Assembly (NCBI GenBank): GCA_037039685.1
Contig: JAWNGF010000012.1
Span: 930,001 to 994,000 of the forward strand
Direction of reading: 5' to 3'
DNA length: 64,000 nt
Source: Ceratobasidium sp. AG-K
Lineage: Eukaryota; Basidiomycota; Agaricomycetes; Cantharellales; Ceratobasidiaceae
The notes beneath the pieces were generated by a model. The model was not told the origin of the DNA. It saw nothing but the letters and a program-made list of their open reading frames with translations, and ran no database searches. Shown piece after piece: positions 1-64,000 of the stretch; positions within the stretch are counted from its first letter, which is position 1, and each line of letters begins with the position of its first letter. Both the position numbers and the translations under genes were made by a program.

Positions 1-2
1 AC

Positions 3-107
3 TCAGTAGAGAACCCCATAGTCTTGGAAGAGGAGGAGGAGGCAATTTGGTCCCAGGGGGACAAGGAAGCATTTGAAGAAATGGTGGGCAACTGTAATCT
101 ACAGTAG
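3..107 (+). CDS. Retrotransposon polyprotein, C-terminal end (partial)
   Basis: The frame beginning at base 3 is open from the window edge and stops at TAG 105-107. It encodes a short acidic tail (a run of five Glu, then WSQGDKEAFEEM). It ends about 40 bases before a purine-rich tract (139-149, with a run of G) and an LTR that starts at 150, which is where a Ty3/gypsy gag-pol reading frame normally ends. No catalytic domain lies inside the window, so the element class rests on position and on the LTR. Some fungal gypsy elements carry an acidic C-terminus like this. The rest of the element would lie to the left of the window. Confidence 0.55.
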   Translation, partial: SVENPIVLEEEEEAIWSQGDKEAFEEMVGNCNLQ

Positions 108-149
108 TTGCCATTCAGGTCCCCCAAATGGGCTCCTAAGGGGGGGTAA

Positions 150-646
150 TGTTGTGACCCAAGGCCCCTCCAATAGACTTGGACTCCTGTTTGCCTCCCT
201 TGTTTCCTCTGTTCTTGCATTCTCCTTTGTGCATGCTTCCTTGGTTCCTTGTTTCCTTTGTTTGTGTGCAGCCTTAGGCTGCTTCCTTTCTCCTTTGTCT
301 TGCAACTTCCTTTCTTGGCAAGTCATGTTCCTTTATAGGACATGACTCATAGAGCTTTCTGATTGGATAGTCTGTATGACTCATTTCTTGGCATGAGTAT
401 GACTCATGTCTTTTCTGAATATATAATGAGGTGACAACAAGCATGGTATCCCCATCTTGTTTTGCCTTGTCATTTCCCAAACAAACAGTCCCTCACTGGG
501 TTTCCCTCAGGGTTACCTTGGATCCTCAGCCCTCAGCACCATTCACAGTCTACAGTTCACAGCCCTTTGGGTGCCAAGTCTCTCTAAGTCTTAACTTGGG
601 CACATACAGTTATAGTTGGCAACCATCACAGAGTTGGGTTGCAACA
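150..646 (+). mobile_element. 3' LTR of a Ty3/gypsy-like retrotransposon
   Basis: The repeat starts TGTTGTGACCC right after the polypurine tract and appears to end at GGTTGCAACA, so its ends carry a matching 5-base inverted repeat (TGTTG/CAACA). It is 497 bases long. A TATA-like box (AATATATAATG, about 418-428) fits the LTR promoter. The 5' LTR is outside the window, so the ends and the target-site duplication cannot be checked. The right end is the less certain one. Confidence 0.6.
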
Positions 647-1553
647 AGTGTAGTATATTGTAGTGACCTGGTAGTGTCACTGTATTAAATGCCCTACTGT
701 GCATCAAGGGTAAAACTATAGACACTACAGACACTACCAGTGTCTGCACAGTGCACTGTATTGTACTGCATTGCATGGGTGGTTTTGCTGATGAACAAAA
801 AGTCAATAAGTATAAAATTGGGGTATTTCAGATGTTTTCATCTTGGCTTTGAAAGACCTTGCAAGCAAGGTAATTCCAGTATGCTTGGCGTTTATCTGAC
901 CCATTTGCATTGATATGTGGATTCAGATGCAGACAACCAGTTTGCAGTGTCAAATTGTCAATTGTCAAATGCTGGGTCAAACTTATGGTGTCCAGCGTCC
1001 CAGCCTGGTATGCTCCAGGGACTCCAGTCTATTCTGAAGCTGACATCTCCACCGCCCTTGCTCTCAACCTGGCAATAAAAAATGTCGCCATCTCTAGCCC
1101 ACCTTGATGGATCCGTAACCCTAACAACATTGCTGATGTTCACTCCTTGATTTTTTTTTCAATTGAGGACTCCAAATGAACCATCACCCGCCAACTGCTC
1201 AAGACCCATCTCTTTGTGTTCGGTTGCCATCCAACTTTGGTAAGTCAACACCAGGCCCAAAGGCCCATGTCAATCAACCCCGAGCGCTTCAAGAGCTCCT
1301 GCCCCTGATAACAATGTTCATATGGATGCCTGAAAACTCGGGTAGTTTGACCTTGGTCGAAATTTAATTCACGGGCTGGCACCCCTTTCAGGCTTTGACC
1401 CTGACTGACAACTCCGACATGTGTCCGGTTTCCCTCCTAGCTTCTTCTGCGTATATGTCTTTCCCTTTGTGTGCGTCTACTGATTGTCATTTGTGCTTCA
1501 GCCGTCTGGACTTGGTCCACGAGTGGTTTGACCTCGTGTTCATGTAGCTCGTT
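647..1553. other. Intergenic, nothing recognised
   Basis: AT-rich sequence between the LTR and the MITE. The only open frames are short and lack family resemblance or convincing splice signals. Confidence 0.5.
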
Positions 1554-1740
1554 CTCAGCAAAAATGTGAAAAGCTACGGGGTGCTCCGTAGCTCGATTTT
1601 GCTCAGGAGCCCTCCTGAGGCTCCTCGAGCACTCCGGAGCGTTGTGATCACGTGCTCCAAAGCGCTCAAGGAGGCTAAGGAGGGCTCCCGAGCAAAACCA
1701 AGCTACGGAGCACCCCGTAGCTTTTCACGTTTTTGCTGAG
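1554..1740. mobile_element. MITE-like palindromic element
   Basis: This 187-base element is almost a perfect inverted repeat. Its ends read CTCAGCAAAAA and, on the other side, TTTTTGCTGAG. The arms continue through an AAGCTACGGGGTGCTCCGTAGC block that is itself palindromic, so the whole can fold into a long hairpin. It has no coding capacity. Size, terminal inverted repeats and lack of genes fit a miniature inverted-repeat transposable element. The flanks (GTT and TTG) show at most a two-base TT duplication, so the superfamily is open. Confidence 0.75.
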
Positions 1741-2097
1741 TTGAAGATGCAGTCAAGATTAAAAATTGAAAAAATGGCCAGCACGTGACAATCTCTCACG
1801 AATCCGTGAACCCCCAGACCCTAACGATGGGGGTTTGCAGCCGAAAGTTTGATTAGGGAGAGGTAAAGTGTCTTGTCACGGGAGCCACTCGAGGCTTATC
1901 CCCATCTAGAAACGCATCCTAGCTTGTGCGTCTCCACAATCGTCGAGGGCGGGTCACCTCAGCATTTGCAAATTGCGATTAGCGCGCAAGAACCCCCGAT
2001 AACGAACGATCACCAGTCGGCGGTTTGATTCCGGCGACCACTCTCGAGTGAAAGGCAGCATCTATTGAGAAAGTATCAAGATATCGATTGCTCAAAT
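1741..2097 (+). promoter_or_regulatory. Presumed upstream region of the microexon kinase gene
   Basis: This 357-base stretch separates the MITE from the proposed start codon at 2098. I see no clear TATA box and no open frame. It is called upstream region only from its position. Confidence 0.3.
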
Positions 2098-5000
2098 ATG
2101 GAAGTCACAGTGAGTTTAATTCGCGTTGCGAGTCCATACCAGGGTCTAGACTGAACCTTTGGCAGTGGGTACGCTTATACACTACTTAACCCCGTGGTGG
2201 GTCTCACGTATGCCCCTTCAGATTGAGAAACAAGACAATGTTAGTACATAGGCTCGTCTGAGGATAAATGGTTGGAAAAATTATATTGACTGCCATTGCG
2301 ACGCAAACACAGAAGGTCTGTAACTCGATTCTGGTTCCGTTTGGGGTACCAATCTTGACGTTTGACGACAACATCGCGCTACGATCCGTTGAGACACCTA
2401 CTGATGCTTGGGTATATGATTCATAGGTGCGTGCGGTCTGTCCAAGTGACGAAATCACTAAAGAACATCCACGCTGCATGACTATGAATTATCTAACTAT
2501 CGCATTTGTGGGAATACAGGAGGTGCGCACTACCAACGCCTTGGTGCAAAGTTGATCTAATTTGTAATTTCAAACAACTCCCATCGTAAACTACGGGACG
2601 ATGTAACTCAAGACGGTGCGTGCGAGCAACCGTTGACCCAACTGGAGCTGAGTGTCACCTTAACCGTTTACAACCCTTGATCGGGCCTATGCCTATTGCT
2701 ATATTACACTAGACTGTACGTGATAACTACAAAAAAGCACCCAATCTAATTATGTTAAACGCTATGGAACGGGTTCACCATTCGATTTTTCTCCGCTCTG
2801 CGGAATGCAGTGGGTTAGTCTTGCCGATCTCCACAGTCCGAGCGGCCGGCTAATTACGATCACCGCCACACGATATTCAGGAGGTATGTCAATTCTACAC
2901 CTGGTCGATTATACAATAGCTGACAAACAGGTTTCATCAACGTTAGTGGGTACGTTCGAGTACGTTGACCACTGGATACCATCATTCACGAGCAAGTAAT
3001 CCATCCATTTATCAACGAATGAAAAGGAGGTGAGCCGCTCCATCTAGAATTAGAATGTTTCGTAAATGAACACAACCGCCTTCCTCGCGCCGGCATAGTA
3101 TGTGAGTACTACCAAATGCATGAATGTTGTTGGTGCCGTCAAATTGTTGACTCATTGATCTTATTACTGCCCAATGGAATTTTAGTATGTAAGTCAGGAT
3201 CGAATAGCTATGATGTAAGCCCTTCCTATTGGCTAATGCAAATGACCTTTATAGCAGGTGCGCTGCGCTCCCTTCGCCGGACAAAGCCTACGTTGACGGG
3301 CCTTACACTACACACATATAAACGTAGATCGTGAGTTGAATTTCAATCAAGTTACACACTCTGTTCTCACTGGCGTTTAACACTCAGTCGGTAAGTAATA
3401 CTAGGAGCGTATTCATACCTGGGTGAACATTGACAAAACAATCTATTGCTTACCACGGATGCCGGCCAATGCATTGCGTTAAGAATGTGCGTATATACTA
3501 CACTCCATCCAAGGCCCCAAGCCGACATCATATTCACTTGGGTTGTTCGACCTTGCGGCTCCAGTCCGTACGTACGGGCCAGACGCTATTCGGCGAGCAC
3601 GCTTTTGATTATCATAATCTCCGCCCGGGTTTGCCGGCGTTTTGGCTTCTTTGAATGCCGTTGGACGACCTCAGTATGTGGGTACATTTCTTTGACAACA
3701 CTGACTCGCGCGATGATCATTCTGACTCATACATGGCCGTGGCTACTGATTCGTCCTTCATCATTTAGGATGTATGTAAAACCTTCGGAAGATTGGGTAC
3801 CCGCTAATGATCGTAATACTCGGATGGGTATTGAAACGCAGCTGAAGAGGCAAGGAACAGTACGTGCAAGTTATATACTGCGTGATAACCGTGCTAACGC
3901 GTGAGATTTATTCCCGGGCATATCTACTGGCATCTTCACCGCGCAACTTTAGGGAGTATGTATGACTAATGTGCCGGGCTGAGTTACGCTAATAAAAGCA
4001 ACACTCCTCCTCGTGTGCCAACTATCGGCGGTGGGCTGATACCCCCGTACGACTTTAGACTGTGCGTACGAGCCATAAATCAAGAATACTCACGTTGACT
4101 AAATTAGCACCTATTTGGACCTGTTAAATGCCGGCCATGGTGATTGCTCGGCGACTTTAGGTTGTACGTAGGTACTTTATACCCGGCGGATTTGATCTAA
4201 CTAAGCGATAACGCTGGCTTGGGCCCTGTGAATGGCCTTTCCCGGGAAATGTAACCTCTAGGCTGTACGCATTCAAGTCATGGATTGGTCATAGATGGTG
4301 GAAGCTAATCAAATCTTTGTCTGAACTGTCGACCCTTTGATTTCGTATGAATCTAGTGGGTGAGTAAGAGCTTTATTTGGGGCAGGTGATATTGATGTTT
4401 ACAACGTTTTTATATAACCGGGAATGTTCGTGACCGATATTGCCAACATGCTCCTTCAGGGTGTACGTACCAGCTACACATCGAATGAATAGGATGTTGA
4501 CAAGGGCATGCCTGCCTACACCTCAATGGCCGATACCGTCGGGCTGAAACCTCCAGTCCGTGCGTATTAGTTGACCGTATTATGGCCGGGATATCTACTA
4601 ATGTATTGCTTGTTCGGATTACCCATCATTATGGCTCGCCTACGCCGACCCTCGATTTAAGATGGTGTGTCTAAGCGACACGCCGGGTGAAGAAAAGCTG
4701 ATAGAGGAAACCCTCCTCTCCACGCACGATCTGCTGCTCGGTGCTGTTGGGCGACTTTAGGGAGTAGGTATTAAGTGAATGCGACACAAAACATTTCTGA
4801 TTTGTTGCAATTTTTATTGAATACTTCGTGACATCCTTAGTGGGTGCGTGCCAATTACCAGTTAGGCAGTGCGAAGCTGGCAAGTCTGATGGACATTGTA
4901 TTATCCCTCCTTTCGGCCCTGCATCTACTCAACTATGGTGTACGCTACAGTTTGTGAGTCCTCCCGCTCTACTCCTTCTGGGCCGTTTTTAATCAAGCCA

Positions 5001-6015
5001 TTATCACTCTGCTCGTAAAGGAGGCTAGTCAATCTTATACGCCTTACCTCTTCCTCTGGCTCACAATCACCTATTTCTCCCTCGTTTAGACAGTACGTCC
5101 TCTCTTCCGAAAGGCTTACCCTGAACTCACATGTGCAATCTTGATGGGTACACAGTTGGTTTGTATAGTTTTGTTGGCCCGAACTCGCAGTTAACATTTA
5201 TCGATCGCTTACGTACTCCGTTTACCTTTCTTCCAGGACGTAAGTAACATGAGTCTGTCAGTTCACAACAAGGCATTCTGCTAATGTGGCCGTGTTATGG
5301 CGAACACATAGGAGGTGAGCCGTTTCGTTACGTGAGCTGTAAGCCCGAGCTAAATTGCTCTCTTTGAGGCCGTACGTATTTTTCGAGTGGTGCTTCATTC
5401 TAACTCATTCTAATATGTTCGTGAACTGTGCACATAGAAAGTGCGTGCTCCTTCCCATGCAGTTTGTTATGTTGTGCTCAAAATCGACTTACTGGCTTTC
5501 TTCGCCCCAGAGCGTATGTTTTATGTGTTGACCTCTAATGCGCTCACTAATCTTGTGCTTATAGGCTGTATGTCTCTTGACAGACTATCCTATCTCGCGC
5601 TCACCTGGTGCCCAACGCTCCGTTCTTTATATCAAGGCCGTAAATTCTTTTTACTCCCTGGGGATAATGGCTCACAGTGTCCAACTAATTCTACGACAAC
5701 AGGTCGTACGTTACGTGATATGCACGGCTAACTTCATGGCGGCTGAACCAGTTACCTCGTGCTATGTAGGAAGTTAGTAGTCGTCAGTCGGTATCCTATG
5801 GATCAAGCTAACCCGTTGCCTATTGGTGCCAAAACTAACCAGCACGTGAGCCACCTAGTGTGCCAACAATTGCGATTACTACTATTTCTCGCTGATAGTA
5901 CCAGAAGAAGAACCCCGATATCACTTTCAGCAAGGTAAGCATACGTAATCTAAAATACACCATCGAAGTAGTCCATGCTCTCTTGGGAGACCCTATGATC
6001 CGCAATACCCGCGGT
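2098..6015 (+). other. Array of about 42 consecutive single-codon exons
   Basis: Again and again a 3' splice signal (YAG) is followed by exactly three bases and a 5' splice signal (GTACGT, GTGCGT, GTGAGT, GTATGT and similar). The three-base exons start at 2166, 2313, 2520, 2613, 2713, 2811, 2881, 2947, 3027, 3099, 3186, 3255, 3328, 3388, 3484, 3565, 3675, 3769, 3861, 3953, 4059, 4161, 4262, 4357, 4460, 4557, 4662, 4761, 4841, 4951, 5090, 5156, 5237, 5312, 5369, 5438, 5511, 5565, 5637, 5703, 5770 and 5843. Longer in-phase exons lie at 2098-2109, 2222-2239 and 5899-5934. Either 2394-2411 or 2427-2435 is used, 3842-3859 is an alternative to 3861, and 5021 (GAG before GCTAGT) is possible. None of the triplets is a stop. 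Most introns are 50-110 bases, with one of 136 if 5021 is unused. Many have a branch-like CTAAC, CTAAT or CTGAC about 20 bases before AG. Several end in the same GCGACTTTAG. Confidence 0.72.
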
Positions 6016-7542
6016 GTACGTTTACCTTCAACACACTAGATATCTTTCCCGTTTGTCTATATGGTAAACATCCCTAACACCTTCTTCCGTCCCGAGCAGG
6101 CGTCTCAGAATGCTCAATATAACAACGTCACTATTACTCATGAAATGGTAGTGTTCCATCTTGGTGATAGTTCACTGTTGTCACTGAACCTGTCCAAGTC
6201 AGCAGCCGAGATCCTCAAACACCTGGGAAGCCATGGTTGTAAAGATGTCACGAACGACCTGAATCTCTCCAAGTCCAGCGAATATCCCATTACGTTTGGC
6301 GGGTTTGGCGATGTATACCGTGGCGCTCTACACGATGGGAGTCGGGTCGCCATAAAGTGCCTCAGGTTGCATCTGGAGCGAACAGACAATGCAAAAAAGG
6401 AACTTAAGGTGGAGTTCCAAGTCCATACGGGTGCTGAACTATTTCAACTCAAATAACAGAGTGCTGCTCGGGAGCTATACGTTTGGTCAAAGTGCAAACA
6501 CCCCAATGTGCTGGGTCTTATTGGAGTGGCGCAGTACCGGAACCAAATTGCCATGGTGTCACCTTGGATGGAATACGGCAACGTGAAGAAATTTATGGGT
6601 TTGGAACTCTCGATCAATCGCTACGAACTGGTATGATTGCAATTAAAAATCAGAGACAAACCTGAGCTTATGTGATAAGTGCGCACAAATATCTGATAGC
6701 GTTGCGTATTTACATCAGGTTGGCGTTGTAAGCTTTTTATTTTTATTGAGGGACATGCTAGATCGCTAATGATCCACTTGGGGTTGTAGGTCCACGGAGA
6801 TATTAAAGGCGTGAGATTACGTGTTGACCACATAGCACCAACCGCTGAGCTTTATCACAGGATAACATCCTCATTTCACACGATCTCACTCCTAAATTAA
6901 CTGACTTCGGGAGTGCGGGACTAAGAGAGTATACCCTTCAGTTTTCGAGAACCACCAGTAAGGCAAACGTATCACTCAACTGGGCGGTGCGTATGTACAC
7001 TTTTGGGAACAAGTTCAATGCCCACAACCGCTTACAGGCTCCAGAAATGCTTGACGAGGATGCAAAACCGACTACCGCAGCCGACGTGTTTTCTCTTGGA
7101 ATGGTACGTCCGTAGTTTAACCATCATCAAAGCTCACATCCGATAAACTACCCCTTCTAGACTATTTTTGTATGCTTTTCGTGTTCTCCTCATATAACAT
7201 CAAATCTCAGTGGTCGTGTAGGAATTAATCACTGGATCAAAGCCCTATGCCAATATGAACGAACACGCTGTCTTAACGCTAGTCATGCGTAATGAGCACC
7301 CCATTAGGCCCGAGGAATTCATACCCTCAAACACTTTGTATGGCCCCCACCTCTGGCTATTGCTCACACGTTGCTGGGCGTGTGACCCCCAAGATCGCCC
7401 AAGTTCTGTTGGTGTGCGAGACGAGGTTGGTTATTGCCTTCCCGTCTCAGTAAGCGTAACACTTACTCTGAATTCACAGATACGCGCCGTTATCCGGGAG
7501 AAGGAGATGGAAAATAGGCAGGTTGGGGATGTGGGAGTGTAG
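2098..7542 (+). CDS. Protein kinase with an N-terminal array of single-codon exons
   Basis: The kinase part is solid. Exons 6460-6630, 6680-6727, 6790-6810, 6861-6986, 7038-7103, 7161-7169, 7222-7425 and 7480-7542 (stop TAG) join in phase behind a first kinase exon ending at 6408. It has the glycine loop GGFGDVY (from 6298), the Lys of VAIK (6355), HGDIKG plus DN (6790-6866), DFG (6903) and APE (7038), so all residues for activity are present. Tyrosine-kinase-like HGDIKG kinases are common in Agaricomycetes. The kinase exon is open from 6040 (or spliced in at 6100 from a donor at 6016). Upstream, ATG 2098 starts MEVT and a GTGAGT donor at 2110. About 45 phase-0 exons then follow, nearly all 3 bases long (see the array entry). 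They would add roughly 65-75 residues ahead of the kinase. Exon lengths in the kinase domain match both domains of the neighbouring minus-strand gene. Confidence 0.75.
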
Positions 7543-8309
7543 TAATCATATGAATCGAGGGTATAGATTAGGTGGACAAATACGTATTGGGACTGGCACT
7601 GTTTAAAGGGACCTATCCATTTGTCTCATCTCTTACCTTGTTTTCAAGCCAGGAATGAGTTAGTTTATCGATTTCGTTGTGCAGCAATCTGAGCCTATTC
7701 AGCCCGTTATCACAAGGCCTATGTGTAAAGCCTCGGGTCGGTGACACGCGGATCCCGACATGAAATTTGTGCGTCGTATCGTATATGCGCAAGTGAGCAA
7801 CATGTGGAGATGAGTAAGAATTCCTCGACCATTGACGCGTGAGGGATCTCAAGTGTTTTTGAGATTTTCGAGAATAGGATTAAAATAAAAACGCGCCCAG
7901 GAGAGTTGCACATGTCAGGTCAGACACCTGGGGGCCACGTGTGAGGGTTGCGTGTGAGGCGTCGCACGCTAGTGGCTGTAACAGTATGCATAATGTAATG
8001 GTTAGCTAACCTCTATGCACGCAAGTGTCGAAGGCATTGCGTGTGGCCCGTCCCATTTGTGTATTTGCGCATGTATGCACTTGGGTGTCTTTGTCGGCCT
8101 TGATCCCCCCTTTTTTTTGTCCCTCTGCCTTCGATACAAGCTACAAATCTATTATGTTACAGCTTGTTACATCTCCACGGCGACTCTGGTGAGCCCAAGC
8201 TGAGCCAGTTAGTCCAGGCTAAGTAGATTGGCAGGCATGTTAGCAGGTGCTTGGGCTGCGCTAACCAGGGTCGAAGAGGCTGTGGAGCAGTAGAGAGGGC
8301 AAGGGTGTC
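7543..8309. other. Intergenic between two convergent kinase genes
   Basis: This is 3' flank for both neighbours. I found no open frame with family resemblance and no RNA gene. Confidence 0.5.
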
Positions 8310-11300
8310 CTATAGCAGGTGAAGGACGGGAGAGGGAGGAGGAGGACCCTGAGGACCCTGAGGACCTTCTACTCCAGCAGCAGGGGCAATCGGTGCAACA
8401 GGAGCAACAGGGGCAACAGGAATAAGAACAACAGGGGCTACAGGGGTGGCAGGGGCTACGGGAAAGGCAGGAGGACTATGATGGGGGAATGGCTCCACCG
8501 CGAGGCTACGCCGCCATATTGTATTTTCCTCCGTAACATGCTTTATCTGTACAATTGTTTGTCAGAGCACGATATGGTTGAATAAATGCCAAATAACCTT
8601 GTCCTTTAGGGTAATGGCCCCAGGGCGGTCGCGGGGTTGATGCGACCAGCAGCTTTTGAGCAAGGACCAAAAGAGATTGGCGTGCGAAACACTCATTGGG
8701 AGATGCTTCTCCGGCCGTGCAGGAAGCTCGTGAAATACTATTTTTTTCGCAATGGCAATCTCGCGCATGCCAAAGTATGGTATGAGCCCCGTTATAACTT
8801 CCTGTCAAAGATGTTAGACACAACTACCTGTGCAGTGGGTGCGTAGCAAACATACAAGCATTGTCTGGAGCACGAGGATTGGGGTAAGCTTCAGCTTATG
8901 TTATCTGACTGCCAAACGTACCATTCCAAGCGAGTATATATCTGCTTGGTCGGTAGGGCCGCTCTCCTGTCCGTAGACCTCAGGAGCCTAAATTTAGGGT
9001 GAGTTGAATCGCAAACGGACTTGTGGTTCAGATTGCAGACAGTACGCACCACCCAATTGAGCGACAGTCCAGCTGCCTCACTAGCCTCCGAGTTTCGAGT
9101 AATGCGATTTGCATTTCCAAAGTCAGCCAAGCGTGGGATAAGGTCACTCGAGAACATTATGTTATCCTAGGATAGTTTTAGTCACTAGCTTGCGATAACA
9201 AAATTGAACCTACGCCTTTGAGGTCCCCATGAGCCTAGATGTGTAAGCAACGTAAGTGCTAAATGCACAATAAAATTGGGGCACCCCACTTACTATCTTG
9301 ATTTTATGAAGGTATGTTACCCCTTCAATAATTTGGGCACACTGGAGGAACTAGTTCGGGACCAAATCCATACAGAATATACTCACATACCAAATCATAA
9401 CGATCAGCCTCAGGGTGTAAGGAGAGAAAGTTTCGCAAGCTCCCATACTCCATCCACGGTGACACAGTTGCGATCCGATCTTGATGCTTGGCTACCCCAA
9501 CCAACTTGAGAATGTTAGGGTGGTTGCACCTCGACCATAGTCGTAGCTCCCGATCGGCGCGCTACAAGCGAGATCACCACTGCCACTTCGATTCAAGTCA
9601 CGGTCATCATCACCTTCAGCTGTTTCCCAACCATCTCATTCGATTCCATACGCAGCTTGATGCACTTCACGGCGACTCGGCCACCGTCATGCAGGGCTCC
9701 GTGGTACACGTCTCCGGAGCCACCAGTCCTCACCGGGTGCTCACTTAACTTGGCTTTATCAAGTTTGAGAGTCACGTCATTGCAGCGCCCTTCAATTCTC
9801 TTGATAATTCCATCAATCGACTAAGGCGTTGGTACTGCCGTCAGCAGAGAATCCTGCACGGTAGTGGTGCTCACAGGTACATTTTCAATACCCGAAATCG
9901 TCTCAGGGCTTGGTTCGGTTGTTTGGGCTTCTAGTTCAGCTTGGGCTTGCAAATCATCGGATTCTACATCCGGCCCGACGCCCCTCTGATTCCTCTGGTT
10001 AGAAATGATTTCCCGTAACTGTTGAGTGAATCAGATATCGTATCACCCTGAGCCTATCACAAACCAACCTTGTCCCACACTTGAACAGCGTTTGGCCTAT
10101 CTTCAGGCCTGTATGCCCAACAACTGGTGAGGAGGGACCACAGGCGATTGGCGAGTTTGTTTTCCAAGGGCAGGAATCTTTTTGGTCTCCTGGGGTAAGT
10201 ATTGTTGAAGACACGCATCACCACAGCTGACTCATGCAAACCATCATATGGCACTGATCCAGTAATGGTCTCCTGTCAAACGTGTGAGTCCTACCCTCAG
10301 GAGGGCTGGTGCATGAATAACATACGAGCATTGTCTAAGGTAGGTCCTCGTGATTAGAGAGAAGGTCACGAAAAATCACAAGCGTACCATCCCGAGAGAG
10401 TAAATATCCCCCTCAAAAGTCTGAATTTTACTATCTTCATCGAGCATCTCGGGGGCCTAGAACAATGTGCATGACAGCCAATAGAACCGCAGGAGCCACT
10501 GTACGCACCGCCCACCTGACACTGGCACCAGATTGCCCCTTGATGGTAGTGGTGTGCCCAAAATAAGCCAGATGCGGTGCAAATTTGTCTGACACAAGAA
10601 TATTATCCTAATTTTAGTCAGCCGGTATTCCTTCTTCATAAACCTGGTAAGACCTTACACCCTTGATGTCTCCGTGAGCCTGGATGCTCAAATTTTATAA
10701 GTGTATCGCATTCCAGTCAATTCGCTTACCATACCCATGCCGTGGATATAATCAACAGCCTCCGCAACCTGTGTACACTGGAGCAGCGCATTGAGAGCTA
10801 ATCCCTGTTGACTGGCCCTACGTACCAGGCTGTACCGATCGGCTCGGGGTTGCGAAGAAAGAAACTCCCGGAGGCTCCCGTAGCTCATCTGCGGCGTTAC
10901 AAGTGCAACTTCACCTTGAACTTGGACGACTCCAAGCAAACTCAGCAGGTTAGGGTGTTTGCACTTCGTCCACGCACAGACTTCGCGCGCGATACCCTAT
11001 AGGTCGATTCATACATGTTTGGTCCTACTCCGAGTGCCTTTTACCTTGAGATGTTCCTCTATGCTTGGATTATCTAATAATTCCTGGTTTAGCTCGATGT
11101 TCCTGATGCTGACTCGGCTCCCGTTACGGAGGGTACGGTGACGCGCGTTCCCCGAGTTCCAAGTCAAGGCGGAAGAACTGTCGGTATGAGATGTATCCAA
11201 TTGTGTGCTAATATCCACACATCCGTGGTTTACAAGAAATCTAATTATTTCCGCAATAGGCTATCACAGTTCTACCAGTTGTACTTAGTGAGCAAATCAA

Positions 11301-11314
11301 AACCCACTTACCAT
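8310..11314 (-). CDS. Tandem pseudokinase-kinase protein (JAK-like order)
   Basis: Nineteen exons join in phase from ATG 11314 to the stop at 8310 (687 aa): 11312-11314, 11045-11260, 10826-10996, 10730-10777, 10659-10679, 10509-10607, 10388-10456, 10326-10334, 10069-10272, 9875-10018, 9614-9820, 9391-9561, 9294-9341, 9214-9234, 9050-9166, 8922-8987, 8856-8864, 8598-8801, 8310-8546. Domain 1 (about residues 40-280) keeps HGDIKG/DN and APE. It lacks a proper glycine loop, has Arg for the VAIK Lys (VSIR), and has Tyr for the DFG Asp (AYFG), so it should be a pseudokinase. Domain 2 (about 345-610) has GGSGDVY, VAVK, HGDLKG/DN, DFG and APE and looks active. The linker exon (9875-10018) reads open from the end of domain 1 into domain 2, which argues for one gene. 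The C-terminus is a Pro/Ala/Val-rich tail. Both domains share the intron pattern of the kinase at 6.0-7.5 kb. Confidence 0.8.
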
Positions 11315-11689
11315 CCTGCGCCTTAGATGGATTGAAGCGTCCTCGCTTCTGGTGGGCTGAACGCGGCCCCCGGTGCCTGAGATTAAGTCGTGCCCGCGGG
11401 CCTAGGGATGAGAACGTAGATCAGCAATCCCGAGAATAAGTGGATAGTCAGGACGTGATGCAGGAATAACCATCCTATGGTGCATGTCAAAAAGTCGGAC
11501 GTACACGTTGCATGATTATTGTATTGGTGTTTCTGACTAGAACGGTTGTGTGTTAGGTTAAACTGTCGTTAGAGCTAGTGGTCGGTCAACTGAAGTGTGG
11601 GCCTAGGGCCTCGGGAAATGGGGGTACAACTTCAGAACACCACGTGTGAAACGCGAGTTAAAGTGGTATCAGCTTGCAATCCAAGTCAT

Positions 11690-11906
11690 AAGCCACCAGC
11701 CAGAAATGGAATCTTGGGCGGCTATTGGCTTGGGCGCAAACACCCAACTCACCGTGGCGTTGCTACCCAATTTGGCCAACCTGACATGCTACGATCATGA
11801 AGATCATTACTATAACCTGATTGGTTCACTGTCGGACGATGTGATGACACGGAAAGAGGCAGAGAAGTACCTTTTGGAGTTGATGGATGACCTTCAAACC
11901 CCCTGA
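11690..11906 (+). pseudogene. DUF4246 gene fragment
   Basis: The end of this frame contains NLIGSLSDDVMTRKEAEKY, nearly identical to the C-terminal region of the three DUF4246 genes further right, but it stops shortly after LELMDD. The residues upstream do not match the family and no other DUF4246 exon lies near. It is on the strand opposite to the intact copies. I read it as a truncated relic; the left limit is approximate. Confidence 0.6.
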
Positions 11907-12084
11907 TGCGCCTACATACGCACATCTTTGCACTTGCATTGTATTTCCATGAGCGAAGGGTGAGGTAAATGTGGGAAAGGAGTTTTCTGAACCAGATAGG
12001 GGGTCACAGGTCCGAATCCGGAACATGTTGTGTATATGCCTTGGTAGGCAACCCCTGGAAGTGCGGAGGGACGACGGGTCAACA

Positions 12085-13925
12085 CTAGTCGTGGGTAACT
12101 GACTGGCTGTTCGTCGACATGATCAGTCGTGGTGACGCACGGAAGCTGAATCTGAATCGACTCGAAATTCGCAAAGGACTCACACGTGACTTGCAGAATC
12201 GTTCAGTTCTCCACCACCGGGTTCTACCAGTTCGGCGGCCACTCTCGCTCCTTGGGTGCGGACGCGTTAGGAACGAACATAGGTATGGTGAGAGGACATC
12301 TTGGTAAACGACTCGCTTAAACACGTGCTCCAGGTGCTATCTCGCGTTAATCACCGAACCAAACGCTCCAGATCCACCAGTCGCCGACAGTCCGCGCGCA
12401 TTCCAATACATAGCTGCCATGCGGAAAGGGCGATTATTCATAATACACAGCTGATGCCACGCGCAAGCTGCTGGAGAAGGCTATCAATACAGTCCAATTC
12501 CTTAGTTGTCTCTACCCTCGCCGAAACAACACCTCACTCCCCTCGCTACCGGGGCGGTCACCCCGATTGTCCTTTCACTCTGGTCCTAGGGCTCGGGACC
12601 TCTACCGACGATGTCCAACCGCTTGGTTGTCGATCATACATTGGTTCGTCTGCAGCCTCCTGTGGGTCGATTCCGCGCAAATGCCACGAGACCAAACTAC
12701 CACACACCACGGTGAGTCGAGTGAACGGGATGACTTGTACGAAGGCTAAAAGGACACCAATGGACTTGCAGGACTTAGCGTAGCCGACCCTTGCTGCCGT
12801 CCAGAACCCCCTTGATGCTGCTGGCCCAAAGCTCCCATTTCTCCCGGCCCAAGTAACGATCGTCGCACCGGTGATTGAGTCCTATTGTCCAGGGCTTACG
12901 ATCAACATGCCCGTCCCACAGGCTCCGGGCCGGTTGATTTACTATAACTCGTTCAATGGCAGGACTCGACTGCTTGCCATTTGGTTTTCAATACTTGTGC
13001 CAATGGTTGTCGACCAGTATTTTTTCCACAGTGTCCACCCCACGTCCAGGGTGAAGCTCAATGGACTGGCGCGCGGCGAAGGCGAACATTGAGCTGGACT
13101 GTTTTCGTCTTCAAACTTTACACTGCCCTCGTCCTTCCTCTGGTCTCTACTTTCGTGCGGAACGCTGGAGTCAAGGAACCAACAAACTTAATACTTGGAC
13201 CAGTCACGGCGCTCCTTCAAGGCTTGGACAATTTGCTCCTCGCTCCGATCAATTCCCCTGATTCCCTCACCAATGTCAATTTGACCTCCTAGCTGCTCTC
13301 GAATATGCTCAACCCGTCCACGCTCGGTGTTCGAGGCATGAACAACCACATCATTGATACCCAGGCTTGATCCAACGAGCCCGTGCCATCTTGTCTGGCC
13401 CCCAATGACGGCCCTCGAAGTGGCCGGCCGAGACCCAATACGCTAGGCGAACCTCTGAGCGGGGCAGCGAGCTTGCGCCGGACAGGACATGAGGACACGA
13501 CGTTCTGGTCAACGATTCCTAGTTTGGTGGGGTGAATTTTGGGGAGTTATCGAGGGTGTCGCTGGACGCTACGTGAGTCGACCGAGACGGGGTCCAGCCT
13601 CCGCTCTATCCTTGTCGTCGACTGGGACGGCACCGGATTTGGAAAGCGATCTTGGGTGGACCGAGCGAGCGCAGTCGTTGACCCCATGGCAGAATTTGCG
13701 AGCCATTGAGAACCTGGTGGCCTCTTTCCGATTCTGAGGAAGGAAAGCGACTAGTTTCTGTGACCACTGCGCTGGATTGGGTTGTCTATGCCGTTTCGTC
13801 CGAGCACGCTGCGAACCCGGGTGGGGAACTCGAACCTGGTCGAGTTGCGAGGTGGAAGAAGTCAGGGGAAGATGTGTCAGTGTTAGGTCTGTATATGTTC
13901 TGTGTCGCGCTCTACAGGTAGCTTT
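12085..13925 (+). pseudogene. Decayed, GC-rich coding sequence of unknown family
   Basis: Several open pieces on the plus strand look like fragments of one former gene. A helical, Leu-rich piece lies at about 13100-13290. Another at 13489-13737 ends LTPWQNLRAIENLVAS. A piece at 13706-13921 reads on in another frame from SDSEEGKRLVS through ALDWVVYAVSSEH. The last two join sensibly only across a frameshift near 13730. No start, full splice pattern or recognised domain is visible. I do not recognise the family. The minus-strand frame at 13569-14012 is probably its shadow. Confidence 0.35.
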
Positions 13926-14291
13926 ATGCCTATAGTTTGTCGACGGCGCATTTGGATTGGGGGTTGGTGGGATGTATGAGTCGATGGAGTATTCGTAGTT
14001 ATTTCGGTGCATGTTATCTATTCATCATTTCCTCCACATACTATTTTCATTTCGTTGTGGTTTAGATATAATGATAATCCCTCTCGTGAGCGTTCACTTG
14101 AGCCGTGGAGGTTGACCCCTTGCTCACGTAATCATTGGAAAAGCAAGAACGGGACCCAAGCGCCCAACAAGGAACCGGACGCATACAGTGAGACAATCTG
14201 CGTAATACATCATGGGTGCTATTCATATTAAGGGAAGATAGTTGAGTATATCCGCGAAAAAAAGCAGATGAGAAAAGCAATAAATGGGGGA

Positions 14292-17200
14292 TCATATCCG
14301 AGTCAAGTTGCATGCAGGCACGTAGCATTCCACCCATGACTCCCCAATGTGAGCGCCTTCAGTATCAAGCTCAACCGTCCCACTGCGTGCGATCAAGAAT
14401 ACATCTTGTGGCCGTAAAAGGATGCTCTGTAGGTCGGCCGGAATCCAGAGGAGTAAACGTTGTTGGTCGTCGCGCACCCATCCGTTCTTATCAAGCGTCC
14501 AGGGCCTATTGACCACTGGGTAGGACGGCTCATGAGAGCCGAGCTGGTTTAAAGACAAGCTTTGTGTCAGAAATGCATCGTTTGACTATGGGAAGAGGTG
14601 CATCCTACCTGGCGCGTCGCCGTTCCCACGTTCCACATGTGGGTCGTGGCGTCGATGGAGCCAGAGACGATGTGCATGCCGTCGGGTGAAAATGCAACCG
14701 AGTTAACCGAGTCGGCATGCCCCTCCAGTGGCCCCATCACTAGCTCGCCAGTTATCGCATCCCACACCCGAATTGTGTTGTCGTTGGAGCCAGAGGCGAT
14801 GCGCATGCCATCAGGCGAGAATGCAACCGAGCAAACCGCTTCGGTGTGCCCGACTAGTGGACCTATCACTTGCTCACCACTCGTTGCATCCCATAGTCGG
14901 ACTGTGTTATCCCCAGAGCCAGAGGCGATGCACCTGCCGTCGGGTGAGAATGCAACAGAGAAAACCACGCCCGTATGTCCCTGGAGCGGGTCCATTACTT
15001 GGTTTCTGCTTCTTACATCCCACAAATAGACAGAACAATCATTGGAGCCAGAGGCGATGCACATGCTGTTGGGTGAAAATGCGAGTGAGCACACCACCTC
15101 GTCCCCATGGATGGAGCCTCCTTCGTGCTCCAAACTGGAGCCGGTGAGAGAGAGCATAGACAGGGGGAAGTCAAGCTGCCCCTCGAATTGGTCCATCACT
15201 GGATTATCGCTCATCACCTCCCAAGAGGGAATCTCAACATCATCGGATTCCGGCAGGTTGTGTATACTGGCCGGCGAGCGGGCGGGGCTGCCCTCCTTGG
15301 ATAGTATCGTCACCAGCTCGCCGCTCGTTGCGTCCCACGCCCGGATGGTGTTGTCCCAACTGCCAGAGACGATGTGCATACCGTCGGGCGAAAATGTAAC
15401 CGAGCTGACCTCTGCAGTATGCCCGACGAGTGGATTTATCGGTTGCTCGCCGCTCATTGCATCCCATACCCGGACTGTTCTGTCATCTGCGCCAGAGACG
15501 ATGCGTGTGCCATCGGGCGAGAATGAAACCGAGAAAACCCTTCCGGTATGTCCCTCGAGTGGGTCCACCATTAGCTCGCCGCTAGTCGCATCCCATATGC
15601 AGATTGAGCCGTCACCAGACCCGGTGGCAATCCGCCTACCATCGGGCGAGAACGCAACTGAGTTCACAGAGGCGACGTGCGCCTTGAGGGGGGGCATCGT
15701 TGGCTGAACGCCTGTCGCATCCCAGACGCGGATTATCTTGTCTCCAGAGCCAGAGACAATGCGCATGCCGTCGGGCGAGAATGTAACCGAGTTGACCCAG
15801 TCGGCAGGTCCCACAAGTGGGCCCATCATTTGATTGCCGGTTGCCGTATCCCAGACGCGGATTTCGTTGTCCATAGAGCCAGAAACAATGCGCATGCCAT
15901 CAGGCGAGAATGCGACTGATGTGATCGTGTTGATATGCCCCTCGAACGGGCCCACTGCTAGATTGCCACTTGTTGCATCCCATACGCGGACCGTCATATC
16001 AGCAGAGCCAGAGACTACCTGCGTTCCGTCGGGCGAGAATGCAACTGAGAAAACGGCGTCGTCGTGCCCCTCGAGTGGGCTCATAATTGACTTGCCATCT
16101 GTTGCGTCCCACATGCGGATGGTGCTGTCTTCCGAGCCGGAGGCGACAAGCTTGCCGTCGGACGAGAACGCAACTGAGTATACTGTACTGGTGTGCCCCT
16201 CGAGCGGACCCACCACTGGCTCTCCGCTCGTTGCGTCCCACATGTGGATGGTCGTGTCCTCTGAACCGGAGACGATCCGTCCGGCTTTGGGTGAGAATGA
16301 AACCGAGCGGACCGCACCTGTGTGTCCCTGGAGTAAGCCCATCACCGGTTGGCCGTTAGTTGCATCCCAGACGCAGATGGTATTATCGTCCGAGCCAGAG
16401 ACGATGCGCGTGCCGTCGGGCGAGAATGCAACCGAGAGGACCTCACTGGTGTGCCCCTCGAGTGGGTCCATCATTAGCTTGCCGCTCGTTGCATCCCATA
16501 TGCAGATTTTCATGTCCGCGCAGCCAGAGACGATGTGCATGCCGTTGGGAGAAATCGCGACCGCCCTGACCTTCCCACCCGCTAAAAACGCGCTAAGTAA
16601 TGCCAGCTGACGCCGGCCCATTCCAGGCCCCTTAATAGTAGCAAGCCGACTAGTCCGCCCTAGATAGTGGTCCGCCAGTGGACTGGTGCTTGGCCAAGAT
16701 GCGAGCATTGACACGTACAGGTGAGGAGTGCTTTGGCAGATTTCACCGGTGGCAAATTTCACTGCGAATCGCCATGCGTCGTGAATCATCTCTTTGAGAT
16801 TTTGGGAGATTCCTGATCCCTACAAGTTGGTTGGCCACATTGGTATCCTCTAATATCAAGGAGCGGCTTGTTTGACTTACCTGGGACCATACTTGGGCTG
16901 TCGCTAACATCGAAGCGCTTGCGCTAATTTTGTTCTTCAAATTTAGTAACTCCATCCAGAGCAACAGCCGCTCTGACAGGAATGCTAGCAGCTGTTCTGG
17001 ACGCCTGTCTGAATAGCCCCCGAGCTCCAGATGCACAGCCCAGTAGAAGCACGCATATGAGAGGTCCGGCGGAATCGCCTGTCTAACCCTCTCTTCAAAG
17101 TCAGGCACTTGATTGTCAAAGACGAACGATGACTTTAGCCCACAGACGTTGAACTGTAACTGGTTGTTCTTGATTCGGTCGAAGCAAAGCTCCGTTAATA

Positions 17201-19740
17201 GTCCGTGATGCTTTTGCTTCTGGCACCCGTGCACCCCGGACCGCTCCGGGTCCAGCATATAGTCAGGAAATGATGCGTGGAGCGTGGTAACGAGGTCGTC
17301 GTTGCCTGAGAGCTGAAGCACCGACCTCAAAGGCTCCACAGCGGCCTTTACCCATTCACGGTCCTCAAGTCCAAGCAGTTTAGCAAGGGCGGTCACCGTG
17401 AGCGGCTCTTGCGCACAGACCACAGTATCAAGCACAAGTTTCATATTGGTCCGCTCGTCGGGGTCCAGGTCCGAGTTTCCGAATGCAGAGGAGAGGATGG
17501 TACTGTAACATAAATTCATTGTCTCTTTCATGTTTGGTGGTCCTGAGCCGGCCGCGTTGAGCACAGTTTCGACGCGTTTCCGCTGGAGGAATGCGGATGG
17601 TGTGGATTTGATGTATCGAATAATGGTTGCGGCATAGATGAACAGGACACCAGCATGCTTGACCAAGGTTGCGAGCTCCGCGTTAGAAATAAGCGACGTG
17701 AGATCCTTGAGCTCAACCTGTAGATAAATTTTGATATCCTCCTTGACAATCGAGTCTTCTAGCTGATGCAAGATCAATTGTTGCCCCATGTATCCTATCT
17801 TCTGGCGGATCTGGGGCTCTGGTCGACTTGAGACAAAAATCTTTAGGGGTAAGTCTAATGCACTTTTTGCAAGGATCTCGAGAAGTTGTCCAACGCCCTG
17901 GCCGTCTTCGCATTCGTCCAATGCATCGATTACCACGACAAAATTCGGTGGTAGAGTATCCGAGACCTCGCGCAATGGGCCAATGATCAAGCCCTCCAGT
18001 TGATTCGAAAGTGACTTGGTTTGCAGGTCCGGATCTCTCTGTAAAGCTTGGAAAATCCTGCGATAGAGGGGATAGGAGAAGCGAGCAAGCTGGTAGGCAA
18101 TGGTAGGTAGGATAAGGTTAACGTTACGACACTCGGGCAAGAGACGGGTGCAGAAGAAGCTAGCCCCAAGCTCGTGCGACTTGTCAAGCATCGCACATAG
18201 GCTGGTGGCAATCGTGGTTTTGCCAGTACCGGCCATGCCGTTCAACCAGTACATGTTTCCCTGTTTTTCGTCGTGCCTCCATAAATCCAACGTCGAAAGA
18301 ACCTGCTTGCGGGTCGCCGGGGTACATTCCCGTCGACTAATCTGGGCGGCTTGTGCTGAGTTGTAGCATGCGGACATCGATGGCAACAGCGACTTCAGCC
18401 AGGTTTCCTGTTATCACACCCGGTATCAATAGTTGAGCGAGCAAAATAGTACCAACTTACGCTTCTTTGTTCCTCTGCGATCTGCAACATGTTTACCTGC
18501 GCATTCAACTTCATAACATTGAGTTTAAGAATTTTGTTCGTAGTATAAGTCGGTCTTACTTTTAGTCGCTCAAGGTATCGCTGGATTTGTTGATAGCAAT
18601 TCATTATGTCGACCAGTGCCTGGTCCGCCTGCTGTAACCGTCTTCCCTTCGATAGCTCTTGCTTTTCGGAAATCTGGATGAGCTCTGCCTGAATAACCCT
18701 ACACAGGCGGTGAGCTCAGGCTGGTCTATGCGTCCAGCACGAGGGGGAAAATACCCACATGCAAAGGCTATTCATCCCTTCGGTCATTGTCGACGGGAGA
18801 TCTTTGCCAGAAATATGCGTGCTCAACTCTTTGAACAGCCCTTCAATATCTTTTTTGAGCTTTGCGTAGCCATGTCCTGCCTCGCTTTCGGCCTGTTAAA
18901 TAAAACCGGATGAGGCATTGCATGAATAACCCTGCAGAAACCAACCTCGAAAGCACCAATGACTTCGCCAAAGTCATTCATGAGTCGTTTGAGCGGTGCG
19001 AAGCCTTCGGGAATGCCGCTTAAGGCCTGTTGGAGACTGCTGAGATACTTCCAACCGGTGCCTATATTGGTCGGTGCGCTTTTGAGTGGTGTGGGGACAA
19101 GACTGGATTTTGGTTCAAATTCAGGGAGGCGAAGAAGTGACTGGAAAGATGGATTCTCATCGGGCGAAGGGACTCGAAGTTCGGGCGGTGACAATGCAGG
19201 CCGAGCGGGGACATCCCCGCCCCCAGTTAGGTGCTCAGACGAAGAGATGGGAGCTAGAGCAGCGGATTGTAACAGATATGCGAACTGAGTAGTATCATCT
19301 TGAGTTTTAACAGATGAATCGAGTGGGGGATTGGCATTTGCTTGGGTCATCTGAGTGGCTGGTGTCGTAGCAATGTCCTGATTAGGAATGCTGGCCTTAT
19401 CCGTCCAATTGAACGCATCGCTAGTACTAGGAGATGTGACGGAGATTTCCGGTAACCTGACAATAGGCTGGGTAGGCTGATCACCAACTTCAACCCGAGG
19501 CGGCGATATGGGCTGAATACCAGGGGAGATAGGCCGAGTATTGGTTGGGGGAGTGGGGGTGGGAGGGGAAGTCCGAATACCTCCGACGAGCGATGTGGGC
19601 ACAGGGTGAGTGTTCGGCGAAGTGACTGATACGTTGGGCAAGGATAGAGTTGTGACTGTAGCACTCGAGGTTCTAAAAAATTGGCTAGTCTTTTCCTTCA
19701 CCTTGCCTTTAATCCGTTTGAATTCCTTTCCAATCGACAT
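14292..19740 (-). CDS. NACHT-WD40 NLR-like protein (STAND NTPase)
   Basis: Seven exons join in phase (1701 aa): 18946-19740, 18759-18892, 18560-18698, 18461-18508, 16881-18407, 14609-16819, 14292-14543. Residues 1-265 start with a short basic helix (MSIGKEFKRIKGK) and are then Pro/Ser/Thr-rich and probably disordered. About 266-370 form a helical region. The NACHT NTPase follows, with Walker A GMAGTGKTT near 430 and Walker B VVIDALDEC near 530. Residues 882-1618 carry 14 WD repeats, and an 83-residue tail with a WTLDKNGWVRDD motif closes the protein. In fungi such proteins act as NLR-like sensors in heterokaryon incompatibility and possibly in defence: the NACHT domain oligomerises and the repeats recognise ligands. 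The N-terminal effector domain is not a type I recognise. A second gene of the same architecture starts at 62034. Confidence 0.9.
14609..16819 (-). repeat. Coding array of 14 near-identical WD40 repeats
   Basis: Each unit of about 126-129 bases encodes a GH...VxSVAFSPDG...GSxDxTIRxWD block. There are ten units, then a spacer of about 75 residues (around 15030-15330), then four more, enough for two seven-bladed propellers. Neighbouring units stay very similar at the DNA level, for instance in the GFSPDG-like block that reads GGGCGAGAATGC on the plus strand. This suggests recent duplication or repeat-to-repeat conversion. Confidence 0.85.
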
Positions 19741-20795
19741 TGCTCAGTGATCAGAATCTGCGGGCGTGGACGTTCTCCGTGAGTACCACCGGCGTAGTCT
19801 CCTCCACATATGGTTTAGGACGAGGGTTCAGCGGCACGACCGGATCATTCAAGAACCCCGTTCCTCGCTTGGATCCGGTCGTGCCTCCCTCTTCCCAAAT
19901 CGTCTACAGGGAAATGTTAGAGCACGCGCGGAACTTGGTCGATTTTGCCTGGGCTCAGTAAGCGCCGACTACGAGAGACAAGCGCTGACTGGGGGTAGGA
20001 GAAGGCACACCGTTGCAGGTGATTAAAATCAACACAAGGAAAATATTAAAATATTGAATAAGTTACAGATAGGTGTGTAGGCTATGGGACAGGAACGTGG
20101 AGGATACAGGTCGTGTTAAATGGTATCAACGGTGGTAACCCGGGTGGCGCCCTGTGTGTCTTGAGCAATAAGTATATGGAAGCTCGAGTATGCTGCAATC
20201 GAAAGCTACGTCAAAGGTGGCCGAGCTCGAGGTCGCACTGGTGGTGAGATGGCCAAACGGCGAGTATGAGTGTGAGTACTCAGGGATTGACCAAGTTGGG
20301 GTATAAGTAAAGGCGAGGGACGCTGCAAAGTAGTAGGCAGTCGGTGGTTGGCCAGTCGGGTGCTCTCTGGTAGGCGCAATGATGTAGGCGCCGGATTAGC
20401 ATGTACACGCTGCGACTGCAATCTCAATCGAGCAACTGGCCGGGCCCGTGGTTGGGGAGTTGGTTGTTTGTGGAGGACATTGGGTTGTAGTTGGCTCGCG
20501 TTGGAAGTTACTCGCAAATGTGTAGGCGCTGTATGCGTCTGACCCTGGCTCTTCTAGCCGTGATTCTGCCTGTCCTCAATTTCAAATGCTCAAAGGCAGA
20601 ATCACGTGTGGCTAGATATGGAAGGCTTGATCCCCAGGTAATGATCAACATTGAATCGCAAATTTAGGTCAGGTTGTATTGTATTGTATTGTAACATTCT
20701 GGAAACATTACGAACGAACGATTTCCCTCCATGCCCATAGGGCTGGTTCGGAGCTGGAGCGAGCCCAACCCATCTCGAATGCCCAGCTTTCTCCT
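19741..20795. other. Intergenic between NLR and DUF4246 genes
   Basis: This contains the presumed promoter of the NLR gene and the 3' flank of the first DUF4246 gene. Apart from the hairpin at 20553-20616 and a short ATTGT repeat near 20675-20695, I see nothing I can name. The minus-strand frame at 20206-20517 is Pro/Arg/Leu-rich and shows no family features. Confidence 0.5.
20553..20616. repeat. Inverted repeat (hairpin)
   Basis: TCTAGCC, a G/C step and TGATTCTGCCT are mirrored after a loop of about 22 bases by AGGCAGAATCAC and GGCTAGA. The arms are about 19-20 bases long. It could be a small MITE or a transcript 3' hairpin; it lies about 180 bases beyond the stop of the DUF4246 gene. Confidence 0.55.
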
Positions 20796-22734
20796 TCAAT
20801 GCTCGCAGAGTGAGAACGGAGCATTGAACCATTCCTCATCGTTCTTGGCTACGAACGCCGTCCGTTCGTCCATTAGTTCCAGTCGGTATTTTTCCGCCTC
20901 TTCACGCGTCATCACATCGTGCGACAGTGCGCCAATAAGGTTGATGATCTCAGGCGCAAACCTAGCATTCAGCACTGGGTTCGAATCCATTCCGGCGGTG
21001 CGCCAGTCCTTTTGCTGTGGGGGCACAATCTTGGTCGACGGTCGGCGCACAGCGGGGTCGACAAGAAAGAGGGCGACGATCTTGCGGTGACCGGGCCTGG
21101 ACTTGTCGATGAGCTCGAACGGGGAGACGCGGTGTTGGTAGGTGTTAGGGAACGCAATACACCTGTTCTGGGATGTGATTATTGAGCCTAATTCATTTAC
21201 ACACGGCTCATCTCTGAAAGTATAAGCGATGAGCCAGGATTCTACACATGTGCGAGCCTACTACGGACCTATCCATGCCCCAAGTAAGGATACACCCTCG
21301 GCTATCGTTTTGTTCGTAGTTCTCGGGACCGGCCACCGCAGTACGGAATGCGAGTCGGCTCTCGGTGATGTTCTCTTCGTCGTAGTAATAGATTCCAGAT
21401 ACAACGATCGCTTCGTTCTTCATGCCCTCGATGTGCCACGAGCCACCTGCGTAGGTCGGCTTTTCAGGTGTCTGCAAGGATGAGGTTTATTACAAGCTGG
21501 GCACCGTCGTTCGGGTTGAATACTCACCAAATGTATATTCGCAAGCTTGACAATCACTTGTATAACCTTCCCTCCCAGCGTGTACTGAATTTCCCGTGTC
21601 TCCAGGCTTCCCAACTGGTAACCTTCGTCGGGAACAGAGGGTAGGACGATGGGTCGCCCTTCCTCCCATTCCCGATACTTTGTATCGAATAGATCCACAT
21701 CTGAGAATTTGTCGTAGTCGGGTTCATCCACATAATTATCTTCGTCGTAGTGGTAATTGTTGTCCGTGCGTTCCGGGACGGCCCCGTTCGACGGTATACT
21801 ATCCGTCAAGACCCGTTCAAAGAGTGGGATGTACGCTGAGATGAGATCTTCGATCGTCTTGTGCAGCTCGGCATGCTCGACGGGATGTAGGTTGTTGATG
21901 TAGCCGTCGCTCTTGACCGACTTGCCATCCTCGGATACCTTGAAGTCGGTTGGCAACCATTGGAACTTATCAGAGACGTAATATGTGTTTCGATCACGCC
22001 AGGAAGACTTCGCCTTCTCCTCGGTAGGGGGCCTTAGACGAGCTTCGAGTTTCGAGGCATCCCGGTCGTCCGAGTCCTCGGGATACGACAGAGTTCGACC
22101 ATACACGATGGGGTAAAGCGAGGGATGGACCAAGTCGAGCACCTGTCCATTCGACCGTGGGTGCCAGTCCTTCTCGGCCTCAGGAACGTTTTCGAGCTTG
22201 GATACGCCAGCAATAAGGCGTTCCCTCAGCTCCGAAGGAATGAGCGTGTCAGACTGCCAGATTTTATCATGGCACGCCACCTAGGCATCGCAAAACCCAT
22301 TAGTAACATCCCAGAACCGAATCGGTGAAACCTGCGTACTTCGGCTCCAGTCTCTTCGTCGCGCAAGTTCGCATACCCGCCAAGCTCCTCCAACACATAG
22401 TCCACGTGCGATTCTTTCATCTGTTCGGCCTGAGCTAGTGCCTCTGCTCTCCACTTGGTGCGAATCTCGGGGTCGCGGAACTTGGTCCACCAGGAGGGTT
22501 TGCGGCGAATCTCGGCTGAAAGACGCGTCATTTCGAGCTCGACCAACTAAAACAAGTTAGCTTCAAGAACGTATCAAAGTATAGACTTACGGGCTTCGCT
22601 GGAGGGCCTCCTTTGAATCCATAACCCAAGTTGAACCCAAACGCATCAGGAAGAGGTTCATTATAGCTAGAAGAAGTCGTAGGCTTGGTTTTTCCCGCGC
22701 CGCCACGGCGAGCTGCAGCCGATGTTCGAGCCAT
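20796..22734 (-). CDS. DUF4246 protein, copy 1
   Basis: Five exons join in phase (574 aa): 22591-22734, 22340-22546, 21528-22280, 21269-21471, 20796-21213. The exon sizes 207, 203 and 418 are shared exactly with the two copies to the right. The protein matches the DUF4246 family, which is large in fungi and thought to have an Fe(II)/2-oxoglutarate oxygenase-like fold. Candidate metal ligands are the His and Glu of WHIEGMKNE and the His of YQHRVSPFEL. The substrate is unknown. The start was chosen because MARTSA precedes the conserved PLPDAFG motif. The copy differs from the others in its N-terminus and in the acidic loop of exon 3. It appears intact. Confidence 0.88.
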
Positions 22735-25700
22735 TGTGGAGGTTGATTGAGGGCGCGTTGGTGGTTTAGACTGGGGGCAAACCAATACTGTGCACGTGTT
22801 CGGCGCTGACGCTCCGGCCATTCAACATATAGTCTACATCGCGCTGTTGGGGAATGAGTGATCAACGTCTTGGGATTACGCCCAAGGAACACGAAGGCCT
22901 CGTGGTTGTCACTCACGTAAACAATATTGTGCTTGGTTCCGCTCAAGACCCTCTCAAGTTATCGTGGGCTGAGAGAATGCCGTCAAGTTCCAAGGATGGA
23001 AGTAGAGATATAGCGAGTAAGCTACTACAGTGAGTGGTCGCACACCGGATAGTTTGCAATTAGGGCCGGTTTATAATAATCGTCGGTCTCAAGATCGGCA
23101 GAAACGTGTGATGTGCCCTCCATCAGACTTCACAAACAAATAAACCGCGACTCATCACCTCGCCACATAATGTCGAATCATACGTCGAACTTCGGTTACA
23201 CAATAAATCGGCTTTCACACTCATCGGAACTTATCAGGTACTTGGCCCTCTTCAAGTGTAACGATCCGGACAAACTATCTCGCAATTTATAAATTTACAT
23301 AACTTGGTTATACACTCACTTGGCTAGTCTACCAACGTAACGCGTCCGCCCTTTCAAATCTTTTGCTCCAGCCCTAACCATTACCTTCTTTCCCTTGACC
23401 AACCCGTCAACACAGACCGGCCAGTTCCTGCGCGCTGGCGAGAAGGAAATAGTGGCCGGAGTGAAGGATCTGAGCCGCCGCCTTTTCGGTTACAATATTG
23501 GGACAAACTGAGTTCAACCATGGTCATGGTGACAGCTATATTGCTATTTAATGACTAGACCCACTATACATTCCGGAAGAGAACAATGTCGCTCGGCAAG
23601 GTCGAGAAATTACGCTCACTCAAGTTCCAAAACCATGCCGCTCGCACCTAAACACCGTCCCACGTGCCGTCAGGTTGTGTATCGTGACGGTCCATCCATG
23701 TATGACGATTGGATCAGACCCAGTCTACGGTCATGGTCGGCCCAGACCACCATCTGACCTAGTCTCTTCGGGTTGATGACCAGATACACAATGTCAAATA
23801 TTACGTCGAGAGGGATAAATCCGTGACATATGTGATCGGGGTAGGAAATAAACGGTTCACAACGGGCGGAAGACCGAGGACATGGCTGATGGGAGGAACG
23901 ACCGATCGCCACCCAGCTGATGACCAACAATTACGTCATCAACGCCACCCATTCCAGACTCGCCTGCTGAACGGGCCAGAGGATGGTCGTTCAAGACTAG
24001 TGCGAGTTTCTCCAAGCCGGTATAACCAACCGAATATCTGACAGCTTGTTGCTCCCATTGACATTGGAGTATCGACCGGCGAGTAACTCGTAGCGACGGA
24101 ATACGCGACTGATCTCATACGAGGGAGGTTGTGCTTATTGGCATGTCTATGTGTTCTAATAGCTTGGCCTATTGCGCGCTTGATTAGAGCAGATAACGAC
24201 GCGGTCAAGTCAGGAAACATCGCTTACCAAAGTCCCAACGCTGTTTCCTGCGCCCAGCTGAACACAGCCCTGCTCACCACCGAAGCACGTTCCACCTAGC
24301 CGTGTAGCAAATCCAAAGGGAGCAGGCTGGGATTACGCCAACGTTATATTCAGATCTTCTGGTGTCATGTTGTAGTATCGATTAGTGAACCCATGTGTCG
24401 AATGTGGTCAAAGATGGGGACATTACGGTTTGGTGTGGAAATGAGCGGTAGTGCACGCCGAGAGAGAAAATGAACGAAGCGGTGGGGTCAAGTGAGTGTC
24501 TGGAAAGGGGGGGGGATTCCTCGAGCGCGAGGAAACCAACCGAGCCGTGTCGAGGTCGTCGCATTTTTATGCTACCAAACACTCAGTCCAGTAATCGGTG
24601 AGGTGTTAATATGACTTACTCTTGAGCTTCGTGCGCCTGCCCCACCAGTAACGACAACCGCTGGCAATGTTGAGCCTGTTATGATGATCTCTCCGTGTCG
24701 ATGCCGTTAGAAGCTGGTCCCGACCGTGGACACGGATGATTGACACACCGCATAACTATACCGGCGAGTATCTTCGATGAATGTTCGGTTGTGGTCCGAA
24801 TAGAGGGTTCGTTTGGACGGGATGGGCTACAGCGGCTATGTGATGGAGTAGCCAGTGTGCGAACCGATGATGGCGTGCTAGCCCAGCAACTTTTGACTGA
24901 GCGCTGGGTAGTGAGACCATACTATCACAAGGTGTACCCTAGGCGGAACCTGATATCGACTAACATGGAGGTATATTGGTTCTGGATAAGGTCGAGGAGG
25001 CGAGAGGCGATCCCAGTCAAACCAGTATTCACATCTATATTTTAAGAGACCAAAGAACAAGACGCAAAGTATGGCATGGTCTGTAAGGCAGTCAGCGTTC
25101 ATTTGTCCTGATGCATCGCGAATTCAACCGACAAATGAAGCGGACATGCCCGACAGGCGACTAGGCCATGACAAGGATATATCAGTCAACAGAATAGAAG
25201 ATAGTGGTGGATGGGAGATCTAGAGTTTGACTTCTTGGCGCCTAACAAATGATCCTATGACCATGTAAGCCTCCACTTTGGGGCAGATCTTGGAGGTCGA
25301 GTTGGGAATGGTCGGCTCGCCGAACGTGTCCTATTCCTTGAGATGTATCAGACATCCCTGCGACAGCGTGAGCTTCGCATACCCCTGAAATCTGGGCCAA
25401 GCAGTCGCACGCGACACCAAGGATATGCCAAGAAGTTCCTGCAACGACCAAGGCACGGCGACCGAGTGGAGTTACCCTCTCTCAAAGTTCACGCATGCCA
25501 AGTTCCAAACCATAACTTGAGAAGGTTCTGGTACCGTGATGTTGGTGACCAGTCACGAAAGTAATCGCGCTAGGCTGGAATCTGGAATCTGTGGTCCCCG
25601 CAATGATAGGATATTTGGCCCTGGGAATCTATCATTACTGTAGCCAAGCTACTAACCAGAATTTGTAAGGCTGCCCCCATATCCCGCTTATACTCTGATA

Positions 25701-25786
25701 TGTAACACAGGAGTAATTGGACCTAATACAAGTGGTTTGCTCTCAATATTCAGTCGGCATGACTTTTGTTTTTTTTCCACAGCGGT
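22735..25786. other. Gene-poor stretch of about 3 kb
   Basis: All open frames here are under about 100 codons, overlap on both strands, and lack recognisable motifs or splice structure. It may hold degraded transposon or gene sequence, but I cannot show it. Confidence 0.45.
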
Positions 25787-26395
25787 TCAGTGGTAATAAA
25801 CAACGCCTATGCAGACTCCTCGTTTGCGTGCAAACTCATGATAAACAATTTCCCAGAGGTCACATACAAGGCTCAGAGGATTAAAATGGGAAATCATAAC
25901 GAGATGCCGCCATTTTTCGAGGCATATGTTCATATATGCGCGAGCAACGGCCCGCGACTCTCCAAGCTTGGCATTTTCAAAGCCGGGTGTAACGGAGCTT
26001 TTGGCGGAGATTAAGAGCTTCATGTTTGGCAATACAATACGATCCTGTAGGTTGGGGGAAAGCCAGAGTAGCGGGCGCTGGCGCTCGTCTCTCACCCACC
26101 CACGTTCATCAAATGTCCAACGGCTGTAGGGCAACCGTTCGTTCGTAGTAGGCTATAAAGGAATAAGAGAGGTAAGAGTGAGAGGTTAAGTCAAATAGGA
26201 AGATTAACATGATGAGAGTCAAACTTACCTGAATTATTGACCCGCCTGCATTCCACATACGGATCACTCCGGCACGGGAGACTAAGACAGTGCGCGATCC
26301 GTTAAGCGGAAACGCAACCGAATTGACAATGTCAGTGTGCCCCTGAAGCCCTCACGAGGGTCGAGCAGCAGCTCTCCAGTCTGTAGATCCCACTA
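25787..26395 (-). pseudogene. NACHT-WD40 gene relic (last WD repeats and tail)
   Basis: Reading leftward, a WDLQTGELLL piece is followed, in a shifted frame, by one WD repeat (GHTDIVNSVAF to VIRMWNAGG, ending at a GTAAGT donor below 26229). After an intron of about 77 bases comes a tail exon from 26152 with WTFDERGWVRDERQRPLLW, the C-terminal motif also found in the NLR gene at 14.3 kb. No NACHT domain or further WD repeats occur nearby. The frameshift near 26345 and the missing 5' part mark it as a relic. Confidence 0.75.
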
Positions 26396-26848
26396 ATTAT
26401 AAGTGTCTCCAGTTTCTCGAACCTCCATGTCCAAGGCACTCTAATTGGCCAGTCTTATCGTATTCCACCTATTAGGTCCCAATTTCAACTCGGCAACTCG
26501 AATTCGCACCGATTTGCGCGCCTAGATTTTGCAGTGCTTATTCACGCAGACCTTCAATTTTTACTGATCCTCCTCCAGCCTCTAAAGGCCAGGAAAATTT
26601 CCTCGAGATACCGTCACAGTCGACAAACTCCTGGCCCGCTTCCAATTCCTTTTATATGTGCTCAAATGTTTCTCGAGGGTGTAGCAGCCTCTGAGCGAAG
26701 CCAGAATGTGTTGACTCAAGTTGCCACTGTTGCCAGTGACACCGACGGCTGGTGTCATGTGATAAGTTACACTATTACACCGGAACCCCCTGAAGCCTGC
26801 TTATTTCCACCACGACTGGGCTTCCTCCACTCGGTTTACTGCATCGTA
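26396..26848 (+). promoter_or_regulatory. Upstream region of the FunK1 kinase gene
   Basis: The kinase frame is open upstream to about 26534, but the residues before ATG 26849 look non-conserved. I place the start at 26849, where a Ser/Pro/Thr-rich tail typical of these proteins begins, and treat the rest as 5' flank. Confidence 0.35.
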
Positions 26849-29470
26849 ATGCACTCTCCCTCATCTCCGTCTCAGGCAATAGGGACCGCAGTTACCCCAC
26901 CGACAACCCCTGGTTCGACGGACAAGCACACACCATATTCCAAGACCGAAAATAGCTCTGGGCGATGCACTACTGGAAGCATCAAGGTCGAAGAGACTTA
27001 CTGTCAATTAGCTGCCGAGTTTACAAAATGGGGCCTGGGTCCCATGCCAGTAGAACAATGGCTCCAGGAGTTTTTACCCCTCGGCGCCGAGCTTCTTGGT
27101 CAAATGCCTTCCCCTGAAGGCTTGTTTCAGGAGATTCCCCTTGAACCCGCAACAGAGAGCGATCTCTATGAACCAATGGTGAAGGAGGGCTTCGTGGTCA
27201 ACATCTAGTTCGTTGTTGATCTGCCTGTCCAGATTACTGCCCTGAACGGGTTGACCAACAGATTCAAGTTTATCCCGACCCACAAAAATTCAGAGTGGGG
27301 AAACAAAGCTGGCTCTTCAAAACCTGGTATTACTTTATATCCCCAAGGGCTAGAAGCGCAATATACACTACAGACGGGTTCGCGGGACACCTTTGCTGAT
27401 TTCGGAGCAATGGAGCTTTTCATCGGAGTCAAAAAGACCCGAATCGAGGACTGTTTCCGGGACGATAACGACGAGTTCATTGCTTTTGACTTCAACGTTC
27501 CTATCAGTGACCTGTCTTCTAACGCCAAACGAAGGTGTTGGAATCTTGGTCAGAACGTCTACTATGCCACTCAAGTTCTTGCCCGGCAACATCGCCAGTT
27601 TGCATTCTCATTGACAATGTCGGGGGCTTCCATCCGCTTTATTCGATGGGACCGTGCTGGTGCAGTTGTTTCTGCGGCCTTCGACTGTCGCGAGGAACCT
27701 GGTCTACTTTGCCAATTCTTGTGGCGCTTGGATCACCTCGAGGCAGAACACCGCGGGTACGATACAACAGTGCAACGGGATACCAACGGGGAACATGCTG
27801 CGTCGTTTGCAGCTGCGGTGAGGGATAAATCATGCTTCGAGCTGGGGATCCGTGATGATCAACCCAAGGAGGCAAATCAAGTACTAGGGCGACACTGCGA
27901 TCCTGAATAGGTTTCGATTGTATCGTTTCCGGTACATGGCGGCCTTAAACGGTATTGCATCTCAAAGCCTATGGACATCCCTAAGTCGGTCGCCTGTCGA
28001 GGTACTAGAGGGTATTGGGCCATGGACGTTGATTCTCTGGAAATTCGATTCCTGAAAGACACATGGCGAAAGGATATACCTGGAATCGAACACGAAGGGG
28101 ATATTAGCCAAGACCTCCTCAGTCGTGGAGTTCGGAATGTTCCTGAGATTGACTGTCACAGCGACGTCCTCTCTGGCCCGATGTTGGGTGCGTAACTTCC
28201 AAATCCAGATGATCCCGTGAAACTCACAAAAATACTTAAATCAGCCCCCCAGAGCACGGTCACACAGGACTTTATACACAAGTCGTGGGTCAAACGATCG
28301 CTTAGTAGATTGAAGCTCAGCGAAAGGATCGTTCGATGCTTCCACTATCGCATGATCTCGAAAACAGTCGGATGCAGCCTGAGCGAGCACAAGGACATGA
28401 AGGAACTGCTCTCAGCCGCAAGGGACATGTACAATGGTAAGCCAGGCGGTATCTTATTTCTACTTTACTGATTTTATGACGACTGGATGGTAGCTGTGAT
28501 GGACGCACACGAAAAATGCGGAAGGCTTCACCGTGACATCAGCGCCAACAATGTGGTCCTTGTCAGGGACCCCCAAACTGGTAATCGAACTGCGTATGTG
28601 ATCGACTGGGAGTTCTCTGTGGCGGCTGCAAAGCCGAAGTTACGCTCTCACATGCTATCGGTACATGTATTCTCCCCTACTTTACTGGCTTGACCTAACA
28701 CCGAATTCATACAGGGAACATGGCAGTTTATTGCGTGCAGACTCTTGCGACGGAAAGACCTATCTCCTCATCATCTAGATGATGACATAGAGTCGATCCT
28801 TTGGGTAATCTACTGGTTCCTCTTGATTGGTTATTCGACATTCGAGGTCAGGGACCTCTCATCCATTCTGGCTTCGACATTCGACTCATTTTCCGAACGC
28901 GGTGGCATGACGGTAGGTGGGGAGCGCAAGAAAGCGTTGCTCCTCGACCCCAACGACCTTCTCGATGGACTTGAGTCACACCCGTATCTCAAACAGTGGC
29001 TGGTCGGATATTCAGCTTACCTTGCGTCTGGATTGGTTGAACTCCCTCGCTACTACTCAACGGACTCGCGTCCAACTGCAAAGGGCTTACGACAATCGGT
29101 ATTTGACCTGGTAGACGATATCCCCAATAATATTGTTAAATCCGACCCAGATTGGGAAAAGTTGCGTTGGTACCGCAAACCCGCGCTAGGCAAGTCACTG
29201 CCAGCTACTTTCAGCACAGGCTCGATTTGTGAGCTGGTGTCGAATTACAATATTTCGTATGCTACCATGCCCGCACCAACTATAACGGGCCACGCTCCTG
29301 GGGATACGCTGGCCATGGGCATTGGGAATGCCGACGCGGCGGAGAGTCTGGACAACACAACCACGGAGTACGTAGGACAGGGTACTTCCAATGTCGGTGA
29401 TGACCTTGGCGTAGGCGGCGAAACAGAGGACAGAGATCGCGGTCCGGTGAAACGGCCTAGAACTGTGTAG
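26849..29470 (+). CDS. FunK1 fungal-type protein kinase
   Basis: Proposed exons are 26849-27178, 27233-27817, 27911-28187, 28245-28436, 28494-28660 and 28715-29470. The protein has the FunK1 layout: an N-terminal beta-rich half with RCWNLGQNVYYATQVLARQ, the GTRGYW...FLKDTWR block, LHRDISANN (catalytic loop) and VIDWEF (in place of DFG), then GTWQFIA and a long C-terminal tail ending PVKRPRTV. FunK1 kinases are expanded in Agaricomycetes; their substrates are mostly unknown. One problem: a TAG at 27908-27910 lies in the main frame. It is removed if GTGAGG (27818) to AATAG (27910) is an intron of 93 bases, but the branch site is weak. Otherwise it would be a nonsense mutation. Confidence 0.75.
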
Positions 29471-29936
29471 TGTGACGTTGTATGTGAATTAATATAACAT
29501 TGTGTAACTGCGAAAAAGTGTGGCCTGAAGCTTATCATAAATCCATCTGCTAGTTAACAATGTGGATCGCATATATACAGTGTTCTTCCAGGGTCACTCC
29601 GGCTAAGCAACTATTCTATCATTATATGAGGGAGATGAAGTCGCTATATGTTTTGTAGAAGAAAATATCCCTTGCCTTCCGAGCGCGTAGGTTTTTCAGT
29701 TTCATCCGAATGAGCTACCTTTTTTTATCGCTGTAATCCCCACTTTACATTGAAGATCGTGCCTGAGGAGCAGCCCTCTACTCGGCCACCATGTCGAGAT
29801 GAGGGACGGAGCGTCCAGCCATCGGATTCATAGACCCCCAAAACAAATTACACAACTTTTCGAATGAAAAACACCAATACAGTACTATTTACACTCCTCA
29901 ACGCGGGTTATAGCCTCGTGCCAGACAGATATCCCT
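29471..29936. other. Intergenic
   Basis: 3' flank shared by the convergent FunK1 and DUF4246 copy 2 genes. Nothing else recognised. Confidence 0.5.
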
Positions 29937-31810
29937 TCAGTGTTCGCAAAGCGAAAATGGAGTCATAAACCACTCTTGGTTATTCTCCGTCACAAACGCT
30001 GTTCGCTCATCCATCAGCTCCAGCCGGTACTTCTCAGCCTCTTCACGCGTCATCACATCGTCCGACAGGGACCCAATGAGATTGATGATCTCAGGCGCGA
30101 ACCTGGCACTGAGCACAGGGTTCGATTCTATTCCAGCTGTGCGCCAATTCTGTTGCTGAGGGGGGACAATCTTGGTCGAAGGTCGGTGAACGGCTGGATC
30201 GACGAGGAAGAGGGCGACGATCTTGCGGTGGCCTGGCTTGGACTTGTCGACGAGCTCGAATGGGGAGACACGATGTTGGTAGGTATTGGGGAATGCGATG
30301 CACCTGTTCTGAGACGTGACGACCGAGCCGAGCTCGTTTACGCATGGATCTTCCCTAAAAGTCCAAGGGGTCAGGGGACGGGCGAATACAAGCAAGTTGA
30401 CCACTTACCCATCCATACCCCATGTCAAGACACATCCTCGATTATCGTTCTGCTCGTACATCTCTGGGCCGTTCACAGCGGTACGGAATGCGAGTCGACT
30501 CTCGGTGATGTTCTCTGCGTCATAGTAGTATATACCCGATACGGCGATCGCCTCGTTCTTCATGCCTTCGACATGCCAAGAACCACCAGAATAGCTTGGC
30601 TTCTCGGGCGTCTGGCACAAACCGTTAATTTTTGAGCTCGATGCGGAACTACCTTCAGATACTCACCAAATGGATATTTGCGAGCTTGACAATCACCTGG
30701 ATAGTCGTTCCACCTAGCGTATACTTGATGTCGCGTCTCTCTCGACTCCCAAGCTGGTAGCCCTGTTCTGGGACGGCTGGGAAAATAATCTGTCGGCCCT
30801 TCTCCCACTCGGCGTACTTCTGGTATTCTTCATCATCATCTGGGAAAGGAGGTCTAGGGGGATAGTTGCTCTCGTCATAGGAGTATTCGTTATTCGTTCG
30901 TTCCGGGATGACGTCGTTCGATGGTATGCTATCAGTCAATGCCCGTTCGAACAGCGGGATGTACGCAGCGATCAGGTCTTCCGCCGTCTTGTGCAGCTCG
31001 GCATGTTCGATAGGATGAAGGTTGTTGATATACCCATCGCTCTTGACCGACTTGCCATCCTCAGACACTTTGAAGTCGGTCGGCAACCACTGGAACTTGT
31101 CGGAGATGTAGTACGTGGATTGTTGACCCCATGAATATGTTGGGAGCACCTCAGAAGGGGGCTTCAGACGCGCCTCGAGTTTCGAGGGATCTCGGCCATC
31201 CGAGCCTTCGGGATACGATAAAGTTCGGCCATAGACAATAGGATAGAGTGAGGGATGAACCAAGTCCAGTACCTGCCCGTTCGAGCGCGGGTGCCAGTCC
31301 TTTTCGGCTTCAGGAATATTTTCCAGTTTGGAGGCACCAGTGATAAGGCGCTTCCGTAGGTCATCTGGGATTAGTCTGTCAGACTGCCAGATTTTGTCGT
31401 AGCACGACACCTAATCGTAGTAACCATTAGTAAACGATGGTGCCCACTGGAATCCGAGAGTACCTCGGCCCCTGTTTCCTCATCGCGGAGGTTCGCATAC
31501 CCATCAAGCTCCTTGAGCACATAGTCCACATGCGCCTCTGTCATCTGTTCAGCTTGAGCCAGTGCTTCAGCGCGCCACTTTGCGAGGATCTCGGGGTCGC
31601 GAAACTTGGTCCACCAGGTGGGTTTACGACGTAACTCGGCTGAAAGACGCGTCATTTCGAGTTCGACGAGCTAAAACACGAAATCAGATCTACCCGACGC
31701 AAAAACGCTGGTAATGCACCTACAGGTTTGGCGGCAACCCCAGCTTCGTACCCATCGTTGTGGCCAAACGCGTCAGGAAGGGGTCGGTTGTAGCCAGACG
31801 GAGAGGTCAT
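29937..31810 (-). CDS. DUF4246 protein, copy 2
   Basis: Exons 31724-31810, 31464-31670, 30667-31410, 30409-30611 and 29937-30354 join in phase (552 aa). Apart from exon 1 and the length of exon 3 (744), the exon sizes equal those of copy 1. WHVEGMKNE and YQHRVSPFEL carry the likely metal-binding residues. The ATG at 31810 (MTSPSGYN) was preferred because copy 3 starts at the same place; an in-frame ATG at 31822 would add four residues. It has the closest resemblance to copy 3, consistent with a local tandem duplication. The function is unknown beyond the family. Confidence 0.88.
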
Positions 31811-31822
31811 GAGAGCGGGCAT

Positions 31823-33331
31823 CGTGACACTGTAATGGGGCTGACGTTGGTCTCTTGAGTTCACGGGGTTATGAACCTGATAGAGGTAGCGCGTGCCCAG
31901 TGCGCACTCTGGCCCTGGCAATAGACCAATTTTGTGGGGTAACACGCAACTAGATGATGGTGAGAAAAGATAATCATGTTCAAGCAACCTCGAGGTCGCC
32001 ACTTACTCATCTGATCAAGCCTGTACCTGCTTGGCGTCCGGTCATAAAACCAAGACCCTCATAGCCCCATCATAGGGTCGCTCAGGAGATTTGGACGCGG
32101 GCCAACCTGATTTTTTCTAGCTGTGGATTCGAGACATTGTCCACTGAAAGGTATGGGAGTCCAAGCCCACCAGAGAAATTCTATTACGCTACAATTACCG
32201 AGCGTTGATCGAGAGAGAACGGCTTGACCCACGTGTTCGCTTCGACCCTGCTGATAGGTAATCATAAATTTAGCTTGCCCGTATGTCGTCCCATATCGGA
32301 AACAAATCCATCCTAGAGCTAGGACCAGGGACCTGGTAGTAGTTTAGTCGGAGCGGTGAGTTGATTATTGACCCGGCGTGACGAAGACGTGCCTGGACAC
32401 ACCTAACGACAGATATATCTCAGTCTTTTGCTCGATTACTTATGCAACTAGCGAATGCCTGATATTATAAGGCTGGTTATGGAACGAGGTAATCGTCCGG
32501 CAGGGGTTGTGAGAGTTGGCCATGACGAAGCCGAGGCCTCGGGTGCTTAGGTCCCAAGCCACACGTCGAATAAAAGTGGCGAGGCGAACAACACTAGTGC
32601 TAAGAGGGCAGGCGTTCGAGTGTTCGGTCCTAGTTGCTGGGAGTGGACTCGGATTGCGACTAAGTGGATGAAAGTTTTTGTTTGTCCCAGCTGATCCCTT
32701 GAGTCTTCCTATAGCATGCCTTTTTTACGCGTTCCAGAGCAGCGTTGTTGGAAGGGCGCTACCGCTGGTCAATCGACAGTTGAGCGTAGCGACAAGGGCT
32801 TCGACCTCTCTGTGCAATTTGGCTGATTCCAGAAATTTGTGCTCCTTCGTGTACTGTACCCTCGATGAGTATGCACTCATCAAGGGTCTCGACTGAATTG
32901 AAAATGGGACATGGGACAGTGCTTACTTTCTTGCGGGTGCAGTATAGCTAGGCATTTCCGTGTAAGATATTCGGTTAGTGTGTTGCCAAACAGGATTGAA
33001 GTCTAAGGAAATTCGAACTATGTCACGTGAGCTATTCCCACGTATCTTCATTTTCCGAATTTAGGAAGCGTCTCCACACTGTAAAAGCACACAAATCGAG
33101 ATATGGGCCATGATACATGTGGTAAATACTTGTTCTGGCCTTGCCTTATATTCAAACCAAAATCATCCTAGCTCAGACAACCCCGAGCGCCCGGGGACTC
33201 AGTCCTATCCAACCCGCGTCCTACTATTCTCAGAGACCGCTTCCAGAGAGACTCCCTCAGAATCGAAGCACTATCAACGACTTGGACATAATACATGAGA
33301 GTTTATATTGCTACACCATACACTGGCCGCC
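31823..33331. other. Intergenic between DUF4246 copies 2 and 3
   Basis: About 1.5 kb that includes the upstream region of copy 2 and the 3' flank of copy 3. No convincing gene or repeat. Confidence 0.5.
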
Positions 33332-35217
33332 TTAATGCTCACACAGCGAAAACGGAGCACTGAACCACGCTTCGTCGTTCCTCAGCACAAACTCCGTCCG
33401 CTCATCCATCAGCTCCAGCCGGTACTTCTCCGCCTCTTCACGCGTCATCACATCGTCCGACAGCGACCCAATAAGGTTAACGATCTCAGGCGCGAACCTA
33501 GCATTCAGCACTGGGTTCGAGTCTATTCCAGCTGTGCGCCATTCCTTTTGCTGCGGGGGTACGATCTTGGTCGAAGGTCGACGAATAGCTGGGTCAACGA
33601 GGAATAGGGCGACGATCTTGCGGTGACCAGGCTTGGACTTGTCGACGAGCTCGAACGGGGAGACGCGGTGCTGGTAGGTGTTGGGGAATGCGATGCACCT
33701 GTTCTGGGAGGTAATGACCGAACCCAGCTCATTCACGCAAGGCTCTTCGCTAGGAGTTTGGGTAGTGAGCTACAGTTTGTGTTTTGGGAAACAGGCAACT
33801 AACTCATTTATTCCCCAGGTCAGGACGCATCCCCGAGTATCGCTTTGCTCATAGTCCTCTGGACCATTCACAGCCGTACGGAATGCCAGTCGACTCTCGG
33901 TGATATTCTCTTCGTCATAGTAGTATATCCCAGACACCGCAATCGCCTCGTTCTGCATCCCTTCGATATGCCACGAGCCGCCAGAGTAGGCCGGTTTCTC
34001 GGGTGTCTGAAACCATGTGTCAACTCTTGGATTGGAGAAGATTACTATACGTCGTATACTCACTAGATGTATATTCGCGAGCTTGACAATTACTTGAATC
34101 GTTTTTCCGCCCAGAGTATACTTGATATCGCGCTTTTCCCTAGTTCCAAGCTCGTAACCCTCCCCTGGAACCACCGGTAAAATGATCTGTCGGCCCTCCT
34201 CCCACTCCCGATACTGTTTATTGTAATCGCTGCCGCTCGAGAAGGTTTTGTAGCTGGGTCTAGGCGGATAGTTACTCAAGTCGTAGGAATAATAGTTGTT
34301 CGTTCGTTCTGGAATAGCCCCATTCGATGGTATGCTGTCTGTCAATGCCCGTTCGAACAGTGGTATATAGGCAGCGATAAGTTCCTCGACAGTCTTGTGC
34401 AGCTCGGCGTGTTCGATAGGATGCAGGTTGTTGATGTAGCCATCGCTCTTGACCGACTTGCCATCCTCAGACACTTTGAAGTCTGTCGGCAGCCACTGGA
34501 ACTTCTCTGAAATATAATATCCCGTTCGATTGTCCCAGGAAGGCGTGGCGGTACCGCTGGGAGGCTTCAGGCGCGCCTCAAGTTTCGAGGGATCTCGCTC
34601 GTTTGAGTCTTCAGGATAAGACAGGGTTCGGCCATAGACGAGAGGATAAAGTGAAGGGTGGACTAGGTCCAGGACCTGTCCGTTTGAGCGTGGGTGCCAG
34701 TCCTTTTCGGCTTCGGGCACGTTTTCAAGCTTCGAGACGCCATTCATCAACCGTTCTCTCAGACCATCGGGGATGAGTTTGTCAGACTGCCAAATTCTGT
34801 CGTAGCACGACACCTAGTAGCGGTTGTTTTCAGCAAATACAGGAGAGTCTAAATTACGCGGGACGTACCTCGGCCCCAGACTCTTCGTCACGTAAGTTTG
34901 CGTACCCATCAAGCTCCTTGAGTACATAGTCCACATGCGACTCTGTCATCTGTTCAGCTTGAGCCAGTGCTTCAGCGCGCCACTTTGCGAGGATCTCGGG
35001 ATCGCGAAACTTGGTCCACCAGGAGGGTTTGCGACGAAGTTCTGCTGAAAGACGCGTCATTTCGAGTTCGACTAACTAAAACGCGCAATGAGCTTTATTC
35101 AATGTGATGTAGGCGGTAGACTACACCCACAGGCTTCGCCGCAAGCTCTGCTTCTTCCCCATCGTTATAACCAAACGCATCAGGAAGTGGCTTATCGTAG
35201 CCAGATTGAGTGGACAT
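33332..35217 (-). CDS. DUF4246 protein, copy 3
   Basis: Exons 35131-35217, 34869-35075, 34064-34813, 33804-34006 and 33332-33749 join in phase (554 aa). It starts MSTQSGYDKPLPDAFG. The motifs WHIEGMQNE and YQHRVSPFEL are present, and the end FSLCEH is the same in all three copies. Intron positions are identical to copies 1 and 2. The introns themselves differ, so the duplications are not very recent. It appears intact. Confidence 0.88.
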
Positions 35218-36559
35218 GAGAGATGGCTTCGCAACACGGTAGATGGCGCGGTGTGGATGGTGTCTCGCGATTTTATGTTACGACTGCACGCGACACGTGT
35301 CCGACTCAGACATGGGCATTCTGTTCCTGGAAACTGAGTGATTTCGAGGAATGCCGTATAGCAAGCTGATGATCAGCAGAGATAGTCAGGTTCAAGGAAC
35401 ACAGATGCCTCGCGGACGCCACTTACTCATCTAGTCACACTCGTGCCTCCTTCGCATCGCCGTCGTAAAGAGAGTGTCCTCCGACCTCGCCGTTCTAGTA
35501 TTCATAGGGCGTAACGCCGATATAGAGTTGAATTTGTCCCTAGAACAAGAGGTCGCGTCTCGCTGGAAGGTGTACCGTCCAAGTCACTAATCCACCACGT
35601 GACATTTTCGTATCGCGTCAGTTCAGTTTGTCATCCGGCCGGCGAGCTTTCCTAAACCTGCCTTGATGTCATGGGGTCGTATTTTTCTTCAAGTCATCCA
35701 GTTAGATTATTATCTCCTTTTGCCCAATAAAATAACAAGATACCGTAACATACGGCTCCTGATGGGCTTGCTGGCGTATGAACCCAGGCCATGGCAGCTA
35801 CAACGACACCCACAAAAGCGTTGCATTCGCAAGCATGTAAGTGCTGCCAACTCATTCGTCGCCCCCTGTATCTTTTCCAGTATTCCACGGTCTCTCCTTC
35901 CGCTTCCCTAAACTATAAAACACCCTTCTCTCCGGATTCCGATTCAATGCCATATGTAAACGTCGGGAGATCCAAATTGGTTGCTAGCGCAAACTGAGCT
36001 TGTAACAATCACGGCCTCCGGTCGGTCGCTCTCATCATTCCCCAGAGTGTTTAGCACACATTCCTAACGTAAAACCATAAGTTATGCTACTACCTTATGT
36101 GAGTATCTACAACCAAGGATGTGTCCGATATTTCAAGTGCGCGTCCTGTCAATGGGAGTGTGGGACTGAGAATTTCAAGCTACATATATGCGCTGTTACG
36201 ACCCCTGTATCGGTCGTGCTCGGGACGTCCAGACTCTGTACAACACCATCTGATTTTTTGGCGCGGCTCGCCTTTAGAGAGCTTGACGGTTCACCCTTAA
36301 CTTGACAATATTCACTGTCCTTGTCACTTGACTGAATTACACCTCGATGAAAAAAAAGTTCCTCCTACCCAGAAGATTTCCTTTGCGAGCCTTGAGAATT
36401 GGCAGGACAGGTCTTGATGTTGTCCGCCGAGGGATAATTCAAGATGCGTTATGCAACGGGAGGGCGTAACGTTGGCGAAGCGCGCGTCACGCTTTGAGCG
36501 ACGATTCAGCAACTCTTGGCGCAACCAATTGCTATTACTCAATCCTATTGAACGAATCG
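35218..36559. other. Intergenic, divergent promoters
   Basis: It lies between the start of DUF4246 copy 3 (minus) and the ABM gene (plus). Open frames here are short and unconvincing. Confidence 0.5.
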
Positions 36560-36566
36560 TATAAAA
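36560..36566 (+). promoter_or_regulatory. TATA box of the ABM gene
   Basis: TATAAAA, 92 bases before the start codon at 36652. The paralogue at 58.4-59.0 kb has the same element at nearly the same distance. Confidence 0.65.
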
Positions 36567-36651
36567 GTCGTAGGCTGCGCCTGGGAGGAGAGTCACAACA
36601 CTGCTACAACACATTCTCAACTCCTATCTTCTGTTCACAACTACTTCTACC

Positions 36652-37231
36652 ATGTCCACTTCGCTCGATAACTTCAAGGGAAAGATAATCGTCATTGCTC
36701 AGGTAGATGCTCTCTTATCTTAGATGGGAGCTGCCACTGATAATTCTGTTAGTTTACGGCCCAGGATGGCCAAGCCGACAAGCTCGCATCGATTTTCAAG
36801 GAGATGCGGGCTCACTTCACCTCTGACGCCGATGCAGGTGGGTTTCATATAAGCAGGGTATTATGAATAGTGTATGATGAGCTCTTCCAGGCTGCTTGAC
36901 CTACCGTGTTAGTCGCAGTGGAAATGAATTCCTTGTTTTCGAAGAGTAAGTCCCCGCTCGTGGTTTGTGACTTTGCTGATCCTTGGGGTTCAGGTTCAAG
37001 GACGCAGCTGCGATTTCCGCGTAAGTATAAACCCAGTGATTGATTGCGCTAGCATCTTATGCTACCTACTGTAGGCACAACGAGGACCCTAAGCACGAGG
37101 CGTGGATGGGTGAGCTCAAAGGCGGTAACCTTCTTGCTGGGGTGAGTACAGGTGACATTGGGCTCGTAGTATGCTGACATACCTCATCCGTCTACTAGAT
37201 CCCCAAGATTTCCCTCTATGAGGAGCTTTAA
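36652..37231 (+). CDS. Small ABM-domain (antibiotic biosynthesis monooxygenase fold) protein
   Basis: Six short exons join in phase (101 aa): 36652-36702, 36765-36837, 36891-36945, 36994-37020, 37075-37141, 37199-37231. The protein reads like a single ABM domain: a first strand (FKGKIIVIAQ), a helix (ADKLASIFKEMRAH), GCLTYRVSRSG, FLVFEEFKD, AISAHNEDP and a last strand (PKISLYEEL). ABM proteins are small dimeric ferredoxin-like proteins; many are quinol or small-molecule monooxygenases, and others have no known activity. The substrate cannot be read from the sequence. A polyadenylation-like AATAAA lies at about 37304. The frameshifted copy at 58.4 kb shares the intron positions. Confidence 0.85.
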
Positions 37232-37610
37232 GCCTGCCACTGTCACGCTTGCGTTAGAATAGCTGCTTTTCGTCCAACTTGAATGTTATTAATGGCGTTT
37301 AGGAATAAATATGCTGTTTCAGGCACTGTGTTCAGTCTGGGAGGTGATTGAGTTATGATACCGGACCGATTCCCGCAATACTCGATACCCATGAGCACAG
37401 GCAAAATCGGGCGGCAAGTTGCTTGTATGCAGGGTTTGGTGAGAATGACGTCTTTGCGGCGCAGGTGACCGGCCACGTGATAGTTTCCGGCGCCCACACG
37501 TCATAGACGTCGTCATTGAGGAACGCCTCATTCGTCATTTCCAGGGATCAAAGTGAAAACTAAGTCGGGCTAATCACACAGTCAGAGTCGCTCGGGCCCT
37601 GTTCATTGAC

Positions 37611-37617
37611 TATAAAA
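37611..37617 (+). promoter_or_regulatory. TATA box of the CsbD-like gene
   Basis: TATAAAA preceded by GAC and followed by GCGGGGC, 85 bases before the start codon at 37696. A strong, TATA-driven promoter fits a small stress-type protein. Confidence 0.65.
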
Positions 37618-37695
37618 GCGGGGCCCCGAACCCCCTAGAGCACAAACCACCACCCCACTTCAACGACCCTCAAGTACTCTACTCTACTACTCATC

Positions 37696-38168
37696 ATGTC
37701 TTCTGAACCTAACCAGACCACTGGCCAATACCACTCCATCAAGGTTCGCCCGCTTTTTGTTCGATATTCGTACGAGCGTCTAAATAATGCCTCTTTAATA
37801 GGGTACTGTCGTTGAGGCCATCGGCAATGCCACAGGTGCTACTTCCTGGCAACAAAGCGGCAAGGAAGAGCACGCGGCTGGTATGTCTTGAAACCCCGCT
37901 GTAAGCACAAATGACTGACTTGAAATGTCAACGTGTCGTAGGCGAGGCCGAAATCAGCGCAGCCAAGGCCAAGGGCTACGTTGAGGGCACTGCGGACCGC
38001 ATTGAAGGCAAGAAAGACGCGATTGTTGGTGCCGTCACCGGTGACAAGGCGCAACAGGCTCAGGGGTGAGTACCAATAGCATTAATATATTCGGCTCCTG
38101 TCTAATTTTACGTCCACAGCAACCTGCAGCATGACAAGGGCGAGGCCAAACAAGAGGTCAACAAGTAA
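37696..38168 (+). CDS. CsbD-like small hydrophilic protein
   Basis: Four exons join in phase (99 aa): 37696-37743, 37802-37880, 37942-38065, 38120-38168. The protein is rich in Ala, Gly, Lys and Gln, with the [13 protein letters not shown] and [21 protein letters not shown] repeats typical of fungal CsbD-like proteins. These have also been called mismatched-base-pair and cruciform DNA recognition proteins. The family is stress-linked; its molecular role is not settled. It ends KQEVNK. No membrane segment or signal peptide is seen. Confidence 0.85.
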
Positions 38169-38339
38169 ATGATTGAGATGATTCCCTTGTGCTGTGATTG
38201 TAACTTAATACAATGAATACGATAATACATTCAATTATTTCATCAAACAAGAACAAAGTTCACCTTCAGCCCGAGCGACAAGCATAGACCTCCTGTGCCC
38301 CGAACGTGAGGCAGTCACAGCGTAACTGGAGGAAACGCA

Positions 38340-40516
38340 TTACTGTGCGTCGGCAGATGTAAAGTGAGTGATTTCGGGGTTCTCACCACACAAAGCAATA
38401 TGGGCGAGAAACGCCTCAGAGAGGTCAATGGTGGAAGTAGTTAGATCCGGTGTTGGCGCCTCAATCAGAGAGGCGTCGTCGGGCATAACGTCTTCCCAGC
38501 CCTGCGTGTGTAGTCTCATTCAGTGACAGAAAGATAATCTGGAGGCGACAATACTCACAGGCAGGGTGTTGCGTGATACAGTGTATACTGCTTCCTGAGG
38601 GTGATTCTCCAGCCACATAGAGTCTTGTGAAAACATTGCTCCGATCTTCCGGACCTGTTTAAGCTTCTCGTCGAGGACTTTGACGAAGCTCTTCCAGTCG
38701 CCCAAGTTACTCTCTCGGGCAGCAAGTGTGAATGCTCGGAGGAAATGGTCCCCATGCCTCCACACCGAATCTCTCCACGGACCTCGGGTGTCGCATGGGC
38801 AGCCCACAATTGAATCGTAGGCACTTTGGTCTTCCTTGCTCGAGGCGAATGTAATGAATATTGGAACGTTCGATGTTGCGGGATTTCTAGTCGCTGGATC
38901 ATTGAGGTCCCGAATGCTGACGCGCTGTTGCATAAAGCCTCCTGAGAAGCAGCTGGCGAATATCGAGAGGACAATGACGCCAGGTTTCGTACTTTTCCGT
39001 ACAACCGCTCCCACTCATCTGCAGTGATCCAGCCTGCTTGTAGGTCGTTGGGATGCTCATTCATAGGGGGGGCGATAGCGACCTTCTTGTCGGGACCAAT
39101 TTGGTATGCATGACCAGTAAATATGATCGCCCGTACGTCTCCTGCCTCCGCGTCGCTCAGGAAATCGGTGATACGATCTAACACAGCCCCAGCGTCGAAC
39201 AAATCTCCCATTAGAGACTCTACGGCATACCGACGCCGCCTAAATACCGATGAGAGTGACTTTGCATCAAATGAGACTCCACTGAGGGGCGCATTAAGCG
39301 AAGCCTGTCGATATATGCTTGTCTCGTAGCTGCTGCCAATGATTAGTAGTTTGCGTTCCCGCGAGTCGGCTGTGCGATACGTGCTGGGGGTGGTAGGAGT
39401 GCAAACAACCCAATCTTCAGCGCTTGCACTGGCATGAACGCTGTTCGGGAAGTCCCGATCCCGGCCCCAAGGAGGGAGATAGGGATCAATTGATGAACCG
39501 GTGGCTGAATACTGATCGACGGTCTCCTGGCGCTCGGCAAAGTCGAAGAGATCGCTGAGGCCATCGATGATGGTTCGGGCAGTTTGGATGCTCGAGCCCA
39601 ACGGGGGTTGGTGGGGGGTTGTGATGGTGCTGGAGGTGAGAGGAACAGGCGAATCAAAGAGTGGGGTTCTAGGGTCGAGTATCACTACTTGGGCAGAGTC
39701 GCGGGGCTCCAGGACACCGTGCGTTGGACGTGGAAGTGTTACAGAGCGGCGGAGAAGTGGTATGCGGGGTGGTGGAGACAGAATGAGTGAAGGTGGGACG
39801 TGGGAAACTTTTGGACTGGGAAGTGTCTCGCTGGCTGGCGTGTCGACATCTATGGTTATGTTGGTTTATCATCAGTTTCAATGTGCACGCAGCTTGTAGG
39901 GAAAGTAACTACCTCTGGGACTAAAAAGAGATGGGTTGCTATCACCGCTCGTATCCGATTTCCAATCACCACTTGGGTCATGGGCATTCTCAGGCGGTGC
40001 CTCGGGTAAGATGCTTAACCACCTGCTCCTGCCTAATGTTGGGCGAGGTCTGTTGGGCGGGGATCCGGGGTTTGGGGCGAAAGGGATCACCGTAGCTACA
40101 GAGTTGGCTACCGCCACTAAACGATCGCTGTAGGATCAGAATTTACTGCGATATGCCGATGTTCGATTTCACTTACGAGCGCTTAGAGTTTTGCCGTGTT
40201 CTCTGTTCTCGCCGCCCACCACCCATGGCCAATTGGAAGAACTTCCGGGTATATAACTGGTGAAGGTGCTGCGCCTCGCCATTTGCCCTTGCAATAGAGC
40301 GTTTGCGCTTGGAAGTCCATGAGGAATGGCATGTCCCCAGGCGAGTCCCATACGACCAAAGTGAGCGCCAATCCGACCTCCCGCAACAGCATCGATCGCT
40401 GGCGCGGAAGTGGCGATGGTAAACTCGGGCGGAACAAGCTCCTCCCAATTTTCATCGATGGCGCCGCCTGTGGTTGCGCGGCGGTGGTTTTTTCTTGTAT
40501 AGTATCTCCGAGACAT
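38340..40516 (-). pseudogene. Caspase-like (C14) protein gene with a frameshift
   Basis: Reading leftward, exon 39913-40127 (Pro-rich), exon 38559-39849 and a last exon 38340-38501 (ends HFTSADAQ) join by good GT-AG signals. The large exon holds a caspase-fold domain: RKLLIIGSSYE, a cleft with the likely catalytic His in IIFTGHAY (about 39110), and the Cys in LSIFASCFSGG (about 38950). The two lie in different frames: the frame changes at an A run (38993-38996 on the plus strand), and the exon length confirms that one base is missing or two are extra. The true start is unsettled: the frame from 40516 does not connect in phase with exon 2. It is either a recent pseudogene or a sequence error. 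The neighbour at 41.5-42.9 kb is the intact paralogue. Confidence 0.75.
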
Positions 40517-41459
40517 GGTTTTAGTGAATCGCGTACAGGGGAAGGGGGCTAGTAGCTCATGAAAGGCGTGGCCAAATTTTCCTAACAGCGTGTATAAGTA
40601 ATTTGAACCCGCGAGCGCCTCCTGGCTACATTGGGTTGCCTCGTTGAAGGGGCGTGTTCCGGATAATCCGAGGATAAATAACGTGAGACCCTTTTGCTAT
40701 AGTTGCTCAGGAGAGTGAGGCATGTCTACCGTAAGGTTATATACGCTTTTCTCCTTCAAGGGATCCCTGAACCGAGAGCAGGAGGCATCGAACTGGGTTC
40801 GAACGTAGATAAGCCCACCATACGTGTGAAAAGCGTTCGTCAAGACAACACAGATTGAAGTGAAGGTCCTTGTGCCTGAGCGCGCTCTGAGAGTATTTCG
40901 GGTTGTGCGTTTTGCGTAGTCCTAAACCCGACTATCGCGCCACCTATACGACAACACGTCCCTCGATATCGGAATTATCGCCAAACTTTAGCTCAGATTA
41001 CGGAACCAAGAGCGTGGGAACGACACTACCCAAAAGCCTAGTAGCTGAGGTCCCTCGTGATAAACCGCAGCCTGTTGAGTGACACAGAGACCAAAACGAG
41101 TGTTTGGGCAGGCGCGCAGAGCAAGTGGACTACAGTTATAAGCGTGAATATTTCCTACAGCCGATGAAGCTTGATCCAGAGATACTGGGGATGATCCAGA
41201 CAAGAAAAGAGCCTAGCCGGGTGTGGTGAAGAGCGAAGAAGAGGTTATCACGTGAGGACGAGGGCGGGCTCCACAGTCATTCACCTAAGCATCACTTGCG
41301 TCTGCAAATACCCCGCATACATTGTATACAATCCCGCGGTCAGTGAACATAAAAATAATTCAATTAATAAGTTATATGTTCCATGCGCCGCAAATAACTA
41401 ATCCACTGGAGAGGGAAGCACAAGGGAGAATCGCTAGAAACCAACATGACCCATCATCA
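40517..41459. other. Intergenic between caspase-like genes
   Basis: Mostly without features. A possible last exon of the right-hand caspase-like gene lies at about 41364-41405 (WISYLRRMEH, then TAA), used if the GTGAGT at the end of its main exon is a real donor, as it is in the paralogue. Confidence 0.4.
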
Positions 41460-42851
41460 TCAGGGAGCTGGCATTTGTCGTCCATAAATACTCACCGGCA
41501 TGTATCTATGCGAAAGGGCGATACAGGGAGCCTGTGGATTCCTAGCCAACCATATTTCTGGGGGATCTGATTCGCGCGGACTCAACGCAAAGTATTGAAG
41601 CGCAGCTCCTTCCCGGACATATGTAAACGTGTGCTGTAGTGCTCGAATAAAGCCATCCCAGTCGCGCAAATCTCTCCGGGTTACGACCGCTGCCAGTGCC
41701 CATAGGAATGGGTCGCTGCTGTGCCAGGCAGTAGGGGTAGAGACGGAAAGAGGAGGCGCCAGTAACTCATGCGAGAGCTCCGAAGCGCCGCTAGAGCTGA
41801 AGGAGACAACGACCGGCGCTTTTGGAGATCCAGCGATCTGCCTTTCGCTCAACCGGCTAAAATCCGGAAGAGTAACACAGTCCTGTAAAATCGCGCCAGA
41901 CATGCAAGTTGCAAAGATAGAAAGCACCACAACCCCCGCCTTGGCGTGATCACGAAGGGTTTTGTTCCACAGCTCGGATGTGATGGCATCCTCTGGGGCT
42001 TGACATCTTTGGGGAACGAAGGCGACTTGCCCCATTTCCCCGACTGGAATTGCGTGTCCCGTGAACACAATCGCACGTACGTCGCCTAAAACAGCAGAGG
42101 AAAGAAAGGATTTGACTCTCTGTATGATTTCTTCTCGACCAAAATTTCCTTGGATCATGGTCTGAACGGAATATCCTCGTAGCTCAAAGGCCGATTTCAA
42201 GTTATTGCTATCGTTCTCCACACCACCTAGCTGGGATAGCCGAAAAGATCTAGAAGCATTTGGGAAAACAAACTCGTTGTCTACCCCAATTATCAGGAGT
42301 TTCCTATCTCCGGAGGCGGTTTTATATGAAGATCGAGTTTCCTGCGGGCCAACTCTTAGATCGAGGATATTGGTGTATGTACGGCTTGTTTCTGCCACTC
42401 TGTTTGCAGTTTGCTCTTGAGGAGCAACTGGTCGAACAGTAGCCTGTGGCCCTTGCAATATTGGAACCGGAGAAGTGTGCTCGTTTCCAGGTAGGATGAG
42501 TGGAAGGGCTGAGTTGAATGCTTCAACTTTCTGGCATCTTGGACTGGGCGGGGGCACTAGGATCCTCGGGGGTCTTGGTCTTGGATTGGGTTGAACCCTA
42601 GGATTGATCGCTGGAACGTGGTCCTCTCGCCTGGGAGTTAGGGGCATGGGAACTGCATTGGCGAGCAAGATTAGCCATCGCGAATTATGAGGTAAGAGAG
42701 AGCTTCGAATTCTGCTCACCTCGCACGACGGGATCTGCAGACCCTGGAAGCAACCTGAGCCATGATCGATATGATGGATCGCGTGGTACGAAGCCGTTTG
42801 ACGCATTGGCCACTGAACGACTTGTTGACAGCGACGAGCTCGGGGGATCAT
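41460..42851 (-). CDS. Caspase-like (C14) peptidase-fold protein
   Basis: An open frame of 463 codons. After a Pro-rich N-terminal third comes the caspase-like domain: RKLLIIGVDNE, FTGHAIPVG with the likely catalytic His (about residue 275) and LSIFATCMSGA with the likely Cys (about residue 318). This is the metacaspase/caspase-like type that is expanded in Agaricomycetes; roles in regulated cell death or incompatibility are proposed for such proteins. The N-terminus may contain an intron (GTGAGC after PSCE to AATGCAG, 69 bases) that keeps the frame. The C-terminus may instead splice at a GTGAGT near 41500. Exact ends are thus less sure than the domain. Confidence 0.8.
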   Translation of the reverse strand: MIPRARRCQQVVQWPMRQTASYHAIHHIDHGSGCFQGLQIPSCEVSRIRSSLLPHNSRWLILLANAVPMPLTPRREDHVPAINPRVQPNPRPRPPRILVPPPSPRCQKVEAFNSALPLILPGNEHTSPVPILQGPQATVRPVAPQEQTANRVAETSRTYTNILDLRVGPQETRSSYKTASGDRKLLIIGVDNEFVFPNASRSFRLSQLGGVENDSNNLKSAFELRGYSVQTMIQGNFGREEIIQRVKSFLSSAVLGDVRAIVFTGHAIPVGEMGQVAFVPQRCQAPEDAITSELWNKTLRDHAKAGVVVLSIFATCMSGAILQDCVTLPDFSRLSERQIAGSPKAPVVVSFSSSGASELSHELLAPPLSVSTPTAWHSSDPFLWALAAVVTRRDLRDWDGFIRALQHTFTYVREGAALQYFALSPRESDPPEIWLARNPQAPCIALSHRYMPVSIYGRQMPAP

Positions 42852-44926
42852 GATGCTCGCAGCCTGGCTTAAGTCACTGCACTGGGCGAGCTAAATGTAA
42901 TAGATGACTTTGCTTTTAACGCTTATGAGTTGAATAAAGCTATCAAATTTGAGCTGAATGGTACTTACCAGTGTAAGTAACGCAGTAGTATTAAATTGCG
43001 ATGGGGGATATTAGCCTGGCGTATGGGGCGGACGTGGATCAATGGGAGAATTATAAAGCCTATGAGGGTGTACGGTTAGGCGATGACTGCACGCCTGGGG
43101 CGCGTGTTCATAGGCTAAATTAACGTAAACCTGTAGATTGCGCATAGGAATGCTCTCACGTACACGCGCTTGTACCAACGGCCTGGAGAATACTAGGGAT
43201 AAATGCGCCAAACCCAGCTCCATTATTAGGCTTACAACGTACGTGGTAATATAACAGAGTTGCTTCGATGTATAGCCTTAGCCATGTGCCTAGGGTATCG
43301 CAGGTCAAATCTGGTTACCACCTCCGCCCGCTAACACTGCGTTTCAGACTTACATCTCGGATTTTAGGACTGGAAGCGAAACTGAGTGAGCATCCTATTT
43401 GGATGCGAGTGAAACTGATTGTTCTTGTACCGCGATAGTAACTATGTGAAGAGCCGGGTGGCCGGGCCGTAGCTAGGTATGAATCATCGCCGAGGTGCCG
43501 CAAAGTCTAAATCGTTAGGGGCATCCCATAATTCTTAAACCTGAGCGCGAATCACGATCGTCAGAACCTTGCATTGGCACCGACCAGGGAATACAATAGC
43601 ACACTGGTAGTATTCATGGTCAGACGATTGGATTAGAGGAGAGTTAGCCATAAGTTGATTGCAGCCCAAACATTTCTCGGGTGCCCTCCCCCAATGTCAC
43701 TCAGCGGCATCAACACCTAGTAGTCCATGGAGAGCCTTTGCTAAACTGGAAACTCCGCCTAGTTGAGAAACCGGTGGGTGGTTTCCATAAAGCGGGGACG
43801 AATATGAGTGCCCATTTACACTCAACGAGGTTGAGCATCAATTTACCTGGTATTTCCGTGATCACTTGAGAGGTATCATCCTGTAACTGCTCAATGCGGC
43901 GGGCTGGAACTGGTCGTCGAATGAAAGGGAGTCAGCTTGGGACTGTGCGAATGTAAGGGTGGCCGCATCGAGCAAGACCATGATAATTCAATGCGTGCAC
44001 ACCGTGAATTAACTCACATTCGTGTGGTAAGACATAGCTCCCTGGAAATCTGCGTTGCCTTGGGTATAGATTCCGCTCAAGTGGCACTGATTACGATATG
44101 GTAAGCAGAGTGCCCGTTTTAGGAATATACAGTACCATGAATATCTACCTCGATTCGCCCACGTAACAACGATGGTCATAATGGTGTACTTCATGATGGA
44201 GCCGTAAGCGTGCAGAAGGACGAGGGCTGTCCCAACTGATTCAACCATGATATCCTATCTCCACGTTTCAGTCTCCTAGATTGGTGTCTATGTGAGATTT
44301 CGAGTATGTAGAAATAGGCATAATTATAGCAGCGGCGTACTGATGTCGATAAACTAAAGTGTTGGATTACGGGAGGTTGTGGGTGCAAGACAAATGCTTG
44401 ATTGGTCATACAGTCGTTAACCACACATAAACTAAACCCGAACCCGAGTCGGTGGGTCACGCGCGCCCAACCGCGTCATGAAGCGATACCCGAGTCATTG
44501 CGGGTATGCTTCGGTATCGAAATACTGGCTGGATGCATACATGAGAGTAAGTCTGGAGGATACTGGCTCGAGGGGTAGCGAGGGGGTCGTCTGGGTGAAC
44601 GAGACATCTTTCTTATATCTGGACTCGAACGGGGCATAGCCCTAGGTATGCAGAAAGGTAAGCTCGGGGTACCTTGACAGGATGACAGATCTGACAGGCA
44701 AGCGTCTAGATTCAGAATGCTCCTGTGAAATGGTCACTTAGGCGATGCATATACCTGAATTGCAACTTGAGGTCGATTTTCGAGGGTGAAATGCAATGGA
44801 AGGGGCATACGGTAGTACATTATACAAATAAAAGCCTAAATACGACACGAGTAAAGGCTAATCGTAGACATACGTAGCTCAAACTCTCAGGTCACATATG
44901 AAAATCGATGGACTAAGGTTATTACG
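42852..44926. other. Gene-poor stretch of about 2 kb
   Basis: Only short overlapping frames are present. A near-perfect hairpin (GAAGCGATACCCG and CGGGTATGCTTC) lies at about 44480-44512. Nothing else recognised. Confidence 0.45.
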
Positions 44927-45965
<1,039 letters not shown>

Positions 45966-46083
45966 GGTGGTCGATCAAAGTTCAGAAGAGGTAGACACGT
46001 GACCGTATTGGCTGCTGACTAGAGTACTAGCACTGATCGGTGATCCAAACCCAGAGCTCAACGACCATTGCTAGCGTGCCAGG

Positions 46084-47860
46084 ATGTCTTCTCTTCCCTC
46101 TTGGCCTCCCTCTCTTCAAGATGAGCAGTTGGAAGAAATTTCTACTCTTGCAACTACATGGGCTCTCGCTCACGGACTTGTTTATTTTCCTATTTCCCCT
46201 ACGGAAAGAGCGGCCGTAATTCATGCCCCATTTACTTTGCTTCCATCTCCGTTCCCTAGGCAACTATTCGAACGAGCTCAGTACATACAAAAGGCTTACA
46301 ATGTCTTATATTCGCGGATCGCCTTAGACTGGGAATTCTTAGATTCCGTGATGGGTGATGCCGGAGGCGTAAGCGATGTGGACGCATTCACCCAGGACCT
46401 ATGGAAAGCGTGGAAAAAAGTTAGAGATCTTCCCAATCAGCAGGTGAGAGTTTCATTACCAGTTATCTGACGCAGTTGTAAATGGTTCTAGTCCCTTCAC
46501 CTTGGGTTGTTTCGATCCGATTATATGTTACACCAAGTCAACGACACACTAGATATAAAACAGGTAGAATTCAACACCATATCATCTTCATTTGGCCCCC
46601 TTTCTCATCAGGTGTCTGCGCTGCACAAGTACGTACCTACGCCTTCGCTTCTTGGCACATCACTTACATCTGAGAACTATCTAGGTACCTATACGCTTCC
46701 ACCGGTTATTATGGCGTCTCCCATACTTGGACCCCGCAAACTTTCCCAAAAATGATACGCGACATGGCCTAGTTGAGGGCCTCGCGACTGCACATGGAAC
46801 ATACAACAACAAGTCGCGGTGCGAGCCTTTGATTGACTTATGAGGAACACCGTATTGACTACTCTCCAGGGCGGCAATATTGTTCGTGGTTCAGCCGAAC
46901 GAGCGAAACGCCTTTGACCAAAGATGGCTGGAGTATGAGCTCCTAGAAAAGTACGCACGTAGCTCGATATCGTATCCCACACTTACACTCGTCTCGAATA
47001 GACACGGTATCCATGTGATTCGACGCACTCTGGATTCACTTGCTTCTTGCGCAACTCTAGACAGTGACTCGAATCTACTGATTAGCTCACCCCAACTACC
47101 AAACTCTTCACTATCTGAGATATCGGTGATTTATTTCCGCGCCACCTATACTCCCACCGACTTCAAATCTCAAGCGGACTGGGACACTCGTATTCGACTG
47201 GAGCAAAGCCGTGCAATCAAATGCCCATCGTTGCCACTACAGCTCGCTGGAGGCAAGATGATTCAAGCCGTCTTAGCCGCCCCTGGTGTGTTAGAGCGCT
47301 TCATCGGCCAGTCAGACGAGGAGAAGCGATGGATTCCGGAAATCAGAAATAGCTGGATGGAGATGTGGCCACTCGCCTCATCGCCACAAACTACTACGTT
47401 TATTTCGTCCCTCGATACTTCCACAACTTCCGCCACTCCGAACCCAAAGCCCTCGGCGGGCCACTCCGGGATCACGCGGGCAGCCGAACTTTATTCCCAC
47501 CTCGTGCTCAAACCCCAGCGTGAAGGAGGCGGGAACAATGTTTACCATGAATCGATCCCACCGTTCTTGAAGAGCCTCGAGGCTAACCTGGAGGAAGCGC
47601 GCGCATGGATTGCCATGCGGTTGATTCAGCCGCCCAAGACAGGGAGCGAGAATTACCTAGTAAGCGCTGGTAGCGGTAAGGCGTCGAAAAAAGACACCGT
47701 TAGTGAACTCGGAGTCTTTGGGTGGTCGCTTTTCGGAGGAGCCGAAAAGTCAATTGACGAGAAGACTGTCGGGTGGTTGGTTCGGACCAAGGGAAGGGAG
47801 AGTGACGAGGGAGGCGTGGCCGTAGGATATTCCGTCATCGATAGCCTAGTGCTGGTTTAG
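46084..47860 (+). CDS. gsh2: Glutathione synthetase, eukaryotic type (one-base frameshift)
   Basis: Exons 46084-46443, 46492-46628, 46685-46812 and 46870-47860 encode a protein of about 538 aa that joins gamma-glutamylcysteine and glycine with ATP. Family motifs are FRSDYMLH, IKQVEFNTISSSFG, NAFDQRWLEYELLE and LVSNRHGI. Exon 3 is 128 bases where 129 are needed. Its first half (YASTGYYGVS) and second half (PYLDPANFPKND) lie in different frames; the change falls in the CCC run at 46720-46722, where a fourth C would restore the frame. Because this gene is normally essential for glutathione synthesis and the rest is intact, a sequence error is more likely than gene loss. Confidence 0.88.
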
Positions 47861-48439
47861 CACCTAAATATGTGAGATACATACTTCCACAACGAATGTT
47901 TCCCGCTGACAACGAATTATGCCTTGATTGGAATAGGTAAATAGATAATAAATAAAACTCAGAGGTATGCACTTGAGGATGCTTCAGTTCGGCAAACTCC
48001 AGTCCTGGCGTGAATGCGCATGGCCCTTCAGGCGACCGCAGCTGATCCACCCCAAACGGCATTCAATGTTATAAATCACATGCACTTTTATGTACGTCAC
48101 AGCACACAAGCAAACCCCGTAGCTAATACTTGATTTTATTCTCTATCAGCGGTAAAAGACTCGTCGAACTCGGTCCGAATAACTCGTCTTGCACCAGCAT
48201 GAGCCAACAGGGTTCTAAAATGCCTGTTCCGCGCTTCATACACGCGGCCGATTTCCACTCAGACAGCCTTGGGATAACGCTCATCGTTAAGCTCGCATAG
48301 GATAGCGTTGCCGCACTGAACGCGCGAGGTCGAGGAGTCGCCCCTATTCACGAAGTACAAATGACTATCCGGGCGCGATAGCACTGGCACCAACTCATTC
48401 GCCAGTTCCACTTGCCCAACAACACTAATCAGTCTCGAA
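47861..48439. other. Intergenic
   Basis: 3' flank of glutathione synthetase (AATAAATAAAA near 47946) and upstream of the next gene. Nothing else recognised. Confidence 0.5.
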
Positions 48440-49439
48440 ATGCCAGTGCATGCGGATATTGATGCCTTCTGGGCTGGGCTTCATCGCAAGTCAAAGACTC
48501 ATCCTGCCGACCCTTCGCATCGATCAGCCGATGGTACCTTACCGACACAAGGGAAGAAGAGATTCAGCGGGGTGCCCTTCATCAGAGAGAGGGTTAAATC
48601 TGAGATATTCAGTGCTTGTGAGTTAAATCTACACTTTGGAGTGTTAAGGCTAACCGATGATACAGGCGTAGGCGCCCCACAGTTGGCCACAACAATTGCG
48701 AAAGAAGCCGGAAAGAATCCGAGATCTGTGCCATTCCCGACAGCTGAACCCTACACACAGTCACCACCCACGAGCAGAGTACCTGGCACACCCACCGCCC
48801 CATGGCTTCGCTTGCTTGATTCAGATGGCGCACCCAAAGGTTACCTCGGGCAAAACGGTCAGTGGACAATGGATAACGAGTCTCGCAAACGCTCACCCTT
48901 TAGTCTTAGCCCCACGCTCAATCAGTTTCTCGCATGGTGTTGGCGTGGCTCACAGACAGCAGGCATCAACCCGGCCAGATCGCGCCCTTTCCGCGCCGCG
49001 CATGCCGGCTCCCATCCTGGAATCATACGACTTTAGCCATCTCGATCAGGAGCCACCAAGCAGCCCATACCAACTGCCAATGCCCGAGCCTGCACAACCA
49101 ATCACATTATTTTGTGAATCCCCGCTGCCCATGTCGACCTTTACACATTCAATGACCAATACTCGAATGAACACGTTTCAGTCGTTTGCGACTGACAACA
49201 CAGCCGGGAGCGCAGGGCTAGACACGCTCCTGGCCGATTTCGAGCGATATAATCGAGAACGTGCGCCAACGTCCAGCCTCACGATGTCCGATGATTCTTC
49301 GACGCCAACAGATTCTCCCAACGGCACGTTTGATAGTCGATCTCAGAGTCATTATGTACTAGGCCTCGCGCCGGGCGAACGGGAGTCCACCCTTCCAAAC
49401 CCTTTCCGTTCTTATGATCGTTTTTCGGTCCAGACCTAG
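48440..49439 (+). CDS. Hypothetical protein, Ser/Pro-rich
   Basis: Exons 48440-48617, 48666-48857 and 48904-49439 join in phase (301 aa). The introns have good donors (GTGAGT, GTCAGT) and a GCTAACC branch site in the first. The protein starts MPVHADIDAFWAGLHRK and later has a long low-complexity Ser/Pro/Thr-rich part (DEPPSSPYQ-like and DDSSTPTDSPNG), probably disordered. I do not recognise a domain. It may be the N-terminal part of the gene that follows, since a possible exon at 49601 is in a compatible phase, but a good connecting donor is not visible. Confidence 0.5.
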
Positions 49440-49600
49440 TCTGCTACACCAGCCTTTCTTCTGACTGGTCTTGACTGAGGTTTTGTTTCATCTTTTGTCT
49501 GCGGGTATGCAGTATCGATTTGGCCTCGTTCGGAATGTCGTGAAACAAATCTGGGTGTACACATGTAAATTATCTTGAATAATCAATTGTCCTTCCCTAG

Positions 49601-50971
49601 CAATGCGCCTGCTCCATGGCACGCCTCGAGGGCGTGGAGCGACATGAGGATCGGATACAGGAGCTGCAAGTACGATCGTCTGTTATAACGAGCGAAGGCC
49701 GAACATGACGCCCCCTGTCCATCACCCATCTCTTTCTTGTACCGTTTGTGTCTCTTTTTCGTTCTAGTTTTCACGCCACATCGACGTCATGCATATGCAC
49801 ATGCCACGCCGCTGGACCGCCCGAATGGCCGGGAACATCGGGGCAGATTGGGTGTCAGTCACCGCTGCTGGCGTAGACGCAGACTTTCCAGAGGACTCAT
49901 CGGCGTTGCCAACCCCACTCTCCACCCCTGACGAGAAACCTGACGCTCAGCTGGGGGGAGGTGGGGCACCCCCAGATCTCACGCTTTTGATCCCTGGTGC
50001 GATCACAGCCAGTCTACCAGGAGGCAACCGCCAGGCCGGGATGTTCACGGATCGTTCAGGGCCTACCGGAATCGGACACGGTGAGATCTCGAACTCGACG
50101 CAAAATGACCAGAATGGTGAATATATGCGCGATTTGAAAGCGTTGGGTGTATCAATGTTTTTCGCGAGTGGCTTGGCCTCGGCGATTGCGCTCTCGCCGC
50201 AGAGGAACCAGTCTAGTACGACGTTCAAGTTGGTTACTGTGCCGTGCGAGGTGACTGCGTCGCCTGACCGCGAGTCCAAGGGCAGTTGGCAAGTCCTGTT
50301 GCCGCCGGAGGATGACGATTCGGGGGTTTCTTTCCGGAGTCAACGTAAGTCTACGATATGAGCGGTTAGAACGACACTGATATTAACTCTAGGCGAAGCG
50401 TGCCTAATCGTGCCCAACGACTCCCAGATCGACTCTTGTCTAGACGCGATAGCCTCCCAACCCCAAACCCCATCATCTACACACGGACTCATGGGAACTC
50501 CCACATCCACGGGCTGCGGCGACGAACCCGAATCCCCTATAACCGAGAGACTCAGAGAATACGTACAAGCCTACGTCGCACTGTATCCCGAAATCACCAA
50601 TATGCGCACCTTGGAGACGATATTAGAGGACGAAGCCAGAAGTCGGACGACGAGCATGGCGACCAGCCTGGCGCTGAGCCAAAGAGTGGCGAGCGACGTC
50701 GAGGATGACGACGACGAGGGATCAGACAGCGAAATGACGATTAGGCCAGGCGCGGGATCGCCTATGACCATGTCATCGATTTATTCGTTCCATACTGCGA
50801 TTGCTGGGCCGCCGAGCCCTGTATGTTCACGTTCCAGTAGGGGTGAGATTAATTGGCGAGGGAGAGCGTAATGAGACCGTTTTCGTCAAGCGTCGAGATG
50901 GAGTCGTGCCCGAGTGGGCGAGCAGGCCGCGTAGGCCGAGGTGGGCCTGGACGGTCCTATGCCAGGTTTGA
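49601..50971 (+). CDS. Hypothetical protein with acidic, Ser-rich C-terminus
   Basis: Possible exons: 49601-49669 (MARLEGVERHEDRIQELQ, coiled-coil-like), 49768-50344, 50393-50842 and 50898-50971. A shorter model stops at TAA 50869-50871 without the last exon. The largest exon carries RRWTARMAGNIGADWVSV and a Gly/Pro-rich stretch, and the third has an acidic run (DDDDEGSDSE). Splice signals are good and the phase is kept, so the region is likely coding. I do not recognise the family, and the start is uncertain. Confidence 0.5.
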
Positions 50972-51163
50972 GCGGGGATCAATGGCGGGTAGCGTTCTTA
51001 TGCCGTCCCTATGGGAAATCTCAGCACTCAAACGGAAATAGTGGACCTTCTAATATATCAGACGATGTAGCAACGGACAAAGCGAAGTGGGAGTAAAATA
51101 TTCCAACCAAGGATGGTAGCCCAGAGAAGTGATAATAACCCCGAGGGTCGGGAAGATATGTGA

Positions 51164-52263
51164 TTAGAAGGTTTCCTCTTCGTCTCCGACTCCACCCTCT
51201 GGTACCTCGAAACCCTCCTGTACAAACTATGAGCAATTATGCAGAAACATGTATGACCATGCGTACCTCGGTTGAATACAAAATCTTCTGGATGTCACGA
51301 AGTGTAACATCGTCCTTTCCATCAGCCTCGAGCACCTCCATTTGTTGTTGCACCAAAATCTCAATATCCCGGAGCTAGGAGCAAAACCCAATCAACTCTC
51401 AATTCAATCCAAATCAACCGAATCGGGATAGCCCCGTTGGTAGATCCCATGACGTACCTTGGCAAAATAAAAGTCCCTCTCCTTTTCCAACCCCTCGAGA
51501 TGCGCACTCATCTCCCGGACCTGGATCTGTGCAGCAGCAAGTGCTTCTGCTGACGCGCCACCTCCTGCCGAACCTGCTCGGGCGCCACCTGGTGAGCCTC
51601 GAATAAGATAATTGAATAATGTAGAACAGTGTTGGGCGTACCGAGCGGGGTCTTGCGACCGGCTGCACCTCGCCCAGATGTGCTCGCTGACAAACCGGGT
51701 CCGGCGCGTAGTGGAGCCATCGTCGCGGGTGTATCGGTGGGAGCACCTCGTCGTCGCGCTACGGCATCGTAGGGTTGTCCACCATAGGAGGAGAGCCAGT
51801 ATCGCCTGAGCCATTGGAGGAACTCGAGGTTGTCCCTGGACCCATCATCAACATCATGTAATCCCGATTAGGAGAGGCACGTACTGCATTTTACATTTCA
51901 CCAACTTGTCCACTGGAATAGGCTATCCCGATGTGAATCAGCAAGTTGACGGGGGCGAGGACGCGCGCACCTTTTCGATTTTCTTTTGCTTGAAAAAGAG
52001 TTGGAGGACTTTAAAGTTGGCGAGAAACTCGTATTCGTGCTTTGCGTTCATCTTGACCTTGGCCATCGGTACATCGCCTGTCCCACTACGTTAGAAAAAT
52101 ACGAAAAAAAATCGCGTGTTCGAATGAACGCACCGTAAATCGAGTCGATAACCTGGCAGTACGCGCCTCCGGTACCGCATTGCTCGATCTTGGTGTAGTT
52201 GAGTTGCAGCAGCTCGTTGAGCCACTGCAACAGCTCGGTGCGGGATTCTCCAACGGCGGTCAT
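51164..52263 (-). CDS. bim1: EB1/Bim1-family microtubule plus-end protein
   Basis: Seven exons join in phase (256 aa): 52134-52263, 51971-52077, 51885-51922, 51642-51835, 51458-51597, 51267-51374, 51164-51217. Residues 1-115 form the calponin-homology domain that binds the growing microtubule end (WLNELLQLNYTKIEQ, AYCQVIDSIYGDVP, PVDKLVKCKMQDN, EFLQWLRRYW). A Gly/Ala/Ser-rich linker follows, then the coiled-coil EB domain (EKERDFYFAKLRDIEIL, DVTLRDIQKILYSTE). The end is acidic with a terminal Phe (GDEEETF), like the EEY/F tail that CAP-Gly proteins bind. It diverges from HIS1 across 536 bases. Complete and apparently functional. Confidence 0.93.
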
Positions 52264-52799
52264 TGTAGAAATGAGTTTAGTGGGAGGGCGGAGGTGGTGG
52301 ATAGATGGCCCTTGAACGCGACGTGTCCGTGGTTTGATTACGCAACATCGACATTTGTCCCACCCTAAAATTCAATTGAAAAATAATTGTTTTTGACAGG
52401 CTCCCGCTGCAGATCGGGGTCGGTGTCGAGTTGGGAACACCCTCATTCACTCGTGGTACGTTCATAAGATATAGCATATTTATTGAACTAGTCTAATGCA
52501 GTGTACAGCTCGTGATCTACCACTTGCAGCACAAACCACAAGCCACTGCACAACATACAACCAGAGTCGTATCATACAGTCTCGATCACAAGGCAGTCGC
52601 TCTCCGAAGGGAATGAGGCTCACGGACATGAGTATGCATCGTCGCAAGCCAATCTGAGCTTCGTAAAAATTACGCTCTGATTTGCATCCGTGGGTATTTA
52701 TACCCCGGAAATCTAAAAGCCGACAGAGCCCGACGAAATTAATGCACCGAATGCGGAAATGATAACTGACTCGCACGTTTGCTCCTGTCGCCCACCACG
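52264..52799. promoter_or_regulatory. Bidirectional upstream region of bim1 and HIS1
   Basis: The two genes diverge here, so promoters for both must lie within these 536 bases. I see no clear TATA box. Confidence 0.5.
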
Positions 52800-53895
52800 A
52801 TGGACCTCATCTCTGAATCGATCAAAGGCCGGCTGCTTTTTGCGATTCCCAAGAAAGGTGGGAGCAGCTTGAACGGTGGGTGTGTGGTTAACGGGGTTGC
52901 GTGCAGGGCGGTTGTATGAAAAGTCGTTGGCGTTGCTGGCTGGTGAGTCACGTATGCGCGAGTATGAACTGGGCTGAGGGTTGTATTACAGGTGCGGACA
53001 TCCTGTTCACTCGGTCCAACCGACTCGATGTATGCCTCGTCCGAAACTTGAACATCGCCCTGTACGTCCCCCTCCCACCCAGGAAATTTAACCAACCCCT
53101 CCCAGCGTCTTTCTGCCAGCAGCCGACATCCCCCGATTCGTAGGCGAAGGCAACGTCGACCTAGGAATCACCGGCCAAGATGTAATAATCGAAGCTGAAA
53201 TGGAAACGCTCACCAGAGAGATCCTCAAACTCGGGTTCGGGAAATGTAAACTCCAGGTGCAGGTGCCTGAGCGCGGGCCGATCAAGAGCGAGCAGGAACT
53301 AGTTGGGAAGCGTATCGTAACGAGTTTCGAGGTCTTGGCGAATAAGCATTTCGCCAAACTCGATGCGCAGGCTGGAGCGACTAGTGCGACCAAGGTGGAA
53401 TACGTTGGTGGAAGTGTCGAGGCGGCATGTGCGTTGGGACTCGCAGACGGGATTGGTAAGTCTTGACCAGGCATTTATGCGTCTATTAACAGCACGCTAG
53501 TTGATTTGGTCGAGTCGGGAGATACCATGCGCGCAGCTGGGCTTCACGCAATAAGCACGCTAATGACATCCGAGGCCGTACTTATCACGTCAGCGGCACC
53601 CAAACACCCCCACCTCCAACCCCTTCTCGAACAAATCACATCGCGAATCGCGGGTGTTATCGCGTCGCAAAAATACCTCTTGTGTCAGTACAACATTCGC
53701 CGCGCGCACGTCGCAGAAGCGACGAAACTTACCCCTGGCCGGCGTGCCGCGACGGTCAGTCCGCTGGAAGACGGAGAGTGGGTCGCCGTATCGAGTATGG
53801 TGGAGAGCACACGGGCGGCGGACGTAATGGACCAATTGGTCGCAGTGGGTGCCGAGGACGTCCTGATTATTAAACTAGACAACTGCCGTGTATAG
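52800..53895 (+). CDS. HIS1: ATP phosphoribosyltransferase
   Basis: Exons 52800-52857, 52907-52942, 52992-53061, 53106-53455 and 53501-53895 join in phase (302 aa). The enzyme joins ATP and PRPP in the first step of histidine synthesis. Motifs: LLFAIPKKGRLYEKSL, GADILFTRSNRLD, GNVDLGITGQDV, GKRIVTSFEVLANKHF, EYVGGSVEAACALGLADGI and GDTMRAAGLHAIS. The C-terminal region (EDGEWVAVSSMVE, AVGAEDVLIIKL) is the ACT-like domain of the long form that binds histidine for feedback inhibition. The first three exons are short (58, 36 and 70 bases). Confidence 0.95.
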
Positions 53896-54065
53896 ATGCC
53901 AATTAGCTGTATTCATTGTTGCCGTTGGGATGCAATTACAGTAAGCGCCGGGGTGACTAAGCGTAACATGGAAACGCAAGCGAAGGTTGTTCTCTTCTTC
54001 CACACCGCCAGTGACTTCAGCGCTCCCACTCCAACCGCATTGCTGGCAATCCCCCCTAATACACC

Positions 54066-54755
54066 ATGATCTGGTCGACACTTATTACCATGGCCCTCGC
54101 GCCCCTTGCTGTCTCTGCCCAAGAGATCGTCCTCGACGCGATTCACAACGCAACCTCAATCCAAGGAACATGGAGCTCGGGCAGCCAGCATGTCCAGACG
54201 GGTCCTGTGAGTACTTTGCTGTTGATAATAGCAGCCCGCTGACTGCGTACAAAGGAATTTGCCAATCCCTTGAACTCGTCGTTCAACTACCCCTCCACCG
54301 CCGGGATTTCATACTCTTTGTAAGTCACCGCCACCCGCGCACGGTCCATCCTCTGATTCTATTTTTACAGCACCGATGACGGCTTTTGGGAGCAGGCGCT
54401 CTACAGATTCGAGGGCAATGCATCGATGCCGAACTGTATCAAGGGAATTGTTATTTTCCAACACGGAAAATACGAGCTCAACTCGAACGGCTCCATTAGC
54501 CTCGTTCCATTCGGCCAAGACGGACGTATCCAAGTACAAGATCCTTGTGCCGCGGTCTCGAACGTGATCACTCTTTACAACCAGACCGAGTACATGGTCC
54601 AATGGCGAATTTTCCGCGACCCTGTCTTTGGGCCCAAGCTGCATCTCTTCCAATACGACGGCGCACCCCTTGCCCCCATGTTCCAGGTGTCAGCCTTGCC
54701 TAACATGCTGCCCACCCGGGTCCTCTCCGTCAATTTGACTGTCGAGACAGCCTAA
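54066..54755 (+). CDS. ROT1: ROT1-like ER chaperone
   Basis: Exons 54066-54206, 54255-54319 and 54371-54755 join in phase (196 aa). An N-terminal signal peptide (MIWSTLITMALAPLAVSA) precedes the Rot1 domain: GTWSSGSQHVQTG, NYPSTAGISYSFTDDGFWE, GKYELNSNGSISLVPFG, VQDPCAAV, QWRIFRDPVFGPKLHLFQYDG and PLAPMFQVS. Rot1 is an ER protein needed in yeast for protein folding, N-glycosylation and cell-wall beta-1,6-glucan. Several N-glycosylation sequons are present (NAT, NAS, NGS, NQT, NLT). Unlike yeast Rot1, no C-terminal membrane segment is seen in this model. Confidence 0.9.
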
Positions 54756-55120
54756 GCCTTGGCCAAGCGTTGGGTTGTCTTGGAGTGACGTAGAGTCGGA
54801 TCGTGGATGCAATGTTTTTATTTCTGCACTTTTCTCTTGCACCTCTTTATTTCTTGCCGACTGGTAATGGCCTGCCATACCGAACACTGCCCATTTGTTT
54901 ATCGTAATCCTGTTTTATTCACGCCCAAGCGCGCTGTCGTTCGTTTCGTAAATCCTGGCTTGGACTAGACGCGGTGAAATAACTGGAATGGTCTGCACAT
55001 ATACCTTGGACAATTCATGATGTTTCCGGATAATAAGCGTGATAGAGTTTACGTGAATTTTAGTTGGATCGCCGCTAGTTACATGCACCCTGGTCATCAC
55101 TACCGAATACGGCCGTCTAT

Positions 55121-55584
55121 CTAGTGGTGGTTGTTCTTGTGATGCTCTAATAGGTGTTGGGATCAGCGTCCGACAATCATTCCGCGCAATAGGCTCACTC
55201 AAGTGCACTGCAATCACAGACAATTAGTCGGAGCAACGGTAGAGAGAAACAATACGCACTGTTGTAATCGATCGTGTACCCGAGCAAGAACAACCCTACG
55301 ATCGACGCAACCAATGGCTTTCCAGATGCGTTTTTGCCGTCAAAGTAGCGTGCCTTGATTCCACCGCCAGAGGGGGGCGCAGGGCCTTTGGGCAGCTTGG
55401 AGTAAAAGTCGACGACCGTGGCCATGCTGGCTCCGCTCCCGCCCGACTATTCCGACCGTCCCGATCCAATCAGCTCCTAAAAACAACGACAATAGCCGGT
55501 AAATTTACGTACGACGGTGTTGGGCGTGGCAATTTTAGGCGGCACGAGCGTCTTGAGCGACCGACGAATGAGCGAGGCGTGCAT
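55121..55584 (-). CDS. ATP17: Mitochondrial ATP synthase subunit f
   Basis: Exons 55513-55584, 55260-55446, 55199-55207 and 55121-55146 join in phase (97 aa). A basic, amphipathic N-terminus (MHASLIRRSLKTLVPPKIAT) fits mitochondrial import. The conserved core is VVDFYSKLPKGPAP, KARYFDGKNASG and a membrane segment (VASIVGLFLLGYTIDY). The end MHLKHHKNNHH appears only when a 9-base exon (55199-55207) is spliced in. Subunit f belongs to the membrane part (Fo) of F1Fo ATP synthase. The second intron acceptor was set at 55447 (AATAG), with a CTGAT branch site upstream; another AG (about 55480) does not keep the frame. Confidence 0.9.
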
Positions 55585-55761
55585 AGTTTAGGTACGATGG
55601 GTGTGGGAGGGAAACTTATCCGACCGGCGCTTAACTCTAGACGCCCCATCCGCGGACGGCATAATTCTGACTTGCTCGACTTGGTCTAAGCTTGAAACTT
55701 CGCTATTGTTTCTCGAATATATATACCCCTGGTTTATTGATCCCTCGTTCGTGCTGCCACC

Positions 55762-57026
55762 ATGTCTGCTCCAACTACTCAGATGACTTCAGATTCGTTC
55801 AAGCCGCTGTTGCTCAAACTTATCAATACACCTGGAAAGTTTACGCCGGATGATACTAAATTGGCCATGCACCATCTCGCAACGCATGGGTGTGTTCTAC
55901 CCGCTCAAGCTGGTGCTTTTCTTGCTGCGCTTAAATCTTCAAAGATTGAACATTTGCCCGAGACGCTGGCTGCTGCTGCTGCCGTTATGCGCGAATATGC
56001 TGTTCATGTGCCCCTGGCCGATCCTGAAGTCCCAGCGGTGGATATCGTTGGCACGGGAGGAGACGGACATAACACCTTTAATGTGTCTACCACAGCTGCG
56101 ATTATAGCTGCAGGAGCAGGCGCACGAGTCGTCAAAGTAAGCCCAACCAACTCTCTCACGATATATCCTGACTCGCTGGCAGCACGGCAATAAAGCGTCC
56201 ACCTCATCATCTGGTTCGGCCGACATCCTGCTGGCACTCGGATGCCCACTCACACCTCCCCCCTCAACTCCTACCCCGCTCCCAAATACCCCATTCACCT
56301 TCCTCCTCGCCGCGCACCACCACCCCGCGCTCACATCGCTCGCACCCGTTCGGAAAGCACTCCCGTTTAGGACGGTATTTAATGTCCTTGGACCGTTGAT
56401 CAATCCTGCGACCCCGCGTCGGATGATTTTGGGCGTTTATGCGCGGGAACTTGGACCGGTGTTTGCAGAGGCGCTTCGAGGGATGGGTGTGGAGCGTGCC
56501 TTGGTGGTTTGTGGGATGGAGAATTTAGATGAAATTAGTATTGCTGGTGGGACTTGGGTGCGTGAATTTATTGCATTTATTCATCAAATTCTGATTGGTT
56601 GGTGGATAGGCATGGTCATTGGAAAACGGAGACATCACAACGACCACGCTCCACCCCTCCCATTTCGAACTCAAGACACACCCTCTGAATACAGTCGCCG
56701 GTGCCTCGCCCGAGACCAACGCCCAAATGCTCATCGACATGCTCGACCCGTCTATCACGACGTCGTCCGTACCACACGCCTCTACGTCCGACCCAGCTGC
56801 GATTCTCGATTTCGTGCTCCTCAACGCTTCGGCGCTGCTCGTCGTTGCGGGGTTAGCGCCTGATTACCCAGCGGGTGTACGTATGGCTCGGGAGAGTATA
56901 TCGAGCGGACGGGCCTGGGCTGCTTTGCAAGAATTTAAAGAGCGGGATCGGGCGAGGATGGATGGTGGACAGGGAGGAGCGTTGACGGAGGAGTTGGGTG
57001 GAAAGACGGATTTGTTGGAGGATTGA
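55762..57026 (+). CDS. TRP4: Anthranilate phosphoribosyltransferase
   Basis: Exons 55762-56136, 56183-56557 and 56610-57026 join in phase (388 aa). The enzyme transfers the phosphoribosyl group from PRPP to anthranilate in tryptophan synthesis. Motifs: [17 protein letters not shown] (PRPP-binding loop), [40 protein letters not shown] and GMENLDEIS...GGTWAW. The C-terminal part after [11 protein letters not shown] is typical of fungal Trp4. The first ATG gives a normal family length. It stands 177 bases from the divergent ATP17 gene, so the two share a compact promoter. Confidence 0.93.
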
Positions 57027-57622
57027 GAGGGAGATGAGCTATAAATAATGTATGTATGAATTAAATTCGGCTGGTTTCGTTTTTTAGGTCTGTTTGAGTA
57101 CTTTCGTCGTAGCAGCACTTCACTCGGCGAGTAAAATGATAGTGGGTATAGAGAATATCACGGGATTTTAGTGATCATTCTTGCTATGCCGCACTTGAAG
57201 CTTTTTGTAAAGCAGCCAATCTGAGTTGGGTGAGGGCAGGTGCTGAGATGATTCTATGTTAGGACGCAGTGGCCCCTGTCACCACGTCATTCCCTTTAAT
57301 TTCTGGACTACTCCCAGCATGTCAGGGGGCGTGTTACCCAACGAACCTTATACTACAGACGAAGAGAGGAGACTGAAATCGACCATAACACATTCATTCG
57401 AAGGCATTGCTTACTGTGAGTGACACTGTCCAAAACAACGATAAAATCAAGTGGAATATGAAACAAGTCGAAACACAACTGTACTGAGGGTATATCATAA
57501 CACCACTCATTCGGTCCATGAAGTTGAAACACTACTCTCTGAGGTGGTGGTCCACCCATATAAATTCGGAGAGTGACCCACCCGCATATATTCCAAGATA
57601 AATTCAGCTGTAGTCCGTTCTA
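57027..57622. other. Intergenic
   Basis: 3' flank of TRP4. No gene or repeat recognised. Confidence 0.5.
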
Positions 57623-58301
57623 TCAACGGGTAACTTCCTTTTGTTCCACCGTTAACCACTCTATAACCTTGAGCTTCCCGGCCGCTTCTGGCTGCGCCAC
57701 CTCGGTAGTATCAAGATAGAGTTGCATCATATCTGCATCGTCCATCAGCAAGGCCCACACTCGATTCGCAGGTACAAGAGACAAACCCCAAATAGTGTGG
57801 CGAGAAGCTGAAACCCAAGCCAAATATGCACACACCCCCGATCCACTGGGCTTTTAAAGCTGGGAATGATGGGAAGAACCCGGAAGTCAATTTTGGAGAT
57901 GTCCTCCCTGTTCGTTCCGTTAGGGGAATCCATGCTCTAGAGTAGGATCGAACAAGACCCTCTACCACATACGCGTCAAAGTTTGTTGTAAAGGAGGTCA
58001 AAGAGTTCGCGAGCACAAGGCTGTTGATAGCATCTGGCTTCAATCTTAGCGCTTCATTGGTGAGCGGGTCATCTTGAAGTTCGAGTGGATGGTCATTTTG
58101 GACGGTTGAATTGGAGAAAATCCGGCAATTGCCGCAAACACCTGCTCCAGCTTGGCACGAACCCCGTGCAAAAACGTAACAAAATATGCTTTTGTCTAAA
58201 ATGATGTCGAGAGTGGGTGGTGTATTTATATCCACATTATTATGATGGTATACAGAGTCGTTGCTAGTGTAAACGACGAGAATGCGAGTTTCAGAAACCA
58301 A
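57623..58301 (-). CDS. Hypothetical protein, possibly broken
   Basis: A frame opening at 58301 (MVSETRILVVYTSN) runs about 140 codons with a plausible globular part (LKPDAINSLVLANSLTSF, NFDAYVVEGLV). Then three frames compete: one gives a hydrophobic segment (IWLGFQLLATLFGVCLLYL) and another an acidic end (DDADMMQLYLDTTEVAQPE). I cannot find a splice model that joins them convincingly. It may be a membrane protein gene with missed introns or a pseudogene. No family recognised. Confidence 0.35.
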
Positions 58302-58441
58302 TCAGCCCCTCCACTCGCTCGCATTGAAGCATGATAGGTCCTCACTCAATCACGGTATTCAACAGGTTTGATTCATCACTACACACAGAGGCCTTACTAC
58401 GTAGTCATATTCATTTGAGCACGGTGCAAAAAAGGTCAAGC

Positions 58442-59032
58442 CTAGACCTCCTCGTAGAACTCAAGCTTGGGAGCCTGCCGCAAGTCGGGATAAGTGACAT
58501 GTTCATCTCGTCAAATTCTGCTGATTTACCCCGGTAAGAAGGTTATCTGCGGTAGCTTCAGCAAACAATTCCTGGAACTCTGGGTGATCTCGGTGACTAG
58601 ATTAGTATGAACGAGATTTAGGAAACGTCAATAACCAGAGATTTGGCTTACGCAATGGTTGCAGCTAAGTCCTGGTACCTATGCGTCGAAAGAGGCATGA
58701 GCGAAAGTGTAGCGTGCTTGCGGCCAAGGATTTCCTTACTCCTCAAAAACGAAGAAGTCGTTTCCACTGCGGCAAACACGAAACGCTATGCATCCTGAGG
58801 AAATGGGGTCAATTTTTGGAGATAATAATATGCCGGTGCGGTACCTGGGTCAGCGTCAGAGGTGCAGTGAGCGCGCATCTTCTTGAGCAGTGCCGCGAGC
58901 TTGTCAGCTTGGCCATCTGGAGCCGTTAACTAGCCAGTTTGTCAACGCTTATACGGTAATGAACGCAAGTCCTCCGTATACCCGAGCAGACGCAACGATC
59001 TTTCCCTTGAAGTTCTCGGGCGAAGCGGCCAT
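58442..59032 (-). pseudogene. Paralogue of the ABM-domain gene, frameshifted
   Basis: Reading leftward from ATG 59032, exon 1 (58982-59032, 51 bases, NFKGKIV) and the following exons reproduce the intron positions of the gene at 36.65 kb. They encode GQADKLAALLKKMRAHCTSDAD, split here as helix and turn, then AFRVCRSGNDFFVFEE, YQDLAATIAHRDHP, DNLLTG and PKLEFYEEV with a TAG stop at 58442. Exon 2 (58845-58916) is 72 bases where the intact gene has 73. The acceptor reads CTCCAG/ATGGCC where the intact gene has CCCAG/GATGGCC, so one G is missing and the frame is lost. It is either a young pseudogene or a sequence error. A 13-base G run lies next to its promoter. Confidence 0.75.
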
Positions 59033-59115
59033 GGTACTAATAGTTAGAAATAACAAGAGATAGGGGAAGATGATGGGAAGGAGCTGTAACCTTTGCACCA
59101 TCGCTCGATGCCCCG

Positions 59116-59123
59116 TTTTTATA
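59116..59123 (-). promoter_or_regulatory. TATA box of the ABM paralogue
   Basis: TATAAAAA on the minus strand, 84 bases upstream of the ATG at 59032, at nearly the same place as in the intact ABM gene (92 bases). Confidence 0.6.
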
Positions 59124-59136
59124 GGGGGGGGGGGGG
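59124..59136. repeat. Poly-G tract (13 G)
   Basis: An uninterrupted run of 13 G just outside the TATA box of the ABM paralogue. Runs like this are unstable and prone to sequencing error. Confidence 0.9.
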
Positions 59137-62033
59137 CCGGCCCATCAAAGAATGAGCTACGGTAGCGCCCATGACATCGACTGCTGTGCTATGGCCGAGA
59201 GCGCCGAATCGCGTTAGTAGAGGTGCGAATGATAATCAGACCAATGCGCCAAAGCTTTTGCTGTTTATGCTTTGTGTCTGGGAGCGAACATCACAAACTA
59301 GACATACTGGGCCGTTCTTCGTCTCTCCGTACCGTATTTGCCGGCGAACACAACAGCCCACCGGTCAGAATATACGGATACGGTAGTGGTCAAGTCTCCG
59401 GTATCAGTGTTTCGATACTAGCGCCCATTTATTATGATCAGTTTTACACAGATCGAGTAGTAGCACGCTTTTCTCATACTGATCAGGAAGATCCGAGGTT
59501 AATCACGGCGCATATAGGCACATAGGAAGATATCCACTCCTACTTCTCTCCATGTCATCATGACTGGCGCCGTGGGACTCAATCCGCTTTCGGGCTAATT
59601 TATTTGTGCGTCCTAAGTTACACAACGGCGAGTCTACTATAATTATATGTTGTGTAATAGCAATCGGTTTCCACAGGTAAGTACCGATTTTTGGGACGAT
59701 CAACCTTAGCGTCAATTGTTCATATCGGGCGAAATTATAGCAATTGTGCATTTGGCTTTCCATTCTTAATGAGATATGAGATATTCGAGTTTTCCTCTAC
59801 TAATTTGCTGTGAGCGATTGGATACGCGCAATGTCAGACCAGCAACGATTTTCCGGGATGAATCACCCGACATTGCTGCTAACCAGTGAAGCTATTTGAT
59901 AGTAACTAACCGCTAATAGAGTCATTCGCATCATCACAGAAGTAATCCTGTTTAGTACATACCGAGATTCCACACTGGACAAGTTGCTCCGGGACATCGC
60001 GGTACTGGCTCAGAGCTCGGGAGCGTATGGGCTTTCACCCTAACAATACTATACAAGCCGGGACACTAGAGAAACTTTGGTCCCATTCTGACCGATCCCA
60101 GGCTGTCCCAGCGTTCGAGAGAAGGAGGTAGTGGTTTACATAATCATACCATAATTGTTAATACGGCGAAATGCCATTTCATTTCCACCACTGTCCCGTT
60201 CTCTAGATCTGCCGAACGATATCCCGCGTATGGTGTAGATCAAGGATATATAAATAAAACAACGCATACCCCAGTTTGCTAGAGCCAAGAGATCGACCCC
60301 TACCGCGTTGGCTGTCAGAAATTTCCTCATGTCGTGAGTCGCGCGGTGAGGTGAGAGAACAAGTAATGTTGCGTCCCGAGTGCTAGCGGAATCTCCGCTT
60401 CACCCTGCGAGTCGAGTCGCGTGAGGGTGAACAAAGGCTGATGTATTCATGGTGCATTGTTTCTAGAATCTATCCCTTTACTGGCTCTCGCACGTCATTG
60501 GTGCTGGATCCACCGCGACTAGTACTATATCCGGGCTGCCTCGACCTGCATTCCGAATCAACGTGTAGACCGCGGGTACGCCTTGTCCTGGGTTCGCCTC
60601 GTCTCCGCGCGCTTCTCGTGGCCTCATGTAGGGCTCTCAATACTCAAGTTGGGTCCCCTCAACAAGGATGATATCATATGTTCGAGAACGGACTGCTTCA
60701 TGGCGCGGCTAGACATACCCCATCCCTCACTCATCAAGCTAATCGGGATACCTAGTGTGTTTATGCCCGTAACACCGGGCTGGCATGCGCAACATCATCA
60801 CGGATTCCCCATGGACTTACCAGCCACGAGGATGGTTAGCCCCGTTGACAGGCAAAAGTGCAAGCGCTAAGGCTGCAGGATTGCCCCGACGAGCAGGTAG
60901 GGAACACGATTTGTCACATTGAGTCAATCTAACCCCATTGATCCTGCGTTAACTTGCTGATAGCATGGAATCAACATCCTCAATGTCCTCCTTGGCTGGC
61001 TTCTTCACGTCCGGGTGCTCTTGTTCCAGAACTCCCATTTGATTCTCCGCACATCGTGTGGTATGGCTCTCGCTGGGTGCCACCGCTTGTTTTGCACCCT
61101 AACGGAAACCACCAGGGGGGTCTCCCCATTCAAAATAATCTTCAACATCCTGGGTTCGGCCATAAACCCTGCATGGGAAGGTCAGAGTGTGGTCTGGGGA
61201 ATTCGCAACTACAGGGTTGAGGGGGTGTCTCTTCAAAATACGCCTGTGGATGGGTACGAGCGTATTGACAGCGCGTGGGACGGGGTTTAACTGAGTGGTA
61301 TCGTTTTTGGGACTTGGGTGGGTGCAATTTTTTGCCCTGCAAACTAGTCATATATTCTAACATGTGTGTATCAAGTTGAGTCACAACAAACTAATAATAG
61401 AGCCATTTTCGCACGAAAGTAGTCTCCTAATCGCAATCACGCACACCCTCGCTCAAATCCTCCACTATTACTGTAATTCCGTTCTCGCCGCTCCGTGCAA
61501 TAGCTTAACTAGTGCTTCAACGGTTCGAACCAGCGAGAGCAGATGGCAATTAGGGCTGGGGAATAAGTTCTGGGCGAATGGAAGGGTTGGCGGAGCTTGT
61601 GTAGCCCAGTCGAATATACTTTGAGACAAATTCGTCATCCGGACTATTGTCACGCAGGCGTCCAAGTACCGTACGGATTTTCAATGAAATGAAACCGTTG
61701 CATCGCACATGGGGGCTACGTCAAGGTGATTATAAATTGGGGAGGTGACGAGCCGCGTTTTATTTATTTGGAGTCAAGGTCGGACGGATCGCTGGTCCTT
61801 CCGTCGATCTCGGGACCGACGACTAAACGGACCCTGGTTGCAAACAGTCCAGTCCATGACCTCGATTGGCACTGGATTAGCTCTCCAAGTCCAAGTGGGA
61901 CAACACGTGTTTATCTCATAGCTTATCCAGATACCCAGGTCACATGTCCGAATTCCAGAATCTGCTTCAAGCCTGATGAGCGCTCAGTTCGACGGAGCAC
62001 AACCACCACTGACCCCTACTGCCACTCAACGGA
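59137..62033. other. Gene-poor stretch of about 2.9 kb
   Basis: Open frames are all under about 135 codons and overlap in several frames (for example 60583-60870, 61015-61290, 61726-62133). None shows a family motif or a good splice model. The last part holds the promoter of the NLR gene that starts at 62034. Confidence 0.4.
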
Positions 62034-64000
62034 ATGCCAGCTCGCGAACGACTCAAACGATTTTGGGGCAGGGTTGAGGACAAACTTGGGATTGGGGATA
62101 GTCCGACCGGGTCGACGAGTTCCTTGCCCCTAGCCCAAACGACCCTGTTGCCCGGCTCGTCCCTTCAGGGCCATTCGCATTCACCTACCCCGCAGCCCAG
62201 CACGCATGGGCTCCTGCCGCGGACTAAATCTCGTACCGAAATGAGTAGAGATATTGATCAGCCCGCCAACCCACAAAATACCTACAAAGAACTCAGCCCG
62301 CCTACTGAGGCGAGCGATCCCCCAACAGATGGACCCGCTGCAGCAAAACCTGAACCGACCCCAACTAGCAGCGCCTGGAAATGCTTCAACAGTTTCCGCC
62401 AGGTCCTAGGTGGCGTCACAGACGGAGTAGGGCCACTCAAAACGGTCATGGACGAGCTAGGAGAGATTTTTGGCATGTACGAGGTGGGTAAGACTGAAAA
62501 CGCTTGATTTCCAGCGATCTAAAATGTGTCATCATACAGGACGCTGCCGAGGCTCAATCAGATTATGCGGCGCTTAGAACCGAGCTCGAGGATATTTTCA
62601 GCGGCTTGAGCGCCCATTTTACCGGCAATGTTCCGCCGACGATGACAGCCGGAATGAATAACATATGTGTGTGGGTATGTTTCCGCATCGCAAAGTCTTG
62701 GGAATAACGCCGTTGCTCGGTAGTGCAATCGAGAATGAACTCGATCAGATTTCAACCAAGGAGGACCGAAGAATGGAACGGCGGTACATAGAAGCAAGGA
62801 AGGATCTGGACGACGTAATAAAGTGTTACCGGCGGATTCAAGGCCATTTGGAACGACTGAGAGTAGGTGCATTCTGATATGCGTTTCAGAAACCTGACTC
62901 AAATCCGTCTCGGCGAAGTTAAACGCAGACCTAAGTATGTGGAAGATCGTCGATGAACAAGCAAGCGTGAGTGGCGTATTATTGGCTTATTACATGCATG
63001 CTGACGGTGGAAAACTGTAGGAGAACCGGCTCAAGTCCTTGACACCATCAATGTCAGCATGCTACGACTCTGCAGAATCATTCCAAGTCGGTCGCCGAGA
63101 ATGCACTCCCGAGACCCGTAAACAGGTCTTGACAACCTTGAGCCACTGGAGACGTGACAAGACCCAAGGGAACTTGTACTGGCTCAACGGCATGGCCGGG
63201 ACCGGTAAAACAACAATTGCTAGCAGTCTATGCGCCATGCTCGATCAAACTCATGAACTCGGGGCGAGCTTCTTCTGCACGCGACTTCTCCCCGAATGTC
63301 GCAACATCAAACTTATACTCCCCACGATTGCATACCAGCTCGCTCGATTCTCTCGCCCTTTTTACCACGCGCTCTCCACAGCGTTACAATCAGACCCTGA
63401 TCTACATACAAAGGCATTACCGACTCAGCTGCAAGGGTTGATTATTGACCCCTTGCGCAAAGCGGTCATGGCCTTACCGGAAGACTTCGTGGTGGTTATC
63501 GATGCTTTGGACGAATGTGACAACAGCCAGGCTGTTGGACTGCTGCTCGAGATCCTAGCCAAGAATGCTGCGGAACTGCCACTAAAAATGTTTGTGTCGA
63601 GTCGTCCCGAGCCTCAGATCAGAGAGAAGATTGGACATGCCAAGACTAAACTGATACTACACGAGCTAGAGGCATCCATCGTCAAGGCGGACATCAAGCT
63701 CTATTTTCAGGCTGAGCTCGAAGAGCTTTCACTTTTATCAGCGATGCGGAGCTCGCTTACTCTAGTTGAGCGCGCAGGCGTTCTCTTCATCTATGCTGCA
63801 ACCGTCATTCGGTACATCAAGACGGTTTCGTCATCTGCTCGCCGACAGAACCGAGTGCGAGAAGTGCTCGAGGTGGATAATCCCGAGTCCCCGAGGGCGG
63901 ATAGCGATATTGATTCCCTGTACAGCGCCATTCTCGCCTCTGCCTTCACTAGCCCCGAGCTCAACGAAAAGGAAAGAAAGACGATGAAACTTGTTCTTCA
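62034..64000 (+). CDS. NACHT-domain NLR-like protein, 5' part (runs off the window)
   Basis: Exons 62034-62483, 62540-62670, 62724-62862, 62919-62966 and 63021 onward join in phase. Exon sizes 139 and 48 equal those of the NLR gene at 14.3-19.7 kb, so the two are paralogues. The N-terminus starts MPARERLKRFWGRVEDK, then a Pro/Ser/Thr-rich region and a helical region. The NACHT part has LNGMAGTGKTTIA (Walker A) and VVVIDALDECD (Walker B), plus FVSSRPEPQIR. Near 63740-63775 the protein departs from its paralogue for about 10 residues although the DNA still matches in another frame, as if one base were lost and another gained. The WD or other repeats expected at the C-terminus lie beyond the window. 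Confidence 0.88.

Follow-up and report, generated by a model that had tools for sequence, protein, structure and literature searches.

Analysis of a 64,000-nucleotide stretch of DNA from Ceratobasidium sp. AG-K, a Rhizoctonia-like fungus (the stretch is here referred to as the window), revealed that its positions 2098-5934 on the + strand fit 41 three-base exons, all in phase 0 and free of stops; the series opens at an ATG and leads into a kinase that is intact. This array is not a single oddity but belongs to a family of genes whose core is hypervariable, which goes beyond what an initial annotation of the window had claimed. The anatomy of the array, the conservation of framework codons, the bias toward synonymous changes, and the homogenized arrays in which codons are the most variable positions were all obtained directly. 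The best reading of these sequences is that a hypervariable N-terminal module would be spliced residue by residue, reshuffled by intron exchange, and used to drive a kinase. We estimate a probability of roughly 0.8 that the three-base exons, 41 to 61 per gene in the eight genes modeled, are spliced serially into an N-terminal domain built one residue at a time, whose variable core would provide the kinase with a recognition surface that can change. The features of the gene in the window are as follows.

2098..2109, + strand: exon 1, ATG GAA GTC ACA (MEVT), donor GTGAGT; fixed in the model
2166..2168, + strand: one-codon exon TGG (W), aligned with TGG in 6/6 distinct paralogues
2222..2239, + strand: 18-nt exon IEKQDN, donor GTTAGT; from the splice model
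2313..2949, + strand: 5' framework one-codon exons K-E-T-T-W-E-W, matching T-W-T-W of the paralogues; codon starts AAG 2313, GAG 2520, ACG 2613, ACT 2713, TGG 2811, GAG 2881, TGG 2947
2424..2433, + strand: zero-length splice site TAG/GTGCGT, junction before 2427; from the splice model
3027..4953, + strand: variable-core one-codon exons from the splice model; GAG 3027, TAT 3099, TAT 3186, CAG 3255, ATC 3328, TCG 3388, AAT 3484, TCC 3565, TAT 3675, GAT 3769, GGA 3953, ACT 4059, GTT 4161, GCT 4262, TGG 4357, GGT 4460, TCC 4557, ATG 4662, GGA 4761, TGG 4841, TTT 4951
3842..3859, + strand: less certain 18-nt exon LKRQGT; best model path
5090..5845, + strand: 3' framework one-codon exons T-L-D-E-A-K-S-A-A-V-E-H, from paralogue alignment; codon starts ACA 5090, TTG 5156, GAC 5237, GAG 5312, GCC 5369, AAA 5438, AGC 5511, GCT 5565, GCC 5637, GTC 5703, GAA 5770, CAC 5843
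5905..5934, + strand: 30-nt exon KKNPDITFSK, end of the array domain
6100..6408, + strand: kinase exon 1 in open frame, with glycine loop and VAIK lysine
6460..7542, + strand: remaining kinase exons 6460-6630, 6680-6727, 6790-6810, 6861-6986, 7038-7103, 7222-7425, and 7480-7542, the last with stop TAG

The final window model, for which the first exon was fixed and the length prior favored 3, 18, and 0 nt, consists of exon 1, the 41 three-base exons, two 18-nt exons, and one zero-length AG/GT site; it contains no stops, and every exon length is a multiple of three. The initial annotation had proposed about 42 one-codon exons, starting at ATG 2098 and running without stop triplets into an intact kinase frame, with all introns in phase 0 and all exon lengths multiples of three. 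The model agrees closely with this proposal except at the 3' end of the array, which had been placed at 6015 and now falls inside the modeled intron 5935-6099, across which exon 5905-5934 joins kinase exon 6100-6408 in frame. Splice sites are weak at GCC 5369 (GAG acceptor) and GCC 5637 (AAG acceptor, donor GTAAAT).

Most of these elements have counterparts in paralogous loci. By eye, the MEVT exon corresponds to paralogue first exons reading MEIEIV, MEIKIV, MEIELI, or MQVKIH, and the KKNPDITFSK exon corresponds to FLRNNPTMTLSE (L034), FLRNNPEEMLSE (L026), and FLEKNKSMEMSE (L029). Exons equal in length to IEKQDN were modeled in L026 (VEKTDY), L029 (AEKETD), L034 (VERKNS), and L036 (VEGKNS), and VEGANE, absent from the L033 model, was recognized there by eye. 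The zero-length site was modeled in five of the eight loci (the window, L026, L029, L030, and L036); AAG/GT lies at the matching place in L034 and L035 by eye, where the model chose otherwise, and the splice model of L033 has no such site. Both W columns of the 5' framework are TGG in 6/6 distinct paralogues. The 3' framework aligns with TLD-AKNAALQH (L034), TPDEAKNDAVQD (L026), NLDQAKDRAVKH (L029), and TLDKAMEAAVED (L033), with synonymous changes present among its codons. The core at 3027..4953 aligns poorly among distant paralogues. A counterpart of the LKRQGT exon was not seen in the paralogue models, and the one-codon exon TAC 3861-3863 is an alternative to it.

The recurrent YAG-N3-donor pattern that had been described on one strand proved to be an enrichment at length 3 alone. 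Counting YAG-N(L)-GTRNGY on the + strand of 2098-6110 for L = 0 to 30, we observed 31 sites at L = 3 and 0 to 3 at any other L, and 2 sites of the L = 3 form on the minus strand of the same region. From 6111 to the window end, the L = 3 motif occurred at 0.35 (+) and 0.07 (-) per 4 kb; this is lower than the chance rate of about once in 4 kb given in the initial annotation, but that estimate was for the AG form and our measurement is for the stricter YAG form. Over the whole window and both strands, 40 sites were found, compared with 13.1 ± 3.5 in 100 dinucleotide shuffles (maximum, 23). It is next to impossible that the array merely reflects chance occurrence of splice-like motifs: the motif is short and does occur at a low rate elsewhere in the window, but its length specificity, its recurrence throughout the gene family, and the codon conservation described below already contradict this explanation.

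A splice model of eight array loci, fitted with no frame or stop constraint and with the first and last exons anchored by hand, assigned exactly 3 nt to 169/259 internal exons under a flat length prior. On the window alone, the flat prior yielded 14/27 exons of 3 nt, with many of the others off frame; since it absorbed introns into long exons there, exon lengths were re-estimated over several loci. After re-estimation, 353/359 exons were 3 nt long, although the 18-nt exons were still absent from this fit and the first exon of the window came out at 67 nt. The frame-free model placed one off-frame exon each in L033 and L036, where choosing a phase-0 path instead carried a penalty of 1.5 and 1.9 score units, respectively. 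Donor, branch-like, and acceptor signals are all present in the array introns. Branch-point-like YTRAY motifs were present in 38/44 window introns, compared with 20.3 ± 3.0 after shuffling (0/300 shuffles reached 38), and a narrower test for CTRAY at 10 to 58 nt before the AG gave a weaker signal (17/44 compared with 8.2 ± 2.5). By itself, CTAAC did not reach significance in the introns of the window (6/44 compared with 3.0 expected; 27/300 shuffles reached 6) or in those of L026. Rfam returned no matches in the window at gathering scores.

The host genome contains at least 12 further kinase genes of the array design, and inserted DNA interrupts the array in 3 of these 13 array genes. Eight sequence-based gene models hold 41 to 61 three-base exons each, that is, tens of consecutive 3-bp exons per gene. 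Their one-codon exons spell a common framework, MEIxIVWVE...TWTW...TLDxAKNAAVQD, around a variable core. When the triplet peptides of six distinct paralogues were compared, 15/15 pairs scored better than 500/500 shuffles (z, 3.5 to 10.9), whereas control peptides read at intronic offsets (four offsets, 100 shuffles each) gave z ≤ 2.7 in 14/15 pairs; the exceptional pair, L034/L036, consists of close relatives whose introns are still alignable. Stops were found at 0/287 triplets, compared with 3 to 55 of 287 at eight other offsets, and at 0/377 triplets over the eight gene models; 69/142 single-base codon differences among the six paralogues were synonymous (0.49, compared with 0.22 expected), and neither the stop counts nor the codon-difference pairs are independent, as paralogues and units are related. 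The framework codons appear to be kept by selection. The proposal that residues of this kinase are assembled almost singly by the spliceosome gains support from the sequence comparison, in which the triplets show the behavior expected of codons in spliced exons.

These data also bear on the question of whether recursive splicing removes the whole array as a single long 5' intron or leader, in which case the triplets would be untranslated spacers. Recursive splicing with zero-nucleotide exons and successive AG/GT sites is described in PMC13149111; there, as would be the case here, AG/GT sites serve in sequence, and several array members have a zero-length AG/GT site. Two database proteins, P0009 and P0003, as called, begin at or just before the exon following the array. 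Unlike in the recursive splicing described, three coding bases would remain after almost every step in the array, whose introns are short. Spacer triplets would not avoid stops (0/377), keep their amino acid order, or change synonymously, and we consider this explanation quite improbable.

In one clade, the core consists of tandem 112-bp units, each comprising one codon and a 109-bp intron. The introns of these arrays are nearly identical and the codon positions are the most variable. In L034, L035, and L036, the three codon positions have the top variability ranks of 112. The codon positions are also top-ranked in L027, where their variability is 0.66/0.69/0.51 compared with an intron mean of 0.025 and the third ties with three intron positions. 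In L026, they rank 1, 2, and 4 of 109 among the 14/16 units of equal length (units 1996 and 2933 were dropped as outside the repeat). Among unit pairs differing at ≤1/109 intron sites, 159/201 carry different codons. The codon is associated with the sequence at the end of the intron before it: in L027, 11/11 units with the tail TACGAGAATAG continue with TAT, as do 5/5 units of L034 and 3/3 of L036 with the tail TACGAGATTAG. This link is not strict, since TACGAGATTAG precedes four different codons in L027. The tandem units of this clade look recently amplified. Tandem Repeats Finder, run on window positions 1-12000, reported three short repeats, none of them inside the array, and the window copy is thus not of the homogenized type. 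L034 and L035 are near-identical duplicates with 41 and 48 three-base exons, respectively, between which core codons have been gained, lost, and substituted.

The view that the arrays represent 5' ends of pseudogenes in decay, or intron-like repeats that spread but have no present function, would be consistent with the insertions in 3/13 array genes and with the recently amplified look of the tandem units in one clade. However, the kinase motifs in the window are intact, the aligned codons have a synonymous excess, and a spliced L034-like sequence is present in the protein database, so that we regard such decay or spread as very improbable.

Under the preferred reading of serial splicing, every triplet would be included in the mRNA. 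Because simultaneous binding of two splice sites separated by 3 nt is hard to envisage, splicing would proceed in order, leaving three bases per step. Near-identical introns may serve as the substrate for exchange, so that unequal crossing over or gene conversion could add, remove, or swap single residues with the frame intact. The variable module would then sense something, perhaps self/non-self, and the kinase would relay the signal; by analogy, its role is perhaps one of recognition. A more specific version, which we advance tentatively and at slightly less than even odds, holds that these genes write receptors one letter per cassette, each cassette being an intron plus a codon from a small alphabet (TAT, CGA, GGA, GTT, CTT, GAT, GAA, AGC...). 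Intron recombination would type, delete, and reorder the letters, and serial splicing would print a hypervariable recognition peptide joined to a kinase, possibly for self/non-self discrimination.

It is possible, with the chances leaning against it, that the one-codon exons are instead alternatively spliced and that one gene gives very many N termini posttranscriptionally, as reported for truffle NACHT-ANK genes in passages citing Iotti et al. 2012 (PMC3689799, PMC4986451, PMC9815663, PMC10197012). All exons of the phase-0 models are symmetric, and the frame would survive any subset of them. The conserved order of the framework codons suggests regular inclusion of at least these codons, and for the core the sequence is compatible with constitutive and alternative use alike.

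The same passages describe codon-sized mini-exons in the nank (NACHT-ANK) NLR genes of Tuber melanosporum. They provide a precedent where the initial annotation had known of no gene with tens of consecutive three-base exons, and the truffle case alone came up in our literature searches for codon-exon arrays in Rhizoctonia or elsewhere. As far as the truffle genes are described there, both systems share tens of 3-bp exons, an expanded fungal gene family, and a proposed diversification of sensors. Whereas the truffle type is a NACHT-ANK gene with mini-exons in the C-terminal sensor, Ceratobasidium is a basidiomycete, its genes encode a protein kinase, and the array occupies their 5' end, so that it is N-terminal. 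Their framework codons are conserved among paralogues and one clade has a homogenized intron-codon tandem repeat, features that may also set the two systems apart. The hnwd WD-repeat allorecognition genes of Podospora anserina, as described in PMC2873952 and PMC9815663, carry highly similar, rearranged repeats with few variable positions each. The Ceratobasidium arrays are alike in having near-identical, rearranged repeats with variability concentrated at few coding positions; in contrast to the coding repeat of hnwd, their repeat is intronic at 109/112 bases and has a single coding codon. Isolated microexons of 1 and 3 nt, as reported for Arabidopsis APC11 (PMC4674806) and Drosophila homothorax (PMC7392893), illustrate that exons this small can be spliced. 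Those are single microexons, not tens in succession. Schistosome micro-exon genes have many short symmetric exons and variable products, but their exons are mostly longer than one codon and they encode secreted proteins without a kinase. Schistosome microexons are mentioned in PMC11121469.

The array bears on the minimum exon size and the chain length that splicing tolerates. If the proposed mechanism is true, the introns are recombination spacers and provide a frame-proof way of varying a protein residue by residue; in a fungus splicing its genes in this manner, a variable domain with a possible role in recognition could have single residues exchanged, gained, or lost. Should recognition be governed by the variable cores, these would be a candidate molecular basis of the Rhizoctonia compatibility groups.

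The kinase part is of the Tyr/Ser-Thr type, with Lys, HxD, and DFG motifs in the domain. The assembled protein, taken without exon 6680-6727, matched PK_Tyr_Ser-Thr (PF07714; 3.4e-31) and Pkinase (PF00069; 3.1e-30) in Pfam. HGDIK..DN and DFG were found in the remaining kinase exons, and VAIK, HGDIK, and DFG are what we take to be the catalytic motifs. Exon 6680-6727 and the end of 6790-6810 were set by eye. Kinase exon 1 had 150 scored matches in its own genome, itself counted.

For the N-terminal domain, Pfam gave no confident family (best E, 0.077) and a PDB search matched no solved structure (best E, 3.2). A protein database search with the spliced L034 N terminus (region 1-72) returned 5 candidates, 0 at E ≤ 10, and one with an alignment of seven N termini returned 1058 candidates, 0 at E ≤ 1; these searches found no transcript or protein across the array. 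Standard gene prediction thus probably overlooks such genes, and the N termini of the kinases in the repertoires of these fungi may be misread. The database protein P0009 is intronless and close to L034/L035, and by our own reading it spans at least five downstream introns. Its start lies inside the exon immediately 3' of the array, and transcription or translation may thus begin downstream. P0003 starts with M-N-H immediately 5' of the FLDGHPEVTLSE exon, a place at which the last three one-codon exons read [VLM]-[QKER]-[HD].

The initial annotation had described a YAG acceptor, exactly three bases and a donor recurring along one strand, and this pattern was indeed present. Scanning the plus strand from 2098 to 6110 for YAG-N(L)-GTRNGY with L between 0 and 30, we observed 31 sites at L = 3 and 0 to 3 at each other length. 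The minus strand of the same interval contained two L = 3 sites, and beyond the array (6111 to the window end) such sites occurred at 0.35 (plus strand) and 0.07 (minus strand) per 4 kb. Over both strands of the entire window, 40 L = 3 sites were counted, compared to 13.1 ± 3.5 in dinucleotide shuffles (n = 100; largest, 23). We thus conclude that the pattern is real and specific to three bases.

Exon-intron chains were then fitted at eight array loci using donor, branch and acceptor scores, with exon lengths of 0 to 90 and no frame or stop rule; the first and last exons had been set beforehand by homology. With a flat exon-length prior, 169 of 259 internal exons came out at 3 nt, and with a re-estimated prior, 353 of 359; for the window by itself, the flat prior fitted poorly (14 of the 27 exons were 3 nt long). 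A refined model, with a length prior favouring 3, 18 and 0 nt and the first exon fixed, gave for the window a first exon of 12 nt, 41 exons of three bases, two of 18 nt (the one at 3842-3859 being uncertain) and a single AG|GT site of zero length. All exon lengths in this model are multiples of three, no exon contains a stop, and the reading frame is kept from the last exon of the chain (5905-5934) to the kinase exon at 6100-6408. The assembled protein, searched without the 48-nt kinase exon 6680-6727 (read by eye), matched PF07714 (3.4e-31) and PF00069 (3.1e-30). Across the eight loci, the counts of three-base exons in the refined model were 41, 53, 42, 42, 61, 41, 48 and 51, summing to 379. 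The frame-free best path stayed in frame at six loci; at L033 and L036 it included one off-frame exon each, the in-frame path being 1.5 and 1.9 units lower, respectively. The zero-length site recurred at the same place in the array at several loci:

Zero-length AG|GT sites in the refined model
window, 2427
L026, 1746
L029, 2827
L030, 2775
L036, 1250

A long imperfect inverted repeat, seen by eye immediately 5' of the array gene (about 1562-1738, plus strand), resembles a small palindromic element.

Introns of the window model were 51 to 136 nt long. The motif YTRAY was found in 38 of these 44 introns, compared to 20.3 ± 3.0 after shuffling (none of 300 shuffles reached 38), and similarly in 38/47, 55/65 and 43/56 introns of L029, L033 and L026. 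The most enriched 5-mers among 156 introns of the window, L029 and L033 were GCTGA, TTGAC and CTGAT, which look like putative branch sites. A narrower branch-point test of the window introns gave a weaker excess (17/44 versus 8.2), and CTAAC by itself was not significantly enriched in the window (6 versus 3.0) or in L026.

Searching the genome (53.6 Mb, 17 contigs) with the kinase exon yielded 150 scored places from 183 candidates. Among 20 kinase regions inspected, 12 carried three-base-exon arrays (L021, L025-L030 and L032-L036) and 8 did not, having 0 to 4 scattered sites (L022-L024, L031 and L037-L040). Two of seven further pieces, L042 and L043, were array 5' halves, which we assigned to L025 and L028, respectively, and no array was found in the other five (L041 and L044-L047). 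Together with the window, these 20 regions and 7 pieces, among the 150 scored places, thus give at least 13 array genes. L021 (C12:658465-668400) is a near-identical copy of window positions ~500-9000, from which ~270 kb of the contig separate it; L029/L030 and L034/L035 are further near-identical pairs. Judging from split match positions, inserted DNA interrupts the arrays of L025/L042 (~7 kb), L028/L043 (~16 kb) and L032 (more). A second kinase-like fragment with a stop in frame (9614-9856, minus strand; C12:939614-939856) faces the array kinase of the window.

For six distinct genes (window, L026, L029, L033, L034 and L036), the triplets were concatenated and aligned pairwise, with 500 shuffles per pair. 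All 15 pairs scored above every shuffle (z, 3.5 to 10.9). For control triplets from four intronic offsets, z did not rise above 2.7 except in one of the 15 pairs, L034/L036 (z, 10.7 to 14.2), a close pair whose introns can also be aligned. One orthologous intron, following TWTW, gave z of 1.1 to 3.4 between four genes, and some intron similarity therefore persists among the paralogues. None of the 287 triplets was a stop, versus 3 to 55 of 287 at eight other offsets, and there was likewise none among the 377 triplets of the eight related, and hence non-independent, models. Conserved columns kept the residue while varying the codon (D, GAC/GAT; A, GCC/GCT/GCG; L, TTG/CTG/CTT; K, AAA/AAG), with W always TGG. 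Single-base codon differences were synonymous in 69 of 142 cases (0.49, versus 0.22 expected) among pairs that share ancestry and are non-independent. Judged by their sequence, the array triplets are very probably codons rather than spacers. The alignments give a family layout of MEIxIVWVE...G...TWTW...Y, a poorly aligning core, TLDxAKNAAVQ[HD] and the FLRNNPxxTLSE exon, and single-codon exons make up most of both framework and core.

In L027, L034, L035 and L036 the core consists of tandem 112-bp units, each a 109-bp intron plus one codon; the repeat unit of the L026 core is 109 bp. Across the 34 units of L027, diversity was 0.66, 0.69 and 0.51 at the codon positions versus a mean of 0.025 at intron positions, three of which tied with the third codon position. 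Introns differed at no more than one site in 201 L027 unit pairs, and in 159 of these the codons differed. Codon positions were also the most diverse in L034, L035 and L036; L026 was less clear, with one intron position matching or exceeding a codon position (14 of its 16 units of equal length). The 91 codons of L027, L034, L035 and L036 were mostly TAT (27), CGA (18), GGA (13), GTT (10) and CTT (9), with GAT (5), GAA (5), AGC (2), ACC (1) and CGG (1) being rarer.

In units of L027, L034 and L036, the codon correlated with the final bases of the preceding intron. The L027 tail TACGAGAATAG was followed by TAT in 11/11 units, TATGACTTTAG by GGA (6), GTT (4), CGA (3), CTT (1) or ACC (1), and TACGAGATTAG by GAT (4), GTT (2), CGG (1) or TAT (1); in L034 and L036, TACGAGATTAG preceded TAT only (5 and 3 units). 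This link, strong though not strict, points to units acting as discrete cassettes: copying and shuffling of units would be commoner than in-place mutation of codons. Between the duplicates L034 and L035, with flank bins showing 0 to 14 mismatches per 500 bp, core codons have been gained, lost and substituted (41 versus 48 three-base exons).

Database relatives of the kinase came from Rhizoctonia solani or Ceratobasidium wherever the species was shown (120 of 197 matches listed), and we therefore regard the fungus as a member of the Ceratobasidiaceae. Two of them are intron-less: P0009 (contig of 1539 nt), a relative of L034/L035 that reads continuously across at least five introns (by eye), and P0003 (1707 nt), likewise continuous across the introns of its nearest locus, L027. 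The source tag of P0003 presumably denotes an assembly of public reads. P0009 starts inside the exon following the array and P0003 three residues ahead of it, reading M-N-H-FLDGHPEVTLSE. Since the final three one-codon exons encode V-E-H (window), L-Q-H (L034), V-K-D (L027, by eye) and M-R-D (L028, by eye), M-N-H fits spliced one-codon exons, a comparison of three residues only for a protein whose own genomic locus was not found. Protein database searches found no protein covering the rest of the array-encoded domain.

Introns of roughly 50-110 nt would each be recognised as a unit. An acceptor and the next donor three bases apart could hardly both be occupied at once, so that splicing would proceed stepwise, leaving one codon per step, the zero-length site being the extreme form of such a step. 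Where introns resemble each other, exchange between them would alter residue number and order at no risk to the frame. By analogy with hnwd (PMC2873952) and the truffle NACHT-ANK genes, the variable core on the kinase suggests a putative recognition role. Tens of codon-sized mini-exons are reported for the truffle genes (PMC3689799, PMC4986451, PMC9815663 and PMC10197012), so that arrays of such exons are not in themselves a new idea. Our literature searches returned no match for the host group, a kinase, a conserved framework or intron-homogenised hypervariable units in such arrays.

The window also contains, all on the minus strand:

14567-18386, an NLR-like gene or adjacent pair of hnwd-like NACHT-WD40 architecture, ~7 kb beyond the kinase gene end (NACHT/NPHP3_N part, 16743-18386; 14 WD40 stretches, 14567-16789)
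38555-39685 and 41460-42851, two caspase-domain (Peptidase_C14) open frames
21420-22280, 30655-31410 and 33770-34813, three similar-looking open frames, of which the one tested (33770-34813) matched DUF4246
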